Position numbers and translations under genes: made by a program. The notes under the pieces were generated by a model. It had not been told where the DNA came from. It searched no databases and worked only from the letters and a program-made list of their open reading frames with translations. Below are positions 1 through 64,000 of a stretch of 64,000 bases of DNA, one piece after another; the stretch's first letter is position 1, and each line of letters opens with the position of its first letter. The stretch is from Macrocystis pyrifera (lineage: Eukaryota; Sar; Phaeophyceae; Laminariales; Laminariaceae): contig JASSKH010000017.1 in NCBI GenBank assembly GCA_031763025.1, positions 7,225,361-7,289,360 on the forward strand, given 5' to 3'.

Positions 1-739
1 AATATAACACAGCGGGAAGTACTCGCAACAGCACCTATATCTGATTTTTAATACATATAGCTGTACCTTCACCCCTTCCCCCGCTCACCCACAACAGCCA
101 AACTTAGCACTTGTTACAAATATCTCCTACTGCTCATATAGGGCCGATGTTATCGAGAGAGTGTTTTGTCCAAAATTTTCCTTGTTTTCCGCATTTTTGT
201 TGCTATTTATTTATTTATTTTCCTGGATTTTCTGATTTTCTTTTCTCAAGAGGAAATCTAAGCGTCTCTGACTTTGCTCAATTCCTGATTCAGCAAACAT
301 GTGATCTTTTTCATTTTGTTTTTTTCAAGATTATTAAAATCGGGATTTTTTCCCTGAAGCGGAGATTCAAAACTCTGTAACGCTACAAGTAGCATTCTAC
401 CTGAGGGGGAAAAAAAAACTCAGAAAAATCAGGAACCAAAAACAACAAGAAACGAAACAGGAAAATCATGGAATTTAGGACAAAACCTTCTCGACAATAA
501 AGGTCCTTATCGAAGGCTTTTCCCAATTATTTTTTCATCATTTTTACGTAAAGAACATAGGAATTATACATACTAGGGTATACAAGAACAACAGCGAAAA
601 CTGCAACAAAAAGACAAGAAATTTCACAGCCTGCAAAAAACCAGGATCGCTCACGTGGTATTCCTCGTTTAGGGTGTTTTCTTCTTTTACCACGACACAT
701 CCCACGAGCTGAGCTGGAAAGTAGAAGTTATTGGTCTAA
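1..739. other. AT-rich DNA, no gene seen
   Basis: No coding frame resembling a known family and no RNA gene is visible. The stretch is AT-rich with A and T runs, unlike the GC-rich block that starts near 950. Confidence 0.5.
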
Positions 740-883
740 GGGTCGATATTAACGGGGACTGTTTTTCATTTTTTTTCAGTATTTTCCCAGAGTTTCGGTA
801 TTTCTCGGTATTTTCGGAAAATACCGAAACTTCGGGAAAATACAGCAAAAAACTGAAAAACACTCCTCTTTAAGATCGACCCC
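740..883. repeat. foldback (MITE-like) element
   Basis: A near-palindrome of 144 bp. The left arm starts GGGTCGATATTAA and the right arm ends TTAAGATCGACCCC; the arms continue inward through CAGTATTTTCCC/GGGAAAATAC and meet at TTTCGGTATTT/AAAATACCGAAA. The arms are about 60 bp with small indels. No transposase is present, so it is a non-autonomous foldback element or a strong hairpin. No target duplication is clear. Confidence 0.7.
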
Positions 884-1027
884 AAAAAAACACACGCAGG
901 AAGAGTTAAGAAAATCAGGAAACAATAGATATTCAGTAATGATGGCCCTTACCGGCGGGTCGTCGACCTTGTCGATCTGGTAGGCTGAACAGGCGAGGGG
1001 CCGCCCACCGCCGCTGCCGCCACAGCC

Positions 1028-2443
1028 CTAGAAGATGACCGAAGCACTCGACCCGACGCCGCGACCTCCACCCTTCCCTCCGCCACCGGCCCCCTTGGCC
1101 TTGGCAAGCCGGTCGGTACGGGTCCCACCACCCCGAGCAACCTTGACGGCCGGTCTCTTGGTGACAGACTCCTGCTTGTCCGCACCACCTTTCTCCCCCT
1201 GCGCGGCGAGCGACGGCCCTTCCTTGCCGATGGAGCTGGTGCGGTTCAAGGAGGGTTTAGTCACCGCCCTCGCGGCGAGCGACGGCGCGCCCTTGCCGAC
1301 GGAGTTGCTGCGGTTGAGGGTGGGCTTAGCCACTGTCCTCACGACGAGCGAAGGCACGTCCTTGCCGATGGAGCTGCCGCGCTTCGGGGCGGGCTTAGAC
1401 GGGGCGGTCACCATAGGCGTCTTCTCTCCGGCTGCCCCCTTTCCCCCAGAGTTGAGGCTAAGCGCGGAGAGAGGGCGACGGGAGTGCTGGCCTGGCGTCC
1501 CGTAGACCGCCTTCAGCTCCTTTTCCACCGAGGGAGAGTACACGTTAAAGTGAGGGCACTTCGACATGTACTCTTCCCCGCCCCCGGACTTCCTGGTCTT
1601 GACGGGTGTTTGCTGTCTGGCGTGGGGTATCGCCGCGGCCGACGGAGAAGGTCCCACCTTGCCCACGGGAACGGTGGCGTCAGAGGGTGCGGTCGGGCGA
1701 TCGGCCTCCGCCTTAGGGTGGGAAGGCGTCTTTGCCGACCAAGAGGAAGCCGCCTTGCCCTCGCAGTTGGTGGCCGCAGCGGTGGTATCGGCGGGGAGAA
1801 GGCGAAGGCCTCTCGGTGGGGCTCGCCACTGGCCCGACAAAACCCTTTAAAAGGAATCGCCGTTTTGGCGCCCAAGAAGTCTGCCCCATCCGTCGCTGCC
1901 TCAGACACTGCCGGCGAGGTGTCGTCGGCAGCGGTGACGGCAGCCAACCTTTCCGTCAGGCTGGCGACTTCCGCCCGCAGGTCGCTGTTGGCCTCCTGGA
2001 GCCGTTGCTTGTCCGCGACCAGGCTGTCATGGGATTCTACTATATTTTCCTGCTTTGCCTCCATTTCCCTCAACCGCCGAGCAACCTCGGCCACTTCCAC
2101 GGGACGGTTGTTCTCCCTTTGTCTCTGTGTGGCGTCCAAAAAAGCAACGTCCGCCTTGAGGCCGCGATTGGCCTCCTCGAGCTTCTTCTTGTAGATGATC
2201 AGCCGGCGCCGTGCTCCTTTTTCAGGTCCGCGTGTTTGGCCTCTTCTGCTTCGAGACGTTGCTGGGCCTTGTCCGCGCGTGCCGACCAAGTCTCCAGCGA
2301 TATATTGTTCTTTTGCTTCGCGCCGAGCTTGGCGCGAAGCTGGTCCTTTTCGCGCTTCAGCTCGCGCCTCTCCTGCTGGCATGTCTCCAGCCGGTGGGTC
2401 ATGGAACTCAGCAACTGCTCGACCCTGCCGGCGGTCGTGGCCT
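1028..2443 (-). CDS. coiled-coil / low-complexity protein, frame-broken
   Basis: Three adjoining minus-strand reading segments look coding but lie in different frames. From about 2443 to 2200 there is a heptad-rich coiled coil (Glu/Arg/Lys/Gln-rich, e.g. QQERRELKREKDQLRAKL). From about 2210 to 1850 a second coiled coil follows (KKKLEEANRGLKADV, then LREMEAKQENIVE). From about 1840 to 1028 there is a basic Ser/Pro/Gly-rich tail ending in VIF and a TAG. A pyrimidine-rich tract and TTGTAG next to 2443 look like a splice acceptor, so this is probably an internal or last exon. The frame changes near 2210 and between 1850 and 1790 could be short indels in a pseudogene, unseen introns or assembly errors. 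I do not recognise the family. No retroelement motif is present, so a host gene is the simplest reading. Confidence 0.42.
1190..1396 (-). repeat. 3 x 69-bp coding tandem repeat
   Basis: Three consecutive 23-residue units in the C-terminal tail of the coiled-coil gene, each of the pattern KP-x2-x-R-(S/G/T)-S-(S/N)-(I/V)-GK-x2-PSL. Unit length is exactly 69 bp (starts at 1396, 1327 and 1258 on the minus strand). The kept frame and conservative substitutions support this frame as the coding one. Confidence 0.75.
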
Positions 2444-2917
2444 ACAACCATAGACGCAGCAGAAAGGAGACTCCAGGTAATATAATATAAGCATCACGAA
2501 GGAGTTACCAGGAACTATTAATAGTTCTACTGTAAAAAAATCAGCTGCCGTCCGATAACAAAATGCAGCCTTACCGTAGGTTCTATCACAAAGAATGTCC
2601 AAGACACGGAAAGGGAAGGCACTGTTGAACATACAGACACACGAGTGAGGAATAGTGGCGAGCCCCCTACGAACGAGCCTTTATATACCCGCGATATATG
2701 CTCGATCAGTGGTGCGTCTCCCACGTGAGTGGACCGTCCCCGCCATGTAGCGAACGAGGTACAGCAAGTTCCCAATTTTCGAGCCGCCTATGCAAGGCAG
2801 GTAAATAAATATATAGGATACAGTACGACAACAAATACATTCCAGTACTGGGCGGGCTTGACCCCCCCCCTTTCTGCCCCACCAGTATCTTTCCACCACG
2901 CATACTGCGCGAGCCGG
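2444..2917. other. no gene recognised
   Basis: Probable intron or flank upstream of the coiled-coil gene. It has short open frames on both strands, none with recognisable domains. Confidence 0.4.
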
Positions 2918-3140
2918 TCGCCCCGATGGTGTAGTGGTACCCTCGAACGCTGCTAGAGCTGATCCCGTGAGTTCGAATCCCATTGTGGTGAGAAATTATT
3001 TATTTAAAAAAAATACAAACAAGGAAGCAACTGCCGGGAGCGCGTCACGTGGGTAGGCGCAATTCGACGCGAGTCGGCGAGGGAAGACAGGCCTGAAGAG
3101 TTCTCGCGATAAAAATGAAGGCACAAATCGTAGTGGGGAG
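2918..3140 (+). mobile_element. tRNA-like SINE, copy 1
   Basis: An A-box-like TGGTGTAGTGGTA near 2935 and a B-box-like GAGTTCGAATCCC near 2972 mark a degenerate tRNA-type Pol III promoter. The acceptor stem does not pair, so it is not a working tRNA gene. Behind it follows an A-rich stretch and a tail ending in CGCGATAAAAATGAAGGCAC. That tail recurs near 13235, also behind a GGGGTCGAGTCTCACC B-box, which defines a two-copy family. Confidence 0.5.
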
Positions 3141-3159
3141 GGGGGAGAAGAGCCTTCTA

Positions 3160-3377
3160 TTACGGGGGGCCATAGTAAATAGGACCAAATATTGTTATTA
3201 CGGAGGTCCATAGTTAATAGAACCTATGGTGTACATTAAAACCTATATATTTACCTATTTTTACTAACAATATTTGGTCCTATTTACTATGGTCCCCCGT
3301 AATAGTAAAAATAGATAAACATACCTGGTATAGGTTTTGTGTGTAACGTGGGTCCTATTTACTATGGTCCCCCGTAA
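3160..3377. mobile_element. TA-flanked MITE, copy 1 (interrupted)
   Basis: Outer arms TTACGGGGGGCCATAGTAAA (3160) and the matching right arm ending GGTCCCCCGTAA (3377), with TA on both sides. Another copy of the same family (3198-3302) sits in the middle; removing it joins 3160-3197 to 3303-3377 into one element like that at 53538. The right part matches the internal segment of copy 8. Confidence 0.8.
3198..3302. mobile_element. TA-flanked MITE, copy 2 (nested)
   Basis: A 105-bp element flanked by TA, inserted inside copy 1. The left arm is TTACGGAGGTCCATAGTTAA and the right arm ends in TACTATGGTCCCCCGTAA. The arms come from the two different subfamilies (GTTAAT-type left, GTAAAT-type right). 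The interior has the shared AAAACCTATATATTTACC block. Confidence 0.85.
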
Positions 3378-3378
3378 T

Positions 3379-4928
3379 ATGTGACCCCGGATCTTAAGAC
3401 AAGGAGGAAGAGAGAAAAGAAGGGTGGAGATAATAAGTGGGAAAAAGAAGATAAAAAAGAAAGAAAAGAAGTATGGGAAAAAAAATGTATCATTGTGTGG
3501 CCCGCGTGCGATTCCCGTGTGATACGAGAAGGGTTTCGGTGAAAACATCATTCGCAACACCCTACGACAACCCCAACCCATGACCGACCTGTATGCCGGA
3601 AAAAAAAAAAAAACGCGGCAAAACACAGACTTGAGGGAAAAAATGTCGAATCGTATGTACCATGTATCATATTTAGTATACGTAATAACAGTATATATGT
3701 ATGCTTTTTTCAATACTACATATAGATATGCATATTCTTTTTAATGTGCCTCGCATGCACATTTAACGTACAACTCATTTAGAATGATACTCGCGCTTAG
3801 GGGACAAACTACTTGGATGTAGTGAGGGCTATTTCTTGCAACGGTGAAACGGTTAAACCCTCAAGAACTGCACGCACGTTTTACGGGACGAAAAATAAAG
3901 GGATCGTTTGATTTCCATTTATTATCTATACCTACGCTTTTCGGCGGGAAATGCTGGTAGGCATTAGTGTCGGATATTCTTGGCAGCGGTAAAAGGGGAT
4001 CAGACTACCCGAAAGCGATAATAGGTGTGTGTGTTCTTCACACAAGGGGCCGTGGGTGTGAATTTATCGCCCATCATACATTCGGCAACATGCAGCTCTG
4101 GCGGTATTTCGGGGAGGAGTACACGTGTTGGGAGAACGGGGCAGCGTAGCCCAATTCCCTGTCATCGAATTTAGTACGACTTTGTTCAGGAATGTATCGA
4201 TCGCAGGGTGTGGACAAGTCAACTAAACGGCACTTACGTTTCTGGACGGAGTGGCACAAAACTATCAATAATAATTTCTTTGCCATCTGGAAATTGTGTG
4301 GGGAGCGCTTATTCCAATCATAGCATCCACATACAAAAGGGCAACTACAGTAGAGTCTAATGACTTTGGAAGGTGCTATCAATCAGGTCTGAATAGTTGA
4401 CGATACCACTAATAATGGGCCCCCCCGTGTGAACAATACTGTTTCACGAAAGCGGTCGCCCGGAAGCAGGGATGACCCCCCGTAGTTATTTGCCAGAATT
4501 CTCGACTCCGGAGGCCCAGAATACGCGCCACAGGCCCTGTCCGGGGCTCGCATTTGCGCCGTGGTGTACACGCGGGCTTCTTGTGAGCCATGCAGACTAG
4601 AGTGCGAGAGAAGACCCGCGACCGGATGAGAAAAGAAAAGTATTCCGGAAAAAAAAAATCAATTTGGTATAAAGCAGTATATTAATAGCTGTCGCTATTA
4701 TAGGAACTCGTGCAGCAGGATATTTGCAACTGTCGCCAACCTGTATGCGTTGGTAGATCGTGGACAGAGGTGCACGCCAGGCTCCAATAAACGTATCATA
4801 CATACACGCGTGAAAATCCGGAAGATTGTCTTTTCTTTGGAACTTTGAAGTGGTGGTCGTACGGACTACGGACTACGGACGACGGATGGAAATCCAGTGG
4901 AAATGCGTGTCACAGCGAAGCAGGCTAC
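3379..4928. other. no gene recognised
   Basis: Contains a pyrimidine/purine-biased stretch, a 12-A run near 3600 and short unassigned frames. The only repeat found is the dispersed block at 4310-4400. Confidence 0.4.
4310..4400 (-). repeat. dispersed ~90-bp repeat, copy 1
   Basis: Reverse complement of the block at 18268-18362; shared core CTGATTGATAGCACCTTCCA and CTACTGTAGTTGCCCTTTT. Function unknown. Confidence 0.7.
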
Positions 4929-5528
4929 TGTGATGCGGGAGAGCAGTAAGGGTTCCAAGGGATGATGATCCACAGAAGAGGTGTGACACACGTGTCTGTG
5001 CTTGGTCAAACCCAGACCTAGTTCTTATTGGCGTTCTCTTATTTTATTGGTGCGAGGCTTGCTCGAAGGGGCAATTGAGAAGAGTGAGAAGGGAGAGGGG
5101 GGGGAAGCAGATGCTTTTTGAAGCCAGAAGTATCATCTGGCTTCAACCGGCTATAATCTACCGGCAAGGGTGCATGCGTCACCCTCAACTTCAGTAGTAC
5201 AGCACCCCGTAAGGGTGCATGCGTTACTCTCAACCTCGATAGTAATACACCCCGTAAAATCTGACGTACGAACATACCACGCGCGTACATCTCCGTCTCT
5301 TCGGCTACTTCGATGCCAGCCTGCGTATCCTTTTAGCAAATACAAATATCTTATTCCAAGCGGGGTACGTACGTGTACGAAGGAATACTAGCCTGCGTGC
5401 CGGACACGACAAACACGAAATATCTTATTCCAGACGGCAAAAGGAGTAAGATCCAACTGGAATAATAATATCTAACGGTCCCTACTGATGATTGGTCTGT
5501 TGAACACAAACCAAGGTACTCTATCACA
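4929..5528 (-). repeat. 3' LTR of copy 1
   Basis: 600 bp with inverted ends TGTGAT/ATCACA. It is homologous over its whole length to the LTRs at 18526, 19401 and 31830. It contains the conserved hairpin GAAGCCAGA/TCTGGCTTC (5120-5144) and an AATAAA-like polyadenylation site near 5043. A local duplication of the GGGTGCATGCGT segment (5166, 5214) makes it longer than the 559-bp LTR. Confidence 0.93.
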
Positions 5529-6806
5529 TTAGCCCCGATGCGCATCTGGCGGTATAAACGGTTGGTCCGGCTGTGCTGTGAAGGGGGAGCCCGACCAATA
5601 GCGGAGGATGTGGGATCGGTGGAGCTGTAGGTCACGTTCGTGTTCCCAAGAAGGGCTAAGGAGTCCGGCCCAGTGTGTTTCGTACATCACGGCGAGAATG
5701 CCTCCCCGGCCACGAACGAGTTGGTGTCCCGAGATCTGGTCGACCTCGAGGCGTTCGGGTGGTGGAGAGATGTCGTCGAAGGTGACGTGGAAGGGCGGGG
5801 ACCTGGTGGAGAAGGGGCTGAGAATGTACTTGGTCAGGTCGGCTGGTAGGTGTTTGGGGATATCGTCGATGTCGTCGGGGTTCCGGCAGGGCTTGCAGCG
5901 GAGAGCGGAGACGCGGTGCTTGGAGTCCCGCCCCGGCATGTCCGAGGGAAGGTCGATGCACAGGAGCTTGTCGTGAAGGGGCCGTCCATCCGGAACGGCC
6001 GAGGCTGGTGCTGGGCCGACGGCAGGGATATTGAACGGGCCGATCCAGTTGAAGGAAAGTTTAGTCTTGAGGACTGTGGCGTCGGTGTTTTTCTTGGCGC
6101 CTTGGCGAATAGTGGCAGCGGTGTTGTAGATCCATGCCCAACCGCCGACAGAGAACGGAGGGGAAAGGCGGAGGGCGTCCACGATGGGAGCGTTGCGGCG
6201 GTCGAGGCGCGAGACGTAGACAGCGTGGAGTTCCCGGGCGGCGCGGTAGGCGCGTTGCTGGGGAGCAGTGGCGAGGTCGATGTAAGCGAGCTGGTCACGG
6301 TTGAGGCTTTGATGTCCGCCGATGTTGGGAGAGTCGAGCACGGTGAGGGGGAGGCGAGGCAGTCGGCCAATGTGCACTCCGTTGGAGGCTAGTCCGGTGG
6401 CGGCGCTGACGGAGTTATTGTAGGCGCTTTCGACGTGAGGAAGATGTATGTCCCAATCGTTTTGTAGTTCGTTTCTGACCATGGCGAGCATCATGGCCAT
6501 GGTGTGGTTGACGCGTTCGACGCCGCCGTTGGTGCAGGGGTGGTAGGAACTCGTGGAGATTTTGTTATTACCGAGGCGCTCGTAGAGGGCGCGGGAGAGT
6601 TTGGCGCAGAATTGAAGGCCGTTGTCGGAAAGGAGAGTAACGAATAATCCCCAGACAGGGATGTAGCGATCGATGTGGATGTCGGCCGTGCCGAACGCTG
6701 TGAACTCGGCTTCAGTAGTGGCATACATGTCAGCGCGGCGGCTGAAACGGTCGGTGAAAAGCAGGATGTAGGCGTTGCCCCGAGGCGCGATGGGTAAGGG
6801 CCCGAT
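5529..6806 (-). pseudogene. integrase core and chromodomain, copy 1
   Basis: DNA strand transfer by the integrase (nuclear cDNA integration). Continuous with the zinc-binding part (6807-7475) except for a TAA that directly follows the first catalytic Asp (SVD, then stop). Downstream are GPLP, a second Asp in SDNGLQFC and the Glu in GGVERVNH, separated by exactly 35 residues, which completes the D,D-35-E signature. The C-terminal part has LSFNWIGPF and then a chromodomain-like end with the aromatic and acidic residues MYETHWAG, SWEHERDL and ILRYW. Chromodomains of this type direct Ty3-type integrases to modified histones. This copy reads the chromodomain in one frame, unlike the plus copy. Confidence 0.88.
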
Positions 6807-7500
6807 TTAGTCGACGCTGACGAGAATACCGGGGCCGTTTGGTAGCGGCAGGGAGAGGGTGGGCCAACGAATTGTTTGGCGCGAAGACTTTCGCGCCTGG
6901 CACTTGAGGCAGCGGCGGAGCCACCAGCGTGTGGATACGTCCATGTCAATGCACCAATAGAAGCGCATAAGCATACTGAGTGTCCGAGCAACACCCAGGT
7001 GGCAAAAGGTGGCGGAGTGGCAAGTGTGTAGGACCCACGGTCGCATCAACATTGGGACGTAAATGCGAGGTGGCGATGTGAGGGGTTGCGGCGTAGTCGT
7101 ACGAGGTTGGCCCAGGGGAGTCATGTGTGGTCGGTGAACGAGAAGGACTGTGTCGTCGTCGGTTGTATGCAGCTGGCCTTTCGCGGCGAGGGCGAGGACC
7201 TCCGAGAAAAGTGGCCGACGGGTCGAGGGAATGTAGTTTGAGAAATCGCCCGGTGGTGAAGGTGAGCCCAAGGAAAGATATTGTATGGTAGCTGAGCAAA
7301 GGGGTTCGGTGCGTTGTTCGCGCGCCCAATCGGTGGAGGTGTAACGCTCAACGCAGGAACTAAGGTGTGGGTCGTCAGCAGACCGGACAATGGGTTCAGG
7401 TAGTGGGAGTGGTTGAGTTGGGGAGGGCGGGGGAGAAGGCCCTGGGGCGGTGGACTGTGGTGGTGGCAGGAACACTGGTGGCGTAGCGCCGGCTGGAGTC
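6807..7500 (-). pseudogene. integrase N-terminal zinc domain, copy 1
   Basis: The HHCC zinc finger of retroviral integrases is visible (LHTCHSATFCHLGVAR, then RCLKCQ) followed by the conserved GPGILVSVD. The frame ends at 6807-6809 with a TAA at the same codon as in the plus copy. Upstream it is linked to the Pro-rich repeat region by a frameshift near 7650. Confidence 0.85.
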
Positions 7501-7912
7501 GCTGGTGAGGGCGAGTCTTGAGCGGCGCCGCGACGAGCTGCATCCGGTCGCCGAGGCAGTGGCCTGGATGCGACGGCAGGTGGACGGCGGTGGGTTGGTG
7601 AAGGTATTGAGACTGCCGTAGTTGACGTTCGACGGCCAAATCCGTAGTCCGTAGTAGTAAGGGGGGGCCCCAGCAGCAGCGGCAGAACGACGACGGGTCC
7701 GAGAAGAAATTAGGCCCGACGAGGTACGAGTGGCCGAAGGTGAGACGCCCAAGGTGGGCGATGGGGAGATGAAGGGTGGCCTGAAAGCCACACCAGCAGG
7801 AGCGCCAGCGGTCACGGCGGCTTCCTCGGAGCTGGAAGGCGATTCGGCGATGGGGCCGAGGATAGAGAGGTGACCGACGAAGGCGCTGCGAAGCGAGTTG
7901 ACGGTGGAGTCT

Positions 7913-8402
7913 TGGGCAAAGCGGGGGCCGGCGGGGAGGCTGCGAGGCGGTCCGGCGGCGGGGTCTTGAGCAAGGTGGGGGCCAGCGGGAGGGCTGCGAG
8001 GCGGTCCAGCGGCGGGATCTTGAGCAAGGCGGAGGCCGGCGGGATGGCTGCGAGGCGATCCAGCGGCGATATCTTGAGCAAGGCGGGGGCCGGCGGGGAG
8101 TCTGCGAGACGATCCAGCGGCAGTGCCTTGGGCAAGGCGGGGCCCGGCGGGAAGGCTGCGAGGTGGTCCAGCGGCGGGATCTTGGGCAAAGCGGGGGCCG
8201 GCGGGAGGGCTGTGAGGCGATCCAGCGGCAGTGTCTTGGGCAAGGCGGGGGGCGGCAGGAGGGCTGTGAGGCGATCCAGCGGCAGTGTCTTGGGCAAGGC
8301 GGGGGCTGGCAGGAAGGCTGCGAGGCGGTCCAGCGGCGGGATCTTGGGCAAGGCGGTGGCCGGCGGGAGGGCTGCGAGGCGATCCAGCGGCGAGATCTTG
8401 AA
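7913..8402 (-). repeat. 54-bp coding tandem repeat, ~9 units
   Basis: Nine units of a 54-bp (18-residue) repeat, frame-read as AGPRLAQDPAAGPPRSPP with small changes. It lies between RNase H and integrase and is in frame with RNase H in this copy. The same array has about 20 units in the plus copy. Because 54 is a multiple of three and the unit is GC-rich, all frames and the opposite strand are open across it; those other frames are shadows. Confidence 0.93.
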
Positions 8403-9673
8403 CGGCGGTAGAAGTCACAATAGAGCAGGAGGTAAGAACCAAGTCCGAGTTGTCCATGCGTGGTCCGTGCCGGCGGAAATCGCCAAAGTCGCTTTCGGTG
8501 CAAGGGAGTGGTGGGATGGTGTTGCAGGGAACGGTTGAGGGTGGGACGAGCCCACCCAAACCGATGCCCGGGGTGAAGGGGTGGATCGGAGTAAAACCGC
8601 AGGCTTGGATAAGGTAGATACCGATGGTGTCGGGGGTGGTGAGGCGGTTGAGTCCCGTGCGGTCGAGATCGGTCGCTGGTTGTGGGAGTCGGGACAGGAA
8701 GTCGGCATTGCCATTACCTGAGCCTTTTCGGTGCTCCAAGGTGTAGGAGTAGGCGGAGAGGAATTCAAGCCAGCGTTGGACGCAAGTGTTGTGTTCACCG
8801 ACTTTAGCGATACTCTCAAGTGCCTTGTGGTCAGAGTAGATGTGGAACTTGGTAGACCAGAGGTGACCGCGGAGGCGTTTGATGGCCCAAACGATGCTAC
8901 CGGCTTCGAGGCCAAAAGGGGGTCCAGGATCGTTCGTTGTGGAGAGTGGTGCGGCTGATAAAGGCGATGGGATGGACGGAACCGTCTGGTTGTTCTTGTT
9001 TGAGAGTCGCGCCAAAACCGTCGATGCTGGGGTCGCAGTATCGGCGAAAATGTCGGGAGTTGTCGGTAACAGCATCCCAGTCTGGGTATACCAAGATCGG
9101 AGGGGTGGCGAGTTCGTGGAGAATCTGGCGAACGATAGTTTCAATTTCCGGGGTGAAAACGAACTTAACGCCTTGTTTGAGCAGGGCGTTAATGGGTCGG
9201 AGCGGAGAGGAGAGGTTCTTCAGGAATTTACGGTAGTATCCAATGCCTCCGAGGAGTGAGCGCACTTGTTTGGTGTTCGTAGGCATGGAGATCTGAGTTA
9301 GGGCGGCAACCTTGTCGGCGTTAGGGCTAACGCCGGAGGAGGAAACGGTGTGTCCCAAAAAGTCGGCGCTGGTAGCGCCAAGCTTGCCTTTGGACGGGGA
9401 GAGCTTGAGGTTGTGTTTTCGAAGGCGTTCGAGAAGGGAGCGGATATTGGCGACGTGGGCCGCGGGGTCGGGGTCGAAAAATATTACGTCGTCGAGGTAG
9501 GCCGCCACGCGGTCAAGGTCTTTGATGACTTTGTTGATGACCTTGACGAACCAGCCAGGCGCGGCGCTGCTGCCTTGGGGCATGACGAGCCACTCGAAGC
9601 GTCGGGTGGGCGTGCAGAAGGCAGTCAGGGGTATGGTGTCCTTGTCGATGGTGATTTGGCGGAACGAAGACAC
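8403..9673 (-). pseudogene. reverse transcriptase palm and RNase H, copy 1
   Basis: From 9673 down: SFRQITIDKDTIPLTAF, motif B (MPQGSSAAPGWF), motif C YLDDVIFF, the GHTVSS and GGIGYYRKF thumb/connection motifs, and RNase H starting CDPSIDGFGATLKQ. A frameshift near 8900 moves reading to the next frame, which carries GLEAGSIVWAIKRLR, IYSDHKALES and NADFLSRLP (the Asp/Glu/Asp/Asp of RNase H). RT copies the element RNA to cDNA and RNase H removes the RNA. All catalytic residues are present, so inactivity comes from frame breaks rather than active-site loss. Confidence 0.92.
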
Positions 9674-10910
9674 GGATCGAACAGGGAGAAGGTGCGGCTT
9701 TTACCGAGGGAGTCGAGAACCTCGTCGACGCGGGGGATGGGCAGTTGGCCCAGGGAGCTGATGACGTTAAGCTTTTTATAGTTTACGGTTATTTGAACGT
9801 TATCGTTTTTCGTGGGAATGGCAACCATAGGGCTGGCGTATGGGGAAGTGGTGTGCTGGATCAGGCCGGCAGCCAGATATTGGTCGAGCACAGCGTCGGC
9901 CTGCTTGGCGAGAGAATAGGGTTAATGCGGTAAGGGCGGGAAAAGACGGGGGCGCTATCCGGGGGGATGGAAATCTTGAACGGAATAAGGGAGCACGAGC
10001 CGAAGTCGGTTTTTGACGTGGAGAAAACGTCGGGGAACTTGGAAAGAACGTCCCCCAGAGCTGTGATGACCGAAGGGGACCAACCAGAACCGCGGAGATC
10101 GAAGGAGATTTCGCGGAGGTGTAGCGGAAGTCGGTCCCAGAGGCGGAGGAAGCCTGTCCGTTGGTCGGCAGTTAGGCGTTCCAGGAGTTTGCGGCAAGAG
10201 GTCTTGGGGGGGTCCGCGGGGGGTGTACCGTCGTCATGCACGGGGATGTTGTCGTGCAGGGCGTGAACGTCGATAACAGCTGAGGCTGGAGGTGACGTTG
10301 CGGGGAGACCTTGCAGTGCTGAGACCGGAATTTGTATGAGGGGAGAGGAGGAAGTCCCCAGAAGGTCGCCTGGTTCAAGATCAATGAAGTCCGAGAGCGG
10401 GATATGTTGGTAGCCGTTGGCGACGAAGATTTCGGTTTCGGAGTCAAGGCCGTCGCGGGGAAGCATGTCAACGAGGTAGTGGCCGGTAGGTGGCGAAATG
10501 CCGAAGGGACGCACCAGATTAACCTGGACGAGAGACGGCGTAGCCGAAAGCGAGACTGCGTGAGCGCCGGCGAACTCGAGGTGTAGGGTGTCGTGGGAAG
10601 GTGGGTTGTCGTGGATGAAAGTGGAGAGGCCTTTCTTGTAAGAAGTGGTTAGGGAGAGCTCGCCAAAGAGCGGTCGCGAAGGGAGGCGAGGCAGGGTTGC
10701 GTACGTGCGTTGTTCGAACCGCATACAGCTATCGCGTTCCAGCAGAACGGGGTGTTGCATAGTCCCATGTGGCACGATGCACGTCCATACGGCGAGCTCG
10801 GCGGAGGGAGTCGTGCAAGAACTGGAAGCTGAGTCGGACGGAAATCGAAGTGAGGAGCGGAGCGGATTCACCAAAGCCGCCCTAGGAACCAGGAGAAGCG
10901 TGTCGTTCAC
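9625..10910 (-). pseudogene. post-protease linker and RT fingers, copy 1
   Basis: Two overlapping frames. 9861-10910 holds the segment from just after the protease active site (VPHGTMQHPVLLERDS, LHLEFAGAHAV, GHYLVDMLPRDGLDSETE) to the RT entry motif RPYRINPIL. 9625-9891 continues with LAAGLIQHTTSPYASPMVAI and SLFD, the RT motif A Asp. A frameshift right after SLFD separates this from the following segment. About 230 bp at the start of this stretch is absent from the plus copy. Confidence 0.85.
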
Positions 10911-11513
10911 AGATGTCCGATGCAGCGTTGTTGCGCTTCATAGGGGCCCAAGCTTCAGCGGAGATGAAGGTCTGGGGAGAGCAGGTGTCCAGGAGAGCTA
11001 CAAGGCCGTAGCGGTTGGATGCGGAGGGTCCACTGTGTACTTTGACCCTGGTCGTGAAGGAGGCGTCGTCGACGGTAACTATACCGCTCGAGAGACCCGG
11101 TCCATGTTCGGCAATGAGGGAGGGAAGTGCAGGGGGAAGAACAGCTTCGGACGAAATGGCAGAGACCAATGCGTGCGGAGGAGTGGCTTCAGGGAGAAAG
11201 GGGGGCAGTAGGTGGTCCAGTGTGGAGGGCACGGTGGGAGATGGTACGGTTGCACTGATTTCGTGAATCCCATTATCGGAGGGTGAGACGCGAGAGGCGT
11301 GGAGAGGTGGCGGGGACGGAGGGGGGGGGTCAAGCTGGTGGCGAATCTTCATGAGGATGTCGCCCACCAGGTTAAGTCCCGGCCAGTGTAAAGGTTGTAA
11401 GGCTCGCTTATCGTCAGACCGGAAGCCGATGCCCCAGACGATATCGTGAGGGCTTGCTTCGGCGAGGAATTTGTCACCGGTGTCTACGAGTTGTAGTAAG
11501 GAGGGAGCCGAGC
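10882..11513 (-). pseudogene. NADAR C-terminal remnant and protease, copy 1
   Basis: The minus-strand frame starts within a NADAR domain: LVDTGDKFLAEASPHDIVWG and IGF, then DILMKIRHQL. The part N-terminal to this is gone with the truncation at about 11513. A Pro/Ser-rich linker leads to the aspartic protease, whose active-site triad reads D-T-C (Asp codon 10987-10989) in LLDTCSPQTFIS instead of the canonical D-T-G. The frame ends at 10882, a few residues before the sequence re-opens in the next frame. Gly to Cys in the triad would be expected to abolish activity. Confidence 0.88.
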
Positions 11514-11994
11514 GAATACCCATTTTTTTAACCGGAAAAACAATGAGATCTCGAACAGGTGTCAAAAGCGTCCTGCCGTCGACGCCAGTGTAAAGTGTAA
11601 AGCAGTATGGACCTAGGGACCGATTTCTGCTATCAGGTGTGTGCCTCTGGCTCTGCTCTGGTCACTCACACAAGATGCTTGACGATGTTAGAAGTTATAA
11701 GCTCTTGTGCTCGTTGCTACGTGCCTCGCCAAATATCTTCTGCACGAAGGGGCGAGACATTCATCAGTAAGGCAGGTGATAACGCCTGCCGGGTATGATG
11801 AGGGGACGATAGCTACAAATCATAGTGCCACAACAGGGGAGAGGGGATACCATAAAACTTGTTTGTTGTTTTTTCATCTGTCAGTTCGCGTAACGTGCCT
11901 CCGAGACGGGACACGAGCGACCAGGCGTTCTATATTGGACTGGATCATTAGACCATTAGTATATACCAGTACCTGGTGCCAGGCATATGGGAAC
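11514..11994. other. no gene recognised
   Basis: Starts at the truncation breakpoint of copy 1. No second LTR, gag or target duplication is visible; short unassigned frames only. Confidence 0.5.
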
Positions 11995-12333
11995 TGTCGT
12001 AAGGATTACCCTGGGCTGGGTAATCGATCGGTCTTTTACCCCTATAGCTCAGTAAGTAACACCTTCACATTTGACGTCGTCGAGGACACGGGTTCCAATC
12101 TCACTTCGAACGTTTCTTTTATGGAAACGCTTGCGCGTGCGTCCCTAAAAACCTATCTCCCTGGTTCCCCAGGTATTGAAACGAAGCGGGTAGGACAGCG
12201 TACGGCCGTATACGGTACCGACGCCCCAAAGGTCGCGCCGTTCAGAGAGGGGGGAGAGTGTTTTAAGGATTACTCTGGGCTGGTTAATCGATCGATCGTT
12301 TGCCCCTAGAGCTCGGTAGGTAACACCTTCACT
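11995..12333 (+). mobile_element. TRIM-like miniature LTR element, copy A
   Basis: Two direct terminal repeats of about 75 bp (11995-12069 and 12259-12333), both starting TGT..AAGGATTAC and ending near CCTTCAC, enclose 189 bp with no coding capacity. A purine tract AGAGAGGGGGGAGAG (12244-12258) directly precedes the 3' repeat, the place of a polypurine tract. Each terminal repeat contains an A-box-like TAGCTCAGTAAGT, and a B-box-like GGGTTCCAATC follows in the interior at 12099, so the 5' end is tRNA-like. The alternative is a dimeric tRNA-type SINE cut within its second unit. Confidence 0.65.
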
Positions 12334-12610
12334 TAACACGCAAGATAACACACCCCCCGAGATGTATTTACGGTCTCGCCCTGAACTAATTGCAGGACGG
12401 CTCGGTAAAATATGTCCCGCAGTTCGTTGGTCTGATTGGTCGAGGCTGGCCGCCGCCCGTTTTGCCATACGAAAAACGCCACCAAAACACGCGCGCGGGA
12501 GCCGCGCGACCTCCCATGCCGACTCCGAGCCTCCCAAGACTTAGGTTTAGGCTAGGGCTGAGGTCGGGCTATTCCGGGGCCACGTGCAAGATTGAAATTG
12601 AAATTTACTA
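12334..12610. other. no gene recognised
   Basis: Nothing beyond ordinary intergenic-looking sequence. Confidence 0.4.
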
Positions 12611-12811
12611 CCAACGACCTACCGTTTTTTTTCGCCGGGCCGTCCTGCATTTAGGGCGAGCCACATACCCGAGCCGGTTTTCTCCAGAAAACATGGGGGG
12701 GAACACCCAACGACCTACACATTTTTTTTCGCTGGGCCGTCCTGCATTTAGGGCGAGCCAAATACCCGAGCCGGTTTTCACCAAAAATATGAGGGGAACA
12801 CCCAACGACAT
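12611..12811. repeat. 95-96-bp tandem repeat, two units
   Basis: Units start at CCAACGACCTACC (12611) and CCAACGACCTACAC (12707); a third start follows at 12802. Each has a T8 run, GGGCCGTCCTGCATTTAGGG, and GAGCCGGTTTTC. Confidence 0.85.
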
Positions 12812-13034
12812 ATAAAAGTTGGCTTTGAAAATATCTCGCAGAGATCGACAATCGTTCGGCGTTTGTTTGCACTCTCCCAGTTGTCGAGAGATACAGCTTG
12901 GAAATTCGTCCTAGGGGGGGGTGTCATCTTGCATGTTACACGGCATATGCTCTGCTGCACATTGTCTGGAAGCACGTGGGATGAAGAAGAGCTGCACATT
13001 GTCAGATGGCAAATAAATGCAATAATAGTCATTG

Positions 13035-13255
13035 TACGAGTACTACGTGTTTTCGTAGGTGGTCCGCGTGCCTACCAAAATCAATTTCGCGGGGTCGAGT
13101 CTCACCGAGTGCATACTCGTAGGGACTTTTTCTTGCATAAAAATTGATTGCCGGAAAGCGCGAGAGCGTGAGTTAGGAACATTCGATGAAAATCGACGAG
13201 CAGTGGAAAAGCTGAACCCTGTGCGCGATAAAATGAAGGCACGTACCGGGGGAGA
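13035..13255 (+). mobile_element. tRNA-like SINE, copy 2
   Basis: A B-box-like GGGGTCGAGTCTCACC (13093) and a tail ending GCGCGATAAAATGAAGGCAC pair with copy 1 at 2918-3140. The A-box region is poorly kept. No function of its own. Confidence 0.45.
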
Positions 13256-14123
13256 GAAGGGACGACACCTGTGACCACGACTTATCCAGAAGATCGCAGA
13301 GAGTAAAACCTCCTACGAGTTAAGCTGGAAAGTGAAAGTGATGTGCTATGATACTGCCTTGAATGAGGCTGAAAGCCCGGTAATTACCTGGGTTCAAGTA
13401 TTGGGATAGTATTTGTAGTACTTGGGAGGCGTTTCGTAGATGGAAAGCCAGGGTTTTTTCAGTTAGGCACGAGCTCGGCTCTTAGTCTCCGCGTGCACGA
13501 ACGGAGTAAAGCTGCTCTTCTTCTATCTAACACACGTGTGTACCAACGAGCACCGACTTAATCGGCAAACCTGTCCAGGGATACAAAGTGTCCCGACCTC
13601 TGATCTTAACAGATGATAAAAAAAAAACTACTTCAAAGCACGACTAAAAAATGGTCAACTCATTGCAGCCTACGACGTATATATCATAGCAGCACAAAGC
13701 GCAGAACGGATGCACGCGTACTGTCGCAGTAGATATTATATGAGCTGCAGAATTAGTCAACTGGTGTCGTCTACTATAATAAGAACTGTGACCCGATGTA
13801 ATAATGTTCTCTCGGCGAGTTTTTTTCGAGAAGAAAAAACGGTAAAAAACTTACCTGGTACGTGTGAATATTATGTTATACATAATCGTACGTAGCCGAC
13901 GTATACAGCGAGCGAGAACAATGCAACACCTGGTATACTCGTATATACAAGAAGTAGTGCGTCGGAGAGAGCGGAGCTGGGGCGGCGCACCCGAGGCCCA
14001 GCGATGGGGAAAATCTTGCAACTCCGTCAGCGGCATGGAAAGGAAGACGAGTTATTTCAGAGGCAGAGGCTTCCGCTCGGCGTTGACCACGCTGACGGCA
14101 CGATTTTCTCGACACCACGAGTA
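13256..14123. other. no gene recognised
   Basis: Short unassigned frames, A/T runs and no repeat shared with other parts of the window that I could find. Confidence 0.4.
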
Positions 14124-14133
14124 CTGGCAGGCA

Positions 14134-14629
14134 GGGATATAATTAGCTGTTGCGCTGATGCGCTGGCGTAACATTTTGGTCAAAATGAGCGTTTTCCGCT
14201 ACAGCCGCGGAGGGCCTGGTTGCGCGCAACACGCGAGTTTGGGCGCGCAACGTTTCGGGCCGCAGGCTCAAAAAATTGTTGCAGACTTTTTTGTTCGCCG
14301 TAGTCTGCGGCACTACCGTCCCGCAGCAGTAGGCGATTTTGATTTTGAAGCACCATTTTTCAGATTCGCCTTTGACGAAAAACAAAATTGGGCCCCCTTT
14401 TTTAATTCGCCGCAGGCGATTTTTTGTTTTAGGCCCTTTTTCTATAGTAGAACAAAAGAAATTTAGGTTCTTATCCCGATACACGCCTTTTCGAGGTTCG
14501 GCAGGCGTTTAAACGCACTGTGTTGCTTGGTTTTCGGGCATATATTCGCGAATATATCGCAATTTCGGCGCGCAACGCGCGCGGCAGGCGTGTTGCGTTG
14601 CGCGCAACAGACCACTAATTATATCCCTT
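14134..14629. mobile_element. Mutator-like MITE, copy 1
   Basis: Terminal inverted repeat GGGATATAATTAG with an inner TGTTGCGC match at both ends. The element is bracketed by a 10-bp direct repeat CTGGCAGGCA (14124-14133 and 14630-14639), the target-duplication size of Mutator-like transposons. The interior is non-coding, rich in GCGCAAC/GTTGCGC, and shows the CGCCGCAGGCGA motif that recurs in the copy at 53446. Confidence 0.75.
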
Positions 14630-14639
14630 CTGGCAGGCA

Positions 14640-15054
14640 AGAATATGTTTCCGTTTTGGTGAACGTTGCCCCTTTTTCAAATCCGTACATACGCATGATT
14701 AATAGCACAGCAGCACGTACTCATTATTGCGTATTAACAGTGCGTATCATTACGTATCATAGATACGTAAAACAAGGATACAGGATATACAGCGATAAGC
14801 AATAACATCAGTACTAATTAATACCTGGTACCAGGTACTATTGATACTGTTGTGTACAGTATTTGTATGAAACAATCAACATGACACTCCCCCCGAAATC
14901 TGCAGGGGGGGGGGGGGGGTATGATTTTGGCAGATATACTCTGTACAGCAGTATTGAGTTAATAAGATGATTACCGTAGGTAGGTAGCCCGGTTTAGGGG
15001 ATAGGAGGTGCTGCCCTACATATCAACGTCCCTTTCAAAGTTGGCACCGACCAC
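14640..15054. other. no gene; 15-G run
   Basis: Holds a G run at 14905-14919 and a palindromic CCTGGTACCAGG at 14823. No gene seen. Confidence 0.5.
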
Positions 15055-15545
15055 ACCCTGGACAATAGACAATGGCCCCTGCAATAGCAATATAATTTGG
15101 TGCAATGGACGGGTCTATTGCCGTCGGCAAGGGCTATCGATTGGCACGTTCCTCGATCCATCGTCGTCGGTAATGCCTATCGACAGGTTGCGTCCCCAAC
15201 ATATTGTTCAGGCAGGAGTGTGCTGAAGTACCTGGGTTGAAAGCTATTGTCACCGACAATGGCTATCGACGGATAGCTTGCAGAATCTACTGCGGTCCAC
15301 AGTGGCTATCGATGAACACATTTCTTGATCTATTGTGGCCGGCAATGGCTATCGATAGATGCATTGCTTCATCTATTGTGACCGGTAATGCCTATCGATA
15401 GATATGTTTCTGAATCTATTGTGACCAGCAATGGCTATCGATAGATACGTTTCTAATCTATTGTGGCTGGCAATTGCTATCGATGGACACCGTTGAGAAT
15501 CGATTGTGGTGGACAATGTCTATCGATGGACACCATCACCAGCCT
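15055..15545 (+). repeat. 43-bp palindrome satellite, array 1
   Basis: Degenerate 43-bp units in which CTATTGTGGCCGGCAATGG (an inverted ATTG/CAAT around a GC core) is followed by the perfect palindrome CTATCGATAG and a variable ~13-bp linker. The 43-bp spacing is exact in the best part (15339-15465). Confidence 0.85.
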
Positions 15546-15924
15546 ATTTCCACGCCTACAATGCACTCTGATTTACTAAGCAACGCAATATTTTGTTCCG
15601 CAGCAATGTCATATTTTCATCTTGTGATCACCACCAGTGTGAAAGGAGTGTATGGTGTATCGTGATGAGCAGCAATGTCGGTGCATGGCATAGCGTGAAG
15701 GAGGGCTGCAACGTTGTGTGTCTCAACAAGGCAGTGGGCATCATGGGGGTTAAGTGTGTTGCATTGTCGGCTGCGTTGTTGTGGTTAGTACTCTGTGTTA
15801 TTAAGTGTGATTCCAAATCGGTTACACTCTGTACGGACAAGATAGATGAGGTAAGATGTGCGTATACCCTGGACAATAGAAAGGAAATAGAACTTTGCCG
15901 CTACAGTAGCCCCGAAAAAGCGTG

Positions 15925-16505
15925 TGTCAATGGATATTGTTAACGACAATAGACTGGCAACGCTGGCCAACGATAGACATTGTAAACCACAATAGACTGG
16001 CAACACTCTCTATCGATAGACACTGCTAACCACAATGGACTGGCAACGCTGTCTATCGATAGATGTTGTGAACGACAATAGACTGGCAACGCTGTCTATC
16101 GATAGATATTGTCAGGGAACGATACTTTTCGGCAATGGAGACAGTATGCCTTTGCCCTAACAATGGAGTCACAAGGTTGTCCATAGATGGCCATTGTCCT
16201 GAACAGTAGATGTTGGGGAAGCAACCGTGATAGATATTGTTCGAACAATAGACCAAAACGTTTGCCTATAGATGGCTGCTGCCGCCAACAGTATACACGC
16301 AATTGTATCCATCAATAGCCATCGTCACCCACAGTAGACTGTCGGGCGTGTTTTCGTAATAGACTATTACCTAAACCTATTGTATACCGTGGAATGATGT
16401 ATGCCGATGGCCATTCTTGACGACCGCCGAAGCTTCTATTGCCGCCAACAATAGGTACGCGATTGTGTCCAACAATAGCCATCGCCATCCACAATAGATT
16501 GTTGG
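15925..16505 (-). repeat. 43-bp palindrome satellite, array 2 (inverted)
   Basis: The same unit in the opposite orientation, e.g. ACAATAGACTGGCAACGCTG then TCTATCGATAGA, regular at 15935-16115 and more diverged up to 16505. Confidence 0.8.
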
Positions 16506-16511
16506 CCGGGC

Positions 16512-16915
16512 TCCGGAAAATATGAATCTGACTTACTTCATTTCAGTACGAGACAAAAATCTCGAGTTGAGAAACGGAAAGCTGATAATTTTCTTGTCAA
16601 TGTGGGTGTATTTTCAATATCCAGATTATTTTGAAAGTGTAGTTAATCGAGGACAATGTAAGGGTAACAAATCGAATTTATTTCCGAACAAAACAATAAT
16701 CTAAATAATAGATGACTAGCATCCGAAAAAATAACTCTTACTCACTTGGTTTCAGTATGGGACAAACAAACTCGAGATGAGAAACGGAAAGAATAGAATT
16801 TTCAGCGTAATGTGGTCTGAGTTTAATGATCCACGTTTTATTCAAAGTGGAGTTAATAGACTTGTAGGACAAAGCAAGGGTATTAAATCGAGTCAATTTC
16901 CGAAACTAAGAGCGC
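16512..16915. repeat. ~205-bp AT-rich direct duplication
   Basis: Two diverged units starting at TCCGGAAAATATGAATCTGA (16512) and TCCGAAAAAATAACTCTTAC (16720). Both contain TTTCAGTA(C/T)G, a CTCGAG and GAGAAACGGAAAG. Clearly more AT-rich than the satellite on both sides. Confidence 0.75.
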
Positions 16916-17099
16916 ACACAAGTTGATGACAGTTATTACCAATATCTTGGTGCGCGAGTTTCTATTAATGGCGACATCTGTATATAATGTATTCTTCAAA
17001 AGAGTGTGAGAGCGTATGGTGTCCACAACATGATGACGTCGGTTCAAATTACCACATACATAAAGAACATGGCATACCTCGTACATCGTGGGATGAGTG

Positions 17100-17600
17100 C
17101 AAAATATCCTCGAGATGGCTATCGATGGATAGCTTCTACAATCTATATGGCCGGCAATGGGCGTCGATCGACATCTCGTACAATCTATTGTGGCCGGCAA
17201 CGGCCATCGATATACGTATCGCACAATCTATTGTGGTCGACAATGGCCGTCGATAGACCTCTCGCACAATCTATTGTGGTCCGCAATTGCCATCGATATA
17301 CCTCTCGCACAATCTATTGTGGTCACCAATGACTATCGATAGACATCTCGCACAATCTATCGTGGCCGGCAATGGCCATCGATCGACATCTCGCACATTC
17401 TATTTGTGGCCTGCAGTGGCCATCGATGGACGAAGTTCACCATCTATTGTGTTAGACAATCTCTATCGATCGACAGTATCACCAGTCCATTGTCGCCGAC
17501 AATACCTATCGATAGATACCTTCCACAATCTACTGTCGCAGATAATGTACATCGATAGATTCCCCTCCTTGTCTATTGTCGAAGCAATAGACTATTGTTG
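17100..17600 (+). repeat. 43-bp palindrome satellite, array 3
   Basis: About eleven units in the orientation of array 1, with CTCGCACAATCTATTGTGG as the common junction and CTATCGATAG or a one-base variant in each unit. The spacing stays at 43 bp for the central seven units. Confidence 0.88.
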
Positions 17601-17646
17601 TGTCCATTGTCCAGAGTGTGGTACCGATACGCCTTACAATCACACG

Positions 17647-18000
17647 TGTAGCTATTACCTACTGAGCTATAGGGGAAAAAGACCAATCGATCACCCAGCC
17701 CAGTAATCCTTGTAACACCCCCCCCCCCCCCCCTCTCTTAACGGCGGGATATTTTGGGGCGTCGGTATCGTGTACGGTCGTACGCTGACTTATTACCCGC
17801 TTCGTTTCAATACCTGGGGAACCAGGCAGACATGTATGTGTTCAGGGACGCACGCGCAAGCGCTTCTACCAAAGAAACGCTCGAAGTGAGATTCGAACCC
17901 GTGTCCTGCCGACGACGCCAAGTGTGAAGGTATTACCTGCTGAGTTGTATAGGGGTAAAAGACCGATCGATTACACCCAGCCCAGGTAGTCCTTGCAACA
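17647..18000 (-). mobile_element. TRIM-like miniature LTR element, copy B
   Basis: Read on the minus strand: 5' repeat 18000-17923 (TGTTGCAAGGACTAC to CCTTCACA), about 205 bp interior, a purine tract TAAGAGAG followed by G16 (17718-17733 as C on plus), then the 3' repeat 17717-17647. CACAC stands outside both ends (17641-17645 and 18001-18005), a plausible 5-bp target duplication with one extra G on the left. The interior has the B-box GGGTTCGAATCTC and a tail shared with copy A (GGTATTGAAACGAAGCGGGT). Confidence 0.7.
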
Positions 18001-18267
18001 CACACCTACATGCAGAGTGGTGGTAAAAGTGGTGGGTAGAAAATTGGGGTCCGTTTTATACCTTTTTTCTTTTTTATCGCGGGATCCTTTCGAAGGGGTG
18101 ACCTGCCGTAGTGGGCAGAAACAGTGCGTAGAAATATTAAGTCCCCGTATTTCCGCCCAAGGTGGTATTGTACCGTACCGGTTTTCCTAATCGTGGGGCG
18201 GCTTACTTTTAGGAGCTTGAGGGGGGAAAACATGTTGAAGAAAATGATTGACGAGTACACGACGATT

Positions 18268-18362
18268 TGTCAAGTATTCAGGTCTGATTGATAGCACCTT
18301 CCAAGTTTCAAGTCATTTGATTCTACAGTAGTTACCCTTTTATGTATGTGGATGGTGTGCTT
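18268..18362 (+). repeat. dispersed ~90-bp repeat, copy 2
   Basis: Inverted partner of 4310-4400. It lies 160 bp outside the composite retroelement, so it is not part of it. Confidence 0.7.
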
Positions 18363-18525
18363 CGAACAAGAGCTGCACATTGTCAGATGGCAAACGGAAT
18401 AAAAATAATGGATTACAAATTTGACCATACCAAGCAACCCGGGCTACTGCTGTACCGCTGGAGTAGGGTGTGTGTTCGAACTGCAACGGCACGCGCGCAA
18501 TATGGTGGTACTTTACTGCTGCAAG

Positions 18526-19085
18526 TGTGATGTGGGAGAGCAGTAAGGGTTCCAAGGGATGATGATCCGCAGAAGAGGTGTGACACAGGTGTCTGTGCTT
18601 GGTCAAACCCAGACCTAGTTCTTATTGGCGTTCTCTTATTTTATTGATGGGAGGCTTGCTCGAAGAGGCAAGTGAGAAGAATGAGAAGGGAGGGGGGGGG
18701 GGAAGAAGATGCTTTTTGAAGCCAGAAGTATCATCTGGCTTCAACCGGCTATAACCTACTGGCAAGGGTGCATGCGTCACTCTCAACTTCAATAGTACAA
18801 CACCCCGTAGAACCCGACGTATGGACATACCACGTGCGTACATCTCTGTCTCCTCGGCTACTTAGATGGTAGTCTGCGTATCCTTTCCGCAAAATACAAA
18901 TACCTTATCCTAGACGGTAAACGGGATACGTGTACGGAGGAATACTAACCTGCGCACCGGTATTACAAAATACAAGATATCTTATTCCAGACGGTAAAAG
19001 GAGTAAGATCCAATTGCTAGCATAATATCTAACGGTCCCCACTGGTGCTTGGTCTATATACTATAAACCAGGGTACTCTATCACA
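18526..19085 (-). repeat. inverted LTR of composite
   Basis: 560 bp, TGTGAT to ATCACA, near-identical to the 3' LTR at 31830-32388, with hairpin GAAGCCAGA/TCTGGCTTC at 18718-18742. Confidence 0.95.
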
Positions 19086-19391
19086 TTAGCCCACCCTGGA
19101 TAGCCGTAGATGCAGATCCCACGACGATACAGAGATGTCTACTTAGACATTAGAAACTCGGAAGAGGGGGTCGAAGATACTGCTATTCAAAACAAACGAC
19201 AACCCAATGAGACCATAGACCAACCCACACCTCGTAAATGAGGCTAAGACGCCTCTGGTAGGCAGCATTCGTGCTAGAGAAGGAAAACGTGAAGGAAACG
19301 AAAGAGCAACGACAGAAAAGGATGTCGGCCGCGGGTAGAACACGAGAAACACCAAGGGGCGGCCGGCTTCGGTAGGCCCGATAAAAAAAAA
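19086..19391 (-). mobile_element. inverted 3' internal fragment
   Basis: Reverse complement of about 31530-31829 of the plus copy, including CGGGCCTAC and the GCCGGCCGCCCCTTGGTG block. It ends in the A9 run that matches the T10 run near 31526. It carries no coding part. Confidence 0.9.
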
Positions 19392-19400
19392 CAAAATCAA

Positions 19401-20045
19401 TGTGATAAAGTACCCTGGTTTATAGTGTATAGACCAAGCACCAGCAGGGACCGTTAGATATTATTCTAGTAGTTGGATCTTACTCCTTTTACCGTCTGGA
19501 ATAAGATATCTTGTATTTGTAATACCGGTGCGCAGGTTAGTATTCCTCCGTATGTACACGTATCCCGTTTACAGTCTAGGAATATGGAATAAGATATCTT
19601 GTATTTTGTAATACCGGTGCGCAAGTTAGTATTCCTCCGTACACGTATCCCGTTTACCGTCTAGGATAAGGTATTTGTATTTGCGGAAAGGATACGCAGA
19701 CTACCATCTAAGTAGCCGAGGAGACAGAGATGTACGCACGTGGTATGTCCATACGTCGGGTTCTACGGGGTGTTGTACTATTGAAGTTGAGAGTGACGCA
19801 TGCACCCTTGCCAGTAGGTTATAGCCGGTTGAAGCCAGATGATACTTCTGGCTTCAAAAAGCATCTGCTTCCCCCCCCTCCCTTCTCACTCTTCTCACTT
19901 GCCCCTTCGAGCAAGCCTCGCATCAATAAAATAAGAGAACGCCAATAAGAACTAGGTCTGGGTTTGACCAAGCACAGACACCTGTGTCACACCTCTTCTG
20001 TGGATCATCATCCCTTGGAACCCTTACTGCTCTCCCACGTAACCA
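19401..20045 (+). repeat. 5' LTR of the full-length copy
   Basis: Starts TGTGATAAAGTACC. It is longer than the 3' LTR because a ~73-bp segment (GGAATAAGATATCTTGTATT to the CCGTTTAC block) is duplicated at 19498-19640. The 3' end is eroded: CCCACGTAACC stands where the other LTRs have CCCACATCACA. Hairpin at 19831-19855 and AATAAA near 19925. No convincing tRNA primer site follows. The differences from the 3' LTR show the copy is not recent or has recombined. Confidence 0.9.
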
Positions 20046-20941
20046 TTTTTAGCGGCGTAAAAAGGACTACATCTCTGCTCGAGGCCACCGCTTCGACCTG
20101 TTCTTCGAGCCTTCTTCTCCCTTTAGGTGTGAGCCTTCCTCCTTTTTTTTGTTTTGGCATGAGTCGAGTCACTGTATTTTAGAGTACCTCGTCTTTCTTC
20201 CTTTTTTCTGTCTACCAGCGTTCGTGTTCTCCAATGGGTAGCACTGCAACGTAACGTAACGCGCGTGCGTTGCACCCGCTTGTAGAGACGACCGCCGTAG
20301 CGCGCGCACCTGCGCCTGTTAAATAACTGTCGCCTTGCGTCCGTGCGTTTCCATTGGTCGACCCGTCTGACGAGCTTTCCGTAGTGATGTCACCTCGGAT
20401 CGTCCTTTTTCATGAAGCTATTTATAGTTTGGATTTCGATGACGAACCCGAAGTCGCTGAAATGCACGTCTCTGTTGCTGATGCAAATAAGCTCATGTCG
20501 ACACCGACAGTGACTATCGCTGCGTTGAACGCTTACTCGCACCAACTATCACGGCTGAAGACCAAAAATACTCAGTCGTACACCCCCACAGAGCCGACCG
20601 ACGCTTGTAGCCCATACGATTTTCATATAACATATCCTCGCGATGAGGCCTTGCATGACTTTTTTTGCGAGCACCCGGCACCTCGTTCTCCACACCACAG
20701 GCATTTTGCGCGTGTAATGGACAGGTTGCAGTTACCTCACCCGCTTCCACCCACGGACCTAGTCGCTCCGTCCACGAATGATGAGTTGGATAACGTACAG
20801 TTTGATGATGCTACATTGTTGTCCAATTTCCCTCAGACAGAGCACGCAGTTCATTGGTCTTCGTTAAGCCCTGATGAGCTTGAAAAATTTCTGGACCTCG
20901 TACGTAGCGCGTCACAGAGAAACCCTGAACGCAGGTCCCCT

Positions 20942-21475
20942 GAGTGATGAATTTTTCGACGAAACACACGCGTATTCCAGCCGTCATAATCGCATTTTTT
21001 TCTCAGATTTGCCAAAACATGCAAGTCTCCCGAATGACGATTTTTTCGACGACACATACGCAAATTCCAGCCGTCCTAATCGCATTTTCTTTCAGATTTG
21101 CCAAAACATGCAAGTCTCTCGAATGACGATTTTTTCGACGAAACATACGTAAATTTCCAGCTGTCCTAATCGGATTTTTTTCTCCAGATTTGCACACTTT
21201 TGCAGCTTTGGAGAACTATGACGAAATGTTCAACGATACAACACTCATTTTGGACAGGCATAATCGTATTTTTCTTCCAGAAGTGCACACTTATACAGTT
21301 TTTGATAAATATAGTGGAATCTTCGGCGATGCGAGAGAAATTTTGAGCCGTCCTGACAGCATTTTCTTCCTCGATTAGCACGTTTTTGCAGCCTTGAATA
21401 AATGTGACGGAATTTTAGACGGTGCGACTGGGATTTTGGGCCGTGCTGATGGAAATTATTTTCCGGACAAAAATT
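20942..21475 (+). repeat. ~90-bp tandem repeats within gag
   Basis: About six units of 89-93 bp, reading NDDFFDDTYANSSRPNRIFF with a DLPKHASL-like linker. The first two are close (GACGATTTTTTCGACGA...CAAAACATGCAAGTCTC), the last four diverged. The change from 90 to 89 bp between units shifts frame, one cause of gag decay. Confidence 0.8.
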
Positions 21476-22590
21476 CAGCCGAACCTTTGACGATTACTAA
21501 CACATTTCGCGACGTAGAAGACGCGAATACCAGTACAATTATTCGGTCTCTGAATCTGACAGCAACCGACAGCGGTCTTCAGATACAGAGTCAACAATTG
21601 GAGGATGATTTTACCGAGAGCTTTGTCGTCGAATCACAAAGCGAGTCAAGTACATGGTTGGTAAGGTACCCTCCTCCACCCGTTCGACGTACACCACCTT
21701 CCCGTGCCCACTTTCCTCCGGACGTTTGCATTCTTTTATTGTTTTTCGGTTTTTCCCTCCCCTTCTTCTCCCGGGTATATGACTCCCGCCCTCCCAAACC
21801 AGCCCGGGCACGGGTCCCTTTTCCACCCCTCCCAGTACGAAACCCCCGGGCCAGCCAGCGTCGTTCAAGAAATTCAAGATACTGTTCTCTATACTATGTT
21901 ACTACAGCTAAGTCCGCAGAAGTGCCTCTACACTTTCTCTTCATACGGGTCTACAAGGTCGTATCTCTATACCTCCTTCCATCACGGGACACGAGCGGGA
22001 CCACCCAAGCCCAAATATATCGATTTATTCTCGGGCTTTGAGGGAGTTGACATCGGTGGTGCAAGGTTCTGAAAAAGTTTTTAAGCCTAGCCACGCCATG
22101 GTGTTACAGGTAGTGCGTACCAGTGTTTGTAGACAGTTTCCTGCTTTGACTCCGGTATTGTACCCGGGTGAATTGATGACTGCGGTAGAGCCTTTTCCTT
22201 CAGTCTCGGCCATGTGGCAGGCTCATGAAGTGCACGCGACGAATAATACATCTGCCATAAATGGCGAAATATATTTTTCCTTTTCCTCTCCCGGAGGCCA
22301 CACGACGTTCTCGTCATCCCCGCCGTCATCGGCTCCTGCTCAGCAGACGCGTTTGCGCAATCATTCGAACCGGAATCAACAAGGCTCCCAACGCAACCCC
22401 TTTGTCATGAACGTCTCTATGTCCCCAGACACTGACCCTTTCACTCTGAGTTACAACCACTGGCCTCTCGAACACTTCGACAAAGCGTACATGGTGTCTG
22501 CCACGTTTTCGACCACCGACCCCCCCCCTCTGGAGCCCTCTCCTTGGCGCTAATGCCAGAGCGACCGCTCTCCGCACATGGCGTGGCATA

Positions 22591-22632
22591 TGCCTCAACT
22601 GCGGCGGGCAGGACCACAGCGTCAAAACGTGC
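22591..22632 (+). other. CCHC zinc knuckle motif
   Basis: Cys codons 22591, 22600 and 22630 and His codon 22615 with the exact retroviral nucleocapsid spacing. A basic Arg/Ser/Asn-rich frame (e.g. SYRRGQYERTVQRNSKSY, 22725 on) follows and would suit the RNA-binding tail. Confidence 0.85.
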
Positions 22633-23121
22633 CAAAGCCCTTTATAAACAAGTAAGGTATTCTCAACCCCCGACTTGGCCAACTCAACGACGGAGGCTAC
22701 GCTTTTCAACAGTGGCAACAACATATGCTCTCGTACCGTCGGGGACAATACGAGCGCACTGTACAACGAAACTCGAAGTCTTATTCCAAGCGATCCAACT
22801 CGAGGAGACATAACTCTGCCGGCAATTCCAATAACAACCGCCGGTCCAACTCCCATTGTAAAAATGAGCGCTCCCACAGCAACTCCGGCCGTGCTGCAGG
22901 CTCTCAGTGGACAAACTACTCTCCCAACAACCACCACTCTCGGAGATAATTCGGCATCACAGCTCACTCCCCCCTCCCCTCGAGGACCTCCCTCATCTGC
23001 CCTCACCGTAACCGGTCCCACAACCCAGACCTCCAATACCCCAGCTAACGTGCGCCTCGGTCCTTCACAACACGGAGGCAATAAAAACTCCCGGCAACCG
23101 GGCACCTTCCGTACTAACTGA

Positions 23122-24933
23122 CCAGCCGATGGTGAAGAGCCGCTCGCGACTTCACCAGCGGCACTACACGCGACCGCGCCGGGTACCTCTCTGGATCCTC
23201 GGGCAGTGTATTTTTCAGGAGCTGCCGGCTCTACTTACTCTCCCGACCTGTCCCCCTCTTTTCTCTCCTCTTCTAACCTATCTTCATTATCAACCCCTCG
23301 ATCTAGGGTTGGCTCCCTTGTTCAAGCGGTTGGTTTGAGGTGTGGGCAGGAGGAGGTGGGCACACCGAGCACTCCCTCAACGCTCCCCTCGGTGTCCCCA
23401 GTCGATGCGCAACGCCGCGCCTTGCCCAACATTGCCGAAATGTCTACGGATCTTGCCAATCTTGTGGGCGACACGACAACAACGGCCAACAGCGGTGTCC
23501 GCTCCCTCTCCGGCTCTGCTCTTCCCCCAGGGCCATCGACTCCCAACTCATCTACGTCCTGTGACGAACGAAGTTATCGGCACACGTCAACCGGCGTCCG
23601 TCGATCCCGGACAGCACATACTTCGACCTCCGTTGGTTCTACAGGATCTCCCGGACTCGTAGCTGCCCGCCCCGTGCTGACCGCACCACTCTCCCTGGGC
23701 CCAAGGACGTCATCCGCGGAAGACTCGACCAAGTCTCCAAGATTATGCCAGGAGCCACCTGTACCGACACCCACACCCCGGTCACGGACTACTACAGGTA
23801 CCGCATGTTCTTCCGAGTTATTCCCTCCTCTGCATACGTTAAATGCTGTTGGCAGGGACTCCCAGGGTGCTCCGTCACGAGCGTCTCGCCGTCACGTACA
23901 TCCTCCCGGGGCCTCGTCACAATCGACCTTACCCCACACGTTTTCGGGGAGCGAAGTCATCTCACCCACGCCTTCCCCGACAACATCCCACACAACGGCC
24001 CCCTCTCCACTCCCCTCGACCCTGAGCCCCTCCCAAATTCTTTTTTTTTGGGATCATTCCTCGGTCTTTTCCCAGTGGTATCCTTCGACGTTCACCGTAG
24101 ACAACGGGCACTACAAATGTGCGGAACAGTACATGATGTCGGAAAAGGCCAAGATTTTCGGCGACACAGCAACTCGCCGGAAGATCATGTCCTCTCCGAA
24201 TCTCGCACAACAAAAACGCCTCGGCCGCTCCGTTTTCAATTTTAATCAAGAGCTTTGGGTACAGCATAGGTACGACATCGTTTTCAAGAGCAATCTCGCC
24301 AAGTTTTCGGCTCCCCCTTTACAACAACAACTAGTAGACACCGGCGACAAGTTCCTCGCCGAAGCAGGTCCTTACAATCTTGTCTGGGGCATCGGCTTCA
24401 GGTGTGACGATACGCGAGCCTTACAACCTCCTCACTGGCCGGGACTCGACCTGTTGGGCGACATCCTCATGAAGATCCGTCACCAGCTTGCCTCCCCCCC
24501 TCCACTCCCGCCTGCCCTCCGCGCCTCTCGCGTCTCACCCTCTGAAAATGGGATCCACGAGATCAGCGCAACCGTTCCAACTTCTACACCCCACTCCACG
24601 CTGGACCACCTACTGCCCCCTTTCCTTCCTGAAGCCACTCCTCCGCACGCACTGGTCTCTGCCATTTCATCCAGAGCTGCTCTCCCTCCTGCGCTCCCCT
24701 CCTTCATTGCCGAACACGGACCAGGCCTCTCGAGCGGTATAGTTACCGTCGACGATGCCTCCTTTACGACCAGGATCAAAGTACACGGTGGACCCTCCGC
24801 ATCCAACCGCTACAGCCTAGTAGCTCTCTTGAACACCGGCTCCCCCCAGACCTTCATCTCCGCTGAAGCTTGGGCCTATATGAAGCACAGCAACGCTGCG
24901 TCGGACATCTGTGAACAACACGCTTCCTCCTAG
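23122..24933 (+). CDS. NADAR domain and aspartic protease segment of polyprotein
   Basis: One open frame. A Ser/Thr/Pro-rich linker (first in-frame ATG at 23440) leads to a complete NADAR domain at 24037-24489. Visible motifs are FFWDHSSVFSQWYP, FTVDNGHYKCAEQYMMSEKA, LGRSVFNFNQELW, LVDTGDKFLAEAGPYNLVWG and DILMKIRHQL. NADAR (YbiA-like) proteins act on NAD/ADP-ribose derivatives; some remove ADP-ribose from guanine in nucleic acid. A second linker precedes the protease LLNTGSPQTFIS (24826 on), where the catalytic Asp is Asn (AAC at 24832), so the protease is dead in this copy. The frame ends with TAG at 24931, where about 230 bp present in copy 1 is deleted. Upstream, the same frame is open back to a TGA at 23119. 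The role of NADAR in the element is inferred only. Confidence 0.88.
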   Translation, partial: PADGEEPLATSPAALHATAPGTSLDPRAVYFSGAAGSTYSPDLSPSFLSSSNLSSLSTPRSRVGSLVQAVGLRCGQEEVGTPSTPSTLPSVSPVDAQRRALPNIAEMSTDLANLVGDTTTTANSGVRSLSGSALPPGPSTPNSSTSCDERSYRHTSTGVRRSRTAHTSTSVGSTGSPGLVAARPVLTAPLSLGPRTSSAEDSTKSPRLCQEPPVPTPTPRSRTTTGTACSSELFPPLHTLNAVGRDSQGAPSRASRRHVHPPGASSQSTLPHTFSGSEVISPTPSPTTSHTTAPSPLPSTLSPSQILFFWDHSSVFSQWYPSTFTVDNGHYKCAEQYMMSEKAKIFGDTATRRKIMSSPNLAQQKRLGRSVFNFNQELWVQHRYDIVFKSNLAKFSAPPLQQQLVDTGDKFLAEAGPYNLVWGIGFRCDDTRALQPPHWPGLDLLGDILMKIRHQLASPPPLPPALRASRVSPSENGIHEISATVPTSTPHSTLDHLLPPFLPEATPPHALVSAISSRAALPPALPSFIAEHGPGLSSGIVTVDDASFTTRIKVHGGPSASNRYSLVALLNTGSPQTFISAEAWAYMKHSNAASDICEQHASS

Positions 24934-24936
24934 CCA

Positions 24937-25980
24937 CCCCTTACAAGGATGACCTCTCCACTTTCATCCACGACAACCGACCTTCGCACGACACCCTACA
25001 CCTCGAGTTCGCCGGCGCTCACGCAGTCTCGCTTTCGGCTACGCCGTCTCTCGTCCAGGTTAATCTGGTCGCGTCCCTCCGGCATTCCGGCACTCACCGA
25101 CCACTACCTCGTTGACATGCTTCCCCGCGACGACCTTGACTCCGAAACCGAAATCTTCGTCGCCAACGGCTACCAACATATCCCGCTCTCGGGATTCATT
25201 GATCTTGAACCAGGCGACCTTCTGGGGACTTCCTCCTCTCCCCTCATACAAATTCCGGTCTCAGCACTGCAAGGTCTCCCCGCAACGTCACCTCCAGCCT
25301 CCTCTGTTATCGACGTTCACGCCCTGCACGACAACATCCCCGTGCATGACGACGGTACACCCCCCGCGGACCCCCCCAAGACCCCTTGCCGCAAACTCCT
25401 GGAACGCCTATCTGCCGACCAACGGACAAGATTCTTCCGCCTCTGGGACCGACTTCCGCTACACCTCCGCGAAATCTCCTTCGACCTCCGCGGTTCTGGT
25501 TGGTCCCCTTCGGTCATCACAGCTCTGGGGGACGAGTTCCCCGACGTTTTCTCCACGTCCATAACCGACTTCGGCTCGTGCTCCCTTATTCCGTTCAAGA
25601 TTTCCATCCCCCCGGATAGCGCCCCCGTCTTTTCCCGCCCTTACCGCATTAACCCTATTCTCGCCAAGCAGGCCGACGCTGTGCTCGACCAATGTCTGGC
25701 TGCCGGCCTGATACAGCACTCCACTTCCCCATACGCCAGCCCTATGGTTGCCATTCCCAAGAAAGACGGCAACGTTCGAATAACCGTGAACTACAAAAAT
25801 CCTAACGCCATCAGCTCCCCGGGCCAACTGCCCATCCCCCGCGTCGACGAGGTTCTCGACTCCCTCGGTAAAAGCCGCGCCTTCTCCCTGTTCGATCTCG
25901 TGTCTTCGTTCCGCCAAATCACCATCGACAAGGACACCATACCCCTGACTGCCTTCTGCACGCCACCCGACTCTTCGAGT
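24937..25980 (+). pseudogene. post-protease linker and RT fingers/motif A
   Basis: After an out-of-frame start (the early part matches copy 1 in another frame), the open frame carries HYLVDMLPRDDLDSETEIF, PADPPKTPCRKLLERLSADQ, the RT entry RPYRINPILAKQADAVLDQ, SPYASPMVAIPKKDGNVRI and SLFDLVSSFRQITIDKD with the motif A Asp at 25894. The frame is lost after LTAFCTPP near 25970, before motif B, by a small deletion relative to copy 1 (CTPTRRFEWLV). Confidence 0.9.
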
Positions 25981-25982
25981 GG

Positions 25983-27290
25983 CTCGTCATGCCCCAAGGC
26001 AGCAGCGCCGCGCCTGGCTGGTTTGTCAAGGTCATCAACGAGGTCACCAAAGACCTTGACCGCGTGGCGGCCTACCTCGACGACGTCATATTTTTCGACC
26101 CCGACCCCGCGGCCCACGTCGCCAATACCCGCTCCCTTCTCGAACGCTTTCGAAAACACAACCTCAAGCTCTCCCCGTCCAAAGCCATGCTTGGCGCTAC
26201 CAGCGCCGACTTTTTGGGACACACCATTTCCTCCTCCGGCGTTAGCCCTAACGCCGACAAGGTTGCCGCCCTAGCTCAGATGCTCATGCCTACGAACACC
26301 AAACAAGTGCGCTCACTCCTCGGAGGCATTGGATACTACCGTAATTTCCTGAAGAACCTCTCCTCTCCGCTCCGACCCATTAACGCCCTGCTCAAACAAG
26401 GCGTTAAGTTCGTTTTCACCCCGGAAATTGAAACTATCGTTCGCCAGATTCTCCACGAACTCGCTACCCCTCCGATCTTGGTATACCCAGACTGGGATGC
26501 CGTTACCGACAACTCCCGACATTTTCGCCGGTACTGCGACCCCAGCATCGACGATTTTGGCGCGACTCTCGAACAAGAACAACCAGACGGTTCCGTCCAT
26601 CCCATCGTCTTTATCAGCCGCACCACTCTCCACAACGAACGATCCTGGACCCCCCTCGGCCTCGAAGCCGGTAGCATCGTTTGGGCCATCAAACGCCTCC
26701 GCAGCCACCTCTGGTCCACCAAGGTCCACATCTACTCTGACCACAAGGTACTTGAGAGTATCGCTAAAGTCGTTGAACACAACGCTCGCGTCCAACGCTG
26801 GCTTGAAACCCTCTCCGCCTACTCTTACACCTTGGAGTACCGAAAAGGCTCAGGTAATGGCAATGCCGACTTCCTGTCCCGACTCCCACTACCAGCGACC
26901 GATCTCGACCGCACCGGACCCAACCGCCTCACCACTCCCGCCATCGGTATCTACCTTATCCAAGCCTGCGGTTTTACTCCAATCGATCCCTTCACCCCGG
27001 GCATCGGTTTGGGTGGGCTCGTCCCACCCTCAACCGCTCCCTGCGACACCATCCCACCACTCCCTTGCACCGAAAACGACTTTGGCGATTTCCGCCTGGA
27101 CGGACCACGCATGGACAACTCGGACTTGGTTCTCACCCCCTGCTCTATTGTGACTTCTACCGCCGTTCAAGATCTCGCCGCTGGATCGCCTCGCAGCCCT
27201 CCCGCCGGCCACCGCCTCGCCCAAGATCCCGCCGCTGGACCGCCTCGCAGCCTCCCCGCCGGCCCCCGCCTTGCCCAAGACACTGCCGCT
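25983..27290 (+). pseudogene. RT palm and RNase H
   Basis: Continues in another frame with MPQGSSAAPGWF (motif B), AAYLDDVIFFDPD (motif C Asp pair at 26079-26084), DFLGHTISSSGV and GGIGYYRNFLKNLSSPL. RNase H follows: DPSIDDFGATLEQEQ, LEAGSIVWAIKRLR, IYSDHKVLES, RKGSGNGNADFLSRLP, giving all four acidic residues. RT-RNase H makes double-stranded cDNA from element RNA in the particle. The frame runs into the repeat array and is shifted near 27290 by a ~25-bp deletion within a repeat unit, which disconnects it from integrase. Confidence 0.93.
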
Positions 27291-28235
27291 GGCCCCGCCT
27301 TGCTCAAGATCCCGCCGCTGGACCGCCTCGCAGCCTTCCCGCCGGCCCCCGCCTTGCTCAAGATTCCGCCGCTGGACCACCTCGCAGCCTTCCCGCCGGC
27401 CCCCGCCTTGCTCAAGATCCCGCCGCTGGACGGCCTCGCAGCCATCCCGCCGCCCCCCGCCTTGCCCAAGACAATGCCGCTGGATCGTCTCGCAGACTCC
27501 CCGCCGGCCCCCTCTTTGCTCAAGATCCCGCCGCTGGATCGCCTCGCAGCCCTCCCTCCGGCCCCCGCCTTGCTCAAGATTCCGCCGCTGGACCGCCTCG
27601 CAGACTCCCTGCCGGCCCCCGCCTTGCTCAGGATCCCGCCGCTGGACCGCCTCGCAGCCCTCCCGCCGGCTACCGCCTTGCCCAAGACACTGCCGCTGGA
27701 CCGCCTCGCAGACTCCCCGCCGGCCCCCGCTTTGCTCAAGATCCCGCCGCTGGACCGCCTCGCAGCCTTCTCGCCGGAACCCGCCTTGCTCAAGATTCCG
27801 CCGCTGGACCGCCTCGCAGCGCTCCCGCCGGCCCCCGCCTTGCTCAGGATCCCGCCGCTGGACCGCCTCGCAGCCCTCCCGCCGGTCCCCGCCTTGCCCA
27901 AGACACTGCCGCTGGACCGCCTGGCAGACTCCCCGCCGGCCCCCGCTTTGCTCAAGATCCCGCCGCTGGACCACCTCGCAGCCATCCCGCCGGGCCCCGC
28001 CTTGCCCAAGGCACTGCCGCTGGATCGTCTCGCAGACTCCCCGCCGGCCCCCGCTTTGCTCAAGATATCGCCGCTGGATCGCCTCGCAGCCATCCCGCCG
28101 GCCCCCGCCTTGCTCAGGATCCCGCCGCTGGACCGCCTCGCAGCCCTCCCGCCGGCCCCCGCCTTGCTCAAGACCCCGCCACCGGACCGCCTCGCAGCCT
28201 CCCCGCCGGCCCCCGCTTTGCCCAAGACTCCACCG
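27165..28235 (+). repeat. 54-bp coding tandem repeat, ~20 units
   Basis: Between RNase H and integrase. Unit core CCGCTGGACCGCCTCGCAGC plus CCTCCCGCCGGCCCCCGCC and TTGCTCAAGATCCCG, 54 bp. The frame that continues into integrase reads GPRLAQDPAAGPPRSLPA. Copy 1 has 9 units. Long frames on the minus strand here are artefacts of repetition. Confidence 0.93.
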
Positions 28236-29329
28236 TCAACTCGCTTCGCAGCGCCTTCGTCGGTCACCTCTCTATCCTCGACCCCATCGCCGAATCGCCT
28301 TCCAGCTCCGAGGAAGCCGCCGTGGCCGCTGGCGCTCCTGCTGGTGTGGCTTTCAGGCCACCCTTCGTCTCCCCATCGCCCACCTTGGGCGTCTCACCTT
28401 CGGCCACTCGTACCTCGTCGGGCCTAATTTCTTCTCGGACCCGTCGTCGTTCTGCCGCTGCTGCTGGGACCCCCCTTACTACTACGGACTACGGATTTGG
28501 CCGTCGAACGTCAACTACGGCAGTCTCAATACCTTCACCAACCCACCGCCGTCCACCTGCCGTCGCACCCAGGCCACTGCCTCGGCGACCGGATGCAGCT
28601 CGTCGCAGCGCCGCTCAAGACTCGCCCTCACCAGCGACTCCAGCCGGCGCTACGCCACCAGTGTTCCTGCCACCACCACAGTCCACCGCCCCAGGGCCTT
28701 CTCCCCCGCCCTCCCCAACTCAACCACTCCCACTACCTGAACCCATTGTCCGGTCTGCTGACGACCCACACCTTAGTTCCTGCGTTGAGCGTTACACCTC
28801 CACCGACTGGGCGCGCGAACAACGCACCGAACCCCTTTGCTCAGCTACCATACGATATCTTTCCTTGGGCTCACCTTCACCACCGGGCGACTTCTTAAAC
28901 TACATTCCCTCGACCCGTCGGCCACTTTTCTCGGAGGTCCTCGCCCTCGCCGCGAAAGGCCAGCTGCATACAACCGACGACGACACAGTCCTTCTCGTTC
29001 ACCGACCACACATGACTCCCCTGGGCCAACCTCGTACGACTACGCCGCAACCCCTCACATCGCCACCTCGCATTTACGTCCCAATGTTGATGCGACCGTG
29101 GGTCCTACACACTTGCCACTCCGCCACCTTTTGCCACCTGGGTGTTGCTCGGACACTCAGTATGCTTATGCGCTTCTACTGGTGGATCGGCATGGACATC
29201 TCCACCCGCTGGTGGCTTCGTCGCTGCCTCAAGTGCCAGGCGCGAAAGTCTTCGCGCCAAACAATTCGTTGGCCCACCCTCTCTCTGCCGCTACCAAACG
29301 GCCCCGGTATTCTCGTCAGCGTCGACTAA
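28236..29329 (+). pseudogene. linker and integrase zinc domain
   Basis: After the repeats comes a Ser/Pro/Arg-rich linker (SSGLISSRTRRRSAAAAG), then RSADDPHLSSCVERYTSTDW, an acidic LHTTDDDTVLLVHRPH and the integrase HHCC finger: LHTCHSATFCHLGVARTL with RCLKCQ. It ends at GPGILVSVD followed by TAA (29327-29329). The Asp before the stop is the first residue of the catalytic triad. The same stop is present in copy 1. Confidence 0.9.
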
Positions 29330-30451
29330 ATCGGGCCCTTACCCATCACGCCTCGGGGCAACGCCTACATCCTGCTTTTCACCGACCGTTTCAGCCGCCG
29401 CGCCGACATGTATGCCACTACTGAGGCCGAGTTCACAGCATCCGGCACAGCCGATATCCTCATCGACCGCTACATCCCTCTCTGGGGATGCCCCGTTACT
29501 CTCCTTCCCGACAACGGTCCACAATTCTGCGTCAAACTCTGCCGCGCCCTCTATGAACGCCTCGGCATCAACAAAATCTCCACGAGTTCCTACCACCCCT
29601 GCACCAACGGCGGCGTCGAACGCGTCAACCACACCATGGCCATGATGCTCGCCATGGTCGGAAACGAACTGCAAAACGATTGGGACTTGCATCTTCCTCA
29701 CGTCGAAAGCGCCTACAACAACTCCGTCAGCCCCGTGACCGGGTTGGCCCCCAACGAACTACACATTGGCCGGCTACCTCGCCTCCCCCTCACCGTGTTC
29801 GACTCTCCCAACATCGGTGGACATCAAAGCCTCAACCGGGACCAGCTCGCTTACATTGACCTCGCTACTGCTCGCCAGCAACGCGCCTACCGCGCCGTCC
29901 GGGAACCCCACGCGGTCTACGTCTCGCGCCTCGACCGCCGCAACGCTCCCATCATGGACGCCCTCCGCTTTTCCCCTCCGTTCTCTGTGGGCGGTTGGGC
30001 ATGGATCTACAACACCGCTGCCACTATTCGCTAGGGTGCCAAGAAAGACACCGACGCCACCGTTCTCAAGACCAAACTCTCCTTCAACTGGATTGGCCCG
30101 TTCAAGATTCTTGCCGTGGGCCCAGCACCAGCCTCGGCCGTTCCGGATGGACGGCCCCTTCACGACAAGCTCCTGTGCATCGACCTTCCCTCGGACATGC
30201 CGGGGCGGGACTCCAAGCACCGCGTCTCCGTTCTCCGCTGCAAGCCCTGCCGGAACCCCGACGACATCGACGATATCCCCAAACACCTACCAGCCGAACT
30301 ATCGAAGTACGTGCTCAGCTCCTTCTCCACCAAGTCCCCGCCCTTCCACGTCACCTTTGACGACATCTCTCCACCGCCCGAACGCCTCGAGGTCGATCAG
30401 ATCTCGGGACACAACAACTCGTTCGTGGTCGGGGAGGCGTTCTCGCCGTGA
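29330..30451 (+). pseudogene. integrase catalytic core and C-terminal part
   Basis: In frame with the zinc domain once the shared TAA is ignored. Visible are IGPLP, AYILLFTDRFSRRADMY, LLPDNGPQFC and GGVERVNHTM (Asp to Glu spacing 35). A TAG at 30032-30034 replaces the Gln codon (CAA) of copy 1. The GPF/Y-like LSFNWIGPFK segment and the start of the chromodomain (PPERLEVDQISGH) follow. The frame ends at 30449-30451 after a local change (HNNSFVVGEAFSP) that does not occur in copy 1. Confidence 0.92.
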
Positions 30452-30999
30452 TGTACGAAACACACTGGGCCGGACTCCTTAGCCCTTCTTGGGAATACGA
30501 ACGAGATCTGCAGCTTCACCGACCCCACATCCTTCGCTATGTGTCAGGCACCCCTTCCCGGCATCGCCAGACCAACCGGTTATACCGCCAGATGCGCATC
30601 GGGGCCGCTCACCGCGAACTATCGCGGTCCCGGGGCGAAATCTTCCTCGCCCCCGGGTACAGCCTCGTACCACGCACTCTCTGGCTTCACCGCTTCAGCT
30701 CTTCACCTCTACCCGCTGGGGCGCACCTCTGGTACAAGGCCCGCGATGGACTCTGGTGGTTGGGCAAAGTTGCCCCCCGCGCCTCGACCAACACCTCCTC
30801 CGCTGACTCCTACATCGTCCGATTCCTCGACGACCCGGGCCCGATCAAGATTACTCTACTGCCGTCTTTTTACACCACTTCACGGAGCGCGACCCAAGGA
30901 TCCTGGTGCCTTCAGCGTCATCAGGCCGGAGGACTAGCACGCGTGTATTACGTAATTCCAATGCACCCCCCCCCACCACTCGTCCGCTCGACAAGTTGA
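30448..30999 (+). pseudogene. chromodomain end and Tudor/SH3-like tail
   Basis: Begins with YETHWAGLLSPSWEYERDLQ and ILRY, the C-terminal part of a chromodomain (aromatic residues and the SWE signature), in the frame after the chromodomain frameshift. After a Pro/Arg linker comes a compact module: HLWYKARDGLWWLGKV, SYIVRFLDDPGPIKI, then GSWCLQ. The WYKAR-x-GLWWLG-x-V and YIVRFLDD pattern resembles Tudor/PWWP-type beta barrels that read methylated histones. This is a resemblance by eye, not proven. In copy 1 this module is deleted with its 3' region. Confidence 0.65.
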
Positions 31000-31829
31000 C
31001 AGTAGCTGATGGTGGGCGGATGCGTTAGATTGTTGTGTACTAGTTTCAGGCCGGGATGTTCTGTGCGTTCCCTGTCTGGGACACGCGTTCGCCTTGTGTG
31101 TTGATTCCATCTAGCACCCGACCTTCCGTTTTCTTCACTAGGACGCAATTCGCAACAAAAAGTGTTGTCGTACCTCCAGGGTCTACCTTTCTGTTGTACC
31201 TTCTCTTTGCCTTTCCTTAGAGGTGGTCTTTCGGTCTGCTGGTCCTTCTTATTTTTCTTCTTTCTTCTTTTTCCTTCCTTCTTGTCTCTGTTCTTTTTCT
31301 TTTTTTTCTCTCCTTTCTTCTTTGTTCCTTTTCTTCGTTTTTTTTTGTTTTGGTTTAAAAAACACCTAGGGACCTTGTTGTGTCCTTCTCGCTCTAGCTT
31401 CATGTGGACTTCGTCCCTACATCAAGTCTATTGCCGGCGTTTCCATTAGCTTCCTAGTTCGTGCGTTACCTTGCTCGATCTTTCCCACCTTTCTCATAGG
31501 CCTACAACGCGGATAGCCACGACTTTTTTTTTTATCGGGCCTACAGAAGCCGGCCGCCCCTTGGTGTTTCTCGTATTTTGCCGCGGCCGACATCCTTTTC
31601 TGTCGTTGCTCTTTCGTTTTCTTCACGTTTTCCTTCTCTGGCACGAATGCTGCCTACCAGAGGCGTCTTAGCCTCATTTACGAGGTGTGGGTTGGTCTAT
31701 GGTCTCATTGGGTTGTCGTTTGTTTTGAATAGCAGTATCTTCGACCCCCTCTTCCGAGTTTCTAATGTCTAAGTAGCCATCTCTGTATCGTCGTGGGATC
31801 TGCATCTACGGCTATTCAGGTTGGGCTAA
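31000..31829 (+). other. 3' untranslated region of the element
   Basis: Non-coding. 31160-31350 is strongly pyrimidine-rich. Part (31530-31829) is duplicated in inverse at 19086-19391. No clear polypurine tract stands at the LTR edge: the last bases are GGTTGGGCTAA. Confidence 0.7.
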
Positions 31830-32388
31830 TGTGATAAGAGTACCCTGGTTTATAGTATATAGACCAAGCACCAGTAGGGACCGTTAGATATTATTCTAGT
31901 AATTGGATCTTACTCCTTTTACCGTCTGGAATAAGATATCTTGTATTTTGTAATACCGGTGCGCAGGTTAGTATTCCTCCGTATACGTATCCCGTTTACC
32001 GTCTAGGATAAGGTATTTGTATTTGCGGAAAGGATACGCAGACTACCATCTAAGCAGCCGAGGAGACAGAGATGTACGCACGTGGTATGTCCATACGTCG
32101 GGTTTTACGGGGTGTTGTACTATTGAAGTTGAGAGTGACGCATGCACCCTTGCCAGTAGGTTATAGCCGGTTGAAGCCAGATGATACTTCTGGCTTCAAA
32201 AGCATCTGCTTCCCCCCTCCCTCCCTTCTCACTCTTCTCGCTTGCCTCTTCGAGCAAGCCTCGCATCAATAAAATAAGAGAACACCAAATAAGAACTAGG
32301 TCTGGGTTTGACCAAGCACAGACACCTGTGTCACACTTCTTCTGTGGATCATCATCCCTTGGAACCCTTACTGCTCTCCCACATCACA
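31830..32388 (+). repeat. 3' LTR of the full-length copy
   Basis: 559 bp, TGTGATAAGAGTACC to CTCCCACATCACA. Contains AATAAA at 32268-32273 and the hairpin GAAGCCAGA/TCTGGCTTC at 32173-32197. Confidence 0.95.
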
Positions 32389-32644
32389 CAAGCTCTTCAT
32401 ATTATTAGACGGGTGGTATAAGGCTACATTTAGATTTCGTTTAGTACTGGTAGATCGCTGTATATACTGGAATCAGTAGTCAAGTCCCCTGAAGGTCAAT
32501 GCTGGTATGCTGGTACGAATAGCTCTTCTTCTCTCCCTTCGGCAACGCAGTGTTCCGTATAGAACAACACCTAAAGCTGTACCAGGTACTGCTCTATGTA
32601 GCAATCAGAAGGTACTGCTGTTAGAACACTACGTTTTACCACTA

Positions 32645-32749
32645 TTACGGGGGTCCATAGTTAACAGGACCTGTGATATACACTAAAACCTATATATTTC
32701 CCTATTTTTACTAACAAATTTTGGTCCCGTTAACTATGGACCCCCGTAA
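32645..32749. mobile_element. TA-flanked MITE, copy 3
   Basis: 105 bp, arms TTACGGGGGTCCATAGTTAA and complement, TA at both sides, GTTAAC subfamily. Confidence 0.9.
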
Positions 32750-32779
32750 TATTACTACTACTACTACTACTTACTACTA

Positions 32780-32884
32780 TTACGGGGGTCCATAGTTAAC
32801 AGGACCTATGGTGTACATAAAAACCTATATATTTGCCTATTTTTACTAACAAATTTTGGTCCCGTTAACTATGGACCCCCGTAA
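32780..32884. mobile_element. TA-flanked MITE, copy 4
   Basis: 105 bp, same subfamily as copy 3, separated from it only by TAC/ATT repeats. Both probably landed in the microsatellite, which offers many TA targets. Confidence 0.9.
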
Positions 32885-33702
<818 letters not shown>

Positions 33703-33716
33703 TGTAAATTAATGCA

Positions 33717-33850
33717 CTGTCAGCAGGCAAATAAACACAAGAAGAACATCCAATTAACCTGTGTGCCTCTAGTACTATCCTTTTTTTCTTGATGGGGATC
33801 AAAACACGTGCACCTATCTATATTGAGCACTTTCACTTTACATTACGCTC
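33717..33850 (+). repeat. direct repeat left of LINE
   Basis: Shares AACATCCAATTAACCTGTGT and TTGATGGGGATCAAAACA with 36233-36405; the LINE remnant lies between the two. Confidence 0.75.
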
Positions 33851-35350
33851 TCTGATTGCAACAACTACCGAGGGATTTCGCTTGTTGCCCATTCAGGCAA
33901 AGTTTTGCTGAAAATACTTGCATCCCGCCTCTGTAACTACTGCGAGGACGAAGGGATACTCCCCGAGGAACAGCGCGGCTTTCGCCCTGCACCATCAACA
34001 GCCGAAATGCTGTTCGTCGTGCGCATACTGCAAGAACTCGGAAGAGCTAGACAAATTCCCTTGTACATGTATGCTTCATCGATCTGTAGAAAGCATATTA
34101 TGCCTCCGTCGACCGAAAACTGTTGTGAGTGGCGCTCGCACGCTTCGGCGTGCCAGAGAAGACGCTAACCATCAACCGCCAGTTCCACGAAGGCATGCGA
34201 GCTCGCGTGCGTACGGATGACGGCGAACACTCGGATTGGTTTGACGTCACCCAGGGGCTGCGGCAAGGATATGTGTTGTCACTGCTTCTGTTCAATGCCT
34301 TCTTCGCTGCTGTGGTACACGCCGTGCTGATACGCTTCAGTGAAGACCCAGATATTGTGAGGGACTTGATTCACCTCGAGGAGGACTTCGGGGAGGACGA
34401 GGTGAAGGTTGACTCATTAACTTGTGTACGGTGGACAGTATGGGGTATGCTGTACGCGGGCGATGCAGGCACTATGTCTTAAGTCGGCAGAAGGCCTGCA
34501 AAAATAATGACCGTCATTGTGACCGTTTTCGAAGCAGCAGGCCTCAACGTGTCGGAGACCATGCTGCTGCGGACACCGAACCAAACACCCCAGACCTCAT
34601 CTCTCGTCATCGAAGCAGCGGGACAGAGGTGTAGACAGACGACGCAGTTATTCTACCTGGGCGGCCTTGTCGTCGCAAGCGCTGATATTATGCCAGAGAT
34701 CACACGACGGATTCGGCTCGCATGGACATGTTACAACCGGTTCAAACGGGAGCTGTATGGTATGGAGGATGCCCCGTTTACTCTATAGTGCGCATGCTAA
34801 AGGCCGAGGCGATGGAGACCCTCCTGTACGGGTGCGTAACGAGGACTCTTGGGCAGGAACACTTCGGTGAGCTCCGAACGGCACCCCACGAACTTCTCCT
34901 ACGGATTACTGGCTTCCAGTGCCGACAACGCACTGACCACCTCATATGTCGTACGCCAAGGCCCTCAAAAAGGCACACTGCGAGAGCGTTGAGACGACCA
35001 TCCGCAAGCGACGCCTCCTCTTTGCGAGGGCCGTACAGCAAACGACCAATGAGCGGCTGACCCGCCGGGTGATGTTTAGGGCGATGGCTGGTGGGAATAA
35101 CCAAGGACCAGGCCGACCAGTAGAAAACTGGGTCCAATCTCTAGCAGACGGCCTTAGGGCTTTTCAAGCCACCGAGGGGTCCACGGAAGGCTCCCCTTTG
35201 CTATTCGGAGTAGAAACGGTGTTATGGCCGAGGGCGGCTAAGAAGAGCGGGAATTGGTACCTGGGGGTCGTCGGAGTGGCGGACTGTTTCATGCTGACTG
35301 AGGTGGCACAGGGACGAGGCGCAGAGAAGCCGGCTGCGCCACGCAGCTGA
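33851..35350 (+). pseudogene. LINE-type reverse transcriptase remnant 1
   Basis: Starts in the RT domain with [20 protein letters not shown] and [12 protein letters not shown], so the endonuclease part is absent. It continues over several frames with [29 protein letters not shown], then the catalytic box as YAGDAG instead of Y-A/M-D-D: the first catalytic Asp is Gly. C-terminal parts FYLGGLV, LYGCVTRTLG, ETTIRKRRLLFARAV and GPGRPVENWVQSLADGL follow to a stop after 35348. Non-LTR RTs prime on nicked target DNA; this copy is dead by five frame changes and the motif loss. Confidence 0.9.
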
Positions 35351-36065
35351 GGGAGCCAAGAGCAGCGACAAGGAAGGAGGGGAGCGGGGAGGGGGGGCAG
35401 CCGTACCGATACCGCTGCTGTCGACAAATGCAGAAACGAAAAAAATAGATCGGGTGGCTAGGTATCGCTTTGAGTAGCTCTTGAAGTCTACCAGATTTTT
35501 GTTTGTTTCTTATTGAGTTGTTCGATGGGGGGGGGGGGGGGGGGGCGCGACAGCGGCAGTACTGACACTTGGCGCCGCTATTGATGAGATTAGGAAGGAG
35601 ACGGCAAAGGGTGTGGCTAGGTTCCCGAGTCGATTTTTCAGGTCAGACGGGCAACCATGTTACTATCACCGTCTGGAGTACGATGTTCTCTTTTTTCCCC
35701 CTTCTCTCTTTCTTCCTTCTTACTTTTGCCTTGTCTCTCCCTTTGTTTCCTCTTCCCGCCCCGACGTCCGGATGCCGGTATCTTCCTCTTCTTCGTGTTG
35801 CTTCGTCCGTGCGGCAGCTATCTGTCCTTCCTGAGTACGTATGCTTTCCATCTAGCAGCCTTTCTGATCTCCTTTCGTCATTGGTATTCTGTTTCATTGC
35901 ATTTTTTTTTTAAAACTATTGTCTTTTCGTTCTTCTTATATTTTACACTACAACAGTAGTCTTGCTTGTGTTGTTTCTCGTACCCAGTACACCGGCACTT
36001 CACTGCTGCTAGAGCCTTGAATTTGCGATTAGTTTTTGTTTTTGGCCTTCGTCTGTCTCACAGTC
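35351..36065. other. no gene; G19 run and pyrimidine-rich tract
   Basis: G run at 35527-35545 and a CT-rich stretch at 35690-35760. Short unassigned frames only. Confidence 0.5.
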
Positions 36066-36180
36066 TGTGACCACAGAATCAGCATCTATCTCTCTAGGGT
36101 GAGGAATCAGGACGGACACGGACGGGTGTACTGACGAAGCTGGGTAGGCAGGACGTTAACGTGAAGACAACAACAACAAC
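36066..36180 (+). repeat. GGACGGACA dispersed repeat, copy 1
   Basis: Begins GTGACCACAGAATCAGC, contains ATCTCTCTAGGGTGAGGAAT and CAGGACGGACACGG, and ends in an AAC repeat. Other copies are at 50381, 58255 and 59665. The simple-sequence tails suggest the 3' end of a retroposon. Confidence 0.7.
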
Positions 36181-36232
36181 CACACATCTACCACTCCAAG
36201 TATAATAGCAAGCAACTCCCCGGAATGTAACG

Positions 36233-36405
36233 CAGGGTCAACAAGCAAATAAATACAATGGGAACATCCAATTAACCTGTGTGCCGAAGAAACTATCCAT
36301 TTCTTGATGGGGATCAAAACATATATATCTACAAAATTTATATATATTGAGCATCAAGTCCGTTACATTACAGTAGCACTTTTACTTCACATTACTTACG
36401 TATGT
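36233..36405 (+). repeat. direct repeat right of LINE
   Basis: Partner of 33717-33850 in the same orientation, with added AT-rich sequence in the second half. Confidence 0.75.
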
Positions 36406-38929
36406 GCGTGCATCCATATATGCTCACTTCTCTTGAATTGACTATAAATGTCTACAAAAAAATACTTACATACACTTATACTCGAAATGACGCGCAGTGT
36501 TATAAATAAACTCGTTTCGAGAAAAAAAAGGACAGGTAGGAGAACGTCGACCGATGTTGCTTCTTTTTCAGACAAAAAAAAAAAAAAAAAAAAAAAAACC
36601 CGGAAATAGCGGAAATAGTAAGAGAGCCTGGCTTCTTCTGGCTCTACGTACGGTAGTTCTCCCCCATGTTTTTGTCATCGGGTGGACTAAGCGTATTTAT
36701 ATACCATAAGCAGCCTATTACTGCGGATGCTGCAGTAGTTACCTGGTATAGGTTTTACACTAATTCACTGCATGCCACACGTTTCGCGGATGTCTTAATC
36801 CTGCACCAAAGTGAAGACCAAAAGCACACAGCAGCTCCGGCCGTGCGAAGAGTTAAATACTACATACCGCTGCTGTTACAGTCCACATTTGATACGCGCG
36901 CGTACTATTCAAGCATACCAGGTACGCACATGGTATGCAAAACTGTCGTACTCATATGCGAATTTTGTCAACGAGAAGGAGGCAGAAAGACAGCAGCTAT
37001 TAATAGCTGTACGTAGCAGCTTGATAGCTGCAACTGTGGTAAGCATATACTGTACGTACCGTTTGTGTGCGAAAGCTACTGGTGTAACAGCTTAATAGCT
37101 GCAACTGCTGTGGTAAGCATATACGTACTTGTACTGTTTGTGTGCGCAAGTTACTAGTGTAATACAATAATCAGCAGCGCTGTCCTGTGCACGCATTCGT
37201 GGAGTTAGCCCATTCATGGCCGTCCGCTTGTTGTCTGTTTCGTCTGGGTGCTGCCACGACCACGCACGGTAAAAAATTGCTTTGTGGCGTTCTTAGGTTT
37301 AAACCGACTGTCCCGGAACAAGAGCAGTATGCTACATAGTATCAAGATCAATAATAATAATCCATGCTGTCGAACACAGCCACCGGTACAAGGTGATGTC
37401 AGTGCGTGCCATGATGTGCCACGCTTGCTTGCTTGCTGTGCGTTCGCATGCACGCATGCATGCCCTTCGGCACAAAAAAAAAAAAACTAGTCGCGGTAAA
37501 AGCGAGCAGTAGCAGCGCCACCAGAAAGAACCAGACAGGTTTGTTCAACTCTCGCGTAACGAAAGAGCTCGTTGCCTCCGTCTTGTAAAAACCTTTAAGC
37601 ACCAACAACAGGTCATAACTACATCGCAGCCTAAAGATACATGGTCCCGTAATCCACCGTTCCGCTTAGCCACACACTTTTCACTTCCCTGTACATGAGC
37701 GCAACCAGGCCCGGGGCTGACCCCCCCCCCCCCGCATCTCCCTCTCTTCTCAGAAACCTCTCGAATATAAAAAAAATGTTCAGAAAAGAATGCAAAAAAC
37801 ATCCGTGGAGCCTGCCGAAAGGCGCACACCAGCACGACAAGCCTTTTCTAACGCTGAACGGAAAAGAAGCTTCGTCGAGCCTCTGCTCACCTTATTTCTC
37901 CTCTGTGCGGAAGACCCGACACACTGCATGATACACATATCGTGGTCAGCCCTATTTGTAAAGCACCCATGTCTATCTCCAAACGCCACCCCACTCTTAA
38001 GATGGGCGGTGGAATCCACGTCGCACGTCGGCGCCCTCTAGACGTTCTAGACGTACGAAATGTATGTATGCGCAGGCGTGGGTTCAAGGCAGACTTCCTA
38101 GCCCCACCGCGCCTGAATTCTCGCCCGTCACGGTCATTTGATACCTTGCGCTCTTTTCCGCGCTCTGAAACCATAAATATCTCGCGATCTCGCACCAAAA
38201 GCAGCCAAGCACACTGAACGTCGGTTGACCAGTCGGCAAACCAGTCGGTCGGTCGCCGTGCCGTTTCTCTCCGCGGATCGCAATCCTATCCTATCGATAT
38301 GCTACAACGAGGGTGCGGGAAAAATAAAAACAAAATGTCGTGGCAGCTGACACACTCCCCCCCCCGGGGGTCAATCGGGGGGGGGGGGGGGGGGGGGTGG
38401 AAACAGGCGCGCGGACGAGTGGGTACTAAATGATGTTGCCAACACGACACAGACAGGCAATCCTTCAAGATACAAGAAGACACTGCACTACTGCTGTAGT
38501 AGCAGCCAGCCGCCGGCAGACGCGAACAAAAAAATAATGAAAAATAAAACACGGGGGGGGGACGGGGGGGGGGGGGGGGGGGGGGGGGGGCACGGCGGAC
38601 ACATCCCGCGCGCGGTCAATTGGGCGGTGCGAATCAATCAAAAGTGCTGCCTGCCTATCAACAGCTACCGAAATACAGTATCACGCCGCGAAAATCATAA
38701 AGGCTGCGAGAAGATAAAAAGGTTACGATACGGGGCAGCATACATTCAATCTCGAGACGCCAGTTACTAACTGCTGTTGGAGCAGCCGCGGCGGCGCAGC
38801 AGCTGCGGCTGCGGGTTTTATACTCCGAAAAATGGCGCAACCCATGACGAGAAGCGCTCACCAAACCAATAAACTCAACAAAAAAAAAAACGTATCAAGG
38901 CTGCGGTCGTCAATCCGGGAGAAAATGTA

Positions 38930-38966
<37 letters not shown>

Positions 38967-39949
38967 GCGTCAAATCTCGTTGTCGCTCGCAGCGTACTCT
39001 AGCCCACGTATAAGGAGGCATTATCGAAAGTCTCTTGAGCTTTACGTTTCCCCGACAGACGCTGGTCATTGCAAGAGCGACCGACTGCGTCACAGCGCCA
39101 GCACTGGCGATAAAATCAGAACCATAATCCATACACACGAGAGGGGGCGGTGCTGCCCCCCCCCGAGGTATAAACGCCGAGCCCTGCGGGACCGCTAACT
39201 TCCGCCGATCCAACAGCTCCCAAAGCGTTCCCACCACGCAATGGAAAAATTATAGCTCGCCGGGGTCGGGGTCGGTGTGCGTACAAGGCACACCAACAGA
39301 ACCCGTCCCGATAGAAGTACGCGACGGCTCTGTGGGATCGACAAAAACAAAAAACAAAAGTCACGATATCGTGCAACATCCGCCCTGTTTCCCGGGCGCG
39401 GGCAGCCCGTCCTTCGAGTAATACAAATCCTGCTTGTAGTTCGTCTGAAAAAAAAAAATAATCAGGGCAAACAAGAAAAAAAAGAGCCGAACAACACAAA
39501 AACAAATAGCAAGCAGTCACGAGGGAACAGCACATCGGAGCAGGGGACAGAGGGCGGGGGGGGGGGAGGTGAAACTCGAGCGCGTTCCGGGTGGGCATAA
39601 ACCAGTAGTTGAGATACGTGCAGCGAGCGACGGGTTTTCCCGATCACAATGGCGTGGCATGCATGCATGCGAGCGAACGCATCCTCGCGGTGGTGGGGCG
39701 GCGGAGGCGTGACAAGAGAAAAAAAAACAGGTTCCGCCCATAAAACACAAGGCGGCGGGCCACGGCCCTTGCCCTCCCACGGTCGAAGAGCCAATGCCAA
39801 CTACACGTGGACGGAAGCGCAAGGGAATACAAAACAAGCCAGAACAACAGGTATTAATAGTCCGTGATTTTCTGCGCGAGTCAAAACCGAACAGCGGCGA
39901 AAAGCGACACCCAAGGCGTTGGATAGGGATGAGGCAAAGGGTAAAGTAG
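36406..39949. other. unassigned DNA with A25 and long G runs
   Basis: A25 at 36574-36598; G21 at 38377-38397; G27 at 38564-38590; G34 at 38932-38965. No reading frame resembles a known protein and frames around the G runs are low complexity. A host gene with many introns would be missed by eye. Confidence 0.45.
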
Positions 39950-40110
39950 AGGGCAGGGTTATAAGTTATGGGCATGGGTTAGGGTACGGGTAAGGATAAG
40001 TAAGGGTGAGGATAAAGGTAAGGGTAAGAGTCAGGGTAACGGTAAAAGTGAGGTTAGGGGTGGGGGTGGGTAGGGGGGTGAGCGCAAGGTTAAGGGCAAG
40101 CGTGAGAGGA
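39950..40110 (+). repeat. degenerate telomere-like repeats
   Basis: A run of GGGTTAGGG, GGGTAAGG, GGTAAGGG and GAGGTTAGGGG variants over about 150 bp. It resembles decayed TTAGGG/TTTAGGG-type repeats in an internal position. A short opposite-strand cluster (CCTTAACC, CCTTAACCCTAATCCC) lies at 43509-43551. Confidence 0.5.
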
Positions 40111-41270
40111 AGGGCACCAATCCGGAGCAGATAAAACCAAAATTATCAAAGACAAGGGCACGCTCAGGGGCGCGAAGGTGCCCACTTACATGGTGAAGGT
40201 CGTCCCCGTGCTCGTCCGCGAAAGAGATGCGCTTACGCCGCTTCGCCCTGGCGCGCCTAGAGAGAACGGAGGGGGAAGACGAGACATCACATGGTTCGTG
40301 GGGCCGGTCCGTGATTTAAGAATAACAACGCGGGTGGCTCGCAGGAGCTCTGTCAACGGTCGACTCAAATATGGGCCACACTCACGACGTCGAGGGGACG
40401 GAGGAGGGAGGGAAGGAGGGAGAAACCGAGACACTCGAGGCACACCGATAAGCCTGGCGTACACGTGCCGGGTTGAATAGGATGGCGCACCCACTGCCGA
40501 CCCTGGACACCTTCCCCGCCCATCTAAAACAGCGTAACGGCGCTCACTGCAGATCGGGCTGAGCCGGGGCGCTCATGGAGCACCGGGTTGTAAGGCGTTC
40601 TCGGACTCAAAACAGTTCAGAGCTGGAAGCGAGGCAATCACGACCGACTCGTACCTCGACGCGGCCCCTCACGAGCTTCGTAGAAAACCGCGACACAATC
40701 GATTTCCTACTTTAGAACAGCGGAGCGTGGCGGGACCGCAACTTATTCACGCCGTGCTTGTGGCGCGAAGCCGTCACCCCAACCACCCTAGGCTCTATAA
40801 CTGTGATGGTACTCGCAACCGGTAGCACCCGATACACACTTACTCAGAAACAAGCACAATGTCAGCCGCCGGGGTAAGGTAACACAACAGAAGGTTTTTC
40901 AGCCGATCGCCCGCAATAAAACACCACCAGATCCGAGGCTCGTCTCAGATAGGTAGCGTGCCGCCACCGACACAAGCAAAAAAAAAAAAAGAGGCACCCA
41001 GAAGGCACGGCAACATGTCGGAGGTTCCGAATCCCGCTTAACCTACCCTCTGGCAAGCTCTCCCCTCTGGCAACTGTAAAACCCGCCGAGCACGGCGACA
41101 ACATATGATCCCCAAAGAGACGAGAAGGGGGCACGCAAACAGTCACCACCTCCCTTCTGCCCATCTCCGGCCGCCGCATCAAAGCGAAAGATCGTGGCAA
41201 GCTTGCAATACAGCATTGTAGGGGGATCGTGGCAAGCTTGCAATACGACATTGTAGGGCATGGTCGGTAG
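40111..41270. other. no gene recognised
   Basis: Purine-rich and GC-rich unassigned DNA; short frames on both strands without motifs. Confidence 0.4.
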
Positions 41271-41632
41271 GGTAAACCGGTGCCCAGGGTATTCTTCGTG
41301 GGCGTACCGAACTCGCTGAAATGTCGGGTATCGGTATCGAGGTCGTACCGAACTTACCGAAGTGTCCGGTACCGCTATGGAGTTCGTAACGAACCTTACT
41401 GGAGTGCTCGGTGGGGTATTGCAGCCGTGCTGAACCACTTCGGTAGGGTAAATACTCTCGGTATTCGGTCTACCAGCCTTACCGAAGTGTCGACTACCGG
41501 TGTTTGAGGTCGTACCGAGCGTACCGAGGAGTCGGGTACCAATATCGAGTTCGTACTGACCCTTAACGGAGTGTGCGGTAGGGTGTTGCGGCAGTATATA
41601 CCGAACACACCGGTATAGGTTTGTAGGGCATT
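41271..41632 (+). repeat. ~41-bp degenerate tandem repeat
   Basis: Units like CGTACCGAACTTACCGAAGT plus GTCGGGTACCGGTATCGAGTT; the first two are 41 bp, later ones are longer and diverged. Confidence 0.75.
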
Positions 41633-41643
41633 TTACCCAGCAA

Positions 41644-41868
41644 GTACCATAAAGAGCGTTGAGCTCGCACAGAGGTGCGATCGTTCTTCAGCGCTCAATT
41701 TTTCTAGAACAGGAAGGTTGCCAATACCCTGACGAGGCGTTTTCCTGAAGAATACCTGGCAGAGAGCCTTCCGAAAAATGGAATGCTCGACTTTTTTACC
41801 CTTACCGCTGCAGAGAAGTGCTGGAAAACGATCGCACCCGTGTGCGGACTCAACGCTCTTTACGGTAC
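41644..41868. mobile_element. long-TIR MITE, 225 bp
   Basis: Inverted arms of about 48 bp: left GTACCATAAAGAGCGTTGAG with GGTGCGATCGTTCTTCAGC, right complement GTACCGTAAAGAGCGTTGAG with GGTGCGATCGTTTTCCAGC. Interior non-coding. Only one copy seen here. Confidence 0.8.
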
Positions 41869-42293
41869 CAGGTATACCCTTATTGGGTATACCGTAGGCG
41901 TACCCCTACCGATAATACCTTTGTAACATTGGGCCTGTTGGAAAGAGAGATGATGACAAGCATGTGAGTCTCAAATGCAAGATCTAGTCACTGGTAGGCA
42001 GTGCTCGAAGCAGTAGTCGTTTGGTAAAACGAACGCACGTTGGAGCAGAAACACAGGACAGCACGAGCACAAGGCGCTACCGTACAGCTGTCAGGGCTAC
42101 AGCATCAGACAGGTACGACACATTTTCGACTCACTGGTTCTGTCGCCGTTTCGCCATAGGCAAGTCCTCGTGCAAATACTTGCTGGTCTGCCGCAGCAAG
42201 CTGGCAGGCGGCATGTTTTGCAGATCGGTGGTCGACCGCGTCAACCCAGTCTCGCCCAACGGTCGCCCCGACGACGCAAGAACCCCCACCATC

Positions 42294-43376
42294 TCAACCC
42301 CCACCCTCGTTTCCCCTGGCTCGCCCCCCCCCGCTGCCCCCCACCGCCCCGCCCACGCCCGCCCCACCCTGCCACGCCGGCGATCGCCCGCTGTCACCCC
42401 CTGCGACGGAGCTTCCCCCTGCCCCAAACCCTGCCCCTCCAGGGCTGGGGCCGCCACCGGCCCCTTCTTGTCCCGGAGTGTACGGCATTTTTTCGTCCTC
42501 GCCGCCTCCGCCCGCCGGGGTCAAAGCGTCCCCGCTGCTGCCACCACCGCTGCCACTGCCCCCGCTGCCGCCGCTGCCGCCGCTACCGCCGCTACCCCCG
42601 CTGTCGCCGCTACCGCTGCTACCGCCGCTGCTACCACCACCACCGCCGCCGCCGCCGCCGCCGCCGCTGCCTCCATCTCCGTCGCCGCCACCGCTGCCAC
42701 CGCCGCTGCGGCCGTGCTCCCCGCCGTTTTCGCCTTCACCTCTATCGTGCCCACCCCACCAATCATCCCCGCCGATGGAGTATGAGCCGACAGATATGCG
42801 CGCCGACTGGGGGGGGGGGGGTTCCACCCCGTCCGCCGGCCACAAATCCACCGAAAGCTCGTACGGTCGTGTTTTTCGATCGCCACCCTCGTCCCCGCCC
42901 GCGGCCTCCGAGCGGGAGGCGGCGCTACCGTTCACTGGGGGATGCGTTCCACCTGGTCGATCCCCCCCGGCCCCCCCCGACCTCAGGTTTCGCGTTTGCA
43001 ATTCCTTCTCGATTTCGGACCCCCTGCCTCCCCCCCCCCCACCCCCCCCCCCTCCTCCTTCTTTAACGCTAAAATCCTCGCTCCTGCGCGCCTCCTCTGG
43101 GGGCAACATCAGCTTCAATCCTTCGGGGGGGGTGCCCGCGCTCTTCCCCCCAGGACCACGGCCCGTCACGCTCGCGTCGTCTTTTCGACGGACCTCGCCG
43201 TTGAGACCTGTCCCCTTCCCCCCCGCATTGCCGGGCCCCGCGGCGCTAAAACCCCCATCTGCGCCACGCTCCCATTCGCCCATTGAATCGACAGCCGCGG
43301 ATTGTTCCTGGGACTGCCGGCGCAAGAAAACGAACATGAAGACGCAGGGGAAAAAACGGGGAAGGGGAGAAACCAA
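42294..43376 (-). CDS. Gly/Ser-rich open frame (uncertain host gene)
   Basis: 360 codons open on the minus strand with a mixed N-terminal half (MGEWERGADGGFSAAGPG, LKLMLPPEEARRSEDFSVK, KELQTRNLRSGGAGGDRPGG) and a GGSGGSGG-type tail. The plus strand is also open across the same stretch as a Pro-rich frame (42478-43707), because GC-rich triplet repeats remove stops from both strands. The minus frame has the more even amino-acid use outside the repeats and is slightly favoured. No domain is recognised. It may equally be a chance open region. Confidence 0.28.
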   Translation of the reverse strand: MVSPLPRFFPCVFMFVFLRRQSQEQSAAVDSMGEWERGADGGFSAAGPGNAGGKGTGLNGEVRRKDDASVTGRGPGGKSAGTPPEGLKLMLPPEEARRSEDFSVKEGGGGGGGGGGGRGSEIEKELQTRNLRSGGAGGDRPGGTHPPVNGSAASRSEAAGGDEGGDRKTRPYELSVDLWPADGVEPPPPQSARISVGSYSIGGDDWWGGHDRGEGENGGEHGRSGGGSGGGDGDGGSGGGGGGGGGGGSSGGSSGSGDSGGSGGSGGSGGSGGSGSGGGSSGDALTPAGGGGEDEKMPYTPGQEGAGGGPSPGGAGFGAGGSSVAGGDSGRSPAWQGGAGVGGAVGGSGGGRARGNEGGG

Positions 43377-43835
43377 AACGGATAGTGTGGGTTGCGTCAG
43401 GTGCAGCGTGGACGGGCCCCCCTATATGCAACACCACCTTGTAAAAAAACTCGTGCGACACTTTCTGGCCAATTCCCACCTTGCGCGTTGGCCCAGACCC
43501 ACCCCGACCTTAACCAACTCTGTAACCTTAACCCTAATCCCAACCCTTGGGAGGGCTGGACGTCGGCACCGGCGACCGCGCGGCTTCGCTGCGTACTTCG
43601 GTGGCATTTTGAAAAACCAACGCGGCCACCCCGAAAGGCCAGCCGCGATTGAAGAGACAGTGGTGTTGCACGAGTCGAGTTTATTTTCAAGATGGTGTTG
43701 TGTTTAGGGCTTCCCGGCGTGGACAATCATCCGACATATAAGAATATACCGAGGGAGCAAGAATATACCGAGGGAGCACGGACCGATCGCCATCGCCCCC
43801 CCCCGAAAAAAAACAAAATGGTCGGGGTCGAGCCC

Positions 43836-43836
<1 letters not shown>

Positions 43837-43901
<65 letters not shown>
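43837..43901. repeat. C65 homopolymer
   Basis: An uninterrupted run of 65 C on plus (G on minus), the longest of several G/C runs in the window. It could form G-quadruplex or i-motif structure, and is also a place where assembly length is unreliable. Confidence 0.9.
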
Positions 43902-44927
43902 TTGCCGACACCGAAAGGAAGAGGGAAAGCGGCAGAACTGCGCGGAATCGGTGCGCGAAAAGCGGCGGCGTGGTGTCTCCGTCCCGAACGCGGCACAACC
44001 AATATATCGGTCTTGTTTTGTTTCGATACCGACCAGCGAGACGAAAGCCATATAGAGGAACAAATGGTGGCAGAGGAAGGGAAAACATGTGCCCCTCCTC
44101 CTCCCCCTCCGGGGCGAGGCGACAACCTCTAAAATGCCCAACACCCTTATCTCGCCTGCACAACGATACCCCTCCAAGACACAGAAGGCGGAGACGCGCA
44201 CATACACGGACAAAAAGAAAGGGGTGGGGGCAGAGGCTGGCGTACAAAAAACGCCTGCTGTCCTCCGCCTTCAACGAGCAACCACGGGAGTAGCACAGCC
44301 GAGACGTTTCAACACCGCGGAAGCGGTTGTAACGCCCTTAAGGCTCTACACTCTTGAGTGTATAATCGGGCCAAAAAAACAACAACAACTTCTGCACAAA
44401 AACCTTGTACACACGTAACGTGTGTGGAATCGAATCGGTTCCTGGCTGGAATTCGACAAGTGCGAACATAATAGAAATTCGGACGCCGCGCCTGCACGCC
44501 AGAAACACTCCCAACAAACTCAATGGTGGTCCATTGAGAATTGCACGCACGCGTCTTGGGGACCAACCGCTTGGTAAAAAGGTGGGACTATGTTAACAGC
44601 AGTAGTACTAGGGATAACGCCGCTCGCGATCTGGAACTCCGGCCACGAAGCATTCGAGAGGCTTTTCGCCAAAAAGGTACTCTCACTGCGCCCCCTCCCC
44701 AAAAAAAAGAGAAAAAAAAAAAAAAAAAACAGCCACAGCAATCAGTAAAACGATACGCTCACGCCTCGTTGCCCACCGCCTCTTGCTCTTGACAAGCACG
44801 CGCGGCGTGGCGTGTACGCGCCGACACTGGGGGCGAATGGCGGCGTGCTGGACGATGGGGCGTTGCTCTGCCCAATCCCCGGCGGCCTCCCTCCGCCTCC
44901 TCAATCTCTTTACGAAGCGAGTTGCTA
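43902..44927. other. no gene recognised
   Basis: Short GC-rich frames; A17 run near 44713. Palindrome ACACACGTAACGTGTGT at 44410. Confidence 0.4.
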
Positions 44928-45033
44928 TTACGGGGGTACATAGTTAATAGGGCCTATGGTATACATTTAAAACCTATATATTTACCTATTTTTACTAACA
45001 AAATTTGGTCCCGTTAACTATGGACCCCCGTAA
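44928..45033. mobile_element. TA-flanked MITE, copy 5
   Basis: 106 bp, GTTAAC subfamily, TA on both sides (left arm TTACGGGGGTACATAGTTAA with one change). Confidence 0.9.
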
Positions 45034-46059
45034 TAGTTTAAACGGCCACCTGAAACATAAGGCATGCCTTACTTTCGAGCTGGGTGAAGCTCAAGGCCCT
45101 ACAGTACAGAGCACCGAATAAGAAACAGGAAAGCTGGTCCAGGCTGGACTTCCTATTCGAGAGTGGGTGTGTTCAACACAAATTTCACTAAATATAACGA
45201 CTCTCGAATTTCTTAGGTTCCTCTTGATCTCAGCCTGCCTTTCTTTATTGCTCGTTTCCTTAATACGTGTCCTGTATTGCTGTACACGCTACAATGTTAC
45301 CTGAAGCCGGAGATCCGCGCCGAATATACGACCGAACATCTCTGGTTGGAAAAAATGATGTTCAATGCCTTCGTAATATTTTTTATGCTGTCCTCCAGCG
45401 CACCCGGTTGACGGAAGTTACAAAAATGTACCGCAGCGCGATTTTTAGCGAGAGCTACCCTATCTTAGACCACCCGCCTCTTAACTGCTCAACCCTACCT
45501 CGCCCCCCTCCCCCGGCCTGACACCTTCTCTTTGTCCCATTGCCCTCCTCTTTCCCCCCCCCCTCACTCAAGGCCAACACGGACAGAAAAAGGCCCCATC
45601 GCCGACTCACCGCTCGCGTCACCGAACGCTTCCAGCCCGTGCCGCCGTCTTCCCCTCTCCCCAGCCGCGCCGTCGACAGCGGCGCGAAAGAGGCCGGCGG
45701 CGAGTAGTCGGAGGGGACGGGGGACGCCACGCGAGCGTCCGCCGACCCAATCTCCAGCGGCTCCGGGAGCGCTGTCATCGCCTACGCCTCCTGCACGAGG
45801 CGCCCCGCTCTCCCCCTCTTGCCGCTGCTAGTGGTGGCTCGGCGCCACGCATGCGCCCTCCAGGCACGCCAACCCCGCAACACGAAGCGGAGTGGGTAGG
45901 GTAGGGGATTGGAGTTTCGCGGGGGGGCGGGAGGGTAGCAAAAGCGCGCCGAACGAAGCACCGATGAAAGCACAATTCCCGCCAGCAGGCAGGCGACTGC
46001 TTCCTGCTGGATGCGTACCTGAAGGGCGGCAGTCGGGTGGACGGTGGAGAGTGGGCGGT

Positions 46060-46093
<34 letters not shown>

Positions 46094-48227
46094 TACTTCT
46101 GTATAGTATGTCAGAGCTCGTCTCGCCGACATGAAGGATGCATGAAATCGCTTCACGACTCACGGCGTGTACAATGCGGTGGTAAGCCCAGCAAGGGCAA
46201 CATTCGAGTGCAGTCGTGGGCCGGGCAGAGGAGAGCAGTGTCCCCCCAAACTCCCTTCGTTTTTTTTTTTTTTTTTTTTTTCCGGTGCGTTTTCTTCACG
46301 AGCGCGCCCTTCCACTCCGACACACAACAACTATAACGACGACAACCACAACACGGGGGGGGTACAAAGTACACACATAAAACGGGACGCGAGCCAAAGG
46401 CGCGGCAAGGCGAACGGAAGCAAGGCGAGCGAGGAGAATGTCTGCGCCCGTTAGGGTCGGTGCCGGCGTCGGCGCCGATCGTTTTCCCTCCCACTTCTCG
46501 CGACATGACGGCTCTTCCTTTGGCGGGTTTCATACTTCCGAATATTATACTCATACTTCATCCGCAATGATTCAGAATACCACACCAGATTCTAATATAC
46601 AGATGCCAGTACGATAGCTACAGTACCTACACCAAATATATATTGATACCTGCCTGCGTGGTCAAGGCCAATATTGAGAGCTGACGCTAACGTTGAGGCT
46701 AAGGTCGAGGATAAGGCTAAGGCTAACGGCGCCCACCCACAGCAGTAGTATCCTTCCCGGCGAGCACACCAGTAGCGCCGCAACAGAACAACACACAGCT
46801 TGTACTATCGTATGTATCAACATTCACCAGTCAAGCGGTACCTTGTTGTATCACGCTGCCACCACTCCAGCGCCGGAAAAACAAAACAGTAGTTTAGTAC
46901 TGCTTGGTAAGTACCAATACCAGTAATACCAGTAGACCACTGCCACCTTAATTGTACTGCAATACAGCAGTATATAAATAAGTGCTGGTACTACTGCCGT
47001 AAATACCACTGCTGCTCTACTTCTGCTGTATTGAACGCCGGTATGCATGTGGAGACTGCGGTACAATGTGAGAATGCCGGCATGGATGTGCGGACTGCAT
47101 CACAGCAGCATCCAAGCGGCCGGTCCGGGCCGGATAACCCACGAGGGGATGGAACAGAAAAAGAAACAGTAGAAGTACAGCAATGCCTGGTAAGGTACAG
47201 ACTAATCAAGGCAGAGTGTAACATAGGTACCTGGTAAACCTGGTATGACATAGGATATACACCACCCCAGGGCCTAACGCATGCTACATTGGTGTGGAAA
47301 ACCGATTCCGCGTGCGAGAGCACCTCCGGTGCTTCCGGGGTCAACAATGGAATCAACATCAGCGGCGTACCGCCGTCTGCTGCTAACGCGCAGCGGCCGC
47401 GGCAGCATATCTGGCATATTTTCTGGTGCTCAGGTGCGCACGTGTCCACCAGGTACTGTTGTACGAGATGCCAACAGGTGTACGATGGTGAAGCAATGCC
47501 CCTGCCTATTGCTGGTAGTGTTACACTCCGATCCAGATGTCGCTTGCATATATGTCGTGCATATGTACCAGGCACCAGTATATACCAGGAAGAGTGTTCC
47601 AACTCTGTGACGGAATCTAATCCAATCTAGGAGGAATCTATGATATCCAACGAACGCCCGCTCGGGTCCGAGCGTAGCATGTTCACGCAAAAAACCAGAG
47701 AGCGTTTCTGATCAGCTAATGGTATGCTGTTTGCTGGTGTTGATACAGCAGTGTACACATACATCAAACAGTGTGACTGGAGTACGTAGGAGCCTACATG
47801 CGTAGAGCACCGGCACCACAAATGACAAAATACTACTGATAGTTCGGTGCGCATTCTGCGCTGACCCTGTGGCATGTGGGCAGCCCGGCTGAACGGCACA
47901 TTCAAGTTCCGGGCGCTCCTACAGGCATCTTGCAGCAGTACTCATATAGGGGGCCTCGGAAGTGTGGCGAGGCGCTCGCGCGCAGTCGGCCCCGTAGTCC
48001 TCTGGGAGAAAAAGCGTGTCGACGTGTATTTAAAAAAAAAAAACGACTACTGCCGTATTAATAATAGTACAAATACGTCAGCTGTGCGTATGATGGGCGA
48101 GCAAACAAGAATGGGAAGCCGGTCGTCCGGCTGTGCGCTCGCTCGCCATGTGCCTGCTGCTGTGCTTGTGTTGTCGGGCGTTGGCTCGAGCGAAGAAGCA
48201 ACAACAAACGCCGCCACTCTCGCTCTG
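45034..48227. other. unassigned DNA with G31 and T20 runs
   Basis: G31 at 46060-46090, T20 at 46261-46280. Low-complexity Pro/Arg/Gly frames at 45450-46160 on both strands without recognisable domains. No RNA gene seen. Confidence 0.45.
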
Positions 48228-48292
48228 TACGAAAATGTAAGGAAATTTTAGTATATAATAACATAATCGAAACGATCCTTACATTTTCGGAC
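48228..48292. repeat. short hairpin element
   Basis: CGAAAATGTAAGGA and its complement TCCTTACATTTTCG face each other across about 37 AT-rich bases. Confidence 0.75.
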
Positions 48293-50268
48293 ATAGCCGT
48301 GTACTGCAGGATACGCTCCGGCTGTTGGGAGGATGACATTCATGTGTCTGATTGCTCCCATTCTTTACCCGAGAAGTTTAGCAGCAGTAGCAGCAGCAGC
48401 CGCACGAGATCGAGCAAGATGGGTTTTTTTTCTGCGGCAAGAAGGCAAAGAAAAGAAAGGCAGAGGAGCAGCATCCACCGATTGCTGTCCATCTGCTGTA
48501 GCTGCCCGAACGCGTAACGTCGCAAGCGTTGGCTGCGAAGGGCGCGACATACACGCCGGCGCCCTTTTTTTTCGAATATAATATGAGACATTGGGAGATT
48601 CTGAGACTGCCGGAAGATTGGGACGGAAAGAAAAACAACTCGCGCTCAGCCTGGCTTTCCCGTTCGACCGTCGTCTCTCACATCGCAGGCGGGCGAGCAG
48701 GGGCGAAGGAGTACGCTGATTTGCCCAGGTTCTTGCTCGCCTCCTCGATCCACCGCCCTCGCGCGGGAGCGGAGTGAGGCTCGAGGAAGCAACGGAGATG
48801 ATATCAACTGTCGTGGCGTCAATATTCTGCTCGCCGGCACTTGCAGAGCTGCAGGCGGTGTCGCGTACCACAGAGCACTTGAGTTGGAGGGCTACAGCAG
48901 TTTAGGACGGTTTTTGGGCCGAACATTGACGGCGGTACCGGCCATTCCGTGCCAACTCAGCAGGCAGCGCAACAAGGCAAAATTCACGGGAACGCGGCCG
49001 TCCTACCCGTCTCACCTTTTCCTGGCGTCAAGAGCTCCAGCACGATTAACGCTGCACGGTGTCAGGTGGCAACGAAAAACGAGTTTTCGGGGACGATTAG
49101 GAAATACTTTTGAGAAAATAATGCTTCTTTTATTTAGTGGAACTCCGAGCTATCAAAATTCAAACCTCTACAAGAGCGCCTCCAGCGTATCTCTCTCTCC
49201 TCTTTGCAGCCCGCACGGTGTTGCTGCAGCCCAACTAGCTGTGTCCGTGAAGTACCCTGCTGACGATGACTTCCCCCCTTCAAGTGGCAGGCGTGGTAGG
49301 GCTATGCCTTTCTTTCTACGCAGGTGGAGTGTAATCGGGCCAAGCGCCATCGTTCGTTGCACAGCAGCAGCAGTAGATAGAACATACGATGGCGCTTATT
49401 CCAGCAGCAGTAGATGTGTCTGCGGGACGAGTCTCAAAGACAAATCCAGAGTTACAGTAGTACGACGAGTATGTACGGATATTGCGAACTTCAGTTTTAT
49501 CTACGAATCGGGTATGTTTGAGATTGTGAGTGCCCGCCTCTGTAGAGTTGTTGTCGCCTGCAGGAAGTACTAGCTACTGGTATTTTTTACTGACTGGTAT
49601 AAATGATGAAATACGTCAGCTGTGTCTGTGTGTGGTATATACGAGTGGACACCCAAACACAAGTAGGCACCGGCAGGGCTTACGCCGTTTTGAGCGTCTG
49701 ACTGTACTGCTGTACATGTCATACGATCCACAGCAGCGACAGCCCTCTTTTCTCTCCATAGTTCTGCGTACTATGCTCGCTCGGAGACACAGCAGTAGAA
49801 CTCTCCCAATCTCCTCGGCCTTTCCTCACGAAAGTCCCTCACGGTGGTGGCGGCGGCAACATCAGGGATGTTCGTCGCAACACCCAACTACTTAGCATTT
49901 TAATAAAACAACCCCGCTTGAGAGCGAGCTCGGTGTCGCCTCCGCTCCCACATAAGGTATCGTGGATATACTTTTGCATGACGTTTTGTCAGTCCGCCAG
50001 AGACCAGCAGAAACATGACGGCAGTCTATGATACGAGTGCTACTGCTGTCTTGCTGCTGTACTCCGTATTTTGCGATACTGCTTGTTGTGTGTCTGCTAT
50101 ATCGGTTGAACCGACTTATACCCACGCACGACGCGATCACAGCAGCAACAAACACCAATCAAAACGTCCCGACCGTTTCGAAAAACAGCCCAACAAGCAT
50201 TGTTGTACCGGTATGACTAGCACTTGGTACACTTTGACTGGCTGTATTAATATCATATCATGTTAATA
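48293..50268. other. no gene recognised
   Basis: The longest frame (48884-49573, 229 codons from a TTG) has no motif and no ATG near its start; not called a gene. Confidence 0.4.
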
Positions 50269-50374
50269 TTACGGGGGTCCCTAGTTAATAGGGACCTATG
50301 GTATAGATAAAAACCTATATATTTACCTATTTTTACTAACAATAATTGGTCCCGTTAACTATGGACCCCCGTAA
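50269..50374. mobile_element. TA-flanked MITE, copy 6
   Basis: 106 bp with TA on each side, arms TTACGGGGGTCCCTAGTTAA and the GTTAACTATGGACCCCCGTA side. Confidence 0.9.
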
Positions 50375-50380
50375 TAGTAT

Positions 50381-50475
50381 CTCGGATGAAGAATCAGGAC
50401 GGACACTGGGAGTAGTATTAATACTGATAATGGTGTCGGTGGGCAGACAGAACGGTTAAATGTGAACGATAACAC
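50381..50475 (+). repeat. GGACGGACA dispersed repeat, copy 2
   Basis: GAAGAATCAGGACGGACACT and ACGGTTAAATGTGAA; followed by a GAT microsatellite. It lies immediately after MITE copy 6. Confidence 0.7.
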
Positions 50476-50489
50476 CACTAAAGTAGTGA

Positions 50490-50626
<137 letters not shown>

Positions 50627-50629
50627 TTC

Positions 50630-50835
50630 TCACATTAGCTCACTTCCCTGAAATCCTGCCTGTGGTCGCGAAACAGGCGGTAAAATAACAAGAATGTATC
50701 TAGATGGGAGAAAACAAACAAGTACGTACGAAATAGAGCGCACGACGGCATCATACCAGTCCGCGAAGGGAAACGGTACTAACGAGCTGTGGTGTACCAC
50801 CCCGTATCACTTGCGACCAAACAACACCAGAAACA
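50630..50835 (+). repeat. ~200-bp dispersed repeat, copy 1
   Basis: Shares CATTAGCTCACTTCCCTGAA and GTATCACTTGCGACCAAACA with the reverse complement of 58785-59005. Confidence 0.8.
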
Positions 50836-51464
50836 TATCCATGGTGGTATTATACGTACGCTCGGAAAAAATAAAAGAAAAAAAACAAGAAAAAAATAAA
50901 TAAACACCAAGAGGGAACAGAAAAAAGAAATAATAAAGAAAACAAGAAAAGAACAAGAACGAAGCAAACATACGCTCAGGGCGCAGGCCGTCCCGCGGAC
51001 AAGGCTGCTGTTTGCTGGTACGATCAGTCCTATGATATGTCCAGCTAATGGACCAAGGTAGGGGACATAGAGCTAACAACAAACAAAAAACGAGCAGTCC
51101 TACGTCCAGTTGGTGGGATAAGGACGACTTAATCGACGCAAGAGGACAGAGACAGACGGACAAGGGGGGGCTAAAAAAAACAAACGTGACTAAAATCGAA
51201 CAAAAAACAGGAAAAATAGCGGAGGGTCACACAAAATAAACACATTGTGACGCAGCCGACGTAGAATGGCAGGGTGCGTGTGTGGGGGGGAGTACCATCG
51301 ACTTGGCCGGGAATAAAAACGAGAAACAAGAGTGTAGCGACCAAAGCGGGGATTGTCACACAGCATTAGGCAGTAGCCACTCGGCGTCTCAACTAGAAAG
51401 ACGGTCAGTGCCAAGTTTCGGAGGGTGCCTTCACTTTCTCAACCGGCTTAGCGGCTGTTGCTAC
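50836..51464. other. no gene; A-rich
   Basis: Contains an A-rich tract at 50865-50960. No gene seen. Confidence 0.45.
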
Positions 51465-52820
51465 GCCTCCTTCAACACGGCTCCTCTTCCTCCCCTCCCG
51501 GGCCTTGGGCCTAGCGGCGTCTTGAGTTGTTGCGCATTTTTCACCTCAAGCGCTTGTCGTTTTGCTACATTTTCCTTCTCCTCAACGAGCCAGCGCTTCA
51601 TGCACTGCTCTGCCGCTTCCTCAACACGTCTGGAATACTTTTGCCCGATTTCTTCGCTGCCAGCGTCCATTGTTTCTCTTCGATGGCCAAGTTCAACAAC
51701 GATAGGTCGCGTTCGAGACAACCCATCTAGTCCTGCTCTTGCCCTCCCAAATAACCTTTTCCCCCCCTCCAGTTCCCCAAACATCACTCGTGGGTAGTCT
51801 CTCGTTACCCATACGAGCCACGAACCCCGCGAAAAGTATCCTCCGCTTTTGCACTGTCGTATCGACGTTCTCACAACCAGTCTATTAATAGGCCAGTGCG
51901 TCTGCGTATGAAACCATATGATAGCCGTCGGGAGGTTTTCTCTTCCATCCGATGCAGCGGAGGAGCAATCGGTGGTGAGCTGTCCGCAGTACGGCGAGAT
52001 GGGCCCCGGTGGGGCTCCACGTGACACACGCGTATAGCATGGTCTCCATTACCTCGGCTTTGAGCATCCGTACTTTGAGCCGGAGCGATGCGGTGGGCCG
52101 GCCGTACAGTGGCTGACTCTATCGTCTGAAACGAAGTTTGGCCAGCAGCACCGCCGGTTGATTTCGGCAGTAAGGTCGGCGTTCTCGCAAACAGTTGGCC
52201 CAAGGTGCACAAAGTTGGTAGTTTGTACAGCTGGCCGGCTGCCTCAGTAATGAAGGTGACTCTGTCCATACGTTTCGTCATCAGGCACAAGGCCTCCGCC
52301 TTGACTTCCGATACTACTGTCAATCCGAACCAACTACACACTGCAACGATATCTGCCACCATCTTTGCAAGGCTGTTCCTCGATCTGCAAACGATGCCCT
52401 CATCGTCTGCATATAGCATTCCCCAGATCAGTTGCGGCTCCGCCACAGGCTCTGGGGGTTATCTCGCCCTTTCTCGGGCCTCCCTCGCTCCCCCCCCCCC
52501 CCTTGTCATCCCCGACTTTGGTACACACCACATCCTTCACCACATCTGCATTGGCGCTAAACCGCTCCACCGCCACACGCAGTACGGCATTAAAGAACTT
52601 GTTGAACAGCAATGGTGCGAGCAAGCATCCTTGCCGTGGGCCCTCCCTGTCCCACGCCGATCCAATCTGAATATCCGCCACCGTCCGTCCGGATGCGCGC
52701 ACGCATTCCATCGTGGAAGTGGCCAATAACCGCGAGCATCTTCTGTGGTACGCCGAACCGAGTGAGCACCGTCCTCAAGAGAGTCCAACACATATTTCGT
52801 ACGAGTGCCTTGTACAACAG
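51465..52820 (-). pseudogene. LINE-type reverse transcriptase remnant 2
   Basis: Read on minus over several frames: [51 protein letters not shown] (catalytic YADD intact, near 52415), FGLTVVSEVKAEALCLMTK, RMLKAEVMETMLYACVTW, RVMFGELEGGK and a basic Glu/Lys-rich end (EEIGQKYSRRVEEAAEQCMK, then WLVEEKENVAKRQ). It is related to remnant 1 but from a different subfamily. The N-terminal endonuclease and the start of RT are missing. A hydrophilic GGGGSEGG insertion sits between the QG and YADD motifs. Confidence 0.88.
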
Positions 52821-52922
52821 CAGTCGTACCGAACAATAACACTTGTATACGCTGCAACTGCAGCAGTGGTGGTCTCATGCGGTAGAGCGTGGGATGATGG
52901 AAAACCATTACCACTACTACTA

Positions 52923-53028
52923 TTACGGAGGACCATGGTAAAATAGGACTAAATATTGTTAATAAAAATAGCGAAATATATAGGTTTTTGTGTGTACCGT
53001 AGGTCCTATTCACTATAGTCCCCCGTAG
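52923..53028. mobile_element. TA-flanked MITE, copy 7
   Basis: 106 bp, GTAAA(T) subfamily (left TTACGGAGGACCATGGTAAA, right end CCCCCGTAG with one change), TA both sides. Confidence 0.85.
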
Positions 53029-53126
53029 TACTACTATATTATGATACAACACGCAAGAAAACGCACACCCCGGGACGCGTTTCACAGCCAATTTTCTCCA
53101 CAACATGCCTTGACCCCATACAGCAG

Positions 53127-53198
53127 TATTGCGGTCCAGTCTTGGGGGACAAAACCACTTACATTCTGAGTAGTTTGTCCCCTATGCAGGACTGCACT
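53127..53198. repeat. GTCCC hairpin element, copy 1
   Basis: Imperfect inverted repeat GCGGTCCAGTCTTGGGGGAC / GTCCCCTATGCAGGACTGC around a short loop; same family as 56330-56402. Confidence 0.7.
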
Positions 53199-53445
53199 TC
53201 TGGAAGGGTCAAGGGCCTAGGCCACACGGCGAAAATGATAGCTATGGCAAGGTCTCCTCGAGACGTTTCCACAGACGCGTCGCTCGGCAATTTCGTTGTA
53301 CCAGGTATATAATATATACAGCAGTAGATACAGAGATAATCGTGCCAGCGTTGAAGTTCGTCCGACGGAAGTGTGTTACACATTCGGTACTCGTATCTAA
53401 ATGTATGTACGTATTTTCCAGGTCGTACGAACGTATCAGGGGCAT

Positions 53446-53865
53446 GGGCCGGCTGTTGTTGCGCTGTTGCGCTGGCGCAACATTTCAGTCGGAATTACGT
53501 TTTTTTTTGCGGAACAGTGAGTTTCGGGCGGGCACCATTACGGGGGACCATAGTAAATAGGACCAAATATTGTTCGTAAAAATTGGTAAATATATAGGTT
53601 TTTGTGTGTACCATAGGTCCTATTTACTATGGTCCCCCGTAATATGTTTCGCCAGATGCGAGAAAAAAACAATTGGGGCACTTTTTTACGTTCGCCGCAG
53701 GCGAACAAAACGTTCTCATGCAGGCGTCTAAACGCACTTTGTCAAGTGTCTCTCGAGCATATATATATGTATATATATATATATCCGCGCATATCCGGAA
53801 GGCATTTTTATGCTCGTGCGCAAAACGCCTTCCGGCTCCTGTTGCACGAAGCGTAACAGACTCCG
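53446..53865. mobile_element. Mutator-like MITE, copy 2 (interrupted)
   Basis: Shares GCTGTTGCGCTGGCG, TTCGCCGCAGGCGA and TAAACGCACT with copy 1 (14134). TA-MITE copy 8 sits inside it. The outer GGGATATAATTAG ends are not kept. Confidence 0.65.
53538..53642. mobile_element. TA-flanked MITE, copy 8
   Basis: 105 bp, GTAAAT subfamily, the best intact model for copy 1: TTACGGGGGACCATAGTAAA to TTTACTATGGTCCCCCGTAA. Right flank TA, left flank CA. Confidence 0.9.
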
Positions 53866-54089
53866 CTCCGGAGCCCTAAGTGGTAAAGAATGCCCTGGTA
53901 TGCTTGTGGTCATGCTGTCGTTCTCCCAGCGACGTTATCAAAATATCGATACACCAATTACACGGGGTGTATACCCTACGTGCACAACGTCGTGTCGAAT
54001 TGTTTATTATTTTTAATTTATAAAATGCGTTTGGACGTTCAGTAGACTTTAAACGCCTTCCTAACACCTCGAAAATACCTAAAAGTAGG

Positions 54090-54435
54090 GCTGTTCGCGG
54101 GTGGAGTGACCCGACCCGCGAAAAATTGACATATCTTGACGTGACCCGACCTGAGCCGCCAGATTTTCGAAACCTCCTGACCCGAAACGGCCCGACCCGT
54201 GAAATTTGAAAACCTCCTGACCCGACCCGACCCGACCCGTGAGATTTAGAGACGCCTTGACCCGACCCGACCTGACCCGTGAGACTATGGACACCTCTTT
54301 ACTCAACCCGATCTGACCCGCCAGATTCCGATTGACCCGTGAGATACGGGTCATGTCGCGGGTCGGGTCACCTCAGCCCGCCAGACCAAAAATTCTCTCG
54401 ACCCGCGGGTTCGACCCGCGGATCCTGCCCGTGGG
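54090..54435 (+). repeat. CCCGAC-rich degenerate repeat, cluster 1
   Basis: Repeated GACCCGACCCGACCCGTGA followed by an AT-rich GATTT or GAAATTT spacer and CCTCCT, about 40-45 bp per unit; ends in GGGTCGGGTC facing it, so the whole block tends to fold back. Confidence 0.8.
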
Positions 54436-55189
54436 TAGACACTTCGTTTTCAATATATTATTCATTTCTGTACCCCGCAGCGATTTTGCGGCCTGTCTGT
54501 AGTATGGATGGATGCGGGCATGTGTATAACATAGTTTCGGAGGGACGGAGGATCACTCAGGAACGCGTCGACCAATAGAACTAGGCGCGCGTAGTAGTCG
54601 TTTGCGCAAGATATGCATAAAACTTGGAAATAGAGCAAGGGAGTTGCAACCAATGTCTGTGTTTCGAAGTTTCACAACAGTTGATGCAAATAGACGAGAA
54701 TCCAGAGCTTTTCGGCCATTTCTTGCCCTCTTTAGGGCCCAATAACTTACTACCTATCATGGGAATGTAGTTTTTGTTTCTACCCAAGACGATATATATA
54801 GCATCCGCCAGGAAAACAGCAATATTTTATTTAGTGAAGGCTTTTTCTCCATCGATGATATAGCCAATGTACTACACTCCCGCGCGTGAAATGAAACATT
54901 TTTTTAGCGATTTAGGGAGTTTTTTTTTGTGCTACCGGCTCGCAACTTTGAGTACACAAAAGCATCTCGTGAGCCGTATCTGGCTGCCTGCGACTGCTTT
55001 CTGGCACACCCGACGCCCTCACACACCCCATCGGGAGCATCTCTCAATTCCGCACGCTGTAGTTTCCTGTGAGGAGCTGTAGACTGTCCGCAAGTGCAGT
55101 GCGAACGTTCAGATGGGGGGGTGTTTTTTTTTTTTGCTCATTTTGTCCCCCCGAAATTTCGACCCTTTTTTACCACTGCAGCACCTCTA
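54436..55189. other. no gene recognised
   Basis: Short frames, T runs near 54901 and 55128. Nothing supported. Confidence 0.4.
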
Positions 55190-55197
55190 CGTCGAGG

Positions 55198-56768
55198 CTA
55201 GCCCCTGGCCTTTAAAGCATGCCTGAAATAATGCCTGAATGACCTTTTCTGAAACAGCGTGCCTGAACACCCTTTTCGTGCCTATCTTGCCTATCTTCTG
55301 CGAGGCAAAGCAAGGCATGTCAAAACGACGAAAAATGCGCTCAAAAATAACGCCGTTAGGTGGGAACTCCTAAAATTCGGGGAACGGGGGTTATTTTTAC
55401 AGCCCCCAGTCCCCAGACAACACATAACTGACCCACAGCGCGCAGCAGACGACGGTACTGAACGATCTGTTCGAGCTGTCCGTCATGTTGCGCCACAACC
55501 GTGGAATTCGCCGCGGCGCCAGGAAGGACGCTGCGGACGGGGGTGCTTCGGGTGGTAGTGCTGCGGGTCGGGGGGTGCTAGTGCTAGCTCGGCCTTGGAG
55601 ATTGACAACAGGTCGGGAAGTAGCTGCAGCGAGGACAGCAACTCCGACGGCGATGAAAGCGGAACCGACGACGGATAAGAATGCTCCGTAGGTTGCGGTA
55701 GAGGGGTCAACGGTCACCACCAATCGTAGTGTGCCGTGGAGTGATTGATCGTTGGTTGGCGTAGGACATCACTCTTGCTTGGCGTTTTCTGATACACAGA
55801 CTCTGCGCCCCCCCCGGCGAACACGCGGTACCATATTGCCGCAACGATGCAAACTAGGCAACGGGCTTTCAGGGTTGTGGGTGGTGCTTGCTTGTGTTTT
55901 TTCGTGTCCGATGACTCGACCGATGATATCGTTGAAGGGTGATGGGGCAGAACCCAACGCTGGGGCTTAATAATTTCCTCGCCTACTCATGCACAAGTTG
56001 GATTTCAAGTTGTTGGTTAGTTTCCATGAACAGCAGTGCGAATCAAACCTCGTTTTGTTCTATACCAGGTATATATATGTTTTCAGAGAGCGTGTGTTGT
56101 TCCATGTATACGGTATACGCGAATAACGCCAAACCGACGTTATTATGGTCAATATTGCTACAGCAGCAGTAAATACTACGCATATCACACCTCAATCCTC
56201 CATCTGCTGTAACGGTTGTACATATGTCTATTATTTCGTTTTGTTGCTCCCAAACTAAAATCAATTATATGCGTAGTGCGCAGTGTGTCCCCAAACACGA
56301 AGGCGTAGTGCCGTTCCTTAACCCTGTTCGTACCGCAGTCCCGATTTGGGGACAAAACAGTCTAATTCCAAGTGGTTTGTCCCCAAAACGGGACTGCGGT
56401 ACTAAAAGCACACTAATTCCAAGTAGGTCGGTCGTCAAGTGGGTCGTCTCCAACAACGTAAGTGCAGTTCTAAACATGTTACAGGCATGTGTTGGGTGAG
56501 ATGGGCATTTTTGCCTGAAATCATTAACTATACTTGAAATTGGTGTGGGGTGCGCCTTAGCGGGCTCATCAGATTTCAGGCACGTCTTAAGACATTTTTT
56601 CAGGCATTTGCCTGAAATAGGTATAAGCACGTTTCAGGCACGTTGAGGGCTTTCAGGCATTTATTTGCCTTATATGATGCCTATGCATGTTAAAAAAAAA
56701 TCGCCTGCGGCGTGCTTATCTCCACTTGCCTGAACGCCTTTTTGCCTTGCCTTAAAGGCCAGGGCCTA
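55198..56768. mobile_element. hAT-like non-autonomous element
   Basis: Terminal inverted repeats TAGCCCCTGGCCTTTAAAGC (from 55199) and, from the right end, TAGGCCCTGGCCTTTAAGGC. Direct 8-bp flanks CGTCGAGG (55190-55197) and CGTCGGGG (56769-56776) differ at one base and have the size of hAT target duplications. Many subterminal TGCCTGAA/TTCAGGCA motifs lie in the outer 200-300 bp at both ends, in facing directions. The 1.57-kb interior shows no transposase. A minus-strand frame (55397-55723) has one membrane-like stretch (VVGSAFIAVGVAVLAAA) but no ATG. Confidence 0.68.
56330..56402. repeat. GTCCC hairpin element, copy 2
   Basis: Near-perfect 73-bp inverted repeat: GTACCGCAGTCCCGATTTGG with GGACAAA, a short loop TCTAATTCCAAGTG, and the complement. 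It lies inside the hAT-like element. A half copy (CAAGTAGTTTGTCCCC) is at 57793-57808. Confidence 0.9.
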
Positions 56769-56776
56769 CGTCGGGG

Positions 56777-57344
56777 TGTAGCCCTCTGTTGAGAACCTGC
56801 GGGAGGACATTCCCGAGCGAACCACAAGCTGCTGTGAAGAAACTGTCTTCGGTCACGACCGCTCTCCGGTAGGCACGGGCCGACCGAAAATGCAAACGCA
56901 GCGTGTTGAAATCGTGGCGCCGATTTCTATTCCGATAAAATATATAGAGATTAGAGTCACCTGGAAAACCAGGGATGGGGGGGGCGCTATAGAATCTCCG
57001 TGGCCTTAATCTTTGAATGTGGACGATCGAACAAAGGAAACCTCTGGGGGTTTGTGGAGCGGGAAATTAATAATGACGTATTACATGGAAGGCATGTTGG
57101 GGGTTAAGTTGAGGTGGCAGCCTGTTGTTGGTGGAAGAATACAAGGATTGAATATGTTGAGGTGTAAGAGGTTGTAAGTCAGTTTCACAAGTAGTGTGAG
57201 GTTGAGTGGGTAAACAGTCAATCATTAATTCCAGATTCATGAGAGCATAACAAATTGATGATACCAAAGTAGTATCATTGGGTATTGGTACGAGAGAAGC
57301 CCTTTGACAAGAAAGTAGGAAGTTTTTTAATTGTTGGATCCGCG
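56777..57344. other. no gene recognised
   Basis: No gene or repeat found. Confidence 0.4.
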
Positions 57345-57600
57345 GGCCGCATGCGCGGGTCAGCAGAAAACAACTCGCGGGTCATGCCAGCATGACCCGC
57401 GAGTGACCCGTTTCTCGCGAGTCATGACCTGACCCGACTGGTGAGTTTTTTACCACCTCTTGATTCGACCTGCAGCCTGACCCGATCCGTGAGTTTTGAA
57501 AAAAAAAATTGACCCGATCCGACCCGACCCGACCCGTGACATTTGGAACACCTCCTGACCTGACCCGCGGGTCGGGCGATGACCCGCGAACAGTCCTGAT
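57345..57600. repeat. CCCGAC-rich degenerate repeat, cluster 2
   Basis: Same motif as 54090-54435 (GACCCGACCCGACCCGTGA, GCGGGTC, GAGTGACCCG). Confidence 0.8.
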
Positions 57601-58254
57601 AAAAAGGTTGCTCAATATTTGTGCATCTCCGGCGACAACGCCACGCACAATATGTTTTTCGCCGTGCGGCGAATAAGTTTTGGCGCGCGAGCGAAACAAG
57701 CCGCGCATGGCCTCCGGATTGCAGTTGCGTTCAACTTTTTACTACGCGTACTGCGCTGCTGGTTCAGAAACTTATATTTGAATCTAATTTCAAGTAGTTT
57801 GTCCCCGTAACGAAAACGGAAGTGCAGCTCTCAAGTTCTGAAGGGGTAAACCGCAATTCCTACTCGAAAAATTCGCCAGCTCAAAAGCGCAAGACCTAAC
57901 CAACGCCCTGCTGTCTGCTGCCTATATATCCTTCCATGTGTTTCCCTGCCGACCCTCGGTTTCGTACTCTCTGTCGTATACGTGGTGCATGGTAGCGTAG
58001 TCTCCGTGGGTGCCTAGTCTGACCCAATTGGACCCAACTCCACTAGCGGAGAAATTGCACGTTCGTTCGTGGGTATTAAAATATTAGATTTGCGCGTATT
58101 TTTTCACCAGCTGGCACCCTGTTCCTGTTTGGTACTTTGACTCCGCAGTGGGACAATTCCCTTTCTTCGCACCCTCGTTCCCACTTGTGGCGCAGAAATA
58201 TAGTCAGCCCTCAACAGTAGCCGCCGGAGGCCCAGCATCTCTGTGGCGTAGTTT
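57601..58254. other. no gene recognised
   Basis: Only the half copy of the GTCCC hairpin near 57793 is noted. Confidence 0.4.
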
Positions 58255-58370
58255 TGTGACCACAGAACTTGTATCTCTCTAGGATTGAAGAATCGGCACG
58301 GACGCTGGTTGTGCTGGATGTCGACGGGTAGAAAGAACGGTTTAATGTGAAGGAACACACACACCTGGCA
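58255..58370 (+). repeat. GGACGGACA dispersed repeat, copy 3
   Basis: GTGACCACAGAACTTGTATC, TCTCTAGGATTGAAGAATC, GGTTTAATGTGAA and a CA-repeat tail. Confidence 0.7.
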
Positions 58371-58784
58371 CCCCGCGCTCCCATTTGGTACCACATAGGC
58401 CATACATACCCCCTGACCCCCTGCCACCCCAATCCCATTTGGTATAAACCACATAGGATGTACCATACGTAACTCGCAACAGCTCCTGCTACATACACGT
58501 ATTGAATTTACTTGCATTTTCTCCGCATTTTCTCCGCCTATATCATACCGTATTATTTATTCTCCCACGTATTAACTTCTGAGCATTTTCTTTCGGAATA
58601 TCACGTGTGGTTGCGGTACGAATCTGGTGACCGTGCCGCTATTGCCGGCGAACGGCTAAAAAATCTTCTGTTGGCGAGCATGTTGCACGATTTCCGGCAA
58701 TTCGAATTTACGGAGTGTTTTTGTTGTGCTGGGTTTCTGTTGGCACGACTTATTGCTGCTTCCGTTTTTTGTTGGTATACACAC

Positions 58785-59005
58785 CTGATATATTTTTTAT
58801 TAATAGTCTACATATACATACCGTGGATATGTTCCTGGTGTTATTTGGTTGGAAGTGATACGGGATGGTACACCACGGCTGGTCAGTACCGCTTCCCGGT
58901 ACGGACTGGTATGACGTTATTTCGTACTTTTTTTTTGTTACAGCCTGTTTCGTGACCGCAGGCAGAATTTCAGGGAAGTGAGCTAATGTGATAACATTAT
59001 CCTCA
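58785..59005 (-). repeat. ~200-bp dispersed repeat, copy 2
   Basis: Inverted partner of 50630-50835; ends on the plus side in CAGGGAAGTGAGCTAATGTG. Confidence 0.8.
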
Positions 59006-59236
59006 CATACATACATACATACATCCATTATAAGAAGGAGCGTGACAGCACAGCAACCTCCGCACTGAAGACAGCAGCGCAGCAATGGCCATGTTTTGAA
59101 GTGGCTCTTTCGTACAGCAGCAGCAGCAGCTCTGTGATAATAATGGTTGTAGTATGGTGATAGTACAACTCGTTTTCAGTAGTCGTCGCAAAGTCGGTTG
59201 TAGAGCTGTCAGTGCAGTACGCGATCTGTGTTAAGA

Positions 59237-60545
59237 ATTTCAGGCTGAAAAAAATGTTGACGTAATATTTTACAGCTCGAAGCATTTGTGCTCAGCGAGG
59301 ACGTGACTCTAAATCCTATATAATAGAATTTAGGAGCCTTGTGCTCAACGTTGACATCACAATGAGCCACGAGCCTTAGGCAGAACAAGAGATTCTTAAC
59401 TGCTGTCGCGTACTGCTGTAGATGCTCTCGAGGATACAGCAGCAGTATTACTCAATGCTTCTGTGACCAGTGATCGGCAGTTGTATCACACATATTAATA
59501 GCTTACAGCTAACAGTAACTGACGTGTGTCGTACGGGGGGGTGCGCTGGCATCACAGCCAACTTCTTTGACGAACCCATTACGTTGTTACAGCAGTATTT
59601 AGAGAGTCAAGTATTGAGGCACATACTGATACGACACTTAAAAAAAAAAAATTATACAACAAGAATCAATATCTCTCTAATAGGATAAGGAATCAGGGAC
59701 GGACATTGGGTGTACTGATGAAGCTGGGTATAGAAAAGACGATTTAATGTGAAGACAACACAAAAACAGCAACAATACGTACACCCAGGGGTACACGCAA
59801 AAAAAAAGATAGAACAGACTCACACTCGCCACCATGGTGCATGTCGGAATTGAAAACAAACTAATGGCTGTACAGTACAATACGTACGTACGTACGTACG
59901 TACGTACGAGTACTCGTACGTAGCGGGTTGGGATTTCTGTCAGAAATTGAATATGTAAAACATACCTGGCATATTTTTTTTCAGATTTTTTACTTGCTTG
60001 ATTACTTGGTTTTAGTACCCCCCTCCTTTGTTTAGGACTCGAAATAGAGAACTGGTGTATTTTTTCTTTTTTCTTCGTGCACCCCTGGTATGGACCCACG
60101 AATACGAAAGAGATCAGTGAGAACCTTAGGCTCGGTTCTTTACGGATGCTGAGAAGAAAGGATTACAAAAATGTGCCCAGCGGCGAGCGCTACAGTACAC
60201 TGTAGTGTGTAATAGGTCTATGCTCGAGGTTAAACAAGGATGGTGCCACAATAAGATTCTAAGGCTTGCTCTCGTATTTGGGTATTTTTCGTTGTCGAGC
60301 CCATACTTTAATCAAGCAATTACAGCAGTTGTAGTGTGGAAAGCAAGGTTCGTGCGTAAAAATATACAGTACGCGACAGCAGTAAAGAATATAGTATTCT
60401 GGCTAAGGCTCGCGGCTTATTGTGATGTCAACGTGGAGCACAGGCTCTCAAATTCTATTATATACCTTGGTAGGATGTAGAGTGGCGTCCTCGCTGAGCA
60501 CAGATGTAAATTCTTACATCAACATTTTTCTCAGCCTGAAGTTCT
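59237..60545. repeat. 1.3-kb foldback structure with ~155-bp arms
   Basis: 59237-59395 and 60390-60545 are reverse complements: TTCAGGCTGAAAAAAATGTT/AACATTTTTCTCAGCCTGAA, and GTGCTCAGCGAGGACG on both. The loop holds a GGACGGACA repeat copy (59665-59760), a TACG repeat (59880-59910) and no gene. It could be a non-autonomous transposon; no target duplication is clear. Confidence 0.75.
59665..59760 (+). repeat. GGACGGACA dispersed repeat, copy 4
   Basis: ATCTCTCTAATAGGATAAGG, GGACGGACATTGGGTGTACT and GATTTAATGTGAAGACAAC; tail rich in ACA. Confidence 0.75.
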
Positions 60546-60716
60546 CAACTACCAAATTCCTAGCAGATGTCGCGTGCTGTACGGGTATGTTGTAGGTCCT
60601 TTCTCCTAGACCGCACCGCCTCATTACCACTGCTGTCATCCTTCAAGACCGTCCTGGCTCCTCGGGGGCACTCTGGGGTAAAGTTCGTTACTGACCCCCG
60701 AGAGCGTGTTAGTGAT

Positions 60717-60944
60717 AACGCCGAACACCCCACCTCGGTGTGTCTCCACACCCAAATCACAGAAAGAGATATCTTGCTGCGGGACTACCGTCCCACAATG
60801 TATCAAAATAAGAAAGTTTTTTTTTCTTTCAACGCCGAACAACCCACCTCGGTGTGTCTCCACACCCAAATCACAGAAAGAGATATCTTGCTGCGGGACT
60901 ACCGTCCCACAATGTATCAAAACATAAAACTTTTTTTTTCTTTG
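60717..60944. repeat. 2 x 114-bp tandem duplication
   Basis: AACGCCGAAC... starts at 60717 and 60831; the units are almost identical except near the T-rich 3' end. The unit contains GCGGGACTACCGTCCC. A 317-codon frame runs through it by chance because 114 is a multiple of three. Confidence 0.93.
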
Positions 60945-62021
60945 CGCTTCGACAAGCTTTTCTCTTCGGGCCGTGTTTTTTTCTCGCGCTTGAGGCTGCG
61001 AGGCACGCAGGGAGGGGCGCGTGTACACTTCGTACGGTGCAAGGTTGGGCCCCGGCCGGACTCCATGGGAAGACGTCACGGGAGTGCCTTCCGGGACGAC
61101 GAGCCCGCCCAGAACCATGGAAACCCCTCAATTTCAGCAATTTTTCGATCTCCTGCGGATGTATCACACCGTTCCCTCACCTTTCGGAGCTTTTTATTTT
61201 GGGGCAGCCAGGGTACAATAGCGAGTCACAAATTAAGCTCTTCCCTTTGTGAAGGCCATGGACGGTGCTTCTGTGTTTGCCATGCTTCCTGTCGTCCTAG
61301 GAAATATATATCATGGGAACGAACGCATGACCTCAAGAGCGGTGCAGTTATCGCTGGGGCAGGACAGGGCAGGGTTACAGAACCAACCGCGCAGCCACGG
61401 TACACACAGCAGCACAACGACAACATCAGCGGGTATATTATTAATAGCAGTACAGCAGCAACAGTACAACAGCAGTGGCGAGTGGTATACAGTAAAACGG
61501 AACCCGCGTTTCACTCCTGACCTTTGTGACGGCCGCGGTGTTTTTATGTTTGTGTGTGCAGCGTTCACCAGGAGATGCAATCGTGACTTCATTTTCACGG
61601 ACAGTTTTTTAAAAATCTGCGACACCCCCTGGATTTCAAGTCAACCACATCCCGAAGGAGAACATTGTACCAGGTGTGATGGGACCTTGGTGTTTATGAT
61701 ATGTGTTCGATGCGTACCTGGCATAAACGGAATACCCTGTATTGTCTTCCAAATTAAGACGTTCTTTCTATTGTACTGTTAAAAGTAAGAGAGATAAGTG
61801 AGGCAAAGGCGGTCAGTCATACTTGCAGCAGGCCGTCTGCGTTCGAAGAAACGAAACGAAATAAATATATCGAAATACGAATTCCCACCGCACTCGAACC
61901 ACACGACCGAAACCACAGCATCCCCGCAACCGCGACCTCCTCGAGGCGACGTGCCACGAAAGCAAATCTCCACGCGTTTTAGTCCAAGCTCGCCCGCTCC
62001 ATAAAAGTGCTGGCGCACCCC
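60945..62021. other. no gene recognised
   Basis: Short unassigned frames only. Confidence 0.4.
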
Positions 62022-62288
62022 TTACGTAGCATCGCGTCTCCTGTCCGCCTCGTGTCTGTGCCACCTCGCCATCAAACAATCCGCCGCTTTGATGACCCTT
62101 CGGTACTCCTCTGTAGCCGCCGTGCGCCACACCATCGTCTCCACTCCGAACGGCAACGGGGAAGCTTTCCGTGGATTCCTCGGTGACTCTACACTCCTTG
62201 AGGTCGTTCGTCTGCCAGACATCGGGCCCACTTTCTTTTCTGGTCGGCCTGGCCCCGGACCCTCCCCACCGACCATCTTCCCCAACAT
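62022..62288 (-). pseudogene. LINE-type ORF C-terminal remnant 3
   Basis: Minus-strand frame with GPGPGRPEKKVGP, SPLPFGVETMVWRTAA and VIKAADCLMARWHRHEA, matching the C-terminal end of remnant 1 (GPGRPVENWVQS, SPLLFGVETVLWPRAA, ADCFM). 5'-truncated. Confidence 0.82.
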
Positions 62289-62439
62289 CGCATGTCAGGC
62301 TTGGTGACGTATATACATACCCGGCGTCTCTTACAATACGAGTACATTATTTTTCCGGTATGCTTTAAAGTTACGAAGTCATGATGGTCGCTTTTTTAAT
62401 TACTGGATACAGTTTGGTTCCAGCAGATTGGGGAATGTC

Positions 62440-63480
62440 CCTTATTTGACTTTTCCATGGCGCATCACGACATTCTCCATGCGGCATGCTTTGGCACTTC
62501 ATGGGCTCCCACGAGCTGCCATGGTGCTTCATGACGATGCCATGGGAGTGCCATGGATATCCATGGCCATGCCATGGGGTTGCACGGCACGTTGTTTCAT
62601 GGCATGCCATGAAAAACACCATGGTGTTGGGCCATGGCATGACCGCGGAACGGCCCGTGGTAGTTCCAGGGTGCCAATGGAATGGCCCGTGGTACCTCCA
62701 TGATGCCATGGGTTTACCATGGTGTATGCATGGTGCCGCCCGGGCCATGGCATTGCCACAACAGCGCATGGCATTGCATTGCCCTGGCAGCCCATCACAA
62801 TGCCATGGCAGGCTGCGCCATTGCTGTGCACACCATGGCAATGGTGTAGTCTGCTATGGGTTGCCATGGCATTGCCATGGCAGCCCATAGCAACGCCATG
62901 GCAGGCTAGGCCATTGCTGTGCCCATGCCATGAACATGTCATGGCGTTGGCGAGACAGTCCGTGGCAATGCGTTGACATGCGCATGACGTTGGCACGACA
63001 GTCCATGGCAATGGTGTACCCTGCTATGGGTTTGCCATGACAGCCAATGGCAATGCCATGACAGCCCATGGCAATGTCATGACAGCATACCGGTAAAAAA
63101 AAACGCCTCCATGTTTTCAAAACCCCAAAACAGGGGATATTTAGGAGGGATCTCCGCAAAAAAACGCCTCCTTTTTTGGAAACCCCGCCCATGGCAATGT
63201 CATGACAGTCTATGGCGTTGCCATGACAGCCAATATCAATGTCATGACAGCCCATTGGTTATCATGGCGACACCCTGCATACACCATGGTAGTGTCATTG
63301 CAATTCCTAGGGTCCATGGTGTCGCCGTGGGCTTCCATGGCAATGCGATGGCCTTTCATGGGGCGCCATGACAGACTCATGGCGTGTCATGGAGAAGTTC
63401 ATGGAGAACGACGAAGGTTCATGGGCCGTCGTAGCATTGCCATATAAGCGCATGGCGATACCATGAGGCCCCGTGATTAC
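62440..63480. repeat. ~21-bp satellite rich in CCATGG
   Basis: Units such as CCATGACAGCCAATGGCAATG and TCATGACAGCCCATTGGTTAT, 21 bp in the most regular parts (63015-63085, 63205-63265), more diverged elsewhere. Each half of the unit is close to the inverse of the other, so CCATGG and TGCCATGGCA palindromes recur. A unique insertion lies at about 63085-63190 (two CAAAAAAACGCCTCC-type blocks). Confidence 0.88.
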
Positions 63481-64000
63481 GCGGTAACCCATAGCAATAC
63501 CCCGTCATTTAATATGAATAGTGTAGATGTAGATCCTGTGCTCGTCGTTCGTACCGATGTAGTCGCGGAGACGTCGCCGGGAAGAAGTCGCGGAGAAGTC
63601 GCCGTGGTGATGTCGCGAGGCTAGGGTCCCTTGTAGCCGTCGTTACGGCCGACGTAAGCCGAGCAGAATTCTTCGTTGATATTTAGCAAGGAGATGCTAG
63701 ACCTAGTCTGACTCGGTGGGGAGGACTTATGTCCCCCCAGAGTCTTGCGGCGGAATAATCTCCCGATAGCTATCTCCCGGGGACGGGTCAACACGGTCAA
63801 TGACGTGAGACCGCTCGTGACCCGAGATTTGATGTTGCTCGACCGGTGACGTGTCCTTCGCGCGTGCGTGTTACGAGATCTACGAATCTCCGACCCTGTC
63901 TTCCACATAGATCGTTAAACCAACAGGTACCTTCATTTGTTCAATCAAGCCGGTGCCATGGTAAAAGTCGTGGCAAGTGCCTTGGCATCCCCATACCGTT
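63481..64000. other. no gene recognised
   Basis: Contains a short GTCGC(C/G)G-rich direct repeat (63555-63620). A 95-codon minus frame at 63621-63908 has no recognisable domain. Confidence 0.4.

What the first reader, a model, noticed from the sequence alone, without database searches (positions are those of the whole stretch)
23122..24933. NADAR domain built into a Ty3-type retrotransposon polyprotein
Seen: a complete YbiA/NADAR-type domain (24037-24489) in one frame with the protease, between the CCHC gag part and RT. The second copy at 11356-11513 keeps its C-terminal part in the same place. Known: NADAR proteins act on ADP-ribose/NAD derivatives and some reverse ADP-ribosylation of guanine in nucleic acid, countering DarT-like toxins. 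Inference: the element may carry an eraser that protects its RNA/cDNA or particle proteins from ADP-ribosylation-based host defence, or it may bind ADP-ribose to guide the particle. I cannot confirm whether this architecture is already described.
Basis: partly seen in the sequence, partly recalled or inferred. Interest (0 to 1): 0.92.

Follow-up and report, generated by a model that had tools for sequence, protein, structure and literature searches.

The report
ADP-ribose eraser domain in algal retrotransposon
A Ty3-type jumping gene, probably from a brown alga, carries a complete enzyme domain of a kind known to strip ADP-ribose off guanine; such a fusion was reported in the brown alga Ectocarpus in 2025, and here it recurs in many copies of another genome, mostly with its catalytic residues intact.

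The parts
19399..20043 (+). 5' LTR of copy A (approximate ends)
   Evidence: Direct repeat with 31828-32389: 97.4% over 457 nt and 94.6% over 185 nt
22591..22632 (+). CCHC zinc knuckle (gag nucleocapsid type)
   Evidence: Motif C-x2-C-x4-H-x4-C
23122..24933 (+). 603-codon open frame: Ser/Pro/Thr-rich stretch, NADAR, linker, protease motif
24043..24489 (+). NADAR domain (PF08719, YbiA type)
24826..24843 (+). retropepsin-like protease motif; active-site Asp replaced in this copy
   Evidence: most other copies read LLDTGS
25753..26228 (+). reverse transcriptase (RVT_1), split over two frames in this copy
   Evidence: PF00078 in two ORFs, 21.6 bits (below cut-off) and 52.5 bits; YLDDV at 26073-26087
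26511..26822 (+). RNase H (RT_RNaseH)
   Evidence: PF17917, 82.1 bits
27286..28227 (+). 54-nt (18-codon) tandem array between RNase H and integrase, 17.5 copies
29078..29254 (+). integrase zinc-binding domain (H2C2)
   Evidence: PF17921, 48.9 bits
29348..29599 (+). integrase core (rve), below curated cut-off
   Evidence: PF00665, 29.4 bits, cut-off 32.6, E 1e-6
31828..32389 (+). 3' LTR of copy A (approximate ends)
4929..5535 (-). 3' LTR of copy B
   Evidence: 81-82% to the LTRs of copy A and of the fragment at 18525-19391
5532..11511 (-). 5'-truncated copy B: weak integrase core, H2C2, repeat array, RNase H, RT, an altered protease motif, C-terminal third of NADAR
11332..11493 (-). C-terminal NADAR remnant in copy B
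   Evidence: PF08719 54 bits, profile 110-162
18525..19391 (-). 3' end (LTR plus about 300 nt) of a third copy, abutting the 5' LTR of copy A
   Evidence: 96.7% over 869 nt to 32389-31525

Best explanation
It is a Ty3/Gypsy LTR retrotransposon lineage whose polyprotein carries a catalytic-type NADAR domain between the nucleocapsid knuckle and the protease. Most likely mechanism: the domain is made as part of the Gag-Pol (or Pol) precursor, enters the particle with protease and RT, and hydrolyses ADP-ribose from guanine bases of the element's RNA or nascent cDNA, so that reverse transcription is not blocked by that damage, whether inflicted by a host defence or arising incidentally. This is the position and logic of betaretroviral dUTPase, a nucleic-acid-hygiene enzyme N-terminal of the protease. 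Shown here: domain identity, predicted fold, catalytic residues, fixed place in the polyprotein, signs of selection, a shared deep split with the protease. Inferred: expression, packaging, activity, substrate, benefit.
Against: No enzymatic test of any retrotransposon NADAR is known to me. No host guanine ADP-ribosyltransferase could be looked for: the genome searches for DarT and PARP did not complete. Conserved pocket residues do not fix the substrate; NADARs also act as N-glycosidases on riboflavin intermediates and may act on soluble ADP-ribose derivatives. The YbiA-type NADARs tested elsewhere protect poorly against DarT1 (PMC11125620, passages). The window copy is decayed. 12 of 70 copies have a stop inside the domain. 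E109 ranks only 42nd of 150 columns in conservation. The genome copies were picked by profile score, which favours intact domains. dS of 2.66 is near saturation, so the ratio is rough.
Confidence: 0.45

Rival explanations
1. The domain is an active hydrolase, but on small molecules: it clears free ADP-ribose derivatives, NAD-cap products or RNA-repair by-products in or near the particle.
For: PMC9503650 (passages) argues that phage NADARs mostly target low-molecular-weight derivatives and that NADARs associate with RNA repair; the pocket residues would be conserved equally under this reading.
Against: The same paper favours macromolecular substrates for NADARs inside eukaryotic RNA-virus polyproteins, the closer analogue; fusion to the particle polyprotein suits a nucleic-acid substrate better (inference).
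Confidence: 0.25
2. A non-catalytic reader: the domain binds ADP-ribose marks (for example on chromatin or host granules) to guide particles or the integration complex.
For: Position in the polyprotein; the Ectocarpus lineage is reported to have a putative chromodomain reader, so targeting by readers is used.
Against: Residues needed for hydrolysis are well kept in relatives: K37 60 of 61, E30 47 of 49, E109 64 of 69. E109 is less strict than the tryptophan W117 (70 of 70), so this is not decisive.
Confidence: 0.12
3. N-glycosidase on riboflavin-pathway intermediates, as in YbiA, carried along without a role in transposition.
For: YbiA-type glutamate and fold.
Against: Retention across at least five element lineages with signs of purifying selection speaks against a passenger; I see no reason for a retroelement to treat riboflavin intermediates.
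Confidence: 0.06
4. A structural or RNA-processing role: the domain is a folded module whose enzymatic activity on ADP-ribose is secondary.
For: Nematode SNA-3 shows NADAR domains serving RNA processing with unknown substrate (PMC9303266, passages).
Against: Pocket conservation; SNA-3 itself needs pocket residues.
Confidence: 0.12

Closest known systems
Ectocarpus NADAR-bearing Gypsy lineage (Gypsy-12_Ec32), PMC12477816
   Same: [quoted passage not shown] the paper says all families of one of four lineages carry it. Two Ectocarpus sp. CCAP 1310/34 proteins with NADAR plus RNase H, one also with RT, came up here (P0196, P0279).
   Different: Different genome (537 Mb, unnamed; Ectocarpus is 200 Mb per the paper). 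RT phylogeny against Gypsy-12 not tested. The window domain is 42% identical to the Ectocarpus P0196 domain.
Tx1 LINE ORF1 of Crassostrea gigas with NADAR (reported in PMC12477816)
   Same: NADAR inside a retrotransposon protein
   Different: Non-LTR element, ORF1, reported as divergent; not examined here.
NADARs inside positive-strand RNA-virus polyproteins (PMC9503650)
   Same: Domain embedded in a replicative polyprotein of an RNA-based element (passages)
   Different: Viruses with RNA-dependent RNA polymerase, not reverse-transcribing; the word retrotransposon does not occur in that paper's main text.
Betaretroviral dUTPase-Pro (PMC1224870)
   Same: Nucleic-acid-hygiene enzyme N-terminal of protease (passages)
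   Different: A different enzyme with a different substrate; analogy only.
DarT1-linked NADAR antitoxins (PMC11543638)
   Same: NADAR superfamily; Glu and Lys of the pocket
   Different: They carry Asp where this domain has the YbiA-type Glu; no DarT match appeared among the window ORFs scanned with Pfam, which are not all its ORFs.

Membership tests
NADAR superfamily, YbiA subfamily | Significant full-length profile match (PF08719) | tested here: met
   135.6 bits, positions 1-162 of 163
NADAR superfamily, YbiA subfamily | YbiA fold | tested here: met
   [not shown]
NADAR superfamily, YbiA subfamily | Pocket Glu and Lys plus the subfamily Glu (Asp in BC4488, His in phage type) | tested here: met
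   E30, K37, E109 present in the window copy; 20 of 21, 22 of 23 and 22 of 23 retro rows with a letter there, window included
NADAR superfamily, YbiA subfamily | ADP-ribosyl-guanine hydrolase or N-glycosidase activity | not testable with these tools
   Needs purified protein; at pocket position 114 the window copy lacks the Asp that 20 of the 22 other retro rows carry
Ty3/Gypsy LTR retrotransposon | Pair of LTRs | tested here: met
   19399-20043 and 31828-32389, 95-97%; no clear target-site duplication seen by eye
Ty3/Gypsy LTR retrotransposon | Order PR, RT, RNase H, integrase | tested here: met
   PR 24826, RT 25753-26228, RNase H 26511-26822, H2C2 29078-29254, rve 29348-29599 (rve below cut-off)
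[quoted passage not shown]
Ectocarpus NADAR-Gypsy lineage (Gypsy-12_Ec32) | Putative C-terminal chromodomain on integrase | tested here: inconclusive
   Not seen in the window ORFs scanned at E 0.1, nor in L131, whose frame holds the integrase, at E 0.5. In L135 Chromo 13.7 bits, E 0.061, under cut-off; the four best PDB hits of that stretch are chromodomain proteins at E about 0.5, not significant
Ectocarpus NADAR-Gypsy lineage (Gypsy-12_Ec32) | RT groups with that lineage | not tested
   No Gypsy-12 sequence was held
DarT1-linked NADAR antitoxin (BC4488 type) | Catalytic Asp at the last-strand position | tested here: not met
   Glu instead (E109)
DarT1-linked NADAR antitoxin (BC4488 type) | Operon with DarT | not tested
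   Genome search for DarT did not complete

The most novel reading that the evidence does not exclude
A brown-algal retrotransposon lineage packages a guanine de-ADP-ribosylase because its hosts attack foreign RNA or cDNA by ADP-ribosylating guanine: a nucleic-acid ADP-ribosylation defence against retroelements in multicellular stramenopiles, with the element carrying the antidote in its particle, as the NADAR antitoxin counters DarT in bacteria.
Probability: 0.2. Interest if true: 0.88.

Novelty: new member of a known kind. Interest (0 to 1): 0.5.

Why it matters
The role of NADARs outside DarT operons is described as unclear (PMC11125620, passages). Element lineages that have kept the domain, mostly with its pocket, across at least five branches give a tractable case: each young copy is a fresh trial of whether the pocket matters. 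If the substrate is element RNA or cDNA, it would point to nucleic-acid ADP-ribosylation as a pressure on retroelements in algae; none of the seven papers I opened tests that.

Tried and rejected
Chance or artefact: rejected (150 of 150 scored places over cut-off). Bacterial contamination: rejected, since a protease query matches downstream on the same strand in 69 of 70 copies and public frames run NADAR into RT. A donor among IMG/VR contigs: 409 relatives of the 45-row NADAR alignment, best 80 kept, all 49% or less identical to the window domain; none of the 80 loci matched the element's protease or pol queries. Phage NADARs are common (670 of 50,697 records, all under 60% identity) but were not the nearest kin. 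Single origin of the retro NADARs: not rejected (p-AU 0.303) but not shown: the best tree needs 3 changes and 0 of 200 bootstrap trees hold the 22 rows as one clade; two metagenome rows of my bacterial group (P0009, P0037) and one EukProt row (P0139) fall among them. From that tree I left out five rows of 76: two flagged as long, two other divergent rows, and retro_P0003. Four viral loci gave no usable frame by my motif filter and were not in the 76. Tree of NADAR against protease: 16 proteins tried, P0137 dropped; four protease rows, the window's among them, were under half filled; one search was a failed first try. Print searches, with the number listed of the number found: NADAR+retrotransposon 20 of 104, NADAR+Gypsy 15 of 39 (47), DUF1768+retrotransposon 0 (48), NADAR+brown alga 15 of 80 (49), a five-term search with ADP-ribosylation and dUTPase 10 of 62 (78), 'NADAR domain' 15 of 15 (85). 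Of the seven papers I opened (in passages or sections), only PMC12477816 reports NADAR in an LTR retrotransposon; unlisted papers were not seen. Host naming failed: no tool names the genome; brown alga is inferred from the Ectocarpus relatives, and the 537-Mb size recalls Saccharina japonica from memory only. Window-type copies in the own genome could not be counted, as that search did not complete. Pfam on ten further window ORFs outside the elements gave nothing above cut-off.

Full report
What is there. The 603-codon frame at 23122-24933 holds a full NADAR domain (24043-24489; PF08719, 135.6 bits, E 2.5e-39), then a linker and a retropepsin-like motif in the same frame (24826-24843). A CCHC knuckle lies upstream at 22591-22632, RT downstream (motif 26073-26087), followed by RNase H, a 54-nt tandem array, and the integrase zinc and core domains, the core below its cut-off. 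LTRs at 19399-20043 and 31828-32389 are 95-97% alike. The order is that of a Ty3/Gypsy element. A second, minus-strand copy (4929-11511) is truncated at its 5' side within the NADAR domain and keeps its C-terminal third.

State of this copy. Copy A is decayed: its protease active-site aspartate is replaced, RT is split over two frames and integrase sits in a frame other than that of RNase H, a stretch of about 237 nt that copy B has is absent just after the protease, and one pocket position of NADAR (114) lacks the Asp that 20 of the 22 other retro rows carry. In the SNA-3 work the mutated NADAR residues, chosen as homologues of YbiA's critical ones, include an aspartate three residues before a tryptophan (PMC9303266, passages), the same spacing as position 114 and W117 here; that they are equivalent is my inference. 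So the window shows the architecture, not a working element.

Family in the same genome. The window lies in a 537-Mb assembly. A PF08719 search there gave 1264 candidate places; the best 150 were scored and all 150 passed the cut-off. I examined 70 of the 150 (rows 1-50 and 131-150). They fall in two subfamilies, 39 g1 and 31 g2; none is nearest to the window type. A protease query matched downstream on the same strand in 69 of 70 and a pol query (connector and start of RT) in 67 of 70; a CCHC knuckle was seen upstream within the short fetched flank in 21 of 70. Stops inside the domain: 12 of 70. E30, K37 and E109 are all kept in 63 of 70 (E30 65, K37 68, E109 70). Because the copies were ranked by profile score, these figures favour intact domains; 4 of the 5 losses of E30 are in the lowest-ranked 20.

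Relatives elsewhere. The NADAR-protease part finds public proteins with the same layout: 90 proteins among 7791 candidates and 73 among the 7992 candidates that were scored, a capped set, not all of them retroelements. hmmscan of eight of them shows NADAR before RT in one frame in 8 of 8, with RNase H in 6 of 8; in five of the eight the NADAR match lacks its N-terminal part at the start of the frame (P0237, P0247, P0248, P0262, P0255), and in P0279 and P0246 it begins within the frame but at profile positions 41 and 9; P0279 is from Ectocarpus sp. CCAP 1310/34. A second Ectocarpus protein joins NADAR to RNase H (P0196). Among 84 proteins searched, 72 held a NADAR match: W117 70 of 70, K37 60 of 61, E30 47 of 49, E109 64 of 69, D114 65 of 70 of those with a residue there.

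Selection and descent. NG86 on 28 of 31 domain sequences (three with stops dropped): within g1 dN/dS 0.40 (210 pairs), within g2 0.44 (15 pairs); between g1 and g2 mean dN 0.45 over 126 pairs, mean dS 2.66 and ratio 0.17 over the 62 pairs not saturated; all 27 pairs with the window copy were saturated. The within-subfamily ratios mix selection with decay after insertion, and a dS of 2.66 is rough. NADAR and protease trees of 15 rows both hold the window type, P0124, P0125 and g2 apart from g1, P0131 and the ENA group (96/95 and 98/95), although four protease rows, the window's included, were under half filled. This fits one old acquisition carried along with the protease; two acquisitions at the same place in two element lineages would give the same split. 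In a 71-row tree the 22 retro NADARs lie in one supported set (96/98) with P0009, P0037 (metagenome proteins of my bacterial group) and P0139 (EukProt); the retro rows are not one clade in the best tree or in any of 200 bootstrap trees, but one clade is not rejected (p-AU 0.303). The published suggestion of a bacterial origin fits; the donor and the number of acquisitions stay open.

Prior art. PMC12477816 (first part of section 5 and passages; [quoted passage not shown] Its supplements were not seen. PMC9503650 (passages) surveys NADARs in viruses, including RNA-virus polyproteins; a word search of its main text for retrotransposon gave nothing. So the kind is known; this is a further member with added evidence.

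How it likely works. NADARs take ADP-ribose off guanosine in DNA and RNA (PMC11543638, sections 8 and 12 and passages; PMC11125620 and PMC11833690, passages). A domain between nucleocapsid and protease would be made with the particle's enzymes; betaretroviruses keep dUTPase at that place (PMC1224870, passages). I therefore favour an enzyme that keeps guanines of the element's RNA or cDNA free of ADP-ribose. Everything after 'conserved pocket, fixed place' is inference. Rivals: small-molecule ADP-ribose clearance, reader function, YbiA-like glycosidase, structural or RNA-processing role.

Noticed in passing
27286-28227 (+); matching array about 7778-8479 in copy B (-): 54-nt, 18-codon Pro/Leu-rich tandem array between RNase H and integrase, 17.5 copies in copy A and a shorter array in copy B; an expandable spacer in pol.
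   Followed up: partly
18525-19391: 3' LTR plus about 300 nt of a third copy in minus orientation abuts the 5' LTR of copy A.
   Followed up: no
19497-19670: Internal duplication of about 89 nt in the 5' LTR of copy A; the BLAST pieces overlap in the 3' LTR, which suggests a single copy there.
   Followed up: no
15241-17578: Arrays of 43-nt repeats, many units with ATCGATAGA.
   Followed up: no
32717 to about 33.8k: Long low-complexity array (85 overlapping register copies at 60% or more), overlapping a roughly 115-nt repeat that also occurs near 3.2k, 44.9k, 50.3k, 53.0k and 53.6k on either strand.
   Followed up: no
P0006: A partial protein filed under a Paracoccaceae MAG is 81% identical to the window NADAR over 66% of it; possibly algal retrotransposon DNA binned as bacterial.
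   Followed up: no
P0282: PIF1-type helicase with a C-terminal NADAR domain in one metagenome protein.
   Followed up: partly
P0143, P0150, P0193 and others: NADAR together with a macrodomain (PF01661) in one protein; PMC9503650 reports such tandems in viruses (passages).
   Followed up: no
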